Shown here in pieces: positions 1 to 64,000 of a DNA stretch of 64,000 nucleotides. Each line of letters starts with the position of its first letter. Position 1 is the stretch's first letter. The translations under genes were made by a program, and so were the position numbers. The DNA comes from Antedon mediterranea (lineage: Eukaryota; Echinodermata; Crinoidea; Comatulida; Antedonidae), in the NCBI RefSeq assembly GCF_964355755.1, contig NC_092673.1, forward strand, positions 28,153,001 through 28,217,000, given 5' to 3'. Below the pieces are notes generated by a model. The model saw only the letters and a program-made list of their open reading frames with translations. It had not been told where the DNA came from and made no database searches.

Positions 1-3000
1 ATTCAGGCTACACTCGCATCGAACAAGTCTGCCAAGGTAATGGCATTGCCATGAGATATTCTAGGACTACTATTTTTACTTTGTTTTAAAAAAATTGTTG
101 AATAAAGCTATTGTATAAGTTTATTCAAGTATTACCTTTTTATTTATTGTAATAATGTATTCGTTTTAGATGTGAATGAGTGCTTGTATTCATCTACAAT
201 ATGCAGCAATGAAAATGAAGTTTGTACAAACACACCTGGAAGCTATCTTTGTGAATGTGAACCCACCTTTATTCGTTCTAATGGGGAATGCTTAAGTAAG
301 TTGAGTGTTAGTTAGCATTTGCTAACTTGTTCCTAATGTACTAACATTTTGAAGCTTTCGACTTAGGAACAATTAAATTAATCATTAAATCCAAACGATT
401 GAAATTTGTATTTTGTTGATTAGCATCAAGACGGTTCAGAGGTCAGATACGTGTCATTGAGGTCAATAGATCAGCAGAACTTGCAGAATGGGACAACGAC
501 CTACTTGACAACACTAGTGACAAATATCAGACATACGCAACGCATATATGTATCATTGTAAGTTTTCAAACGTTATTTAATATCGAAAGTCTCTATATTA
601 CGGGGCGCCATCTGGCACTACTTCATTCTGTCCAGAATAAATAGTGTGTCGAACGGTGCTATGCTCTCCATTCGCCAGCACCTCAAAGTTTTCTTCTGGA
701 GTAAAGCTTTGTAATATGGAGGATTCGTTTGCTGCTCGAGTACAAAAGCCATGTGTATGTGCGTATGCGTTTCTGAATTACCTTTTTACATAACCAAAGC
801 TGCGTCAAACGGAGCGTCATGTTTTTGTAGACCTATTGAAAGTCGTGCATTATTCTAAAAGGTGATTTCAACAATTTTATTCATGGTTTGTTTACAATTG
901 ACATTTTATAATAGGTCGATGATATTTATGCAGAATCTTTACAAACAACCGCTACTTTCTACACGTGCAGTATCATAGGATTCAGTGAGGGCAGTATAAT
1001 ATCGGTGTATGAGATTCAGTTTTATGCCAATTCAACAGAGACAGCGAACAATCTTGTAGAGTTACTACTTAATGAAACAGATTTTGAGGATCGGTTGCAT
1101 AGCATTGATAACATGAGAAGTGTGCGTATTGATCCAACCCAGGTTACTATCCAAGGTTTGTCAACGTTCAACATTATTAATATTTTTTTTCTATTGGTGA
1201 ATATTATTTTTCTTTCGAGACTATATTTTCCGTTACACGCTCCGACAAATGTTATAATGCAAATCAAAACAGCTACACTGAATATCATAGATATGTGTCT
1301 GAATAATGTAATATACAAAATAATGAATGTTTATGAGTTGAATGGTGATAGTATTTCGTGAGTTGAAAGATTTAAAGGCTCTATTTGACTCGGCGTTTGT
1401 GCATCGTACATTAGTGCAAAATAATGAACAATGAATGCGCAATTAACCAATGTATTGACGAGAATACAAGCAGGTATGTTATAATAAAGGATAACCTATG
1501 AATAATGTTTGCTATTTATTCTAGAGTTCCCGATTGTCTGTGAAGATGACTACTGTAAAAATGGAGGAACGTGTCAAATTAACAATTTATTTGATCAATC
1601 ATGCAGGTTAGTTATTCACCATTAGTTGCACATTGTCTATTTGTTAGTGCGATTTACCTGGTTGACCTTTCACCTATTCTCATTTCTGTTTGTTGCATTT
1701 TTAACATTACTATTCAAATGTAATATGTTTAAAACAATCGCATCTTAAAAGAGAAGATTTTACTATTATCCTTTTCTCGAACTTTTTTTCAAATACAGTT
1801 GCGTAGATGGTTACAGTGGTGACAACTGTGATCTTAAAGGTAAACTACAGTAATTTATATAGTAATAATTGAATTGTTTAAGTCCGTGTCACTATAAAAT
1901 GTATTAATAAATTAAGACCAGGATTATTGCAATGTGCGTGTTCATATTGAACAGGGGAATGAGAGAACATAACTGGATGACAGTGGCCGTATAAAAAAAT
2001 ATTTTCCATAACAGAAATCTTTAAATTTATTTTGTTAAACAATTTGAATTTGGTTTCTTTTTTCAGCAAATAGCAGTGATTCTCTTCTCTGGATCTTGTT
2101 GGTTGTGTTGGGGCTTGTGTTCATAATTGTACTATTAGCTTGTTTCTGCTGTTTATTCTTCATCATTAAACGACAAAGGCGTGATACTCTACCTGCTAGG
2201 AAATCATGGCCAAATTTCCAATACCCAGCCGTCTGGAATCCAGCCAGAAACCAAAGCATGTCTGATTCATCTATTTCTACGTATCCAAGAGCTAGTGACT
2301 CCAGTCAAATGGCACATGTTGCACGTGCTATCGACGCTATGTCTCATCGTCAAGTAAGTCTCATGCGTCTGTGCAAGGCAATCTAACAACAGGACACTGA
2401 GCTCGCCTTCCCCTTTGATCTTATGTCTGGCTGCGAAAAATACCAACAATACTGTACTATGTACATGGGCGTGGGACTGATCGTGTCGTAGCAACAGATA
2501 AACCCTTTGATCTCCGGGGCTTAGCATCCTGTTGTTAGATTCCCTTTGTCTGTGTGTAACACAGATACTAGAATTATTATTGGAGGCCAGGAAGCCTAGA
2601 ATCAATCGACGAAGAATAATAGATTGGTCCCACAATACCGTTGATTTTACGACCATTAACAGTTAAAGTATTAACTATTAAGTCAACTCTCTCAATAATG
2701 AACTTTTCTGGAAAATATGTTTTTGGAAAAGTTTACAGTTTTCAGAGAGCCCGGTATATAGTAATATTTATGATAAATTGTGAATATATCAGTATTCTGA
2801 AACTAGTATATCGTTGTATTTCTTTAATGTAATGTAGAATCATGTATTTGATTTGCAAGACGACGCGTTGTCCAGCAACACGAGCGACTTCATCAGACCT
2901 TACGTAGCAACTGGTATGGAGAGTGCTGAACAACAGGTATGTTTAGTGATTATGAGGTAATTATTAATGTATTACATTCTAACCAGGATATCTGTAATAG

Positions 3001-3542
3001 ATTGTTATATTGTAGTACAGGAAAACTGAACATGTCCACTTAATTCATTCATTCGTTTTTATTTCACAGTGCATCACACTTGATAAGTTATTATAGATTA
3101 ATTCAAAGGGATAAATAAAAGCCTAGAAAAGACCAAAAAGCTCAAGATAGCTTTAAGCCTGGTTTCACCAGAACAAAATAACTACTATAAAACTACTAAC
3201 TAACTACAAAATACTACTACTAATAATAATAATTGGATTATATTGTATTTAAAATGTGAATTATTGACTGTAAATGTTTACGGTGATAACAACAAAAATC
3301 CGATGTGTAGTATTTAAAAGAATGTTCTTGAATTTCATCCAGAATTACTAAAGCAACATTCTGTTGTCGTTTCCTTTTGTTTATCTTTCTCTCAGCAGAC
3401 CTTACAAGATCAGCATGTACCATTTAGCTACTTACACAACCCCCGTCAAAGTGCATTTGTTGGATTTGCAAACCGAGGCTTCAGAACTAACCACAGATAC
3501 GACGACTCGGATTCCGATGACCATTATAATTATCTTAACTAA
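1..3542 (+). CDS. Membrane protein with EGF-like and SEA domains, 5' part missing
   Basis: Exons 1-36, 170-295, 424-557, 915-1155, 1525-1606, 1799-1839, 2067-2353, 2838-2936 and 3396-3542 keep one frame across GT/AG junctions (about 397 residues, stop TAA 3540-3542). The order is: end of an EGF module; a calcium-binding-type EGF (starts DVNEC); a SEA domain split over two exons (RFRGQIRVIEV to VYEIQFYANST); a second six-cysteine EGF (CEDDYCKNGGTC to CVDGYSGDNC); one hydrophobic segment (LLWILLVVLGLVFIIVLLAC); a basic stop-transfer KRQRR; and a ~130-residue cytoplasmic tail ending in acidic DDSDSDDHYNYLN. This is a type I single-pass surface protein, as in transmembrane mucins and other SEA/EGF proteins. 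The SEA domain has GSIIS, fitting the G|S autoproteolysis motif. I cannot assign an ortholog. The start lies left of the window. Confidence 0.85.
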
Positions 3543-3639
3543 TAGTTAGTGTTTTTCGCTTTATTTTCATTTCATCATTTATTTAATGTTCACAACAATG
3601 TTTACAAGTACAGTATTAAAAATTACAGTACTACAGGCA

Positions 3640-3856
3640 GTGACAAATAGTTGCCCGTTCCTTTCTGGTCAATAAGTTGCCCGTTCCTTTCTGGTCAAAT
3701 AGTTGCCCATTTGTTACTAGTCAGATTGTTACCCGTTTCTTTCTGGTCAAATAGTTTCACATTCCTTTCTGGTCAAATAGTTGTTCATCCATTTCTGGTC
3801 AAATAGTTGCCCGTTCCTTTCTGGTCAAATAGTTGTCCATTCCTTTCTGGTCAAAA
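3640..3856. repeat. Minisatellite, ~27 bp unit, about 8 copies
   Basis: Imperfect tandem copies of the core AATAGTTGCCCGTTCCTTTC followed by TGGTCA lie about 100 bp downstream of the stop of the SEA/EGF gene, probably in or just past its 3' UTR. Copies differ by a few substitutions. Confidence 0.85.
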
Positions 3857-4690
3857 TAGAACTATATGCGAGCAGAGAGCATGTTTCTTTGTTCTTATTG
3901 ATGTCTAGTTGGCACATCGTTATGCCAAAATTACTACTTTACTAAAAGTTTGTAAGAGTTTCTTATCTTTGTGTGTTTGCAAAAATAGCACTAGGCTACA
4001 CTATATCAAATGCTAGGTGTGAGAAAAAAATTTCATTGTATGTTTATTTTTTATTTATTCATATTAATTGGTTCAGTGCTTTTTCTAATTGCTTATATTC
4101 TAATTACCGTTGTGTTTTTATTTATTTACGATTTTTGATGTAAGTGGCCTGGAATCAAATGTACATTTTGTTATTTTTTTATTTTTCATATAAAACATTT
4201 AGTGTTGTTTAGCTGAACACACTGTAATCAGTATAGTAGGGACAACAACAACAACGCAAATTATATTTTGCAGCTATCCGCATAGAAACAACAAATTCAT
4301 ATTTAATTTTGAACAAGTTTTATAATTGATAATAATAATACATTTTAGTCCAAATTTTATGGTATTTTAGGATCCGTCCAAATTGGTATTATATTCGACA
4401 ATAAACTTTTTTTATTTTACTTTCATGTATATATTAAAATAATGTATTTTTATATAAATGTTAAAACTTATTTATAAACAAATAGGTATTTTTTATACAG
4501 TGTTGAACTTGAAACTTGTATTTTGTTTTTAAACATCAAAGCAATTTATTATTCTATAGAATATATTACAATTTGAAAAAAACATGTCTTTTTAAAGCGA
4601 TCAACTTTGTAAATTTAAACTTTGACATTTTATTTTTAATTCAGGCTTTTAGGAATACATTTTAAATAAAGAGTATGAAAATTTAAACAA
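3857..4690. other. AT-rich intergenic DNA
   Basis: Very AT-rich sequence with several AATAAA-like hexamers (for example near 4665). I see no exon, RNA gene or clear repeat. Confidence 0.5.
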
Positions 4691-4699
4691 ATCTCTGCC

Positions 4700-5344
4700 C
4701 ATTAGCAAATTTTATTCTTCAAAAAATGGCCAAAATATTATGCAAATAATACTGCTATATATCTGCAATGCAGTATCATCATCATACGAACAAGTTATTT
4801 TGAAAAATAAAAAGGTCGAATTTGGGAATGTTTTGAAAAAAATCTTTTTTTTTAAATATCTATTGAGGCAACATACCCAAAACACATTAATGTGATACTG
4901 TGCATCTCGCAATATGATATATATTGGCATTTTGTCGAAAAACGGACAAATATCGATTTGTTAACACAGAAATGGAGAAATTTGGCATTTTTTCGACAAA
5001 TTGCCAAAATTTCTACTTTTAAAATACTGTACAGGTTTTTTTTTGAAAAATAGCTAAAATATCCACTTTTTTTTAATTCAATAATTATGCGATAATATGG
5101 ACATATATGCGCATATATTGTGTTATCATCATCATATAGAGCCATTGTAAATACTTATGTCAAAAAATAAAAGGGTCGAAATTTGGCCAATTTCCCTGTA
5201 AATACCGGCACCGAAAATTTTTCTAAATATGGCCAAAATACGCACTTTTTAAAATACTGTTATATGCAATATTATTGCTATATATGTGCATATATTACGT
5301 TATAATCATCTGATAGACGTATAGTCCCCAGTTATGTCAACAAA
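4700..5344. repeat. Degenerate edge of the palindromic satellite
   Basis: Blocks such as AATAAAAGGGTCGAAATTTGG, GAAAAATAGC and AAATGGCCAAAAT recur in the same order as in the array that follows but are much more diverged. They look like old, decayed monomers at the array margin. Confidence 0.6.
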
Positions 5345-8300
5345 TAAAAACTAGTACAGGGTAATTTTCGAAAAATGGCCATTTTCTTACCCTTTTATTT
5401 TTTGATATAAATAGTTACTATATCAAAATAAACATGCGCAGAGTCGAATATTGGGTTCTGCGCATGTCAATTATGCTATAGTAACTAGTTTTATTGGAAA
5501 ATAAAAAGGTCAAAATTTTGCCATTTTTTGAAAAAATCCCCGTACTATAGTACAGGGAAATTTTCGAAAAATGGCCATTTTCGACCCTTTTATTTTTTGA
5601 TATAAATAGTTACTATAGCATAATAAACATGCGCAGAGTCTAATATTAGGTTCTACTCATGTCTATTATGCTATAGTAACCAGTTTTATCTATTTTTTGA
5701 CATAAGGGGTTACTATATCCAAATAAATATGCGCAGAGTCGAATATTGGGGTCTGCGCATGTCAATTATGCTATAGTAACTAGTTTTATCGGAAAATAAA
5801 AAGGTCGAAATTTTGCTATTTTTTGAAAAAATCTCTGTACTATAGTACAGGGAAATTTTCGAAAAATGGCAATTTTTCGACCCTTTTATTTTTTGATATA
5901 AATAGTTACTATTAGGTTCTGCGCATGTCTATTATGCTATAGTAACCAATTTTATCTATTTTTTGACATAAGGGGTTACTATATCCAAATAAATATGCGC
6001 AGAGTCGAATATTGGGGTCTGCGCATATCAATTATGCTATAGTAACTAGTTTTATTGGAAAATAAAAAGGTCAACATTTTGCCATTTTTTGAAAAAATCC
6101 CCGTACTATAGTAAAGGGAAATTTTCGAAAAATGGCCATTTTCGACCCTTTTATTTTTTGATATAAATAGTTACTATAGCATAATAAACATGCGCAGAGT
6201 CTTATATTAGGTCTGCGCATGTCTATTATGCTATAGTAACCAGTTTTATCTATTTTTTGACATAAGGGGTTACTATATCCAAATAAATATGCGCAGAGTC
6301 GAATATTGGGGTCTGCGCATATCAATTATGCTATAGTAACTAGTTTTATCGGAAAATAAAAAGGTCGAAATTTTGCTATTTTTTGAAAAAATCTCTGTAC
6401 TATAGTATAGGGAAATTTTCGAAAAATAGCCATTTTTCGACCCTTTTATTTTTTGATATAAATAGTTACTATAGCATAATAAACATGCGCAGAGTCGAAT
6501 ATTATCTACTACGCATGTTAATTATGCTATAGTAACCATTTTTATCTATTTTTTGACATAAGGGGTTACTATATCAAAATAAATATGCGCAGAGTCGAAT
6601 ATTGGGGTCTGCGCATGTCAATTATGCTATAGTGACTAGTTTTATCGGAAAATAAAAAGGTCGAAATTTTGCTATTTTTTGAAAAAATCTCTGTACTATA
6701 GTTCAGGGAAATTTTCGAAAAATGGCAATTTTTCGACTCTTTTATTTTTTGATATAAATAGTTACTATAGCATAATAAACATGCGCAGAGTCTAATATTA
6801 GGTTCTGCGCATGTCTATTATGCTATAGTAAACAGTTTTATCTATTTTTTGACATAAGGGGTTACTATATCCAAATAAATATGCGCAGAGTCGAATATTG
6901 GGGTCTGCGCATGTCAATTATGCTATAGTAACTAGTTTTATCGGAAAATAAAAAGGTCGAAATTTTGCCATTTTTATGAAAAAATCCCCGTACTATAGTA
7001 CAGGGAAATTTTCGAAAAATGGCCATTTTCGACCCTTTTATTTTTTTATATATATAGTTACTATAGCATAATAAACATGCGCAGAGTCGAATATTGGGTT
7101 ATGCGCATGTCAATTATGCTATAGTAACTAGTTTTATCGGAAAATAAAAAGGTCGAAATTTTGCTATTTTTTGAAAAAAATCTCTGTACTATAGTATAGG
7201 GAAATTTTCGAAAAATAGCCATTTTTCGATCCTTTTATTTTTTGATATAAATAGTTATTATAGCATAATAAACATGTGCAGAGTCGAATATTATCTACTG
7301 CGCATGTTAATTATGCTATAGTAACCAGTTTTATCTATTTTTTGACATAAATGGTTACTATATCAAAATAAACATGCGCAGAGTCGAATATTGGGTTCTG
7401 CGCATGTCAATTATGCTATAGTAACTAGTTTTATTGGAAAATAAAAAGGTCAACATTTTGCCATTTTTTGAAAAAATCCCCGTACTATAGTACAGGGAAA
7501 TTTTTGAAAAATGGCCATTTTCGACCCTTTTATTTTTTGATATAAATAGTTACTATAGCATAATAAACATGCGCAGAGTCTTATATTAGGGTCTGCGCAT
7601 GTCTATTGTGCTATAGTAACCAGTTTTATCTATTTTTTGACATAAGCGGTTACTATATCAAAATAAATATGCGCAGAGTCGAATATTGGAGTCTGCGCAT
7701 GTCAATTATGCTATAGTAACTAGTTTTATCGGAAAATAAAAAGGTCGAAATTTTGCTATTTTTTGAAAAAATCTCTGTACTATAGTACAGGGAAATTTTC
7801 GAAAAATAGCCATTTTTTGACCCTTTTATTTTTTGATATAAATAGTTACTATAGCATAATAAACATGCGCAGAGTCTAATATTAGGTTCTGCGCATGTCT
7901 ATTATGCTATAGTAACCAGTTTTATCTATTTTTTGACATAAGGGGTTACTATATCCAAATAAATATGCGCTGAGTCGAATATTGGGGTCTGCGCATGTCA
8001 ATTATGCTATAGTAACTAGTTTTATCGGAAAATAAAAAGGTCGAAATTTTGCTATTTTTTGAAAAAATCTCTGTACTATAGTACTGTACAGGGAAATTTT
8101 TGAAAAATAGCCATTTTTCGACCCTTTTATTTTTTGATATAAATAGTTACTATAGCATAATAAACATGTGCAGAGTCGAATATTATCTACTGCGCATGTC
8201 AATTATGCTATAGTAACCAGTTTTATCTATTTTTTGACATAAATGGTTACTATATGAAAATAAACATGCGCAGAGTCGAATATTGGGTTCTGCGCATGTC

Positions 8301-9176
8301 AATTATGCTATAGTAACTAGTTTTTTCGGAAAATAAAAAGGTCGAAATTTTGCCATTTTTTGAAAAAATCTCTGTACTATAGTACAGGGAAATTTTCGAA
8401 AAATGGCCATTTTCGACCCTTTTATTTTTTGATATAAATAGTTACTATAGCATAATAAACATGCGCAGAGTCTAATATTAGGTTCTGCGCATGTCTATTA
8501 TGCTATAGTAACCAGTTTTATCTATTTTTTGACATAAGGGGTTACTATATCCAAATAAATATGCGCAGAGTTGAATATTGGGGTCTGCGCATGTCTATTA
8601 TGCTATAGTAACCAGTTTTATCTATTTTTTTACATAAGGGGTTACTATATCAAAATAAATATGCGCAGAGTCGAATATTGGAGTCTGCGCATGTCAATTA
8701 TGCTATAGTAACTAGTTTTATCGGAAAATAAAAAGGTCGAAATTTTGCTATTTTTTGAAAAAATCTCTGTACTATAGTACAGGTAAATTTTCGAAAAATA
8801 GCAATTTTTTGACCCTTTTATTTTTTGATATAAATAGTTACTATAGCATAATAAACATGCGCAGAGTCTAATATTAGGTTCTGCGCATGTCTATTATGCT
8901 ATAGTAACCAGTTTTATCTATTTTTTGACATAAGGGGTTACTATATCCAAATAAATATGCACTGAGTCGAATATTGGGGTCTGCGCATGTCAATTATGCT
9001 ATAGTAACTAGTTTTATCGGAAAATAAAAAGGTCGAAATTTTGCTATTTTTTGAAAAAATCTCTGTACTATAGTACAGGAAAATTTTTGAAAAATAGCCA
9101 TTTTTCGACCCTTTTCTTTTTTGATATAAATAGTTACTATAGCATAATAAACATGTGCAGAGTCGAATATTATCTA

Positions 9177-9900
9177 TTATATAACACCTAAATAAATTCC
9201 TGTCATTTGATTGGACGAATGTGGGTCACATGGCGTGCAATAGTACGCACTATTCAACGATCGTTAAATAGTACTTTTTGAAACATTTTTGTGTACGAAA
9301 AAAAAAACGTCTCGCGGATGAAAAAAAATCTAGTACACAAATTATCCTATGATATGTACTGTGAAATACAACAGCGCCACCTGTCGTCCAAACCACCGCG
9401 AGATATGCAACAGCAGCAGATATTTGTGTACGATTTGGACATTATGTACTAATTTCATTCAAAAAGGCATTGAAATTAGCTTTAGATCGTTTTTAGGATT
9501 TTGATTAATTAATGGGGACATCCCTACAAGACGTGGAATTGTTGGAAAAACCATAATTAGCTTAGATAAGTTCCAATTGTCTGTCGAAGTTTTGCCTTTC
9601 AGCCAAGCTAGTACTAGGCTACTAGGTCTAGCCTAGTAGGCCATGCTAGTATTAGGCTAGGCCTAGCCTAGGCGTTTTAGCCTTGCTAGGCCTAGGATTG
9701 TTTGGTCGTTTGTTGACATAATTAACACAGAAGTAGGTGTGTTTACGAAATCCATATAAATATAACATTTAATATAACATTATTAAAAACCAAATGTTAC
9801 TGTTTTTAATCAAATGTGTGTGAATGAAATGTAGTAAGCTTTGGCTAGGGCTACCTTTTATTTGATTCAAATAACTAGAATTTATTTAGATGTTATATAA
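9177..9900. mobile_element. Non-autonomous DNA transposon inserted in the satellite
   Basis: The left end TTATATAACACCTAAATAAA and right end TTTATTTAGATGTTATATAA are inverted copies of about 24 bp. The ~720 bp interior is unrelated to the satellite, has no coding potential, and contains a CTAGGCCT-rich tract (9605-9700). It interrupts a satellite monomer after GAATATTATCTA, so it inserted after the array formed. Confidence 0.7.
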
Positions 9901-10062
9901 AACAAATAATGAATGTTTTGTATTCGTGTAATGGTACAAATAATGGCACTTGGTGAATGATGAAAGGTTATATCAACTCGGCTTTGCCTCGTTGATATAA
10001 CCTTTCATCATTCACCTCGTGCCATTATTTGTACCATTGCACTCATAAACATTCATTATTTG
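9900..10062. mobile_element. Foldback palindrome next to the inserted element
   Basis: A ~160 bp near-perfect palindrome. AACAAATAATGAATG through GGTTATATCAAC pairs with GTTGATATAACC through CATTCATTATTTGT around a short CGGCTTTGCC loop. The satellite resumes at 10064. It is either a separate foldback element or the distal end of one composite insertion. Confidence 0.7.
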
Positions 10063-13000
10063 TATACTGTGCATGTCAATTATGCTATAGTAACCAGTTT
10101 TATCTATTTTTTGACATAAATGGTTACTATATCAAAATAAATATGCGCAGAGTCGAATATTGGGTTATGCGCTTGTCAATTATGCTATAGTAACTAGTTT
10201 TATCAGAAAATAAAAAGGTCGAAATTTTGCTATTTTTTGAAAAAATCTCTGTACTATAGTACAGGGAAATTTTCGAAAAATAGCCATTTTTTGACCCTTT
10301 TATTTTTTGATATAAATAGTTACTATAGCATAATAACCATGCACAGAGTCTAATATTAGGTTCTGCGCATGTCTATTATGCTATAGTAAACAGTTTTATC
10401 TATTTTTTTACATAAGGGGTTACTATATCCAAATAAATATGCGCAGAGTCGAATATTGGGGTCTGCGCATGTCAATTATGCTATAGTAACTAGTTTTATC
10501 GGAAAATAAAAAGGTCGAAATTTTGCCATTTTTATGAAAAAATCCCCGTACTATAGTACAGGGAAATTTTCGAAAAATGGCCATTTTCGACCCTTTTATT
10601 TTTTTATATAATTAGTTACTATAGCATAATAAACCTGCGCAGAGTCGAATATTGGGTTCTGCGCATGTCAATTATGCTATAGTAACTAGTTTTATCGGAA
10701 AATAAAAAGGTCGAAATTTTGCTATTTTTTGAAAAAAATCTCTGTACTATAGTAAAGGGAAATTTTCGAAAAATAGCCATTTTTCGATCCTTTTATTTTT
10801 TGATATAAATAGTTATTATAGCATAATAAACATGTGCAGAGTCGAATATTATCTACTGCGCATGTTAATTATGCTATAGTAACCAGTTTTATCTATTTTT
10901 TGACATAAATGGTTACTATATCAAAATAAACATGCGCAGAGTCGAATATTGGGTTCTGCGCATGTCAATTATGCTATAGTAACTAGTTTTATTGGAAAAT
11001 AAAAAGGTCAACATTTTGCCATTTTTTGAAAAAATCCCCGTACTATAGTACAGGGAAATTTTCGAAAAATGGCCATTTTCGACCCTTTTATTTTTTGATA
11101 TAAATAGTTACTATAGCATAATAAACATGCGCAGAGTCTTATATTAGGGTCTGCGCATGTCTATTATGCTATAGTAACCAGTTTTATCTATTTTTTGACA
11201 TAAGCGGTTACTATATCAAAATAAATATGCGCAGAGTCGAATATTGGAGTCTGCGCATGTCAATTATGCTATAGTAACTAGTTTTATCGGAAAATAAAAA
11301 GGTCGAAATTTTGCTATTTTTTGAAAAAATCTCTGTACTATAGTACAGGGGAATTTTCGAAAAATAGCCATTTTTTGACCCTTTTATTTTTTGATATAAA
11401 TAGTTACTATAGCATAATAAAACATGCGCAGAGTCTAATATTAGGTTCTGCGCATGTCTATTATGCTATAGTAACCAGTTTTATCTATTTTTTGACATAA
11501 GGGGTTACTATATCCAAATAAATATGCGCTGAGTCGAATATTGGGGTCTGCGCATGTCAATTATGCTATAGTAACTAGTTTTATCGGAAAATAAAAAGGT
11601 CGAAATTTTGCTATTTTTTGAAAAAATCTCTGTACTATAGTACTGTACAGGGAAATTTTTGAAAAATAGCCATTTTTCGACCCTTTTATTTTTTGATATA
11701 AATAGTTACTATAGCATAATAAACATGTGCAGAGTCGAATATTATCTACTGCGCATGTCAATTATGCTATAGTAACCAGTTTTATCTATTTTTTGACATA
11801 AATGGTTACTATATCAAAATAAACATGCGCAGAGTCGAATATTGGGTTCTGCGCATGTCAATTATGCTATAGTAACTAGTTTTTTTGGAAAATAAAAAGG
11901 TCGAAATTTTGCCATTTTTTGAAAAAATCTCTGTACTATAGTACAGGGAAATTTTCGAAAAATGGCCATTTTCGACCCTATTATTTTTTGATATAAATAG
12001 TTACTATAGCATAATAAACATGCGCAGAGTCTAATATTAGGTTCTGCGCATGTCTATTATGCTATAGTAACCAGTTTTATCTATTTTTTTGACATAAGGG
12101 GTTACTATATCAAAATAAATATGCGCAGAGTCGAATATTGGGGTCTGCGCATGTCTATTATGCTATAGTAACCAGTTTTATCTATTTTTTTACATAAGGG
12201 GTTACTATATCAAAATAAATATGCGCAGAGTCGAATATTGGAGTCTGCGCATGTCAATTATGCTATAGTAACTAGTTTTATCGGAAAATAAAAAGGTCGA
12301 AATTTTGCCATTTTTATGAAAAAATCCCCGTACTATAGGACAGGGAAATTTTCGAAAAATGGCCATTTTCGACCCTTTTATTTTTTGATATAAATAGTTA
12401 CTATAGCATAATAAACATGCGCAGAGTCGAATATTGGGTTCTGCGCATGTCAATTATGCTATAGTAACTAGTTTTATCGGAAAATAAAAAGGTCGAAATA
12501 TTGCTATTTTTTGAAAAAATCTCTGTACTTTTATTTTTTGATATAAATAGTTACTATAGCATAATAAACATGTGCAGAGTCGAATATTATCTACTGCGCA
12601 TGTTAATTATGCTATAGTAACCAGTTTTATCTATTTTTTGACATAAATAGTTACTATATCAAAATAAACATGCGCAGAGTCGAATATTGGGTTCTGCGCA
12701 TGTCAATTATGCTATAGTAACTAGTTTTATTGGAAAATAAAAAGGTCGAAATTTTGCTATTTTTTGAAAAAATTCCCGTACTATAGTACAGGGAAATTTT
12801 CGAAAAATAGCCATTTTTCGATCCTTTTATTTTTTGATATAAATAGTTACTATAGCATAATAAACATGTGCAGAGTCGAATATTATCTACTGCGCATGTC
12901 AATTATGCTATAGTAACCAGTTTTATCTATTTTTTGACATAAATGGTTACTATATCAAAATAAACATGCGCAGAGTCGAATATTGAGTTCTGCGCATGTC

Positions 13001-14215
13001 AATTATGCTATAGTAACTAGCTTTATCGGAAATTAAAAAGGTCGAAATTTTGCTATTTTCTGAAAAAATCTCTGTACTATAGTACAGGGAAATTTTCGAA
13101 AAATGGCCATTTTCGACCCTTTTATTTTTTGATATAAATAGTTACTATAGCATAATAAACATGCGCAGAGTCTAATATTAGGTTCTGCGCATGTCTATTA
13201 TGCTATAGTAACCAGTTTTATCTATTTTATGACATAAGGGGTTACTATATCCAAATAAATATGCGCAGAGTCGAATATTGGGGTCTGCGCATGTCAATTA
13301 TGGGTTGGTAACCAGTTTTATCTATTTTTTGACATAAGCGGTTACTATATCAAAATAAATATGCGCAGAGTCGAATATTGGAGTCTGCGCATGTCAATTA
13401 TGCTATAGTAACTAGTTTTATCGGAAAATAAAAAGGTCGAAATTTTGCTATTTTTTGAAAAAATCTCTGTACTATAGTACAGGGAAATTTTCGAAAAATA
13501 GCCATTTTTTGACCCTTTTATTTTTTGATATAAATAGTTACTATAGCATAATAAACATGCGCAGAGTCTAATATTAGGTTCTGCGCATGTCTATTATGCT
13601 ATAGTAACCAGTTTTATCTATTTTTTGACATAAGGGGTTACTATATCCAAATAAATATGCGCTGAGTCGAATATTGGGGTCTGCGCATGTCAATTATGCT
13701 ATAGTAACTAGTTTTATCGGAAAATAAAAAGGTCGAAATTTTGCTATTTTTTGAAAAAATCTCTGTACTATAGTACTGTACAGGGAAATTTTTGAAAAAT
13801 AGCCATTTTTCGACCCTTTTATTTTTTGATATAAATAGTTACTATAGCATAATAAACATGTGCAGAGTCGAATATTATCTACTGCGCATGTCAATTATGC
13901 TATAGTAACCAGTTTTATCTATTTTTTGACATAAATGGTTACTATATGAAAATAAACATGCGCAGAGTCGAATATTGGGTTCTGCGCATGTCAATTATGC
14001 TATAGTAACTAGTTTTTTCGGAAAATAAAAAGGTCGAAATTTTGCCATTTTTTGAAAAAATCTCTGTACTATAGTACAGGGAAATTTTCGAAAAATGGCC
14101 ATTTTCGACCCTTTTATTTTTTGATATAAATAGTTACTATAGCATAATAAACATGCGCAGAGTCGAATATTACGTTCTGTGCATGTTAATTATGCTATAG
14201 TAATATTGGGTTATG

Positions 14216-14546
14216 AAAAAAATCCCTGTTGGCCTACTATAGTATAGGGATGTTTTCAAAAAATGGTTTTCTACATAACTTGTTAATAAGTCTAGATAAT
14301 AGTGACATTATCCCATCATAAATGCATAACTTAAAATACCTGAATAAAATATATTTAATTTAATTAAAAATTATTCCAAAATGTAATATTATTAAAAGGT
14401 TTGAAAGAGTGTGTTAATTGGTCCAAAGTGCAAGGAATTATGTATAATATTTATACATTTCTTATAAAGTAAATAGTTTTTTTATTTGTAAGGCAATAAT
14501 TGGGTTTAATAATTAAAAGAACTGTTTGTTTATCCTTATATTATAA
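14216..14546. other. AT-rich spacer
   Basis: After one last degenerate satellite fragment (to about 14265) there is only unremarkable AT-rich sequence. No gene was seen. Confidence 0.5.
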
Positions 14547-14999
14547 ACATATGTTTTAAAACCCAACACCACCATTCCAGCCGATTCAGCAGCAGCTGTC
14601 TCTAAATAGAATCTAACTGATTCAGCAGCAGCTGTCTCTAAATAGAATCTAACTGACTATTGCAAGTCATCTAGAAAGGAGTCTAGCTGTATTAAAGATG
14701 CAGCAAGTTTTATATCTGAAACATATGTTTTAAAACTCAACACCACCATTGCAGCCGATTCAGCAGCAGCTGTCACTAAATAGAATCTAACTGACTATTG
14801 CAAGTCATCTAGAAACGAGTCGAGCTGTATTAAAGATGCAGCAAGTTATATAACTGAAACATATGCTTTAAAACTTAACACCACCATAGCAGCCGATTCA
14901 GCAGCAGCAGTCACTAAATAGAATCTAATTGACTATTACAAGTCATCTAGAAACGAGTCTAGCTGCATTAAAGATGCAGCAAGTTATATATCTAAAATT
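14547..14999. repeat. Tandem repeat, ~145 bp unit, three copies
   Basis: Three copies start with AAACATATGTTTTAAAAC and run through CAGCCGATTCAGCAGCAGC, TAGAATCTAACTGACTATTG and AAAGATGCAGCAAG. The first copy has an extra internal duplication of about 42 bp. Stops occur in every frame, so it is not coding. Confidence 0.9.
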
Positions 15000-15313
15000 A
15001 ATTGTTTTATTTACTTCATAAGAAATTGGTTAAAGCTTCTTTAAATTCTAGCATTGAAAATTAAGTGTATCTTAATTTACTACATTTTACTGCTTACCTT
15101 AAATTGGAAATTATACAAGAAAAGCCCTTCGATGTGGACAACATGCAATTCTATTCTAAGTCATCACATAGGGGTTGCGAACACAAATGTGTTATGGCGC
15201 TCTGTTGCTGTCGCAACCCCTGGACCGCTTGTTGTCGAATAAAAAATAGCAAATACATTTAATACAGATTATTTCAATCCTTATGTACTACTTTATGTCA
15301 AGTTTGATATGTT

Positions 15314-18300
15314 CTATACAGCAATGGTTTTCATTTTTGATGGTTCATTGAAAACTCGTGCACACTCGGAATTCTCATCTGATTTTCCGCAACATGACCA
15401 GTGCGGTTTACCCGGATGACCTTCATGTCCATGCCCACAACCTTTGAACCCACCTGAAAAGGTCAAAACAAATTATTTAAATTAAAAATACAAAATACCA
15501 TGTATTAAACAAATATTTAAATTAAGTTAATCAACAAAAATTCTAAATAGAAATGTATTGATTTATGATCTTGACTGACTGATGATTGACTAATTAGTAT
15601 ATTGATTTTAATTGTAACAAAAAGCTTAAGAAAAAAATAACTTAAAAATATTATATTTTAAATAGAAATCAAGATATACTACTACTATTGTGACTAAGGT
15701 ATGTAAAGCTCTGTCTACACTATCAAACTTTATGTGACAAGAAAAATGTGATTTGCCCATATATGGACATGATAATGATGTCATATCACTACCATATTTG
15801 TGCACATGACACTTTTTTGGTCAAACTAGTTTGATAGTGTAGTTTAAAATCAATAATTACAAATATACATAATATATAATTAATAGGAAAAGAAATATTT
15901 TGGTTGTCTAATTAGAGTTTTGTCACAGTCAAAATGCCGAGCATGATTCACAAAGCTTTTTTTTTGTTGGGTAAGTTAAGTTTGGTAAAGGGCATGGATT
16001 AAGGCCATTAAGAAATAATCAAAACTAAATTGTTTGTTTGATCCAACAGAAGTACACTCTGCTAACATTAGAATAATTTGTAGCAGACTCTCTATTAAAA
16101 ATTGGCAAACCACTTTTAATGACCTACCTGGCATGGTCGCGCCACAGGCACAAGTCACATCCTTACGACCTTCACTTGAGCAGAAAGTACAACAGTGAAA
16201 TTTCCCAGAATGCTCTTTCCATGCACTTCGAACGTTTACCACAAAAGGGCTTCCCTACAATAGATCAAATATTTATCATTTAAAATCAGTGATATATATC
16301 GTAATAATAATAATACTAATTTATATAGCGCACATATCTACTAAAAGTGCTCAAGGCGCTAAAAGATCACCATTATTGCTTTGATGGTCCTCGTCGGTTG
16401 ATACTCCACTACAATCTTTCTAAATGTCTCTACTACAATCTTTCTAAATGTCTCTACTACAATCTTTCTAAATGTCTCTACTACAATCTTTCTAAATGAA
16501 AATATGTAGGAAATATAAATAAATATAGCAACATCCCTCCCTACCCATTCTGATTTCCATCCCTCTCTAATCACCTAAAACAAATAGTTTTTATTTTCTT
16601 CTTCGTTCAAAAGGTAGTTTTCTAAATTATCTAATTATTTGTTGACCTCACTTGAAATATCAGTTATATATACTTTTTGAATTCTTTTTTTTTTCTGGTG
16701 GAACTAGCCTTAAGCCCTTCTGGGCTTGTTTAAGTTTCTCCAGCATAAGTGCATTCAACTTTTAAAAAAAATCTCTCATGTTATTACATAATGATCTTAT
16801 GAAAATAAAATTGAATTGAATTGAAAAAAGATTGCTATATATGGCTCCTATAGTAGCAAACTTCACATTTTTTATTCAGTAATAACAAAGCAGTAAAATA
16901 GTTATTTTCATTGGTCAAAAAAAGAAAAAAAAAGTAAATTTACCTGAATATGTTGCGTATGAATAAAGACGCTAATGAAGTACTGTCCTGGTATGTCAGG
17001 CGTATAATATACTTTATGTGATCCGTCTTCCTCATCCTCAATATCAACAATAACATGCTCTCTAAAAACAAATAATGAATATTATAGTTAACTAAGTGTA
17101 TTTATTTTATTTTATTTATTTCACCTTATTTATAGAGGGTGACCCTAAACAGTGTATGCTGACAATCAAGGGGCCCTCATGATAAGTGTCTGTGTGTGAC
17201 AGTGGCTGTGTGAATAATATTACACCGGGGTAACCCCCTACTTGTCTCGTAAGATGTACTAGTGTACACTGGACCTATGTTTTATAGTCCTTATATCCAA
17301 GAAAAGAATGGAAAGGCACCACAGTTGTTTACCAAACATATGGTTATGAAAACAACATTTCTTGACAAGTTTTTTGGTATTCAGGCCTTTGACTGGACTA
17401 TGTTACACAACTTTTCTTAATTTTGTCATTTTTGGATGTGGTTTTGTAACAAGGTTTGAAGCCCAGGGGTGTATCAATATGGTACACATGAAATCAATAC
17501 CTAGAAAATAGTATCAGGCAATCTATTTGCAAAATAAAGTCAATTATTTCTCAGGCTGCTGAGTCAATTTAAATTTTCAACAAGAGGCAAAATTAACAAA
17601 AGGCTATTAGCTTACAAGATTAGGATCAGCTTTATGACATGGGGCTATTCATAGAAGCTACTCAAGCGAAACCTACAGTACATTTACAATTTAAACCTTT
17701 TATTCAAATTCTAAGGGTAGCTGTTTCGGAATTTCTTTGAAACTTCGGAACTATTTTGTACAGTTTTTCTCAACTGAAAAAGAATTTTCACTTGCTTAAT
17801 GTTAAAAGTAAGCTCTACATATTTTAATCTTGTTGAATTACTGTAAATATATTAGAAGAGAAAGTTGTTACCTTATCTTTTAAAGTGTCATAAAATATCT
17901 GTAGTTCCTATTCTATTTTTTATATGATATTTTTCTTTTCTCTTTGGTTGAATAAAATTAATGAAATGAAATTCAACATTCAATTTTTACAATTGGATAC
18001 TATAAATAACATGCCTATGTCCAATTTGTAACCATCATAAACATTTTTTTGTAGATAGCATTACTCAATGTTTCACCTTTCTCCCCAACACAAAATTCTA
18101 CATAGTTTTACCAATAATCTTACCCATTTCGTCTTCCTCTCTGAATGATTTCAATATTTATGTCTTCTGCCCCTTGGGGGCATTCCTTGCCCTCATTGTC
18201 TCGGACAACAACACAAAACTCAGCCTCTTCTGCTTCTCTAGCAACGTACAACCCTGAAGATTAACAAATAATAAGACAAATTAATATCTATAGATCTTAT

Positions 18301-19684
18301 AGAGTTCATTATGCTAAACTACCAACTTTTAAAAGAACTCTCCCAAAACCAGAAATCTTCTAACAATCTTAAAAAAACAATTTGGGAAAGCCTACGGTTT
18401 TAGGAAAGTTGACTGTACTCGAAAAAAGATGCACCTACCATCTCCACTTGCGCTACACTTCTGAGGGTCAATTATCTTTGACTTAATATCTCCAAAAACT
18501 TCTAAAGAATCTATTTCCCCCGCAGAAACATCTGGCAAAAACTTTAAAAAAGCATCAGCTCTCGGGGAAGAATGAATCTGGAGTCGACTGAAGTTTCCCA
18601 TTCGCTGCGTCAATAACGGTTTAAGCGATAAAAACTCATCATTATTTCCGTCAGTGAGAGCTCTCTTCGCAACGGCGCAGCTGTGTTGCACGTCCTCAAG
18701 TGTCTGTTTCATGTAGAATTGTTGCGCTTTCAAAGCTTGTTTTTTCTCTTCACAAACTTTGTCAACTTTTACAAACAGCTGTTCCTTGTGCTTTTGTAAT
18801 GCGGACATATAAGATTGCATATACAAATCGATCTCCTGCTTCACGGATTCCTTCTTATTTTCAATCTCTGCGTCAAGTTCGTTAATCTTCTTAAGCGTAC
18901 CCTGCAAAGTCAAAATATGTGGCTCGCTTTTAGAAATAAGTTTCAAAAGTAACGTCCTACTTTCATCTACAATGTCATCATTAAATTCTATCACATGATC
19001 ACGATGTTCCACGATGCAGCAATCACGGCAGATTGTTTTATCGCAAGTCTCGCAAAATAAACGTTGCTCTTCTCGTAGATGTGACTGACACTTGAGGGGG
19101 CTATACAGTCCATCAACACCTTCTTTGCGAACCTCTTCCAAGCTTATGACTTTATGAGACGCAGTTTTTCGTTGGCGATTATGAGCTTGCGAACAGAAAT
19201 TGCATAAATTGACAGTACATTCCATACACCTGGAAATGGCGTCCGATTCCTCACACAGATCACAATGAACGTTATTTTCATTTGGATTCAGAGCTTTTTG
19301 TAAGATTTCTTTTCGTATCATGAAATTTACCGGTAGTTCGTAAACACCACGCCTCGGTAGATCGACCTCGGATTCGCACGTTGGACACATCAACGTGACG
19401 ACAGTGTTGGATATACTTGACAGACTGTTCATTGAGATTGACAAATTTGGATTTCTATCGTCACTGCTGATGATGTACGGCTCAAACGAACGTATACACT
19501 CTGCGCAGAATGTATGAAGACAAGGAAGTAATCGTGGGTCATTATACCGCTTGTGACATGATTTGCAATCTAAGTCAATTAACTCAGTCCTACTGGAAAC
19601 ATTGTCAGCAGCAGCCGAAGATCCATTACAATTTCCAGAACACTGGTTCTCAATTTCACCTTCAACAATCATTTGTTCAGACAT
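15314..19684 (-). CDS. TRIM45: TRIM45-like RING E3 ubiquitin ligase
   Basis: Five exons, read 19684-18439, 18253-18124, 17061-16944, 16254-16128 and 15453-15314, give 586 residues in one frame; human TRIM45 is about 580. Order: RING (C40-x2-C43 to C60, C63 and CPTC); B-box 1 (HCDLCEESD); B-box 2 (CQSHLREEQRLFCETC); long coiled coil; a filamin/ABP280 repeat (about 410-505); and a cysteine/histidine-rich end with CCTFCSSEG, CACGATMPG and GHPGKPHWSCCGK. That tail with a filamin repeat is the TRIM45 signature. Vertebrate TRIM45 is a cytoplasmic/nuclear ubiquitin ligase reported to dampen MAPK and NF-kB signalling; conservation of that role is inference. The start MSEQMIVEG was preferred to an ATG 36 bases upstream, whose extra residues resemble no family member. 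Confidence 0.95.
15705..15845. mobile_element. MITE, TCTACACTATCAAAC family
   Basis: Full-length copy with terminal inverted repeats AAAGCTCTGTCTACACTATC / GATAGTGTAG in intron 4 of the TRIM45-like gene. The interior is near-palindromic (GTGCCC-type block, CATGATAATGATGTCATATC). Confidence 0.85.
16404..16498. repeat. 24 bp tandem repeat, four copies
   Basis: CTACTACAATCTTTCTAAATG and a short linker repeat four times almost without change, in an intron of the TRIM45-like gene. Confidence 0.9.
17115..17290 (-). mobile_element. SINE-like repeat fragment
   Basis: In minus orientation it contains AGTAGGGGGTTACCCCGGTG and CACACAGCCACT, also found in plus orientation at 39480-39560. It is the tail of the same dispersed element, in an intron of the TRIM45-like gene. 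Confidence 0.7.
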
Positions 19685-20965
19685 TTCCAACAAAATTAAA
19701 TTAAATATATTAACAAACAATTAAATGTAAATGAAAATATTCTATATTTATACCATTACTAGCTAGTCTAGGCCTATATTCTGCTGTCGTTGCTTACATG
19801 ACAGCCAACCTGAGTGGCCGACCTCGTCCCGCGGTAGGTAGTTCAAGAACAAAAGTTTTTAAGGCTAGATAATAATAAATAGAGGCCTATAGGCCTAGCT
19901 AGCCTAGCCAGCTTCTTAGCTAGACTTTTAATATCTCCAAAACCTGATGATGGATGTGTCGCAATCCTTCAGGTTTATATTTCATCACGTCTAAACAGAC
20001 TTCGGAATATTCGTCGTAGGTTGTTTGGTGAAATAAAACCCAAACTCTACAGTAAAAATTAATCTATCTTTTCTAGGCTAGGCCTCCGTTTTTGACAGCG
20101 AAGTTACTGAAAACTTTTCTTCCGTCTTTTCCGCTTGAGCAAACACAATGAGCCTAGAGAGGGCGCACTTCAATTTATTACCATCTTCACACAATTAACA
20201 AAGCAGTATGTATTGTTCATTGAAACAATATATCTGCTGGTTCCAAAATATTTCTGTTGAATTTATTTTTCACTAAGCTAACCCATACTTCCTTAACGTT
20301 TATTGATTCCACATAAAACTGAGAAATATCTCCCAATTTTGTTTCTAAAATATGTTGGATACAGTACTATATATGTAAAAAGTGATCACATAACTGTGAC
20401 GATTTTTTGAGAAATATGACGATTCTTGATCTTATAAATGTATTATACAACTGTATTGTGATGATGGAAAACTTGGGTGGGGGAGGTGAGGGTACTTGAA
20501 CGCTGTCGTGTTTCTTCAAACTAACAGATCCAATTGGTACATTTGTATAACCATGTAGCATCACATTTGATATGGTGTTTGGTTTTCTTTGAATTTGTTT
20601 ACCACTAAGATGCAACACAATATTGTAACGCAAATTGATTTGGCCAATCACAAGTGATGGATCATTCAAATTGTCGCTCGTGATTGGTCTACTTGCTTGC
20701 GTTGCATCCTAGTGGGAACCAAGCTTTAGAGTTTTAATGTCTAATACTTTAATAACTACTTTTACAAACATACGGAACAAACAATATATGTTTACATTTC
20801 TGCTTTATTTGTCAGATTGTGCAGTTCACACTTGTATTAAATTTAAAGATAGTTTTGTATGTATGTTATATTTAGTAAGGCTTCATTTTTAATTGCCTCA
20901 CATCGTGATCACATCAGTGTGTCTGTACCAAGTGGTGGTCCTTATTTATAGTTTATTTTGTTTGT
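19685..20965. other. Region between the TRIM45-like and RPS18 genes
   Basis: Contains the presumed 5' region of the TRIM45-like gene, several TAGGCCTAG-like tracts (19760-19920, 20082), a small MITE (20600-20716) and the 3' flank of RPS18. No other gene is supported. Confidence 0.5.
20600..20716. mobile_element. Small inverted-repeat element
   Basis: The ends ACCACTAAGATGCAAC and GTTGCATCCTAGTGG are inverted copies. An inner pair, GGCCAATCACAAG and CGTGATTGGTC, extends the foldback. About 117 bp, non-coding. Confidence 0.7.
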
Positions 20966-23011
<2,046 letters not shown>

Positions 23012-23339
23012 GGTCGATTTGGATTCACCACCACCGGAAAAGAACGTTTCCCAGAAGGCTCCATCACATTTTCCGAACTAATTTGAAAGAGCTTCATCCA
23101 TTGGCTAGCACAAAATATTCTAGTACGACAGAACAAATCAAAAGTGCTAACTTATACGTGGTCGGGACTACACATAAAATTCTTCCACATTTCACAATGC
23201 GTCAATGCTCGTTTGAAACGCGTTACACTTTTATTACTTCAACAAGGGCCAACATTAATACAATACAAGTTAAATTAGACTAGGCCTAGGCTAGGCCCTT
23301 ACTTTCTTTTTTGCTTTTTAGAGTGTTAAAATTAATAAA
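23012..23339. promoter_or_regulatory. Shared bidirectional promoter, RPS18 / VPS52
   Basis: Only 328 bp separate the two start codons. On the RPS18 side there is a 5'TOP tract (CTTTTCC, minus, 23042-23036). On the VPS52 side a splice-acceptor-like TTGCTTTTTAG lies just before its ATG, suggesting a 5' UTR intron or a short leader. Human RPS18 and VPS52 have the same head-to-head arrangement. Confidence 0.75.
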
Positions 23340-26300
23340 ATGACTGAGGCAGCGGACGAGGTAAATTATTAATATCCTTTTCAATTGCCATTTCTCAAAA
23401 TTACATTTTAAGAACACTACAATATAGTAAAACAGTGTGTTTAAAATAAGCTCTAGGTAGGCCTAGGCCTAGGCCCTAGATTTTTGTAAAATTCTCGATT
23501 TGGACGGGACGATGGACGAATGTTTGTAGGCGTGGTATAAGAGAAAGAATGGGTCGCCCATCACTAGTACTAACCTACTAGGCCTTGACTAAGTCCTACT
23601 TCAGTTCTCGGCTTAAATGCATGTGTGTGAAAATGTTTAGAATTTATTATTGCATATATATTAAGTTTAATATAAAAAATATTATTATTTTAATTATTTT
23701 AAAAATTCTCTTTGATAGGTAAATGATTTTTCTGATCTTGATCTTGGAGTTCTTGATTTGACATCCGAGGAGTTTGCTTTAGAAGAAGTTGACCTACATA
23801 TCCAGGAAAACCTTGGCGATGACCTTGTTAAACAGGCCCTACAAGAGGTAAAAAATAAAATCATTCATTTAAAAATGAGAGCTATTGTGGACATCTGTCC
23901 ACAGTACAACACATCATTTCATTTATTTGTTTCACAAAAACATCTGGGGCTTCTAAAGAGAGATGAAGCTCTATCTCGTATGCTCATGATCATGTGATCA
24001 ATTAGTTATATAAATCGAACAATAGACCATATTAAATTATCAATTAGTTATATCAATTGAAAAATAAATTATGATTGATTACTATAGACCAGATGAAATT
24101 ATCAATTAGTTATATAAATTGAACAATCAATTATGATTGGTTACTATAGACCAGATGAAATTATTTTTAAATTAACATATATAGTCATAATAGTGTTTTA
24201 ACTACTAGTTGATTTACATCCATGGCTTTTTATAAATAAAATCCTATTTCACATTTCTTTTTGTAAATAAAATAATTTTTTAGGGTGTTGACTTGCGACA
24301 ATATTCTAAACAGATAGAAGCAGAATTACAACAAGTGGAAAATGAATCCATTCAAGACTGTATCCTTCAATTATTTTAAAGACCCCTTCCCTGCAATTTT
24401 GGACGTTTTTTGGAAAATAATACATATATATCACTTTAAAAACATTAAACCATGTCATTCCTTGTCTTAAATGTACGTTTTATGGTAAATTATGATAAAA
24501 AGTGAAAAACAATGCACTACCTAAGTAGCTCGCGGCGATCGACCTCTTGTGGACGGTCTTAGGCCTAGCCTAGCTAGGCTTAGTTTTGTAGGCCTAGCTG
24601 GTAAACATCGGTAACGTACGAACATCGTACGCTAGCTATATACCTAGCCTGATGTTGTATAGTTGCTGCATTAATTGTCTTTCTATTTTTGCCAGACTCC
24701 GTTGATACAAATTGGGGAAAACCCGGTATTTTCGCTGAAAAGTTAGGAGTCTTCCATTTGTTTTGGCCTCACGATCGATCGAAAAGTGGGCGAATTACAG
24801 GTGAAAAACAAAAATATCAATCCGCGCGCAATGCATTTTGGGATTTATAGCGGGCCGCTATAATTATTAGAATCGACTTATTTTTCACATTTTTAACCGT
24901 TTAAAGACGAAAAAAGTTATCGCAATAGGACCATATAGTATTATTTTTACATTAAATATAGTTTGTGATCTTAAATTAGATCTAAAAAACGTAGGGAATG
25001 GGGCTTTAACAATATTTTACGAGGGTGGTCCATCGAGCCGAAGCTGATCATTAGGGACCCTCCAGAAAAATATAATATGATGAGACATAACAATAAAAAT
25101 AACATCCATAATGCATTAAAAATATATAATAATGAATAATTAGAAGTACATTTGATTTTATTTTTATTTTTTTCCTCAACATAACTATTTAACAGATATC
25201 AAAGAAAGTAAAAATATAGCAAGCCTACATAACCAGATAACAGCGTGTGACACTATTCTAGAGGTAGGTAAAGCCAGCTATAATGCTGCTTCTCATCCTA
25301 CCCTTGATTCTTGAAACTTAAACCATTACCATACCAGTACAAATGAGGTTATTCTGGTCCTCAAACTGAGAAAATTAGGCCTACATTTATAGTAAAACAG
25401 TGTGTTTAAATAAGCTAAACTTTAGGCCCTTGATTTTTGTGCACGGCAGCCAGCAGTGCAGTACCTACCAGCACACCGGGAGACGATCCCCCATTATGAG
25501 TACAGTACATTCAACTTTTTTTGCTATTGTTTAATTTAATTGTTTGAATTTCTTGACAGCGTATGGAGGATATGTTAAGTGGGTTTCAGTCAGCACTTGG
25601 TAGCATTAGTCTTGAAATACAAAATCTACAAGAACAGTCAATTGCAATGAACATAAAGCTACAAAACCGACAAGCTGTACGTGGAGAGCTAAGTCAGTTT
25701 GTGGATGAGATGGCGGTAACAGAATCTATGATACGGTACGGTCATCTATTCTGTGCTTGCCATTTGTAGGTTGGGTTTTCACAATTTCATCAGGAATACC
25801 TCTCCTTTAGAACTTGAATTATTGGTTATGATGCTTGGCTACCAAGTCCTGGTTTCAAGACCTGTTTGTGTTAGGATTTCTGATGACAATTTATAACTCC
25901 ACTCCCAAAGACTTTGTTTTTGTAGAGCATCTTTTTTATATGTTTGTCTTGTGAACAGGATTGCCACCTTTAAGAAGGATAGTGAATGAATTCACTTATG
26001 GTTATCTTTAGCAATTTGCCTAAATATAATAAAAACACACAAAAAATACCACAGTGGGTTATAATGCATACAATAGGTGGTTAACCCCCAGGGATCCGTG
26101 CATGCCAACCACCCACTTGAATTGATTGATATACATTTAAATTTGGTGTTTTTTTTTGTTCATGTAGTCATATCTTGGAAACACCAGTTACAGAAAGGAA
26201 GTTTCTTGAACAACTTCATGAACTGAATCACAAGATAAACTTTGTAAAGGAGCAATCTTTTAAGGACGCACTCGCATGTCGCGACGTGCAAGACGTACTT

Positions 26301-29300
26301 GAAAAACTAAAAATTAAGGTGATTTATTTGCCATGTCTTAAACTTCAACTTTAGAAACTGTTTTTGACTAAAGCTCTGTCTACACTATCAAACTTTATGT
26401 GACAAAAAGTGTGATGTGCCCATGGACATGATGATGTCATATCACTACCATATTTGGGCATATCACTACCATATTTGGGCACATCACACTTTTTTTGTCA
26501 AACTAGTTCAGATAGTGTAGACTCAAATCTAACCCCTAGCCATCAGCGAAAGCTCGGTGGTCTAGAGGTATGAACGCCAGGCTAGTGATCTGGAGGTCAT
26601 AGGTTCGAGTCCCAGCCGAGAATGTATTCTAAATGTACTTATATATGTATAAAGTGCGTCGTCAGAGTAGAACAAAAAATCTGACGAATTTCTCAACACC
26701 CTGACGCAAAGCTACTCCATAGTAGTTACAAACAATTACAATGATGGCTTAGTTATAACAATAGTTGAAATGATAAATTCAGTAAATAAACAAACACAGT
26801 GTAACAAAAGATATTTTCATAACTTTTAGGCAATTGCAAAGATTCGAGAATATCTACTACAGAAGATCAATCATTTCAAAAAACCAATGACTAACTATCA
26901 AGTTCCCCAGAATGCATTGCTGAAGTCGAGGTTAGCTTTGAAGTTATATTTTCAGCAATCTATCTGCTCCCACTCATGGTTATTATTTAATGGTGGTAAA
27001 ATAAATACAGTACAACCAGTTGGTGAACACCCCTTTATTTAGAGGACACACCCCCATAGTGTCCAATCATGGAGCTAGCTCCATGGTCCAATCCTAGGAG
27101 TACTACTGTATTATAATAATTGGCTTTTATTTCAATTCTTTTGTTTAGGTTTTTCTATGAGTTTTTGTTGGGAAATGAACGGCATATTGCGAAGGAAGTC
27201 CGCGACGAGTACGTTGACACCATGAGTAAGATGAAGTTTTCTTATTTCAAGGGATACACTAACAGGCTAATGAAGTTACAGGTGTGTACATGTATATCAC
27301 ATTTTTACAATGATAATCTTTTAAAGCATGAGTGTATAAAAAGACATTGCTTGTGGACACAGTGTGTTCACATTGACTCCAGTGGTTGGAGAAAAATCTG
27401 TGCTGTGTTACGTTTTTTGATGCATGCATTGGTACAGAATGTGGTTCTGGCCAATAAACGCTACAGTACACCCATTTTTCATGGTTTTAATCCGGCGGTC
27501 AGACCTGAATCTAGTGTGAACATAACTTTGTTTAATTTGTATTCCATAGTACGATGAGGTTGCTGATAAAGATGACCTAATGGGAATAGAGGACAACGCT
27601 AAAAAAGGTAAAGTGACCTTAAAGCTCTGTCCACACTATCAAACTAGTTTGCCCTGTTTATTGTGTGATACAGTATACCCAAATATGGTAGTGATAGATG
27701 TACATGGGCACATCACATTTTGTTATCACATAAAGTCTGATAGTGTAGACTGAGCTTTAGATTCAACTATAGAAATAATAATGCTACTTCTACAAGAAAT
27801 AAACAACATGGCAACTGCCAAGCTATGACTTTTTACATTTGATGGATCAGGGGGAGGGGCAGAGGGTATGAAAAGGAGTCGATCTGCCCCTGTGCATACA
27901 TGTTGGTATAACGCATCATTTCAATCTTTTGTAGGCTTTTTTTCATCAAAAGTATCTTTCAAGAATCGTTCAACTGTCTTTACAATCGGAAACAGAAACA
28001 GCGTTTTAACAACAGAATTGGAAGCGCCAATCATTGTGCCGCATGCCGCTCAGAAGGCTGAAACAAAGGTTTGCTCTCTCAAATTACAAATGTTTTTAAA
28101 TATGTATTGTCACCAAAAAATGAAAAATAAAGATAAATGAAGATGAATAAAATCAAATTTTTAACAGATTATTTTGTAGTTAACAATTTAAAAAAATACA
28201 AAATAAATGATTAAATTTAACCAAAAACTTTCAGTCTCAAAACTAATTTTTTTATCTAGTTTTTGTGAATATCATGTGAATGACTATCATGTGACATTAA
28301 TGGGCTATTCAACAAAAACGTGTGATTTTATTATTATTAGGGTAATGTACATAGTAACTGATATGCTATAAAATGAAAAATACATATATAGTCCGTGTAA
28401 ACACATCCTTAGTATCTACAGTAGCTGTAAAGCCTTGTCCACACTATCAAACTTTATGTGACAAAAAAATGTGATGTGCCCATATATAGACATGATGATG
28501 TCATATCACTACCATATTTGACCATATCACTACCATATTTGGGCACATTCCCCTTTTTTTTGGTCAAACTAGTTTGATAGTGTAGACAGAGCTTAACACC
28601 CTTTTCACATAACAATGATATAATTGTAATATGCACTCAAATTTTACCTTCTCACAGCATACATTTGAGAGTTTGTTTCGCAGCCAGCATTATGCTCTTG
28701 TTGATAATTGCTGTAGAGAGTATTTATTCATTTGTGACTTCTTTATGGTGTCTGGCAACAGTGCACAAGACTTGTTCAACAGCATTATGGGAAAGACTCT
28801 CTCCATGTTCCTTGTAAGTATCACAAATAATGTACCAAGAAAAGTAACAGGGCTCGATATTTCACAACTCTGGTGTACTAAGTCAGTAACTAAAATTCCT
28901 GAGTAAATGATAATCCATATCAGGCTATTTCTCAGTCCAGGTACAACAAAAACATTGTTATATTATGTTTTATTTACAGAAACACATGGACGTGTACAGT
29001 AGCGACTGCTTTGACTCCATCGCTGTTTATCTTTGTATTCACATTATATTCCGATTTCAACTAATGATGCACAAGAGAGCGGTCCCTGCCCTAGATAAGT
29101 AAGTCACTCACTTTGCTGTCCTTGCAGATGCTGTCTTCCTTTCAGATGTCATCTTTATTTTTATTTTTTTCATACACATCCAAATCGAAGTAACTTGCCA
29201 ATTACAAGATGGATACATTATTTTATAATTTATCATGCTTATAAACTAAGTCTCATTTGAGGCTTAGGGAGTGACGTTGAAAGAGTTCCAGCGTTTTAAA

Positions 29301-31275
29301 CCTTTTGGATTGGAAGGCAAGCATGTTAACCACCAAACTACAGCTCCATTCAATTGTAACATGAAATTCCTTTATTTTCAGATATTGGGAGACGATGCTT
29401 GAGATGTTATGGCCACGGTTTCAGTACATACTTGAGTTGAATATTGCCAATATCCGAGATACAGACCCCCAAAAACTAGGATCAGTGGATTATCGACCTC
29501 ATTATGTAAGCCTACAAGTGAAAGTTAATTAATCATTAAACTCTGTCTACACTATCAAACTTGATGTTACAAAAAAATGTGATTTTCCCATATATGATCA
29601 TGATGATGTCATATCACTCCCACATCATTACCATCACACATTTTTTTGTCAAACTAGTTTGATAGTGTAGTCAGAGCTTTACTGTATTATGGTGTCCCAG
29701 TTAAACACTGTATTATATTTGTTTAAATCGTATTATCCAGTATATGATCAAGTTCTGGCTGGTCTGGGTACCTCAAAATTATGAGGTGGGATTATACTCA
29801 GATTGCAATAACAATGGAATTGACCAAATTCTTGTTTCCATATTTAGCCTAGATTAATACTAAATCAAACCCTGTCAGACAGTCCTTACATTTTCCAATT
29901 TCAAAAGCATTTGAAAATGCAATGGCACTTTTACTGTTGTTTTGGTGACATTTTTTGGAACAGATCACACGACGTTACGCAGAATTCTCTGGCGCCCTTG
30001 TAAGTCTAAATGAAACATTCCCAGATGAGCGTGTGAACCAGTGTCTGGCACGGTTACAAATGGAAGTTGAAAACTTCATTCTACGTCTTGCAGCCGAGTT
30101 CCCTCAACGCAAGGAACAACTCATCTTCCTGATTAATAATTATGATATGATGCTTTCTGTTATAACGGTGAGTAGGTTTTTATTGAAAATGATAATGATA
30201 CTAACAACATCATTATTAAATTTACCTTTTAAGTTGACTGGTTAAGTTGACAACCCTGGCACTAGATCAGGATTGAACCCTGGCACTAGGTCAGGATTGA
30301 ACCCTGGACGTTGTGATTTAAGGCCACCAAGCTACAGCCCCACTACAATACTCCTACATTACTTGTACACAAATCCTATTTTTAAATAGACAATAAGTTA
30401 ACTCTACTCCTAAGTTTCAAGTGAGACTTGGTAAACACGATAAATTATGTACTGTATTATAAAATGTGCCTTTGAATACGTATGAAATTTTTTTAAATTA
30501 ATGAATTAACTTTATAGGAGCGTACATCCGAAGACTCTAGAGAAGGTGAAAGTTTCCGAAAGCTTCTGCAGGAGCGAACACAGGAATTCATTGAAGAAGT
30601 TTTAAGTCCGTACTTTGGAGGCATGATGACTTTTGTCAAAGAAGCCGAGAGTGCCGTTGAGAAGGGTCAAGCCGATCAAATGAAATACCAGGAACGTAAG
30701 TTTTATGTGAATACAGTAATGTCAGCCTAAAAATAATATTACAGTAGTTCATTCTTATATAGTGTATATAAGAAAGCTCTTAATGCGCTGCACATTATTA
30801 CCATGGTCATTTTTTTTATCAAACACGTATGGAAACCTACTCCCATAATGCAGCTAGTAATCAGCACAACGTTGTGTCTTGACCTAACGTTGTGTCTTGA
30901 CCTAACCCAGTACCCATACCCTCACAAGTGTGGTAGCTTGACTTTACTAAAGTGTAACTGGCTAGTAAGCGGTTTAGATAATTAATAAACAAACATCTTT
31001 ATTTTTTAGAGAGAATTCAGAAGTTAGTAAGAGATTTCGTGGCCGAGTGGAAGCAAGCGATTGAAAACGTGAATCAGGAAGTAATGAAGTCTTTCACTAA
31101 CTTCAAAAATGGCACCAGTATTTTGCAGGGCGCCCTCACTCAACTAATTCAGTACTATCATCGATTCAAGGAAGTGCTATCAAAGCCGCCATTTAAAACG
31201 ATGGCCGTACGAAGTCAACTCATAAATATTCATCACATCATGGTCGAAGTGAAGAAATATAAGCCTAACTTTTAA
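23340..31275 (+). CDS. VPS52: VPS52, subunit of GARP and EARP tethering complexes
   Basis: Sixteen exons keep frame: 23340-23360, 23719-23847, 24284-24359, 25196-25263, 25560-25735, 26168-26318, 26830-26930, 27149-27281, 27550-27607, 27935-28068, 28658-28813, 28980-29098, 29382-29505, 29964-30167, 30518-30695 and 31010-31275. The product is 697 residues; human VPS52 is 723. Family blocks include LDLTSEEFALEEVDLHIQ, RQAVRGELSQFVDEM, ERHIAKEVRDEYVDTMSK, RSQHYALVDNCCREYLF, TRRYAEFSGALVS, EQLIFLINNYDMML and the end LINIHHIMVEVKKYKPNF. VPS52 is the core subunit that holds VPS51/53/54 (GARP) or VPS50 (EARP) together, tethering endosome-derived vesicles at the trans-Golgi or recycling endosomes. The N-terminal third is coiled coil; the rest is a CATCHR-type helical rod. 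Introns carry five MITE copies of one family and several SINEs. Confidence 0.98.
23996..24164. repeat. Tandem repeat in VPS52 intron 2
   Basis: ATCAATTAGTTATATAAATT, AATTATGATTGATTACTATA and GACCAGATGAAATTAT recur about 2.5 times with a period near 66 bp. Confidence 0.8.
24376..25008. mobile_element. Inverted-repeat element in VPS52 intron 3
   Basis: The left end TTAAAGACCCCTTCCCTGCA and right end GTAGGGAATGGGGCTTTAA are imperfect inverted repeats. The interior (about 630 bp) includes a GCGCGC-rich stretch and no reading frame. Confidence 0.65.
25822..26033 (+). mobile_element. tRNA-derived SINE, copy 1
   Basis: Starts ATTGGTTATGATGCTTGGCT, has ACAATTTATAACTCCACTCC, and ends AGTGAATGAATTCACTTATG plus an AATATAATAAA tail. 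The same order is seen at 41313-41550. Confidence 0.75.
26369..26524. mobile_element. MITE, TCTACACTATCAAAC family
   Basis: Complete copy in VPS52 intron 6, with terminal inverted repeats and a tandemly duplicated CACTACCATATTTGGGCA unit. Confidence 0.85.
26551..26720 (+). mobile_element. SINE with a tRNA-like head
   Basis: AGCTCGGTGGTCTAGAGGTA resembles an A box and GGTTCGAGTCCC is a good B box. The arms AGCTCGG / CCGAG could pair as an acceptor stem. No intact cloverleaf with CCA context is evident, and a non-tRNA tail (to about 26720) follows, so this is a SINE rather than a tRNA gene. Confidence 0.6.
27619..27759. mobile_element. MITE, TCTACACTATCAAAC family
   Basis: Complete but diverged copy in VPS52 intron 9, between AAAGCTCTGTCCACACTATC and TCTGATAGTGTAGACTGAGC. 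Confidence 0.8.
28429..28595. mobile_element. MITE, TCTACACTATCAAAC family
   Basis: Complete copy in VPS52 intron 10, ending GTTTGATAGTGTAGACAGAG. Confidence 0.85.
29235..29355 (-). mobile_element. SINE fragment (antisense)
   Basis: On the minus strand it reads AGCTGTAGTTTGGTGGTTAA and CCTAAGCCTCAAATGAGACT, parallel to the heads and bodies of the SINEs at 25822 and 41313. It is in VPS52 intron 12. Confidence 0.55.
29537..29681. mobile_element. MITE, TCTACACTATCAAAC family
   Basis: Complete copy in VPS52 intron 13, with terminal inverted repeats CTCTGTCTACACTATCAAAC / GTTTGATAGTGTAGTCAGAG. Confidence 0.85.
30250..30345 (-). mobile_element. SINE fragment with duplicated B box
   Basis: On the minus strand GGGTTCAATCCTGA occurs twice, 29 bp apart, after GCTGTAGCTTGGTGGCC. 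It is a tRNA-derived SINE head with an internal duplication, in VPS52 intron 14. Confidence 0.55.
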
Positions 31276-31287
31276 TGAACACGCCCC

Positions 31288-31423
31288 TTAAGCTCTGTCT
31301 ACACTATCAAACTGTATGTGACAAAAATAATGACAACACTACCATTTTTTTAAGCATATCACTACCATATATGGGCACATCACACTTTTTTGTCACACGT
31401 GTGATAGTGTAGACAGAGCTTTA
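31288..31423. mobile_element. MITE, TCTACACTATCAAAC family, in the VPS52 3' UTR
   Basis: Complete copy starting 13 bp after the VPS52 stop codon, so almost certainly transcribed in the 3' UTR. Its inverted arms could fold in the mRNA. Confidence 0.85.
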
Positions 31424-32834
31424 TCACTAATTCACATTCCAACGGGTAGAAGGTAAAAACTCGAATTTTGTAAAGTGAAATTGTTGGGCTTTGTGGGTTG
31501 AATTCCTGATGGCTACTTTATACTATGTCACTAGATAGTTAAGCCGTTTTTTATCGTTGTGCGGTGGTTTCACGAAATACACTGATACACAATGCTTTAT
31601 TACCTGGGATTTTGAAAGTCTATACACAAGCCTCACCCTTCAAGACACTAATGACTCCATCCATTCAAAATGCATGCAAACTCTTAAATTTAAACGAAAT
31701 TATATCTTACCAAATTAAATGAACAGTTCTGATTGGTTGTGCAAGACCAGAAATTGAATGAATGTACTGTACATACCCATAAACTGACATTATTCAAATT
31801 ACCTGCGAGTAAACTTCACCATGTCCATTCAGTTTATACAACCAATCGCCACCACCATACTAAGTTGTATATGTCTACATTTCTTTGGTAAACATTACCA
31901 TTGTATTGTAAAATTATGGTATAAATGTGCTAATATTATGTATAATTATGTATTTATTGTTATATACAGGTATTTCAATTCTATTGCATACAGTAAATAA
32001 AATCCCAGAATAGTGAATGTTATGTTATTATTTTTTATTAGTTTTTATGACATTGTTTATACATTTTTACTAGGCCTAAATACATTTTTACTTGCTATCC
32101 CTTTCACATCGCCTTGTACACACCAGGGAATCCACTGCCAAGCAATGAGAACAAAATCTGTTAATATGGCTCTACATTCCCTCCTGCCCCAATAAAGTTG
32201 CAGCGTAACATTTATCATTTAAAATATACAGTATGCAGATACCAGTTGCAGGCCTAACAATTTTTAGTTTTGTTACTCAAGCCTGAAACGATAAAAAATT
32301 CAATCAAATCTAGGGATTATTTGTTTGTAATTCATCAATATTTCAATTGGAATTAAAGTAATGCATAAATGAGTTTTCTATAACACCCACTTTTTATTAT
32401 CGTCTGTTTGGGCAACATAACACTTTGTTAGCATTTTATGAACAAGTGATCATTTTTGACTAGGACAACAGAGGAGGGCACTTCGAACACATAAATACAT
32501 TATTAACTTTTCCAAAACCTGGAGATGGAAACTGAACACAAATTACTGTTTTAGGAATACGAAGTCATATAAAAATGTTAAAGTAAAGGTATAATATATA
32601 TTTAATACTGTATGTTCATCAAGATCCCCCCCCCCCCCACCACCATCATTTGTCAATTTTCTTTGCCTTATATATATTTAAATAACTGTATACACATTGT
32701 TTTTTCAACTGCATACAAATAATGGTGTCAAAATTAACACCTAAATCTATAATACTGCTAAACCCAAACAATAATCTTTTGTCTGTAATTACTCAACTGC
32801 AAAAATATTTTGTGCTATTATTGATATTATTTTG
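31424..32834. other. Convergent 3' region between VPS52 and FOXRED1
   Basis: Holds the two 3' UTRs. Several AATAAA hexamers are present (for example near 31997), plus a poly-C run at about 32628-32638. No additional gene was seen. Confidence 0.6.
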
Positions 32835-35800
32835 TCATATTACATTTTTTTCTATTAACGGTGTACCATCCCATAGTCTGTCAAAGCCCATTTTAGTTAA
32901 ATCTATGGAAACCGTGCAGCCATTTATTATAAGTTCTGTAACCGCTTGACCAACGGCCGGAGACTGTTGGATGCCATGACCGCTAAACCCTGTTGCTACC
33001 ACCAAATTCGGGTAAGCTGGGTGATAACCAATAATACCATTTTGGTCAAAAGTGTTGTAATCATAATATCCCGCCCAAGCATTTTTAATCTGTGAAAAAG
33101 AATGAAGATTCCATGTTTAATTAACTTTATTTTCTGTGAAACCCTACAAAGCATTCATACTATAGTATAGTACTAGTTGTAAACTTAAAGATGTATTGTC
33201 CCCCAAAAACATGAACATTTGAAGATTAATTTTAAATAAGACTTTGCATAGGGGATTTTGTAGAAAAAAAAATAATGCTTGCACTTATTATATGGTTAAA
33301 TTCAACCAAGATCCCATTGGCTGGCAGCAAATTTTACTATTTTTTGCTTTAAATTACATTTTTTTCGGGGAAATAGACTTTTTTTTCAATCCAATTTTTG
33401 GTCAAAGTGGATGATTTGATTGCATATTAAACAACAAAATTATTTCTTTCAGGGGGACAATACATCATTAAGCATGAATTTAGACTGTCAAATATATTTA
33501 ACATTCATCAAATACAAATGAAAAGTATACTTACTTTAAGACATTCAAATGCTTTAACCCGATTGGCCAGATTTGGCCAAATCTGGTCGTTAAACCATTC
33601 ATAATCAACTGACAAGTCTTCACAGCTAGGCTCCTGGTCCTGTTGTTAATATAAAAAAGACTATTAAGCATTGTGCATGTGTTAATTTTGTAAAGGCCTT
33701 TCAGGAAAACCAGAAGTTTTGGACCATCCTGAGACTTGGTTCCCACGACGTGGGTGCAACACAAAAATGATCCATGGCGATTATTCACATTACTGAATAT
33801 CACCTATGTTATATATGCAATTCATTCATTACAGTTTATACATTTACCATACTTATTCGAATATATGCCCGGGGGAATTTACTGTTCAGGAGGGTTCTTA
33901 TGGGGGGGGGGGGGCGTTTTCTCGAGGTAGGCATTCATTGGGAGGGAGGTGTTTATTTTTTTGGGTGTAAATAAATAAAGGCTCTGTGGCGTTTAATCAA
34001 AATGATGTTCTATGGGGAAGAGGGAGGGGGCGTTTATTCGGTGGTGGTGTTTATTTGAATAATACGGTATTTATCGTTAGATTATGACAGAACATTACCT
34101 CTGGAGGACTTTTTCCCGCTATATACATTCCTCCGAATCCTTCCCGTCGGAAATAAGATCCATCCGGCATTATAACAAATGGACAATCTAAAGTAGGGCC
34201 CTCTGGAGCATGGCACACATAGACATAGCGTTTTCGTGGTTCCACTGGGATCATTAAATCCAATAAACCATCTGCAGGGCCGCATCCGATGTCCGCCAAC
34301 ATTCCAACTTCTTTTGAGGTAGGACCAGCGGCCATGACAACATATGAACAATTTACAACATTTGTTTCTGGACTGTTTAACATTCGAACCTACAAAAAAG
34401 TCACAGTTCAAAATAAAATGGACAGCCCATTCTTGGTACGGTATCTATTTCCGAAGTATCATAGAAATATTTGGTAATACAACATCACATGTATCTAGTA
34501 TTAGCCAAACCCTTAACCTAACATGATACAGGCAGTACATGTGATATAAATGAGATTCTGTATTACCAAATATTCCTTTGATTCTTCGGAAATAGTATGT
34601 GGAGATACAGCACTAGGAATCGGGTGAGATGGGAAGAAGTTGTTCACAAAAAATAGTAATATGTATTAATTACACTCACCTTGACGCCAGTGATCCTACG
34701 ACCGCATCCTCCATATGCCATACTTTCATTTGGCTTCACCTCACTATACTGAAACCCGCTGACCTCACCGTCTACGTATTTAGCTCCAAGGGAAATAGCT
34801 TTTTTACGAAAGGCGGACAGCAATGACCACGGATCAAACCAACCTTCATTCTCATAACCTAGAACAAAAATTATCAAATTCACTTTACATTTTACTTTCC
34901 TAAGCTCTGTCTACACTATCAAACTTTATGACAAAAAAATGTGATGGGCCTATATGGACATGATGATGTCATATCACTACCATATTTGACCATATCACAC
35001 TTTTTTTGTAAAATTAGTTCAATAGTGCAGACAGGTTAATACTTTTTAGTTTTCCTTATTTTTTATACTGGGTGACCTCTCTCTCCCATTTATGATCAGT
35101 AGCTGTTAGTGACATACCATATGAGGCAAGCGCTATATCATCTGTGTTCATCCATGGGTGCCTTTCCTTAAGCATTGTTGGTGATAACAACTCAACTTTT
35201 GCTCCTAATTCCCTGAAATATACAAATAAATTTCACACAATCAATTTATAATAATATAATACTGTACTAGCAAAAGTTCAAGAAGTATACTTCATGTATC
35301 AGACAGAAAATCTCATCAAAAGCTCTGTCTACACTATCAAGCTTTATGCGACAAAAAAATGTGATGTGCCCATATATTTTATTTCATACTAGACAGAGCT
35401 TTAGTCCATAATACTAATACTAATTTAATTTCATTTTTTTATTATTTTGTACACAAAAGTAAGAAACTTGCTAAATATAGGATGAATAAACTAAAATTTA
35501 CCGGTCATATAAACTAATAAAGTCTCATTTGAGGCTTAGGGGATGGTGTAGAAAGAGGCATGAACTTTGACACCCTTTCATGAGAAACGTAGTACAGGGA
35601 GAAAGTATCCTTTTCAGACCTCAAAATTTGGAGAGAGAAAAACGAAATATCACAAGGTTTTATGAAACCATGTAAAACTCTAGGGTGCTATGATACTATG
35701 TCGAGAAAGGTTGAAAATGCATTATTTCACATAATAATGAATAAATTTATCAAAAACGTTATGGACCAATATTAGTAGGTGTTTTCTACTCTCAAATTAT

Positions 35801-37692
35801 TAATTATACATTATAAGGGTATTTTATTTGTATATTTTATATTACCGTATATATTACTAAAAATCTTGAGAAATTGTATTTTAGAGAAAGAGCGAGAGAT
35901 GACACAAATAATCATGACAGTTGATAGTCTGCCTTTGTAATTTGAATACTTTACTTGCTGACCTTTGTATTTTGTGATTTTCCTGCAGGATATGTGCCCC
36001 TCGTTCCGTGGCAAGAAACAAGTAGCCATGCTCATTGAACTGAACGTCTGGTGGGTCTTCATCCGCCACACACAAATTCTCTTTAATATTATGTAAGAAC
36101 TCAGCACTATACATTGACATCTGTATGTTCTCTGCATTTGAAAACTGTTGACGTATGCCACCAGCTGCCAGTGTGCTTGCACACCTAGTGTACTAAAACA
36201 AATGAGTAAACTCTGTCTACACTATCAAAATGTGATGTGCCCATATATGGACATGATGATGTCATATCACTACCGTATTTGGTTATATCACTACCATATT
36301 TGGGCACATCATTTTGTCAAACTATTTTGATATTGTAGACATTCATACTACTGTACTAGCAAGTATACCTTCCCCAGAGTGTGATTAAAGAAATTCAAGA
36401 GTTTTGAGATTTTACCTTGACCTTTAACGACCTAACAAATGCAAGATCGTCCAAGTTTGAAGACTAGTCTCTGAATAAAGCCGGACAGATACGCAGAGAT
36501 TTAGTGAATTATAGCATTTATAAACATTTTGTAGAAAAGTTTTCTGGATTATTAAAGATCTTTTAACTTGATTTGATGCAAAAAAAGGTTATGAGTTACT
36601 CTTGGACAAGTTTTATTAAAGTAAGTCTGACCTTTATCTCAATACAAATTAAATTGACAAAAACTACTGTACTTGTGAAGCGGAAAGAAGCTATTGTATA
36701 AAAGAAGTCAATATTTAGAAATCAAGGCCCCTTGTGGTTAATCAATGCAGACTGTTTATTGTGCAAGACAAGGAGAGTGGTAGGTAGAGAAATTAAATAC
36801 AATCTTTTGTTACCTCCGAGAAGTTAAAAGGTAGATCAGTTTTGTGCGAGTTTCTTTATTTGTTAGTTAAATTCTGTCTACACTATCAAACGTTATGTGA
36901 CAACAAAAATGCGATGTGCCCACATGTTATAGGACATGATAACACATCATTACAATATTTGGGCATATCACTACCATATTTGGGCACATCACATTTTGTT
37001 GACACATAAAGTTTAATAGTGTAGACAGCTGAGCTTTAGAAGGATTACTCAAAAAGTTTTTGCCAGATTTTCATAAGATTTTAAAGAATGGTTTCATACC
37101 TCTCTATAATATAGTCTATAGACTTGATTAGAATATTGAACAGATGGTAAATAAAATATTAAAGATGTATTAACCCTAAAAAAACATGAAAAATGAAGGT
37201 TAAAGAAATCAGACTTTGAATAGGCCATTTTGCATTATTCACTTCTTTTTCGATCCAATTTTTTTATCAAACTATTATTATGTGACATTAATAAATGGCA
37301 TATTAAAAAAAAACTTGAAAACAATAGATTTAATCGTTACAAAAAAAAAGTTCCTGCAATAAATTTAAATATTTAAATAAAAATACACAAACCTGTGAAT
37401 CTTTCTCAACAACCAGAACAGACATGTTATAATTGTGTTTCTTTAAAAAGTATGCTATGCTAGAACCCATCACCGCACCACCGATAACCACAACGTCCAC
37501 ATCAGGGGGAGGTCGATTGTTATGCGGCGAGTCAGTGTTCAGACTCCTCGTCCTTGTTAGGCCTAGGCCTAGACAATTACGGTGCCTAGAACCGATAAAA
37601 GAACCGGATACATGTTTACGCAAACTTATGCTTATCGTTTGTTCTACTGCAGCATTACCAAATAGTCTTGGAAATAGCCGAATAGTGGCCAT
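32835..37692 (-). CDS. FOXRED1: FOXRED1-like mitochondrial FAD-dependent oxidoreductase
   Basis: Seven exons, read 37692-37393, 36192-35963, 35212-35118, 34858-34680, 34389-34099, 33639-33535 and 33089-32835, give 484 residues; human FOXRED1 is 486. Residues 1-60 are rich in Arg/Ser with almost no acid, fitting a mitochondrial presequence. A Rossmann FAD motif follows (VVVIGGAVMG, about 67-76). Family blocks are CASTLAAGGIRQQFS, NEGWFDPWSLL, PVEPRKRYVYV, FRREGFGGMYIAGKSP, WAGYYDYNTFDQNG and VATGFSGHGIQQSP. FOXRED1 is a DAO-family flavoprotein needed for assembly or stability of respiratory complex I. The first glycine motif is GGAVMG rather than GxGxxG. Part of the presequence (LGLGL) is encoded by an AGGCCT-type tract at 37559-37572. 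EIF3G diverges from the 5' end. Confidence 0.97.
33186..33473. mobile_element. MITE with TTAAAGATGTATTGTCCCCC ends
   Basis: The left AAAGATGTATTGTCCCCCAA and right GGGGGACAATACATCATTA are inverted repeats. About 285 bp in FOXRED1 intron 6. A diverged relative begins near 37162. Confidence 0.8.
33846..34072. mobile_element. G-rich inverted-repeat element
   Basis: The ends TACCATACTTATTCGAATAT and TTGAATAATACGGTA are inverted copies. Between them are G-rich tracts (a pure G run at about 33902-33913) and repeats of GGCGTTTATTC, in FOXRED1 intron 5. Confidence 0.6.
34901..35037. mobile_element. MITE, TCTACACTATCAAAC family
   Basis: Copy in FOXRED1 intron 3; the right end is diverged (CAATAGTGCAGACAGG). 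Confidence 0.8.
35319..35403. mobile_element. MITE, TCTACACTATCAAAC family, internally deleted
   Basis: Keeps the left half (AAGCTCTGTCTACACTATCA to GATGTGCCCATATAT) and the last bases CTAGACAGAGCTTTA; most of the right arm is gone. It is in FOXRED1 intron 2. Confidence 0.75.
35510..35610 (-). mobile_element. SINE fragment
   Basis: Shares AAAGTCTCATTTGAGGCTTA with the SINE fragment near 29245, in FOXRED1 intron 2. Confidence 0.5.
36207..36340. mobile_element. MITE, TCTACACTATCAAAC family
   Basis: Copy beginning about 15 bp upstream of the splice acceptor of FOXRED1 exon 2, so it forms part of the acceptor region of intron 1. Confidence 0.8.
36867..37038. mobile_element. MITE, TCTACACTATCAAAC family
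   Basis: Longer copy in FOXRED1 intron 1, with duplicated ATCACTACCATATTTGGGCA-type units. Confidence 0.8.
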
Positions 37693-38471
37693 TGAAATAA
37701 ATTAACAACCAACAACAGTGCACAGTTGTTCAATTATCACGACTGGTCCATACTGGATTTGTTTTTATATAAAAACATAGTAAACAAAAAAAACAGTAAA
37801 CAAACTTCCCTCGTATGATATGATAATCATCTCGACCAGGGAGTTGCATCGACCATGTGGCAACCTCTTCTTCTTGAAGGACGGACAGACCTAGCCTAGG
37901 CCTAGTTCGTACCATAAGTACGATTTTTAATACGGGTACCCTTTTTGCGAAGGCGAACCCGACACACAAAATGAAAGTTGACTAAAAGAAAATATAATTA
38001 TGAATTTTGCCTACTTGCAAATATTATTATTGGATCCATTACTATTATTATTAGTTTCCACATTTTTACAGATTCATGTAAGCCGCGCACATGTGGTGGT
38101 TGCGCAATCAATCAACGCAAAAGTAGTACGAATCGAATTATTTTACTGTATTATAGAGGGCAGCAGTAAAAAAAATGAAATTAAAAACCGAAGTTGGACG
38201 GATAAATTGCGTTCACACTTAAGGTTACTGACGCAATTGTAACGCGCTACGACATTAGGGAGAATGATTAGGGAGGAAGAAAAGAAGGATCGGGTTCGGA
38301 AGATATAGTAGTGTGAGCGAGCCGCATGGTTTTTTCTTTAGCGATTATATTGTTCATATGGTAGGCTTAAACGTAAGTAAATTACAAAATCCATTTACTA
38401 ATATGTACACCTTATATGCTTAATAAAGGATTTGTGTAATGACCGAAATATTTTTACTTGCTTAGATAAAA
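37693..38471. promoter_or_regulatory. Divergent promoter region, FOXRED1 / EIF3G
   Basis: 779 bp between the two start codons. An upstream EIF3G leader exon is likely, because a donor-like AAACGTAAGT (about 38368-38377) is followed by an acceptor TTGCTTAG (38458-38465) seven bases before the ATG. A CTAGGCCTAG tract lies near 37885-37905. No TATA box was identified. Confidence 0.6.
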
Positions 38472-41400
38472 ATGAACAGCAAAAGTTGGGCCGATCAAGT
38501 CGAAGAGGAACGACGTAAGTAGACCGAGCAGACTGGCCTTCTGCCGTTGGCCAACTGTGTTTTGTTGGTTGGCTTGTGCTTATACTTCGCTTTGTTTGAA
38601 CCTAATTCTAATGACGTTACTTTATTTACCTTTTTATTTGATATTTAATAACCTAGGCCTATAGGCTATGATGTGGACTAATTAATCATATTTATAAAAA
38701 AAAATCTGTTTATTAGACGTTCCTCAAAATGAAGAAATAATTAAAGGAAACACAAAGAAATTGATTGAATACAGACGGGAAGAAAATGGAAAACTACAAA
38801 AGGTAAATTTATTTTATTTTTTTAATTGTTCAATACCTCAAACACAACCTAAAAGAAATGATTTTAAAAGATTATTTCTTCTCTTGTATCTTGCATTATC
38901 TCTTGCATTCTCTTTAAGGAACACAGGTTTTATCCAAACAACTTTTTTTACTTGATTTACTTGATGTTGAGACTTATAAAGCCGAAGCTTGTGTGTCCCT
39001 CGACGTGTTCCTATATATTATCTTGTCTACTATAGGGGGAAAACTTGCAGAAAGAAGTAGACAAGTGTTTTTCAAGCCTTGACTTGAACTGGTTGATTGA
39101 GTCAGATTCTATGACGGTTGACGGTAATTTGTTCCAGACATTGCATAGGTTTTGAGTAAAGAACTTTTGTCTAATTCTATTCTCTTGTATTTATTTTATT
39201 TTAGGTTATACGAACCTTCAATATAGAACAAAGAAAAGCTTCTAAAACGGTTGCAACAAGAAAGGTAACTATTTAATCTATCTTCAATTGACAATACGCA
39301 AGACAAATGAAGTAACGAGTGAGTGGCTAAAGAGTGGAGACCGTGAAACCATAATTATGTAGCCATAATATCGGCTAGGGTTCAAGGCTCACTCGCTCCA
39401 TGGTTCTACCGGATAATCTTCTCGGATAATGACTATAAACCATAGGTCAAGTGTTCACATCTAGCTCATGTGCACTTTAAAGAACCTACTACATCTTTCG
39501 AGTAGGGGGTTACCCCGGTGTACTAGAACACACACAGCCACTCTTCATAAGTGGGCGCTGGGAGAACAGTCTGTGACTGAAAAATCCACTCAGTATAAAG
39601 AATAAATAATAATACAATAAAAATATACACATAAAGTCTAAATACAAAATGAGTAGTATTATATGAATATGATATGATTTCTTGCAGGCTTGGCCTAAGT
39701 TTGGTTCAGCTAGCCAAGATGGTTCAGGACCTAACCCAGTTACAACTACAATCTCTGACGATATCTTTATGCAGTTCATCACGGCCAAAGATGTAAGCCA
39801 GATAATTTTTGAAAATCCAATCAACAACATTTATTTAGAAAGACAGATATCATCAAGATAAAGCTGCTTTCACATCACTGTCCAATCAGCAGTGAGCATG
39901 AATAACTACGCATGATAACGCATAACCGAATTTGTGGTCGATGTGAAAGCAGCTTAAATTGAAGAAAAAATACAGTAAATGAATGCCAATTGAATGGGAT
40001 GGATTGACAAATATTTTGTGTTTATTTATAAAATTTATTCTTGTTTTCAGGAGTTGAATGCAACCAATGAGAATGATGACCCAATCAAGCGTATCGCCGC
40101 TGCGCAAAAGATGGTAATGTGCCGTGTCTGTAAAGGAGACCATTGGACAACAAAATGTCCATATAAGGATACATTGGAACCACTGCAGAAGGAGCTAGCA
40201 GCAGCTGACAAGCCACCTGAGGAGAACGGAAGTAGGTTGGTCATCGGGGTGGGGTAGCCTAGGACCTAAACCATCTTTTTGTATTGCAATTTGGTTTGGA
40301 TCTGCCTATGTTGCTAGTAGTGCATAACTTTATTATTAAATGATACTATGTTGGTGGTTACATATTAAAAGATGTGTTAACAAAATGTATTTAACGTTTC
40401 TTTCAAGTTAATGTTTAACTAATGTTTATAATCTTATTTATTTGAAGCTGCCGAGCCTGGGTCTACTGGAGCCTCCACTGGCAAGTACATTCCACCTGGC
40501 AAGAGGAAGGGAGCAGAAGCAGCCAGAGGGGGTGATCGTGATAACAAAAGAGGTAAGATAAATGTTTCTAATCTAATGTATTAATTAAAACAGAATGCAT
40601 GTTGTCCTTTGAAAATTGCTACATCCAGGGGGTCCAGGTGTAGGTATATCCAGGGGTTTAGGTCCATCCAGAGTTGTAGCTTTATCCAGGGTGTAAGTTT
40701 GTATCTTGGTGTGTAGAGCATTTTAGGCTTGTGTTAGGCAAGTTACAGTTTTGACCAAATAAAAAGGGTTAAATGAATACGGTTATTTTGTTAGATGATG
40801 GAGCAACTATTAGAGTTACCAATTTATCAGAAGACACCAGGGAGCCTGACCTTCAAGAATTATTCCGACCTTTTGGAGCAATTCAGAGGATATACCTCGC
40901 AATGGACAAAAATACAGGCATGTCAAAGGTAAATAAAAAAATCTAAAGCTCTGTCTACACTATCAAACGAATGTGATGTGACCATATATGGACATGTTGA
41001 TGTCATATCACTACCATATTTGGGCTTATTTTTTTTTTTCAAACTAGTTTGATGGTGTAGACAGAGCTTTATACACTGTTGATATCAAATATTAAAACAC
41101 TGAAAATAGTAAAACCCACATACAGTAATAATACAGATATCGTTTATGGATACATTGTTAATATTTCAGGGATTTGCTTTTATTAATTTTCATCACCGAG
41201 AGGACGCCGCTCGAGCTATTGCTGGAGTCTCTGGTTATGGTTACGATCATTTAATTCTGAAAGTTGAATGGGCAAAGTAAGTAGAAATCTTTGTAATACA
41301 GTATTTTTAGTTTAGTGGAGTTGAGGGTTGGTGGTTATGATGCTCGGCTACCAAACCAAGGGTCCTGGGTCCAAGTCCTGTCATGATTTTTTCTAATGAC

Positions 41401-41600
41401 AATTTACAACTCCACTCCCAAAGACTAGTAATAAGACTTTGTTTATGAAGAGCATCTTGTGTATAATGTATGCGAACAGTATTGCCACCTTTAAGGATAG
41501 TGAATGAATTCACGTATGGTTATCCTTGGCAATTTGTCTCAACAAACCAAAAACTAATACAAATGTTTTGTTTTTTTACAGGCCGTCTGGGAGTACTTAA
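38472..41600 (+). CDS. EIF3G: Translation initiation factor eIF3 subunit G
   Basis: Nine exons (38472-38514, 38717-38802, 39205-39264, 39688-39792, 40051-40231, 40448-40552, 40795-40928, 41170-41276 and 41582-41600) give 279 residues; human eIF3g is 320. The N-terminus SWADQVEEE binds eIF3i in the known complex. Next come [18 protein letters not shown], a zinc knuckle ([13 protein letters not shown], 122-134) and a C-terminal RRM with RNP2 IRVTNL and RNP1 KGFAFINF, ending WAKPSGST. eIF3g is a peripheral eIF3 subunit near the mRNA entry site and helps scanning and reinitiation. Compared with vertebrates the linkers before the knuckle and RRM are shorter, which accounts for the length. The last exon adds only six codons including the stop. 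Confidence 0.98.
39312..39600 (+). mobile_element. tRNA-derived SINE
   Basis: A tRNA-like head (AGTGAGTGGCTAAAGAGTGG as A box; GGGTTCAAGGCTCACTCGC as B box and 3' stem) precedes a body with AGTAGGGGGTTACCCCGGTG. A second copy of the body is at 17115-17290. It is in EIF3G intron 3. Confidence 0.65.
39861..39954. mobile_element. 94 bp inverted-repeat element
   Basis: AAGCTGCTTTCACATC and GATGTGAAAGCAGCTT are perfect 16 bp inverted termini, in EIF3G intron 4. Confidence 0.8.
40944..41072. mobile_element. MITE, TCTACACTATCAAAC family
   Basis: Copy in EIF3G intron 7 with both terminal repeats (TAAAGCTCTGTCTACACTAT / GATGGTGTAGACAGAGCTTT). Confidence 0.85.
41313..41550 (+). mobile_element. tRNA-derived SINE, copy 2
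   Basis: GTTGGTGGTTATGATGCTCG and GGGTCCAAGTCCTG are A and B box-like. The rest parallels 25822-26033, including GATAGTGAATGAATTCACGT. It is in the last EIF3G intron. Confidence 0.75.
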
Positions 41601-41649
41601 TTGTGGACATTCTTCACCAGTGACCATCATCACCAACCTAATAATGTAC

Positions 41650-42050
41650 ACTTTAAATTCTGTATACAGCAAATAATAGCGTTATTTGCTTTCTCTTTTC
41701 ATACTCCCAGATTGTAATCTAATGTGTACACATAGTTATTAAATTCTGTATACAGCAACTACTGTAATTTCATTTCTCTTTTCATACTCCCACATTGTAA
41801 TTTATAGCTCTGTCTACTGATGATGTCGTATCACTACCATATTTAAGCATATCATAATTGTTTGATAGTGTAGATGGAGCTTAATATGTACAGCTATTCA
41901 ATTCTGTATACAGCAGCAATGCTGATTGTAGTTTTGTTTCTTATAATGAATCGTACTTGCAGAATAGTATAGTACAATTCTGTATACAGTGTATTGCATT
42001 ACAACCAGTAGTAATATATCACATTAAATTCTGTATACTGTAACTAATAA
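41650..42050. repeat. Tandem array of a TTAAATTCTGTATACAGCAA unit
   Basis: The ~100 bp unit carrying AATTCTGTATACAG and CTTTTCATACTCCCA recurs five to six times just downstream of EIF3G. A MITE copy lies inside. Confidence 0.75.
41804..41882. mobile_element. MITE, TCTACACTATCAAAC family, short copy
   Basis: TAGCTCTGTCTACTGATGAT to TTGATAGTGTAGATGGAGCT; internally deleted, inserted inside the tandem array. Confidence 0.7.
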
Positions 42051-42236
42051 TATAGACTTGCCCCAAGTCTGTATTTATTGTCTTTTTTTTATTTGTTTTT
42101 ATTTCGACCGCGATTTTTGTCTGAAAATACAGACTTGTGAAACACGTATAGAAATCGATTTGTAGACCGCAAACATCCGATAAGAATGACGTAGGTTATC
42201 ATACCGTATTTGGCTATATGGGGCGGGCGGTATGTA

Positions 42237-42814
42237 AATGTTATGCGCGATTTGAACGATTTGCGCAATTTGAAATTGCGCAAAAAAATCCTTGCGCAAT
42301 TTCAAATTGCGCAAGAAAATCTTTGCGCAATTTTAAATTGCGCTGCACAATTTATTATATAAATAAGACCATTTCAATGAAGATAATGTTTAATACTCAC
42401 TTTTTAAGTTTTTAATATTAGTTTAAGCTAGGCCATGTAACCTAGTCAGTATCAGTAGTTCAGACCCTAGCTAGGCTAGAGTAGTATAGCCGGCCGCCCG
42501 CCTGGTGGAACACCACCGCTTCGTTTTCCTTCATCGGTTCTTCAACGGTATGCTAACTTATAACAATATTTGCACTACTAAAATAAGGAAATGCGATATT
42601 TATCTTTAATTTTGAATCATTCTTAGAAATTACTATAAAAATATGGGTGTGCATGATTTCACAATCTGTCGAAAAACCTTGCGCAATTTGCAGATTACTT
42701 GCGCAATTTAATACGTTGCTTGCGCAATTTGAAACACATGTTTCAATTCAAATTGCGCAAGGATTTTTTTTGCGCAATTTCAAATTGCGCAAATCGTTCA
42801 AATCGCGCATAACA
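42237..42814. mobile_element. Element with TTGCGCAATTTGAAATTGCG inverted termini
   Basis: TGTTATGCGCGATTTGAACG opens the left arm and its exact reverse complement closes the right arm (about 70 bp each, with GCGCAATTTCAAATTGCGCA-type palindromes inside the arms). Extra half-copies (TTGCGCAATTTGCAG) line the inner right side. About 578 bp, no coding capacity. Confidence 0.85.
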
Positions 42815-43415
42815 TAAATATGGATTTCGAATCAACCAGTGATCATTTTGTTTCAAAATGAAAAAGATCGAGTACTAGTACAGTGCTGAATGTACGATCG
42901 AGACTGAACAACTGTTGAAATATAAAATCGTGTTGCCAAGTTGTTTTGTTTATTAATTGTTTAGTCCTGGCCTAGGCCTCCTTCGTAGGCCTACTCAACT
43001 CGTACGTATGACCTGCCAAATAAAACGCCAATAAGGTAGGCCTCATACCACCACCGGCACACAACAGGGCTACACCACCACACAGGACAGGGTCTGGGTG
43101 GGAATTACATCAAATTATCTCCGCATAATAAATGATCCATTCAATGTTTGATTTGCGGAGAAGCTATAGCCTATCATATCAAGACGAGTTTTCATGTTCT
43201 TGGGGAAAATACCATTAAATGTTTACCAGACTACTACTAGGCATATAAAATCATTTCTAGCCTTCAGAAACTTTCATCAATGTACCCAAAGTACACATTG
43301 TCTAAACGTAACATAGCGCATGCGCATCATCTTAGTTGTCGAGTCTTTGAAATTCTGAAATATGAATATTAAAACAGCGTACGAGTGAGTAGCCAATGGC
43401 ATGCGGCTGAAACCA
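42815..43415. other. Intergenic DNA with AGGCCTAC tracts
   Basis: Contains GGCCTAGGCCTCC-like tracts (42965-43000). No exon, RNA or complete element was recognised. Confidence 0.45.
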
Positions 43416-45054
43416 GTTAAGAGCCATTGTCTGTAAGAATCAAAGAAATATCAAAAAGAGTGGCAGACTCAAAAAAATGGATTTCTTTCAAATTTTGCAC
43501 ATGGCTATATATGTGTTGAGAGAAATCAAATATGAAGTATTTTTTATTTCACACGTATATTTCCATGGCAACGGCCAAATTTGTGTTTTTGACAAATTTT
43601 GTCCTTTTTTAAGGTTTTTTAAAATGGATATTGGTACTACTTTGATGAACGATATTTTTGTTTTGTTCATTTAATTATAAAAAATAATTAGTGTATGCAT
43701 AATAACAATGCATTGTGCACCTGTTTCAAATTTTTTTATTTTTTTTTATTTCATACTTTGGGAGATACCATTTATTTAAAAAGGGGTGTTTTTCACTTTT
43801 TTTTAATTGTTCAATGCAACTAAACTTTACTTCACCATAACGCCCAAAGTGGTGTATTTTTTTAGCTGATTTATTACAAATAGGTAGTTCCAATGTTTAA
43901 TAATTGATTTCTAAAATAAAATACTGGGATAAATTTAAAATCTGCAAGCAGTGTTGCGAGAAACATAGGCATTTTTATATTAAAAAAAACATGGTATATT
44001 AGTAAAAACATTTTATTTTCTTTGATTATTTGATTTGAAACTCATTGGTCAGAAAAATTCTTAATGTTTTATATAGTTCTAGTTGTGTTGTGAGAAATTA
44101 TTATAGATTCTGTAATTCCCAGTTTTAATGTCATTTTATAGGTTATATCCTCTGGAAATTTGAATAAATTATCAGATCGTTGTGAATTTTAATCTTTGCA
44201 ACAGATTACTCCTCTCTTATTTTGAAGCTCCTCTTTCATTTGTTTACTTGTTTTATTTGCTAACCTAAGCAGATCCCACATGCCCATCAACCACCATTTT
44301 CGACTACCATCCCTCCCCCCCCCCCCCCCCCCCCCACCCCGACTATAACCACAAAAAGATAAACTGCAACACTTTGGTCGATCATCCACTATAGAGTGTC
44401 AAATGCATGCATTCAAGCACCACCCACACTGCCGCTACTATCGCCCCAATGAATAGACAGATTCAAACTCCTCCATCCCACCCCCTCCCCCTTTCTCCAA
44501 GCCCCACCCACCCCAAGTTAACAATTGCAATGCAAAAGATAGAACATAAAGTTAAGTTTTTAGACCCTCGCCTTCAACCTCCTAACTATTTAAAAGTCCT
44601 GGATCCACCACTTTTCCCTCCCCAAAATAGAACCAATCAAAAGTCAATGATATACTCAGGTATGTTAATGCTACATAACAAATATAGAAGCCCTGATTTG
44701 AAATTTCATTTCATTTAAGGTCAGCATGTAAAATATCACACTTTATTATTAAATATTGGTTTTAAATTCTATATTTTTTTAACGGTGTGTTTGGATTCAG
44801 TATTAATTATTAATTAATAATTATCTGATAATTATTTAATTTCCCTTAGTTATGCATAGCAACAGTTACTATGGTAACTAAAATTGAGATATTCTTTAGA
44901 TTTTGCATATTTATCTTATACAAATTTAATTTTAATTTGTAGATTATTAGCAGGCAATGCCTTATTTGCATTTTTAAATTACCGTTTCACAAGGTCATAT
45001 TCGTAAGCACTTTCTTCTGTGATTATTTTTATTCATGAAAACGCCATATTTTAT

Positions 45055-45491
45055 TTACAGCGGCCACCTCCCTTAACGGACGCACTTTGAAAAGCCTGTT
45101 TGTTCTTCCTATCTAATTAGTGCATTTGGTGCTTACCGTAAGCAGCTGCGGGCACCTTTTTATACAAAAAATGAGATTTTTAGTAAGCGGCCAATCGAAA
45201 AAAATGTGATACTTATTGCATGGACCTATGAATTAGAGGTGCATGTTTATTATATTTCTTTATATATTAGCTTTATTTTGAAGAGGTTTTAAAAACATTA
45301 CTGTGAAGAGATGAGAAAACTACACTGATTTTGACCGACCATTTTTCATATGATAAAAGTTTTTAAAATTTGTCTGAAAATGCTAAAAAATACTAAACCA
45401 CCTGATTATAAATAATAATAGGCCTACAATTATAAGCGGCCACTTTTCCAGGTCCCGAGGGTGGCCACTTACGGGAGGTTCTTGAACTGTA
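45055..45491. mobile_element. Nested inverted-repeat element
   Basis: The ends CAGCGGCCACCTCCCTTAAC and GGGAGGTTCTTGAACTG are related in inverted orientation and flanked by TA. Further GCGGCCACTT copies lie inside. This resembles pogo/Tigger-type ends (CAG..ACCTC with TA targets). Confidence 0.5.
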
Positions 45492-45870
45492 TTTAAACAA
45501 GAATATTTCTTACAAAAAACGCTGCTTGCTTATTGTTATTGCTAAGGTCAAGTCTGGGGTCACTTCATCAAGCCTAGATACTTCAGGTATCCTATTACAA
45601 ACAAAAACTTCAATGGACTGTTTTGATAATAATTCAATGATTATCTGACAGTGAATTATAGTAATATCATGGGACTCATAAATACCAGAAATGCTTTATG
45701 ATTTGTCATTAGACTCTTTTCTCAGCCGTTTTTTGGATTCAACAGGTGGTACCTATAAATTATAGTCGAGTTTCCATTTTAACAAAAATGTCAAAGTGTA
45801 GTACTATACTGCTGCTTGATTTCATCTAATGAATGAGTCATCTCGTGTGACGTAGCGGGTTAGAGCAGCA
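45492..45870. repeat. Dispersed repeat, related copy at 57030-57470
   Basis: ACCTATAAATTATAGTCGAG with TTTCC, and the AGACTCTTTTCTCAGCCG block, match 57290-57360. AAGAATATTTCTTACAAAAA with ACGC also occurs near 54113. Confidence 0.7.
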
Positions 45871-47511
45871 ATTATCCTTAGTTATGCATAGAAACAGGTT
45901 CTAAGATAACATAAATAATACATTTTGACATAACTTGACCCAACAAATAACCCTTTCACAAGGTCAGACATTTTCTGGGATTCAGTAGATAAGTAAATTT
46001 GGGAAAAGGTAGTAAAGCTATGTAATCAAATATTTGTAGTCATGAAACCCCATATTAAAAATATTGTAATTAGTTAGTATAGAAACAGTTGCTACAATCA
46101 ATACACTATAGGTAAAATGTTGATGTCATTTGACCTCAATATGTAATTTTTTTTTTCATGAAAACTCCATATTTTATTTTTTTTTACATTTATTCATATT
46201 TCTTTCTGAGATTATTAGGATTCAGTATTTAAAGTAAATTTGGCAAAAAGTAGAAATGTAAAACTATGTAGAAAAAATGTTTTGTATTTATGAAAAACCC
46301 CTTTTCGCATAGAAACAGTTGCTATGGTAAAATGTTGACCTAAAATGAATGAATTTACAAGGTCAAGTTTGTCATTAATGGAATGCAGTAGAAGTAAAAT
46401 TGAGAAAAATTACAAATGCAATCAATTCTTTGTATTTATAAAAACGCCATTTTTTACATTTTTTTAAAAATTACTTTCCTTAGTTACACATAGAAATGGT
46501 TGCTAAGGTAACACATTAGGTAAAATATGAAAATTGTTGAGAATTGTTATGAACTATCTTGTAAATGTTGATCAAACATTAATAGTTGTAGTAAAGTGGG
46601 GACCTGTCCTGTTTTGCATTCTGACCCCTTTTGACCTTAAATGACCTATTTCAAGGTCAGATTTTTTGGGAGGTCTTTCTGTATCTCTTTACACAAAATA
46701 GATTTAAAAATTTATAAAAACCATTGACGCAATTATTTCCAAGTTTAACATTATTTTCCATCAACTAAATATTTCAATGCAAAATACTGTTTTTCTGGCA
46801 ATTAATTGAAATAAACCTGGCAACACATTCTCCTATTTTATCTAAACTATTCGTATGACTCTAGTAGCATTATGACAAGCCACATATACATTTTATTATT
46901 GGATTAGCCATATTTAAATTGTGTTTCATGTGTTTTGTTTGTTGATATTTTATTATATTTTTTGTATTTTTCGTATTTTCCTGGCAACACAAAACCTATG
47001 TACGAAATTTACCCCAGTGTTTTTTCCGTGATTATTGTTGACAAACCTATTGACTATCAAATTAAAAAACCTCATTGATTTAAAAACACCCCTTTTTAAA
47101 ATAATGGTATCAACCAAACTCCATTTTGTATTTTTTTTTTTTTTACATTAAATGGAACTCAATACATGTTGTTTACACTGCTACAAACAAAAACTGTATA
47201 CTGTAAGTATTTTTGGTTAAAATAAGTATACAAGTTTGTACTTTTTCACTATAGAAAATCTGTGAAAAATGGCAAAAACATCAAAATTTGGATAATTGAC
47301 CGTTGTCATGGCAACGGAGGCTAAAAATTCAAATGAATGATGTAGATATGCTTTTTAGTGAAATGTCTATTCATGGTAAAAATTTGAGAGAAATCCATTT
47401 TTTTACATCTGCCACCAAATCTTTTATTTTTACAGACAATGGCTCTTAACTGGATAATCGTATGCACCAAGAATTCTTGGTGTCAAACCACGTGACTTGT
47501 GCGTGTTTCCC

Positions 47512-47612
47512 CAGACGGAGTATCCAAACTCAAGTAATACACGTATGAAACGCCATTATGTGCAAAAATATTTATATTTTTACTAATATTAAGACAAAAC
47601 TCCGTCTGGAGC
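47512..47612. repeat. Short inverted repeat
   Basis: CCAGACGGAGT and ACTCCGTCTGG are perfect inverted repeats about 80 bp apart. Confidence 0.6.
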
Positions 47613-47675
47613 CCAGACTACTAATAATACAGTAGTTATTAAATTCTATATTAAGCATTATGTTTTTGTACACAC

Positions 47676-47752
47676 TAAAGCTCAGTCTTGACAAAAAAGT
47701 GATGTGCCCAAATGTTTCCCCCTATAATGTTGGATAGCGTAGACAGAGCTTT
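47676..47752. mobile_element. MITE, TCTACACTATCAAAC family, internally deleted
   Basis: AAAGCTCAGTCTTGACAAAA to GCGTAGACAGAGCTTTA; short derivative. Confidence 0.65.
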
Positions 47753-48248
47753 ACAAATTGTTATGTAACACAGTGTAAAGGCTAATTTACAGACAAGCGG
47801 AAACCATTTACACAGAGCGTGTAATTTGTCTACAGTGTGCTACATACACATGCTGTACAGCTTTTATACATACATTGGTCAGTTAGTCCTATCTCATGGA
47901 AAAGGGTTTCTGCAAACATTTTGAGAATGTTTGCCACGTAACGTCGACTGATCACGTTTGAAAACAAACTTCCCGTGTGTTTTGTATTTGTTGTCGATCG
48001 AACAAGGCTGACTCAATTTTTCAACTCGTGAAAAATTCTCAAATCACTAGGAATGGAAGAATTATATAGATCTAGCAATACAGTACTGCAATTCTCGCTT
48101 GAACTCCTTGTGGTTGACCAGATAAAAGTGACACTTCTAAACAAGAGCAACACAAAAATATTACAAACTACAATCAAAATACAGTCTCTTTTTTACATTT
48201 TTTATTTCAAAATTGACAAATTCAACAGTGGCGCCACGTGAAGGCTTC

Positions 48249-48302
48249 AACATGGCCCCGGGGCTGGGAGTGACAAAAAGGCATTGCCTAAGAGTGCTTG
48301 TC
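48249..48302. repeat. GC-rich conserved block, copy A
   Basis: TTCAACATGGCCCCGGGGCT then GGGAG, GGCATTGCC and AGAGTGCTTGT. Paired with copy B at 49561-49618. Self-complementary ends suggest a structured RNA, but I cannot assign a class. Confidence 0.55.
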
Positions 48303-48988
48303 GGCTGTTTTATTTCAATGCGTCAGGAATAGCATGGAAAAAGGGAATAAACAATGCAAATGGAATGCTGGTGCTTGTATCTTGAACGTGGGGTGGGTGG
48401 CGCCAACATTATGTAGGCCTCTATATGTCACATTGGTGCAGGTTTATTTATGCATTAGGCTTGCAGTATTATTCTACTACATTACAAGCTATCATATGTG
48501 TTTTCATATTTATACAAGGAAGGTTCTTGTTTTCATATTTATTTGAATATACAACACTGCGGATAATATATCTGGAGTAGCCATCCCCACAACACAAACA
48601 GCAGCTTTCTACGAGTCTGTAAAATAAAATAAAAATATTAACTTCTCGTTATTTTATGGTTTTATATATAGTAGTAGTATTCTAAGACATCAGAACTAAG
48701 CGTTCTCTTCAACAAATTTCAGCGAGAGAGTTAAATGTTCTCATCAAATGTCTTTCTGCAACAGAACAAGCATTTCGGATATAACAATTTGATCTACACT
48801 AAATTTACTAATTAATTAAACCACTGTTAAAATAGAATAAAAGATATAGAAAATACTTGCCACCACAATTTCTTTTTTTTTAAGTCCTGGAAATAAACAT
48901 GGTTTTTAAGCTCTGGAAAGAAAATGGATAAGATTATTTAATAATATATTTTATCGATCTACGTTATCAATCAAATCTGGTCTGCTTT

Positions 48989-49040
48989 AAGAGTTGATTG
49001 ACCTCAGTGAACGGAATGTTGCTATCATCGAATTACTCTT
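48989..49040 (-). ncRNA. Possible box C/D snoRNA
   Basis: On the minus strand AAGAGT / ACTCTT ends enclose GATGATA and CTGA. The CTGA is nine bases from the closing stem and there is only one box pair, so this is weak. It lies in the last recognised host intron. Confidence 0.3.
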
Positions 49041-49255
49041 GATGGCAGAATTAGTTTTGCATCATTGGTCAAAGGGCAAACGCATCAATGCAAGTTATTA
49101 CCTTAAACAATGCAGGTGAACAGCCAACAGTATCGTACACCTATCTGAAAAAAATCCAAATACAATATTACTGAATTGTTTTTATTTACATCACAAACCA
49201 TACAATGAGCTAAAAGGATAAGTTATTCTCAATCCTAATAAAGAAATCTATTTGA

Positions 49256-49340
49256 CTTGTGTCTGCATCAGTCCACTACTTAAAATCTTCATTTATAATT
49301 CAGTGAGATTCCTCACATAGTCATCATTTGAAGACACAAA
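49256..49340 (-). ncRNA. Box C/D snoRNA
   Basis: Terminal stem TTGTGTCT / AGACACAAG, box C ATGATGA, D' CTGA, C' ATGAAG-like, box D CTGA. The sequence before D (AGTAGTGGA) resembles a guide in vertebrate U75, and that before D' (GGAATCTCA) one in U79, by memory only. Confidence 0.85.
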
Positions 49341-49560
49341 TCATTATCAACACATAAATTAAATGGCAACTCCAGGTTAAAAAAGTTATAAACATTGGCA
49401 ACAAGGATAATAACCCTGGTTTTTTTTTATTGCTAAAGTAAGCCCCTTTTTAAAAAGAAGTGCTGCTACAGAACTTCTTTCAAAATGTTGGTGCAAAGGT
49501 TACTAACTGTGGAAATAAATTATAAGCTGATTGTAAGCTGATTTAGCTTTGGATGAAGGG

Positions 49561-49618
49561 TTCAACATGGCCCCGGGGCTGGGAGGCATAGGGCATTGCC
49601 AAAGAGTGCTTGTTGGAA
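49561..49618. repeat. GC-rich conserved block, copy B
   Basis: TTCAACATGGCCCCGGGGCT, GGGAGGCATAGGGCATTGCC and GTGCTTGTTGGAA. TTCAACA / TGTTGGAA can close a hairpin. It lies in a host intron next to another hairpin (49715-49779). Confidence 0.55.
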
Positions 49619-49652
49619 TAAAACAGGACTGAATTGCATCAAAATTGAAATC

Positions 49653-49779
49653 ACGGTGGTCGAAATGATACATTGATTTCGAACGATGGATTAATGATTA
49701 TAGAAAATGACTATGCTGAAGGCTGTTCATGTGATCCCATACAAGATTGATGTTGTAAAAGATGGACTGCTCTTTCAGC
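49653..49779. ncRNA. Possible two-hairpin RNA (H/ACA-like)
   Basis: Two hairpins, TCGAAAT / ATTTCGA and GCTGAA / TTCAGC, are separated by a ~25-base A-rich hinge containing AGAAAA on the plus strand. The strand is unclear and the terminal ACA is poor. Confidence 0.3.
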
Positions 49780-50075
49780 AATATAATAAAGTAACTATGA
49801 CTCATGCATTCTGGAATCAGCTGGCCAGATGTAAACAAGAAAAAGGCAGAGTGAATGGCAGAGTATGAAATGAAAGAATGAGGCAGTTAATACCGGACAA
49901 GTTTGTACGTCAGCTGACAGAAAAGCTGTCTATTGCTGGTCAGATCGGAGCGGGACTGTTCTCAGTGTCGTTCCGGTGCAATCGAGAGCTTTTCTATCGT
50001 ACCAATAAATGCTTGTTCATCTGAAACAAAAAAAGAATGCTTGGTACAGATTGTGTTGAAATGTTTCAGATACAC

Positions 50076-50176
50076 GTGTCTACACTATCAAACCAGTTTT
50101 GACATGCCCAAATATGGTAGTGATATGCCCAAATATGGTAGTGATATGACATCATCGTGTCCATATATGGGCACAT
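50076..50176. mobile_element. MITE, TCTACACTATCAAAC family, right end lost
   Basis: GTGTCTACACTATCAAACCA then two CCAAATATGGTAGTGATATG units and TGGGCACATCACAT; truncated. Confidence 0.75.
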
Positions 50177-50536
50177 CACATAGTGATTCACCTCAGGTTG
50201 CAAGATACATGTAATCATTCCTTTCATCTGGATCACTCAGATTGTTCATCATTGGTGAGTTTACAAGAAACTACATTGACCTATTACCTTAATGGAGATA
50301 AGCATGTATACTAACCTGGCTCAAAGATGGTGGTTACACCGTGCCAACCAATAACATCACAAATCTGTAAAACATGTGGATGTTTTGTCAATATCAATTA
50401 ATTATGTAAATTTGGTACTACTGGAAATATTATCAATACAAAAGGAAACCGAACAAGCTAGCTAAATGCAGATTACTTCTACCAACTTACATTTTGTAAG
50501 CATAGATTTACATAGACAGGAACAAAAGAAAAACAA

Positions 50537-50616
50537 CTTTTCATCTCAGATTCAGAAGAGAAATCATAAGATATCATTTAGTGGATCACTCTGATACAAA
50601 ATCATCATCGATGCAA
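50537..50616 (-). ncRNA. Box C/D snoRNA
   Basis: Minus strand: TTGCATC, box C GATGATGA, C' AATGATA, a guide-like TGATTTCTCTTCTGAAT, box D CTGA, then GATGAAAA closing the stem (CATC/GATG). One per intron. Confidence 0.75.
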
Positions 50617-50753
50617 TTAACATAACTGATTAAAGTTAGTTTACTTACATGGTAACAATTAGTTTCTAAACCAACATGTAGATATATTCAGTATCTAGTC
50701 AATCTGAAAAAATAATTTTGTTAATTATACAGGTTATTAATATTGTATTGGCC

Positions 50754-50878
50754 TAAAGCTCTGTCTAGACTATCAAACCAGTTTGAAAAAAAAGTGCGAT
50801 GTGCCCAAATAGGGTAATGATATGCCCAAATATGGGAGCTGGTGATATGACATTATCATGTCCATACATGGGCACAAC
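50754..50878. mobile_element. MITE, TCTACACTATCAAAC family, right end lost
   Basis: TAAAGCTCTGTCTAGACTAT to CATACATGGGCACA; the right terminal repeat is missing. Immediately next to the snoRNA at 50883. Confidence 0.75.
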
Positions 50879-50882
50879 AGCA

Positions 50883-50960
50883 AGTACCTGCTCAGACTAA
50901 GTAAAGATGGTCACATATAAAATCCCTAGCAGCGATTCTTGAGTCATCATAACAGGTATA
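50883..50960 (-). ncRNA. Box C/D snoRNA
   Basis: Stem TACCTG / CAGGTA, box C TATGATGA, box D CTGA after CATCTTTACTTAGT. Single copy in its host intron. Confidence 0.85.
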
Positions 50961-51180
50961 TTCTATAGGCAATTGTAGAATGAACATTTCATTGTTTAAA
51001 GGCCTATTGTTTCACCACTAGGAATACTTTATCTTAGGCGTGGAAATCTTAAATCAATATTTAAAACGTACCTTTATGGATAGCTCAGTCGTACCAATTT
51101 CCCATTGTTCTGTAGAGAAATGAAAAATCCTTCATTTTCTTTGTTTAAATTGTTAAAAAATCTATTTTTTTTAATGGTTT

Positions 51181-51259
51181 GATTTGCCTCCGAGATCTTG
51201 GTGGTAGGGTACTATCACACAACAGTCAAAAGTAGCAATGTTTTCTTCCTCGGCATATC
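51181..51259 (-). ncRNA. U24/U76-like snoRNA with divergent boxes, copy 2
   Basis: A strong closing stem GATATGCC / GGCAAATC flanks AGGAAGA (box C position) and CGGA (box D position). CCTACCACCAAGATC before the D position is complementary to the 28S rRNA segment GATCTTGGTGGTAG, and TTGCTACT to AGTAGCAA next to it, the double target of vertebrate U24/U76. A paralog is at 53564-53642. Confidence 0.75.
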
Positions 51260-51286
51260 TTTGTAAAAATGATCACAACACACCTT

Positions 51287-51464
51287 TAAGGCCAAGTTAC
51301 ACAGACGAGCAGCGTACCTTGCCCCACAGAGAATGTGCATCTAACCCGAGCATAAACCGCCTATCCAGTCTGCGTTGTGTGTAAATGATTATAAGGAATA
51401 ACAGATTCTATTTTAGTATTACGGTTAACGCTTATCTGTGTAAATTGGCCTTTGTATGATAAAG
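51287..51464. mobile_element. MITE with AAGGCCAA ends
   Basis: AAGGCCAAGTTACACAGACG and CTTATCTGTGTAAATTGGCC are imperfect inverted repeats; about 178 bp in a host intron. Confidence 0.7.
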
Positions 51465-51637
51465 GTAATCAGTGCTTAACTAGGACATTGTGATAACATA
51501 GTTTGATTCGTTATTCTAGAATGTGCTTTACCTTATATGGTATATATTGGACACCAGCCGTTTCTGCTAAAATAAGAAATAATACAGATTAATAAAATAT
51601 GAAAAGAACGTTTTTCTATGGATCAGCTGAATACAGA

Positions 51638-51721
51638 TTTGCCACATCAGGTCTACTACTATTGGTTGTTATAATCATTGTAAATCGTTTGTCCCTATCT
51701 AGTGTCATCATTTATGGCAAA
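51638..51721 (-). ncRNA. Box C/D snoRNA
   Basis: Stem TTTGCCATA / TGTGGCAAA, box C AATGATGA, C' AATGATT, box D CTGA. Single copy in its host intron; target unknown. Confidence 0.85.
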
Positions 51722-52122
51722 ATCTAATGATCTTTAAAGAAATTTCTGTAACTATCCTGCTGTAGAAGCAGTGTGAAACAGCATCTCTTTCAACAATCAA
51801 CATATTTTGGAAGGAAAAGGGTCCTATTGAAACGAGATTATTTACTTACCAAATTGTGGCAGTATCCAAATTTGCACTTGGTGAAACTATCCCCCGTCGG
51901 ACACCATCTCGATGTTTCTAGAATAATAATTTTCATATTCAGGAAATAATTTCGCCAGTGTAGCATAGCAAAAAGATATACAAAACAAACTTATTGCTAC
52001 ACATTTCTAAAATTGTGTAGAAAAAAATACAATACAAAATTATGTTTCTCAACTCAAAAATCAGTTTGATTAGCAATATTGATAAACAAAATTTTTCCAT
52101 GATATGCTATTGATAAAATGAA

Positions 52123-52203
52123 TTTGCATCAGATCGCCCTAGTTGAAGTCGTGGGTCAGTCACTGTCCATCAGACAATTTAGTCTTCAATCATCACTTGC
52201 AAA
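52123..52203 (-). ncRNA. Box C/D snoRNA, copy 2
   Basis: Stem TTTGCA / TGCAAA, box C GTGATGA, D' CTGA, C' GTGACTGA-like, box D CTGA preceded by TTCAACTAGGGCGAT. Virtually identical to 53818-53898. I do not recognise its target. Confidence 0.92.
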
Positions 52204-52912
52204 TTATAATATTAATTTATTGCATCCTTACCCATTATCAAAAGACAATCTTGAGAAAGCAGACTTGTTGCCACGAAGCAGTGCCACCAAAAATGTATGC
52301 AAAATTCCGCCATCAGATACAACCAGCAAGTTGCGTTTAGGTTCATAATTTTTCCTCAAACTTCACGCAATGACAGACAGCAATTTTCATTTCACTATGA
52401 AAAAATTTCCAAAAACAAATTGAATCAAAAAATAGTCAGCAATACTTACACAGATACATATAATCAAACATATATAATTTTCAGTTGCATCAGTCCTATC
52501 GATCCAAAGTTAGTTTAATCATGTTACTCATGACTTTCTGATGTCATCATTTGCAACAATATAATCTTTAAAAATAAATTAAAATAATAATTAAAATAAA
52601 TTATTCTTACCACTTGGTGCGATTGCAATGTCCGTCTTACTCCTTAGTGAGACTTCCTGAAATTTATATAAAACCGAAACAATTCAACTATGTCATTCAA
52701 CAGGAACAAAATGCTTACAAAAATACAGAACATAGTTTATAGGCATATATATTCATTAGAAGGGGAGAAATAGGCTGTGCATATAATCAACAAATCTAGT
52801 TCATCCCAACTACATGCTATTTATTTCATGGGAATAGCTAACTGCAAGAAATTTGTGAGTAACTAATCAAATACATCTTTTTGTTAGATTAATTACAAAA
52901 TGAAGGAAATAA

Positions 52913-53053
52913 AATTGTGTCGAACCGGGTGCCTGAAAAGCAGCGGAAATCTGCTATCAGCGAATATGGAAAGACTAGGGTTTAATGTCCGAGACTTTAA
53001 GCACCGGTCGTTTCATGTACGTTCGTATCAACGACAGTGACTCTAGAATCGGT
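52913..53053 (-). ncRNA. H/ACA box snoRNA, copy 2
   Basis: 5' hairpin (CCGA / TCGG lower stem, GTCGTT / AACGAC upper stem), H box ACATTA, 3' hairpin (CTGA..AGCAG / CTGCT..TCAG) and a terminal ACA (GACACAA). Paralog at 53260-53400 with compatible changes. Confidence 0.85.
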
Positions 53054-53259
53054 AAAGTTTTAAGTGTATGTCAATGTATTTAACTTACTTATTTTAAGTG
53101 CATGAATTGTTGCTGTGCATGTTCCAACACATTTAATGTAGGCATCATCTAATAATGAAACGGTGCATTTTAACAAAAAGTTTATGAGAAACCGACAATA
53201 AATCTTTTAAATGAAGATTATGTACGTTCAAAACATTCAATCCAGATATATTTAGTACA

Positions 53260-53400
53260 AATTGTGTCGAACCGGGTGCCTGAAAAGCAGCGGATATCTG
53301 CCATCAGCGAATATGGAAAGACTGAGGTTTATTGTCCGAGACTTTAAGCACCGGTCGTTTCATGTACGTATGTATCAACGACAGTGACTCTAGAATCGGG
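53260..53400 (-). ncRNA. H/ACA box snoRNA, copy 1
   Basis: Same architecture as 52913-53053. The H box reads ACAATA, still fitting ANANNA, and the 3' hairpin keeps GCAG / CTGC. A 60-base exon (53148-53089) separates the two copies. Confidence 0.85.
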
Positions 53401-53563
53401 ACACAACATATATACCAGAAAAAACACAAAAATATCCATTTTACTTACATACTTCCTTCATAGAACATCCATTCTGCAATTTAGTAAACCTACAAAAATT
53501 TAGATTTCAAAAGCTTAATTTTTATTTTTAAATGACATTTTTACTAAATACATTTTATTTATT

Positions 53564-53642
53564 GATTTGCCTCCGAGATCTTGGTGGTAGGGTACTATCA
53601 TACGACAGTCAAAAGTAGCAATGTTTTCTTCCTCGACAAATC
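53564..53642 (-). ncRNA. U24/U76-like snoRNA with divergent boxes, copy 1
   Basis: Same boxes (AGGAAGA, CGGA) and 28S guides as 51181-51259. The closing stem is GATTTGTC / GGCAAATC, with changes relative to copy 2 that keep or restore pairing. Confidence 0.75.
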
Positions 53643-53817
53643 TTTGTAAAAATTAAAAATTGTCAAAAAAGTAAAAGCTTGCATACAAAACTAGAACATT
53701 TACCTCATTTCAATGGCCATATCATGCTACAACATCTCAAGTCCTACAAAATAAAAAAAATAATTATAAACACAATGACAAATTTAAAATGTAAAGCAAC
53801 TATCAACTTTCAATTTT

Positions 53818-53898
53818 TTTGCATCAGATCGCCCTAGTTGAAGTCGTGGGTCAGTCACTGTCCATCAGACAATTTAGTCTTCAATCATCACTTGCAAA
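53818..53898 (-). ncRNA. Box C/D snoRNA, copy 1
   Basis: Near-identical to 52123-52203, including all boxes and the TTTGCA / TGCAAA stem, in the intron between exons 54086-54045 and 53743-53704. Confidence 0.92.
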
Positions 53899-54663
53899 AA
53901 ATTAAACTTGAGTGGCACGCCTAATCGGTGATAGAAGCTATTGGAATCTTTTGCCACTCCTTGGCGCAATCTAGCTATTTTGTCTTGTTTTGTATTAATG
54001 TGTTTTGGCAAAATAAATGAAATGATAAACAAAATATAACTTACTTTTCTTCTCAATAATATCTTGCCAAGTATCATATTTAGTGCCTAAAAAATGAAAT
54101 AAAATAATTAACAAGAAATATTTCTTACAAAAAACGCCGCGTAACTTTTTGACTGGACAGTTGTTGTAAGAACAGTCTTCATTAATCTAATATAATAGGT
54201 CGGCCAATCAAAACGCAAGTGAACAATTGGGACTTTACTTGTGATTTATGTCATTGGCCTGTCAGCACAGTCGTTTCTTTCTACTGTAGAATTAAACGCA
54301 CAAATTTGTATTGGGAATAATGTATGTGGTTATTACTATCGCATTTAGGTATTGATAATAATAATAATATGGCTTTTGAATATATAATTACTGTCTGTAG
54401 AATAACATTTATACATTTTCGGTTCGCGATGAAAAGTTATATGAATGGATTTGTAATAGGTATTTATAATAATAGTATATGGGTTGTATTATTGCTAAGC
54501 TATCACCAAATCGCGTTATAACATTATTTCTCAGGGTTTTTTGCACCATTGATCAATACCAAACGCGTATCGGTATTATAGTTTTTAATGAATCATTACA
54601 TTAATAAAAATACCCAATTAAATCAATCGCGTCAGTCCAATTCCGACTTATGTTTCGATCACA

Positions 54664-54796
54664 TAGTTCTGTGTCTACACTGTCCCAACTAGTTTAACAA
54701 AAAAAGTGTGATGTGCCCAAATATGGTAGTGATATGCCCGATTATCGTAGTGATATGACATCATATTTAGTTTGATAGTATAGACAGAGCTTAAGG
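54664..54796. mobile_element. MITE, TCTACACTATCAAAC family
   Basis: TTCTGTGTCTACACTGTCCC to TAGTTTGATAGTATAGACAG; complete but diverged, in the long host intron. Confidence 0.75.
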
Positions 54797-54823
54797 ATTA
54801 TATTTAAAAAATGTTTTCTTACA

Positions 54824-55048
54824 TTTTGAACGGAAGTATTTATTTGTTTATAAGCCCAATTTTCCAGTCTTAATTTTACATTTTTAAAAAAAGTATTTAT
54901 TTGTTTATAAGCCCAATTTTCCAGTCTTAATTTTACATTTTGAAAAAAAAAAGGATTTTATTTGTTGATAAGCCCAATTGTGCAGTTTTATTTTACATTT
55001 TAAACGAAAGTATTTATTTGTTGATAAGCCGAATTTTCCAGTTTAATA
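54824..55048. repeat. Tandem repeat, ~63 bp unit, four copies
   Basis: AAGTATTTATTTGTTTATAA, GCCCAATTTTCCAGTCTTAA and TTTTACATTTT repeat four times. Further copies occur at 55240-55260, 55598-55690 and 55861-55915. The block GACCCCTTCCACAGTG to TTTACGCCTCT is also duplicated (55060-55125 and 55688-55745). Confidence 0.85.
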
Positions 55049-55973
55049 ATAATGACCCCTTCCACAGTGCTTATACCATATACATTTTACATGATATTGA
55101 CCGTGGGTTCTTTACGCCTCTGATGCATTTGTTTTTATTGTACCTTTTTAATAAATTATTATATGTTTAGGCCTAATCAAACCCAATTTAATGAAACGGT
55201 CAGATTCCGATTTCAATTGAACGAAAGTAGTACTGTATTTATTATTCATTGATAAGCCAAGGGTCCCATGGCGTTAGCCGATATCTTGAGCATTTGACTC
55301 TTGTGTCAACCTGTAACACAAATCATTCTTCAAAATCTAAAGAAAGAACCTCACACGTCTTTTTTGTGAGTGATACACTATGGATATGCCCACGGAAATA
55401 ATATGTGGACATTGCAAACAATCATAGGCCTACAGTAACAAACATAACATGGCTAATAAGCATAACATTCAGACTTGTTTGTTTTCTAGTGGATTTTTAT
55501 TTACTTTAGCATGTAGAATAAAACTAGTAACAGTGGCTATATTAATAATTATACTGATTATCCTTGAGATGTTATCGCGTCTAATAATAAAATATTTTGT
55601 TGCTGATAAGCCCAATTTTTCAGCCTTGATTTTACATTTTGAACGAAAGTATTTATTTGTTGATAAGCCCAATTTTGCAGTCTTAATAATGACCCTTCCA
55701 CAGTGCATTTTACATGATATTGACCGAGGGTTTTTACGCCTCTATAGCCACTGATCAATACCATAATAATGTACTTTTTTAAATGAATATTGAAATGTTT
55801 CAACATACCCAATTAAAAAAAAAACGGTCCGTTTTCGAGTTCAATCTTTTGATTAGAGAGGTTGGAGTTTCATTTTGAACGAAAGTATTTATTTGATTGA
55901 TAAGCCAAATTTCTAGTCCTAATGATTTGAGATTCAACGGGTTTTGCTTTCAATTGTATAATAATATAATGAT

Positions 55974-55998
55974 ATATATATATATATATATATATAAA
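55974..55998. repeat. (TA)n microsatellite
   Basis: About twelve TA units in the long host intron. Confidence 0.9.
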
Positions 55999-56217
55999 TA
56001 TAATATTAAGTATAATTATGAATTCACCAACACTTTCAGGCCCGGGGCCGAGTTTGTGTAGACCAGACTTCCATGCACAGCCACATGTTAAGGAATATGA
56101 ATCTCTTTATGATTTTAATATGGTTCGAAATGATATTACACAACAACGATTAGACAGCAACTGTGCAAGAGTCCAACTAATAAAATCGGAATGATCAATT
56201 AATTGAACATTTACAGC

Positions 56218-56584
56218 ATAAGGCCCATACACTAGGACGATAACGATCAACGATAAATAGACAAATGTGCATTTTTAATACATAAACCAAAAGAAATATA
56301 AACAATTCCTTTGATGAAAATTATATTTTCACACGTCCAATCAAATGACGTCATGATTAGTAAGACCAATAATATCGTGACAATACAGCGATTATATTGT
56401 TTTTATTTATCATGACGTCATTTGATTGGAATTTGAAAAACATTATTTTTATCAAAGACAGCATAAATGATTATCCTATAGGTCTAGAACGAAAACCTTT
56501 CTAATTTCTTTTGGTTTATGTAAAAAAAATGCATGCTATATATTTATCGTCCGTCGTTATCGTCATAGTGTAATTGGGCCTTTA
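56218..56584. mobile_element. MITE with AAGGCCCA..ACGATAACG ends
   Basis: Left ATAAGGCCCATACACTAGGA then CGATAACGATCAACGATA; right TATCGTCCGTCGTTATCGTC then ATAGTGTAATTGGGCCTTTAT. Inverted termini of about 40 bp. A fragment lies in an RPS18 intron (21692-21738). Confidence 0.85.
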
Positions 56585-57029
56585 TACAAAAAAAATAAAT
56601 TGATTACGAAGTTACATGTCATTTTTACCTATCACCAAAAAACTAACCTTTTCAAAACTAATTAATTGTTACGAAGCCAATTTATATTATATATTTCATT
56701 AAAACTGAACTTTACGGTAAATGAAGATTAAGTATCAGTTAATATGAATAATATAACTAGTAGGTCTATGAACTTGAGTCCAGACACAGATCTGTGACAT
56801 TACTATCATAAATGTTGAAACCACTTATAAAACCTTTTTTTTAAAGAAAATACAATTGTGTTAGGAGAAGGCTAATAAACAAATAGATAATGTACAAACC
56901 TTTTTCTGGATTAATTAATGGAGCAGGCGTTCCTAATAATCTGCTGCTGCTAGACTGATTGTTCACCTTCTGAATAATTGATTGGACCCCCCACGGCATC
57001 TGATAACCAACAAAAAATTTACGAGGACT

Positions 57030-57470
57030 GTTTCAATGATTTAATATCTGACGGCGTATTATTATAACATTGGCCTAGATTGACAGTCAAAGAAAGTCAT
57101 TGTAAATACCTTCCTTTATGTTGACAGAGCCAAAATAAAGTTTTGACCATTATAGAATGATTATTTGACAGTGACTTATTATAATACCAGCCTGGTTGAC
57201 AGCAAAAACGAAGTTATTATTTATTGATCAAGATTTTACAGATTTCCGTCTACATCTCAATAATACTGTATTATCAGCAAAGGCTTTCATATAGACTCTC
57301 TTCTCCCAGACGTTTTTTGGGTCCAGCAGCTACCTATAAATTATAGTCGAGTTTCCAAATTCACAAAACTGTCAGCCTTAGATACTAAAGCTACCGCTAT
57401 GAAACAGCTTATTAATGAATGTGTCCTCCTGGGACATAGCTGGCTAGAGCCGCGGCGCGAAAATCAAATG
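57030..57470. repeat. Dispersed repeat, related to 45492-45870
   Basis: Shares ACCTATAAATTATAGTCGAG, the GACTCTCTTCTCCCAGACG block and the AATGAATGTGTC..CGTGTGAC-like end with the copy inside the 4 kb element. It lies in a host intron just before the snoRNA at 57510. Confidence 0.65.
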
Positions 57471-57509
57471 TTTCACTGCAAACCTACCCTGTAATATTGT
57501 TTGGCATTT

Positions 57510-57589
57510 GTGTTGCTCAGATAGGGGCGAAATCCTATGGCAAGATCGTCATGGTATTCAGCTGAACTATGCGAGCATCATAGCAACAC
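57510..57589 (-). ncRNA. U77/U80-like box C/D snoRNA, copy 2
   Basis: Stem GTGTTGC / GCAACAC, box C ATGATGC, D' CTGA, C' ATGACGA, box D CTGA. Guides: GCATAGTTCA before D' (28S TGAACTATGC) and TTTCGCCCCTAT before D (28S ATAGGGGCGAAA). Both match known guides of vertebrate U77/U80. Confidence 0.92.
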
Positions 57590-58071
57590 GTATTACAAAA
57601 TAATTACACAAGTTATGTCATGCTTTAAATTTAATAAAAATTGTGTATATGGTATAATCAGAGATGTACCATCAGGTGAAACAAGGGCTTAAATGTCATG
57701 TCTGATCGAGACAAGTTAGTTTTAATTGTAAAATTCTTTGTAAAGTAATGACCCCATTTATTATATCACAGCTTTTTTAAAGAATGATAACATTTAAACA
57801 TTCAATTCACAGTTTGCTCACAATGTTTTTAAGGAATTTTCTCAAGAAAAAACTATAAATTTAACGTAGAAAAATACTATTTTCAGCAAATGAAGCTAAA
57901 TATCTTTACAGTATGTTGCAATACAATCAATAATAACTACTTACTGTAATCTGAACTTGCAACATTTTTTGTTTTTATTTGACAACACCAAACCTGAAAA
58001 CAATCAAATAAGCCACAATTATACAGCAAAATATTGACAACAGTAGAAACGAACCTGCATTTATTGAGCCA

Positions 58072-58212
58072 TAAGCTCTATCTACACTATCAAACTTTAT
58101 GCGACAAAAAAATGTGATGTGCCCGTATACTATGAACATGATGTCCTATCACTACCATATTTGGGCACATCACACGTTTTGTCAAACTACTTCGATAGTG
58201 TAGACAGAGCTT
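58072..58212. mobile_element. MITE, TCTACACTATCAAAC family
   Basis: Complete copy (TAAGCTCTATCTACACTATC / GATAGTGTAGACAGAGCTT) in the host intron that also holds the snoRNA at 58273. Confidence 0.85.
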
Positions 58213-58272
58213 CATATGCTATATTTATGTATTAAATGAAGTATAGCCTTGGGATTGCAATAAACAATTTAA

Positions 58273-58352
58273 GTGTTGCTCAGATAGGGGCGAAATCCTA
58301 TGGCAAGATCGTCATGATAATCAGCTGAACTATGCGAGCATCATAGCAACAC
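58273..58352 (-). ncRNA. U77/U80-like box C/D snoRNA, copy 1
   Basis: Near-identical to 57510-57589 in stem, all four boxes and both 28S guides; the difference lies in the loop after D'. Confidence 0.92.
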
Positions 58353-58459
58353 TAAATCAATTTTTTTAATTAAAATTCTTTATATTACAAAAATTGAAAT
58401 TTACCTTATTTTTCAATTTCAATAACAAATTCAGTTCACAGATTAAAAGTCGCTCAATT

Positions 58460-59376
58460 CTAAAGAAATATATTAAATTTAGAAAATACCAATATTTGTT
58501 TGGGAATGATTATTGTAGTGTAGATTCTACAGATAATAATATGGTTTTCAGATAGAGCTAATAATATTTCCTTCATTTAATATCGGGTTTAAAAAAAATC
58601 ATCACAAAACCATACACTCGCTATAAACAAACATGGAAGACACATGTGATAATTATTACATACACAATCGATATTGGGCAATTAAATACCAAAACCTATT
58701 CAAGTAAATCACTGTATTTATGTATACTACAGACTTTCTACACTATAAGGGAAAGGTTAATTTGATACAGGGGTAGGGGGTGAAGTACAGCCGGAGTGAA
58801 ATGTATGTATTAATAGGGATAACGATGCAAAATTTAAAGTTGTTATTTTTCAACCAATTTAAACATTATATGTTAGTATTTTGTTTCAATATTCCAATAA
58901 AGAAAGAATTACGAAAATCTGACTTGTAGTTTTCGAAATATAGGGTCTAAAACATCGCCGAAAATGATCGTTTTTGGCCACGAACGTTGTAAACAAATTG
59001 CGCCCTCAGTCGACAATTGTATGAACCACACCGTTTTTCACTAAAATAATTACATATAATTACGTTTTATAGCAATTTATTTTATATATCAACATTGGAA
59101 ATATCAATAAAATATATTATTAAATGTTTACAAAATATATAAAGTTGTTTATTTAACGGAATTCGTACAAATTCATTGCTCTAAATTTGTGTAGTAACGA
59201 TCAGTACAGACCGACCATGTGACTTTGCAGTACACGCGAGAGAAAACATTCCGCTGTGGGTGATTCGCGTCCACCAATCAAATAGCCAGAATCCAAAATC
59301 ATTCAACCGTGAGCTCTGCCGATCGCGGGAAATCTCAGCTTTGATTGGCTTACGATGACATATCACAAAATGGTGG
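58460..59376. other. Region upstream of the first recognised host exon
   Basis: No exon was recognised. CCAATC (59274-59279) and GATTGGC (59343-59349) motifs around 59270-59350 look promoter-like but are not tied to a transcript. Confidence 0.4.
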
Positions 59377-59580
59377 TTTTGTAGTTGAGCCTCGCGTAAT
59401 TTTCACAATTTTATTTCAAAAATAGACCTTTATGGTATGTGTGATTTTGAATAATAAAGGCTTCATATCGAGAAAAAAACGTTTTTTAACACTTGTAATA
59501 AATATAAAAGCACATGGCATGTAGAACTATATTATCTTGGCGTAGGAATCCCAGGTCATGAGAGGCTCAACTACAAAAAC
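59377..59580. mobile_element. ~204 bp element with 18 bp inverted ends
   Basis: TTTTGTAGTTGAGCCTC and GAGGCTCAACTACAAAA are perfect inverted repeats. No coding capacity. Confidence 0.7.
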
Positions 59581-59945
59581 AAGGTTGAATAGGGTTAGGT
59601 CACTGGACCTAATCTACCGCGTATGGTCGTACGCGGTAGACAGTATGATATTTTAACCACATTTTTTACATGTTTGGTTGAATGTAGAAGATAAAAAATA
59701 GTTGATCTTATGGAATGATATAAATAAATACTCAAAAGAATTATGTTTACAGTTCAATTATTTTCAGAATACTACTACATAAAAATGTGTTTACCAATGG
59801 ACAATAATCGCGTCAATGACATAGCGCGCATGGTAACGTACGCGGAGTTGAATCGTGGCAATAACAATGGAGTCAACTCTCGGTAACCCTAGTATTAAAT
59901 TCTAGCCAGTTATTTTTTTTTACTATGAATTCATAAATTACATTA

Positions 59946-60361
59946 CAGTAGAACCTGTGTTTTACGTACCCTCGATTTTACGTACGCTTAAAATGACCGA
60001 TGACGTCATCATTTTCTTACATTGAGGGCGCAATTTAACAACAAAGCACACAAAGCCACAATCATGGCTGTGTGAGGAATTCTGCTGTGTGTGTGACAAG
60101 CTACGCACGTGCATTCCCCCTAAAGCAGCGACTGTTTTTATTGATAGAAAACAATTATATTTTACACTTTATAGCCTGAATAGCCTAGGCCTAGCTAGTG
60201 ACCACCTCAGCCTGCATACTGTACAGAAGTAGGCAAATACGGCTAGCTACGATCTCTACGCATTTGGGGTCAATTTAAGGTCAACCTTGATTTTACGAAT
60301 CCCTTGTTTTACGTACGCCTTTCGGTCCCGTACCGTACGTAAAATGAAGGTTCTACTGTAC
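59946..60361. mobile_element. pogo/Tigger-type MITE
   Basis: The ends CAGTAGAACCTGTGTTTTAC and AAAATGAAGGTTCTACTG are inverted repeats flanked by TA on both sides, as in Tc1/mariner (pogo group) elements. Inner TTTTACGTACG repeats extend the arms. No transposase remains. Confidence 0.8.
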
Positions 60362-61980
60362 TACATATTAGGCCTCTTCCTAGTAATAATGCAGGGGTCC
60401 CAAGTCTACCGCTACCGCTTTTAGTACCCATCTACCGCGCTACCGCTATCTCGACGTTTTCTACTGCATTTTCAAATTTCCCCATATTTTTGGACAAATT
60501 GATTTACGGTTACGCCCAGGTCAACAAGTCAATAACCAGACAAAAGTGAGGCAGGATGTTGAAACAATGTCTATTCATGCAGTCTCCGTGGTCTATATTG
60601 TGTTTTTATTTGTATGCACTGCCTTTGTTAAACCGTAACAATAATATAAACATGCACGGTACTACACGCCGGACGTTGAAAAAAAAGAAGCGTGCAACCA
60701 ACCGTGAATCAAGCACGTGGTAACCGGAATACGCGATTATCAATTTTGGGAGGATCCAAGTTTTAACTAAATAAACGCTTTGATTACACAGTGGTTGAGA
60801 CACGTTTTTAATAGTTATTACATTTTTTAACACCCTCATAATTAATGGACTCTACCAATGTTGATCCGCTGCAAAGAACAACAGATCGCACATCGCACGA
60901 GGTTGTTGAGGCGGTGTTTTATTTGGTTTTACTGTACGATCCGATAATACGAACATGTTAAATGATTTAAAAGGCATGGATTCGCCAAGCAAGTAGGCCT
61001 ACATTTAATAAAAATTTACCTAAGATTGTCGTAAGCTCTTTTGTTCAAACTTGTTATTTATATAAATCCACCCGTTCCGGCATGCACGCTAGGCATCTAG
61101 CCTAGGCCTACTCCTCGATCGATGTCGCTGGTGGGGAATTTCCCAGCAATAAGAAATCGGCGAAGTAGCTCATAAACGGCCTACATTTTAATGTTACATC
61201 TTTAATGCCACTGTAGTTACGTATGAATAAAACAATATAAAACTCAATGTTTTTCATCTGAAATAATGTTAACTCGCGTAATGTAGCATAAGACGGATTC
61301 GGAATAGTTATTTCGATTGTTTTGGGGTTTTAAAATGGTAGCTAGCTAGGGCCTAGAGAAGTAGAAGCCCAAGGCTAGGCCCGTGCCTAAAAAAAATGAG
61401 TAAATTCTATTGGGCAATACTATTGTGTAAATATTGTACATTAGGCCTATGTAATTAAGTTAAATTATTTTATATACTGGATTTTATTTAAAATACAGTA
61501 TATACTTTTAAAATTCTTTGTACTGAGGGTGTGTCCATAAAAAAAATAAGAATGTAAAAATACGGATGGATAAACCTATGTAAAATTTAAGCCAACTTAT
61601 GTGTAAATATTGTATATACTGTATATGTAACATATTTAGTTAATTAAGAGACGTAAATGACACGCGTGGTTGATTTTCGATTTCCCGCGCGTTGACTTTT
61701 TTTCGACGCCTCGACGAATTGAATGTGGTTCACGACAAAATCTCCTGCGAATGGACTTTTCCAAGTTGGGACCTCTGAATAATGTATAAAGTATAGATAG
61801 GTACCCAGCAAAAAAATCAAAACCAATGTTACTAATTGAGTCTCATAAAAAAATGCAGCGGAAAAATGCATTCACACAAAAATTATACTGGCCCTGCCGC
61901 ACCTATAAATAGAATGATAAAATTGATACACATGTCTATAAATATAATTCAATTCTTTATTAACACATCAAAAAATATTT
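60362..61980. other. Intergenic DNA
   Basis: Includes a TCTACCGCTACCGC repeat-like stretch (60399-60450) and AGGCCTAG tracts (61095-61115, 61350-61380). The short frames present lack family similarity or splice context. Confidence 0.45.
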
Positions 61981-61986
61981 GATAAA

Positions 61987-62022
61987 ATCATGGATTAAAG
62001 AATAGAAGGATATGCATCGACG
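61987..62022 (+). repeat. Left arm of a perfect 36 bp inverted repeat
   Basis: ATCATGGATTAAAGAATAGA to ATGCATCGACG is the exact reverse complement of 63228-63263, with weaker similarity continuing inward (TGACATCAA / TGAGATCAA). Confidence 0.85.
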
Positions 62023-62559
62023 GTGACATCAAACGATTTTACAACGCGCTTGCCTATACTAAAGCACTGCTGCCAATCAAACAAACACGTTCATTGAACT
62101 CCGTGTCTCTAACCGCGGCCCTCTGTAAAACGCTGCGAATCAACTGTTACATTTTTTGAGACCAAAACGTAACCATGTAGAAATCGTATGCGCAGTCTGA
62201 ATGTTCTATTGACATGTCTGCGTCGATGATTAATTGATAACAAACATATATTGCTGAATAATTCTGTTTTAGTTTCATCACAATCGGACTACGAAAAGTT
62301 CACTTTCTTACGACTGGTAATTTTAAGTAGTTGGTAATATTAATAAAATATGCAATTTTTATATTTGAATTATCATTATTTGCCTGCCATCTTCTGTCAT
62401 TAAAAATTGCGTTAATCTATAGAATATTAAATTATGCATTTGACCATGTATGTTGTTAGCGTGGCCGGTGTTCAGACATACACCAATCGTGTTTTTTAAT
62501 ATATGGCTAAGCAGTGGTTTCTTCATAAATCTCCTTAATTATCGATGTGATTATATTTA

Positions 62560-62776
62560 AACTGTAGTGCCTGGTGATTGGCTAGTGGTTATGTCATCCA
62601 CATCACCGGGCCTAATTGAATGAAAACAGCGATCCCTGATCCGGGATTGGCTGGCTATGTATAGTTGCGATTCGTTACCTAGCGGTCGTTTTGAAAAGTA
62701 CACGCAGGGCAAACTTGATCACGAACAAACGAAGTAGGCCTACCTATTATTATTCACACAAGAAGTAAGACAACGG
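62560..62776 (+). promoter_or_regulatory. Promoter-like region and possible 5' leader exon
   Basis: GATTGGCT (62644-62651) and TATGTATAG precede a GC-richer segment ending in a good donor, ACAACG|GTGAGT (at 62776/62777). It could be the first exon of a plus-strand gene to the right. No coding sequence was seen. Confidence 0.4.
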
Positions 62777-63227
62777 TGAGTATTTAAGATTAGCCTAGGC
62801 CTACCTAGGCAGTATCAATGTCGGCAAATCATAGGGTTTACTAGCCCAGTTTAGCCTAGTTAGTACAAGGCCTAGCTAGGCTAGCATTCTTGTAATTTTA
62901 CAACAAATGAGACAACTAATAGTTATTGTCTCAGATGTAGGGCTACTACAGGTCATAAAATGCTACTTTAATCATCATAAAAAAATCATTAGCGTAGATC
63001 AATCGCGGCAGAAACCAACATAGTCAATAGTTGACCATCTACAAACATCATGCAACCAAAGAACGCGCGAAAGAAGCGTAGCCAACAAGGTTAAATGTCG
63101 TTGCACATGTGCAGTAAACAATATATTAGGCACGCGACCGTTTCGTTGTTACCATGCGGTTAATTAAACTGTAACATTGTGGGCGGTCCGCAGTCTGTCG
63201 GCGAGAGTCAAGGAACCCTTGATCTCA

Positions 63228-63263
63228 CGTCGATGCATATCCTTCTATTCTTTAATCCATGAT
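63228..63263 (-). repeat. Right arm of a perfect 36 bp inverted repeat
   Basis: Exact reverse complement of 61987-62022, about 1.2 kb away. Confidence 0.85.
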
Positions 63264-63781
63264 AAAATTAACATGTCTTCTAAAAAAGGCAGAGTTAACA
63301 TCAAAATTATGAGCGCCCCAAAAAAAAAGGAATATAAATTTGTCAATATCGTAAAGTTATCAAAATAAACTGCTTGCTCACTCTCTATAGAAATCATCGT
63401 CGATATTTCGGCTAGGGTAGGCCGATGGACGGTCATTCACCCTTCCTATTACCTAGGCTGTAACACTATAAGATGGTAGACTATCACACGTGACCTAACT
63501 TCAACGGATTGTTGCTCAGCCGCGCCTGCTTTTTTTAGTTCACTCACTCACCACCTCGCGAAAACTAGGCTACAATTTCGACTCTATTTTTACCTTAAAA
63601 ACATTATATAATGAAATAATATTGCATGCTTTATAATAATACATTTATTTGCAAACTATATTAATCAATAACAACCCAAAATAGTTAATTATTACATCAG
63701 TCTTCTCACCTTCTCTAGTACACGTGTTACTCAAATGAGAGTTGTTGAGAAAAGGAAATCAATTGGAGAGGAAATACTTAC

Positions 63782-63884
63782 CATGCGGTCTTTGATCATT
63801 AGTCTACCATGTCCAGGCTATAATAGAGGGCGCAATTGTTTCTGGACAAACAAGACTACAGAAACCGGGTAAAAAGGAAAAAGG
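63782..63884 (-). other. Possible TOP-like first exon
   Basis: On the minus strand a CCTTTTTCCTTTTT run begins at 63884 and the segment ends in GCATG|GTAAGT. This fits a short 5' leader of a TOP-class transcript, such as a ribosomal protein or snoRNA host. Which gene it serves is inference. Confidence 0.45.
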
Positions 63885-63919
63885 ACACGTACAGAAATGG
63901 TAACATTACGTGTAATAAA

Positions 63920-63970
63920 GATTTGACCAATCAGAGGTAGCCACAAATAGCCAGTTGAGCCAATCAGAAA
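63920..63970 (-). promoter_or_regulatory. Two CCAAT boxes
   Basis: CCAATCAG occurs at 63927 and 63960, about 45 and 75 bp upstream of the TOP-like start at 63884: typical NF-Y spacing for a minus-strand promoter. Confidence 0.5.
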
Positions 63971-64000
63971 AAGACACGCTAGGCCTTATATCGTGTAAAA

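Follow-up and report, generated by a model that had tools for sequence, protein, structure and literature searches.

The minus strand of a 64-kb window of the feather star Antedon mediterranea (the whole stretch of DNA that was analysed) very likely harbors a non-coding snoRNA host gene which represents the echinoderm orthologue of vertebrate GAS5. Between 48.5 and 58.6 kb, 15 box C/D RNAs of 12 kinds and two H/ACA-type RNAs, i.e., 17 guide RNAs, are interleaved with 17 predicted exons on the same strand, the gene end being marked by AATAAA. GAS5 has been studied chiefly as a vertebrate lncRNA, and no non-vertebrate GAS5 was found in the literature searched. As nine of the ten modification sites of vertebrate GAS5 are covered by the feather-star gene, an origin of GAS5 no later than the common ancestor of echinoderms and vertebrates is probable.

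A sequence-only reading of this DNA had described short minus-strand exons alternating with intronic C/D and H/ACA RNAs of the same strand in the range 48515..58459. The alternation is confirmed, with a larger set than stated, and the cluster does lie in this range but extends beyond it to 58614. The proposed UHG/GAS5-like host with possible homology likewise gains support from the covered GAS5 sites, the order of a 3' trio and matches restricted to the locus; because the guide tests cover nine of ten sites, the case for GAS5 is now stronger than that earlier guess. The reading was also right in guessing an echinoderm, a protein being 100% identical to that of the crinoid A. mediterranea.

Overlap of guide sites with vertebrate GAS5

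The chicken GAS5 host (gas5-like mRNA CR387333) features a tandem U80 pair (PMC2653536). Its 10 sites are those of U44, U81, U80 (twice), U76, U79, U74, U47, U75, and U78. The feather-star guides, which were tested mostly on the species' own rRNA and in most cases pair exactly with it, cover all of these but the last by 8–12 unbroken Watson-Crick (WC) pairs spanning the predicted methylated base. In a shuffle test that took in these nine sites, with U78 examined apart, nine of nine lay under WC runs of at least 8; shuffled guides reached a mean of 0.40 and a maximum of 3/9 in 500 rounds, reversed guides reached 1/9, and such runs cover 5.7% of 4975 rRNA positions. Of 11 predicted sites that have an equivalent in chicken, nine fall among the 10 which GAS5 serves out of 86 (p 1.2e-9), the overlap being 8/10 if counted by family (p 1e-8) and 5/6 without RNAs m and n (p 2.5e-5). 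All these p values are post hoc, as GAS5 was already considered when guides were assigned. Moreover, inter-site spacings of 91, 12, 11, and 46 nt are identical to those in chicken.

Some of the pairings are short (8 bp for the U76 and U79 guides, 9 for the U75 guide), and an anchored scan, which was not blind, also lists many other matches of at least 8. The own rRNA copies vary, with a base changed at the U79 site in copy L024 and at the U75 site in L025. A guide to the U78 site (SNORD78, 28S G4593) was not found among the RNAs of the locus; nearest to it comes RNA k, with about 7 bp in intact register and one base off, both as judged by eye, and the own 28S copies are damaged at this site.

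Box C/D RNAs and the H/ACA-type pair

The whole window was scanned for a C box (NTGATGN) with CTGA 45–114 nt downstream and a terminal stem of 4 bp or more. This revealed 17 matches on the minus strand, 13 of them within 48000–59400, and six on the plus strand, none of them in this interval; above 59400 there were zero matches. The match at 52436–52493 was discarded as spurious due to its overlap with another RNA, leaving 12 of the 13. When stems of 5 bp or longer were required, 11 cluster matches persisted on the minus strand and none on the plus strand of the cluster, nor was any present below 48000 on either strand. Same-strand clustering is far above chance, as 300 dinucleotide shuffles of the cluster at this stem length gave a mean of 0.11 and a maximum of 3 matches versus 11 real ones. 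Rfam alignments together with guides supplied three further C/D RNAs (49261–49335, 53568–53638, and 51185–51255). When 13 RNA kinds were queried against the 354 Mb assembly, none matched outside this locus. Paired C/D copies are 95–99% identical, whereas wider windows containing them align at 66–67%, leaving approximately 52–55% identity for the flanks by subtraction; such conserved copies within diverged flanks suggest that the RNAs are under selection.

The sequence-only reading had named two guide families, U77/U80 and U24/U76. The former passes the Rfam gathering score, both of its copies matching RF00309 and being the only two of the 17 RNAs to do so, but the U24/U76 pair stays under the cut-off (SNORD24, 38.5 and 33.1 versus 41 bits), as do the matches to SNORD79 (33.9 versus 47), SNORD81 (31.7 versus 50), and SNORD47 (24.9 versus 50). 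For these four families the claim concerns common guide sites and does not extend to Rfam membership.

All RNAs lie on the minus strand and are given here from 5' to 3'. RNA a (58542..58614) is a U44-type guide to 18S A166 (chicken A165) which shares only the guide site, SNORD44 being absent among the 25 Rfam matches listed for 58500–58660. RNA b (58272..58353) is a U80/snR60 double guide to 28S G1612 and A1521; it scores 52.0 bits against RF00309 (U77/U80, snR60; cut-off 41), and its guides form 12 and 10 WC pairs with the own 28S (L013) at sites which, like those of chicken, are separated by 91 nt. The second copy, RNA c (57509..57590), scores 50.2 bits (cut-off 41) and is identical to b at 78 of 82 positions. 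RNA d (53817..53898) and its copy g (52122..52203; 81/82 identical) are directed to own 18S C1007, where AACTAGGGCG forms 10 WC pairs at own 18S position 1005, a site with no counterpart in the chicken site table.

RNA e (53564..53644) and its copy i (51181..51261; 77/81 identical) are putative U24+U76 double guides, with i accounting for the higher of the two SNORD24 scores. The boxes of e are devoid of uridines (C, AGGAAGA; D, CGGA). Its D guide CTACCACCAAGATCT forms 15 WC pairs with a contaminant eukaryote 28S and 10 with the own 28S copy L015, where one base is changed, and its D' guide forms 8 at the U76 site. RNA f (52484..52557) targets an A of the own 28S in CCTATCGATCC by 11 D-anchored WC pairs on copy L045, the target being changed in copy L044; we know of no vertebrate counterpart of this site. 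RNA h (51643..51717) is a U74/snR64-type guide to 28S C3820 (chicken C3330; TAGATAGGGACA, 12 WC pairs with the own 28S). RNA j (50886..50960) bears the candidate guide AGAATCGCTGC, whose 11 WC pairs with the own 28S were not placed beside a D' box by the anchored scan, so that its target is uncertain.

Two RNAs are directed to the own 5.8S rRNA. RNA k (50539..50615) guides to U14 (the HBII-239 function) by GAGTGATCCACTA with 13 pairs, one of them G-U, and RNA l (50186..50259) bears two guides, CTGAGTGATCCA with 12 and ATGTATCTTGCAA with 13 pairs, one G-U each, to predicted A16 and C75 (own numbering). RNA m (49261..49335) combines a U79 guide (D') and a U75 guide (D). The former forms 8 WC pairs on L002, with identical bases in the own copies L025 and L026, and the latter, AAGTAGTGG, forms 9 on the own 28S; a competing match of 15 pairs to 18S near 1642 appears in the anchored scan. 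RNA n (49000..49071) is a U47-type guide to 28S C3866 (chicken C3376; CTAATTCTGCCA, 12 WC pairs, own 28S), for which SNORD47 scores lower than SNORD115 (26.6 bits). Both h and n were missed by the anchored scan because their D' boxes are degenerate (ACGA in h). RNA o (48683..48755) is a U81-type guide to 28S A391 (chicken A413; TTTAACTCTCTC, 12 WC pairs, own 28S).

The H/ACA-type RNAs H1 (53263..53399; hinge ACAATA, 3' ACA) and H2 (52911..53047) are copies with 94% mean column identity, and the H box (ANANNA) and 3' ACA motifs are present in both. With the hinge held open, H1 folds into two hairpins at -33.1 kcal/mol; its unconstrained fold has a different shape at -33.7 kcal/mol, a gap of 0.6 kcal/mol. 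Compared to shuffles, neither H1 nor H2 is significantly more stable (z -1.4 and -1.2). The pair would presumably direct a pseudouridylation.

Predicted host transcript

A splice-site scan and assembly by hand gave a predicted host RNA at 48530..58459 of the minus strand with 17 exons (58459-58405, 57993-57945, 56999-56900, 54086-54045, 53743-53704, 53489-53449, 53148-53089, 52656-52611, 52394-52232, 51917-51850, 51566-51532, 51109-51072, 50703-50649, 50364-50316, 49144-49102, 48912-48862, and 48616-48530). The predicted exons have a median length of 49 nt, and AATAAA is read at 48538..48543 in the terminal one. Fifteen donors are GT; the donor after exon 48912-48862 is non-GT, and a GC donor one base further would fit. 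The expectation of about one snoRNA per intron holds for 14 of the 16 modelled introns, which contain exactly one, with one further intron containing two RNAs and one none. In the two-RNA intron, between 50316 and 49144, an exon is probably missing from the model; the 5' exon(s) including the first one, the promoter, an exon near 50020, and the precise 3' end have no assigned position in it. RNA a sits 5' of the first modelled exon, and the pyrimidine tract TTTTCTCTC near 59245, a possible 5'TOP, lies outside the modelled exons.

The joined exons contain stops in all frames, and by prediction the host RNA would be non-coding, with short exons and intronic snoRNAs. A single minus-strand transcript would be spliced and its short exons thrown away, while nearly each intron would release one guide RNA for maturation, and the C/D RNAs would direct 2'-O-methylation of 28S, 18S, and 5.8S rRNA.

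Gene order and alternative explanations

In both the feather-star gene and chicken GAS5, U79, U47, and U81 close the gene in identical order, which occurs in 0.5% of permutations of seven families. Outside the 3' end the order differs; the longest common subsequence is 4, equaled by 45% of permutations, or 5 with the second U76-type copy (9%), so that overall snoRNA order is not significantly conserved. ZBTB37, DARS2, and RC3H1, the neighbors of human GAS5, were not among 29 Pfam-scanned ORFs, a selection of nine in the window and 20 in its 100 kb of flanking sequence. At this evolutionary distance, microsynteny would hardly be expected to persist.

SnoRNA positions are thought to drift fast, and a UHG-type host might have acquired its housekeeping snoRNAs without sharing descent with vertebrate GAS5. 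The overlap would then arise because identical ancient guides were caught twice, snoRNAs being mobile. One study cites 14% positional conservation of snoRNAs for birds versus mammals and finds no homology for 22 ancestral intron positions that bear snoRNAs (PMC3511168). The unconserved overall order and the guides absent from the chicken host (d/g, f, k, l, the U24 guide, and the H/ACA-type pair) point in the same direction. Nevertheless, nine of 11 comparable sites reside on one vertebrate host (p about 1e-9), five of six do so without the two weakest RNAs, and the 3' terminal trio is in matching order, which renders such independent gathering unlikely.

Less probable still is that the locus is no single non-coding host, with the RNAs having their own promoters, residing in a coding gene or being partly decayed copies. 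RNAs e and i without canonical boxes, the presence of only two RNAs above the gathering score and the 5' end missing from the model would agree with it. These are opposed by the regular donor-RNA-acceptor layout, with box D 74–96 nt upstream of the acceptor in eight of 17 RNAs, by the longest stop-free run of 83 aa in the joined exons, and by guides which are mostly exact on the own rRNA and matched by no other copies in the assembly. The favored reading is a GAS5 orthologue that probably descends from one ancestral host.

Comparison with known systems and a possible origin from double guides

The feather-star gene resembles vertebrate GAS5 as a predicted non-coding multi-snoRNA host with short exons and about one RNA per intron, in the nine common methylation sites and in the tandem U80 pair known from chicken. 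In contrast, it lacks a detected U78, differs in its 5' order, carries the U75 and U79 guides on one RNA and likewise those of U24 and U76, and adds 5.8S, 18S, and 28S guides as well as the H/ACA-type pair. It is presumably also longer than human GAS5. The comparison with UHG genes (human SNHG1; Drosophila Uhg1-Uhg8) covers architecture and presumed function, both of which are shared; Drosophila Uhg1 bears 16 snoRNAs (PMC4430873).

If true, a crinoid GAS5 orthologue would be among the oldest traceable non-coding host genes, and would show that linkage of these guides can last for more than 500 million years. Additionally, it would offer a direct test of the origin of single-guide vertebrate snoRNAs from double guides. 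Tentatively, and with somewhat less than even confidence, the GAS5 host of the deuterostome ancestor may have begun with double guides, of which U24+U76 and U79+U75 would persist in the feather star, each on one RNA, while the vertebrate halves became separate RNAs in separate introns after duplication and loss; in addition, the two U24+U76 copies would function with kink-turn boxes in which every consensus uridine is replaced. Like SNORD24 and yeast U24, these copies have guides to both of the U24/U76 positions, which are separated by 12 nt. They differ from them in the replaced box C/D uridines and in the score under the Rfam cut-off, whereas the feather-star boxes retain the bases that form the sheared G-A pairs.

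Predicted snoRNA cluster and host gene

Between about 58.6 and 48.5 kb, the minus strand carries 15 predicted box C/D RNAs (a to o, 5' to 3') and two predicted H/ACA-type RNAs (H1, H2), in a single direction throughout. A strict scan, in which boxes C and D had to come with a terminal stem of 5 bp or more, gave 11 matches in the cluster, none on its opposite strand and none below 48000, whereas shuffled sequence gave a mean of 0.11 and a maximum of 3 (n = 300). For the C/D RNAs, this bears out the sequence-only reading, according to which C/D and H/ACA RNAs share the minus strand here. In a looser scan of the whole window, 13 of the 17 minus-strand matches (one of the 13 being spurious) and none of the six plus-strand matches fell in the cluster, with no match above 59400.

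Four RNAs occur as paired copies, i.e., b/c (78/82 identical), d/g (81/82), e/i (77/81) and H1/H2 (94% mean column identity). Since the C/D copies are near-identical inside windows of 231-241 bases showing 66-67% alignment identity, their flanks alone reach, by subtraction, about 52-55%. The boxes of e and i read AGGAAGA and CGGA; according to the Rfam alignment and the sequence, they have lost the consensus uridines and retain the nucleotides that would form the sheared G-A pairs of a putative kink-turn.

A model assembled by hand from the output of a splice-site scan has 17 predicted exons with a median of 49 nt, in agreement with the very short minus-strand exons that had been noticed between the RNAs; the model lacks a first exon, a promoter and a probable further exon around 50020. 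In 8 of the 17 RNAs, box D is found 74-96 nt upstream of the acceptor, and the joined exons stay free of stops for at most 83 codons. The 13 queried RNA kinds gave 17 matches with E ≤0.001 in the 354-Mb assembly, all of them at this locus, though diverged copies could escape such a search.

Guide families and pairing with rRNA

Only the two U77/U80-family RNAs reached the gathering score in Rfam. Among the 34 sub-threshold matches listed up to E 5 for the cluster alone were SNORD24, which covers the U24/U76 sites, at the two places of the U24/U76 pair, the chicken GAS5 members SNORD79, SNORD81 and SNORD47, and also families without a tie to GAS5 (SNORD125, SNORD113, SNORD115, SNORD50, SNORD100, and plant, worm and ciliate families). 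Thus, of the families expected at the outset, U77/U80 was recovered by Rfam, while SNORD24 stayed under the cut-off. Because of these low scores, the guides were tested directly on rRNA.

The animal's own 18S, 5.8S and 28S were taken from copies on C2, C3 and C8. Uninterrupted 28S was absent from all six stretches scanned with Rfam, so that each site was read from whichever copy holds it. Pairing, measured as the unbroken Watson-Crick run spanning the predicted methylated base, comprised 11 bases at the U44 site, 12 at the U81 site, 12 and 10 at the two U80 sites, 12 each at the U74 and U47 sites, 9 at the U75 site and 8 each at the U76 and U79 sites. The last two were tested on the contaminant stretch L002; the identical eight bases are present in own L015 for U76 and in own L025, L026 and L044 for U79, and own copy L024 departs from the latter. 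Accordingly, all nine tested GAS5 sites (U78 being outside the test set) carry runs of at least 8. Over 500 rounds, shuffled guides averaged 0.40 covered sites and never reached more than 3 of the nine, reversed guides reached one of nine, and 5.7% of 4975 rRNA positions lie under such a run as background. The U24 guide showed a 15-base pairing on contaminant eukaryotic 28S (L001, L002, L004) and 10 pairs on own L015, where one base of the stretch is changed. With pairing at the U24, U76 and both U80 sites, the proposed 28S guides of U24/U76 and U77/U80 type gain support.

A box-anchored scan found a, b, c, m, o, k, l, d/g and f at their assigned sites; h and n are missing because their D' boxes are degenerate, and the U24-type position is displaced by one base, as the scan was run with box D of e/i one base off. 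Since many further matches were obtained, e.g., 15 pairs of m to 18S, the guide assignments are directed rather than blind. RNA j received no assignment. Where human snoRNA names and positions go beyond the chicken table, they serve as background.

Comparison with chicken GAS5 and probable origin of the linkage

According to PMC2653536, the chicken gas5-like host carries U74, U75, U76, U80 twice, U44, U78, U79, U47 and U81 in introns 1, 2, 3, 4/5, 7, 8, 9, 11 and 12, respectively, serving ten of 86 methylated residues in the table, and corresponding hosts are mentioned for Danio and Xenopus. Eleven residues predicted for the crinoid are on that list, and 9 of them are GAS5 residues (p = 1.2e-9); the overlap amounts to 8/10 by family (p = 1.0e-8), 7/8 by RNA unit (p = 6.8e-8) and 5/6 without m and n (p = 2.5e-5), all calculated post hoc. 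Site spacing is the same as in chicken (U80 pair 91 nt, U24-U76 positions 12, U79 to U74 11, U74 to U47 46).

The crinoid order, 5' to 3', is U44, U80, U80, d, U24/U76, H1, H2, f, g, U74, U24/U76, j, k, l, U79+U75, U47, U81. Compared with the order given for chicken, the last three RNAs agree (0.5% of permutations), whereas the overall order differs (45% of permutations are as good, 9% when counting the second U76-type copy). Unlike in chicken, U78 was not found in the cluster, one RNA holds both the U79 and U75 guides and another those of U24 and U76, and the locus adds predicted guides for 5.8S (k, l), for C1007 of 18S (d/g) and for 28S (f) as well as the H/ACA-type pair.

The main rival is convergence, by which the same guides would have come together independently; this we consider improbable. 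The best reading is that the cluster is very likely a GAS5 orthologue in a crinoid. The homology suspected earlier thus gains from the pairing of predicted guides at 9/9 tested GAS5 sites and from the 9/11 residues, the latter post hoc. The authors of PMC3511168 argue that snoRNAs are mobile, and against this background a GAS5-like linkage in a crinoid is unexpected. No paper on GAS5 outside vertebrates was found in searches of an open-licence library.

Neighboring genes, repeats and other DNA stretches

Pfam neighbors in the window (18392-37701) are a TRIM45-like gene, Vps52 and a DAO-domain gene, presumably FOXRED1-like; the first of these matches TRIM45-like proteins of Antedon mediterranea (100% identity), Anneissia japonica (70%) and Patiria miniata (42%). 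The source taxon belongs to the crinoid echinoderms. Beyond the window (L027-L032) follow HSP70, MFS, HMG-CoA reductase, hamartin and FMO. We take human VPS52, HSP70, TSC1, FMO and GAS5 on 6p, 9q and 1q to belong to the MHC paralogon, a putative link.

Several introns contain MITE-like repeats (~58215-58075, 54790-54660, 50850-50760, 50175-50090) with ends like GCTCTGTCTACACTATC and the inner motif ATTTGGGCACATCAC. A repeat of ~60 bases (CAAGCACTCTT.GGCAATGCC...AGCCCCGGGGCCATGTTGAA) lies on either side of the gene's 3' part (~49620-49560, 48305-48245), and a long inverted repeat at 56315-56450, probably a transposon end pair, matched MIR6274 on both strands below the threshold, and MIR8742 as well.

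Those rDNA copies that were encountered in the assembly carry interruptions or damage (L015 near 7270; L024-L026, L044, L045); in L015, the 28S stops at the GGGAGTAACTATGACT site, the known R2 insertion site. L001, a viral-collection contig, is a chimera of ~420 bases of eukaryotic 28S fused to an apparent RNA phage. The adjacent stretches L036, L035 and L034:1-2445 are open in one plus-strand frame over ~22 kb, with long ORFs on the opposite strand too, and this frame would be a giant repetitive protein or a tandem repeat.
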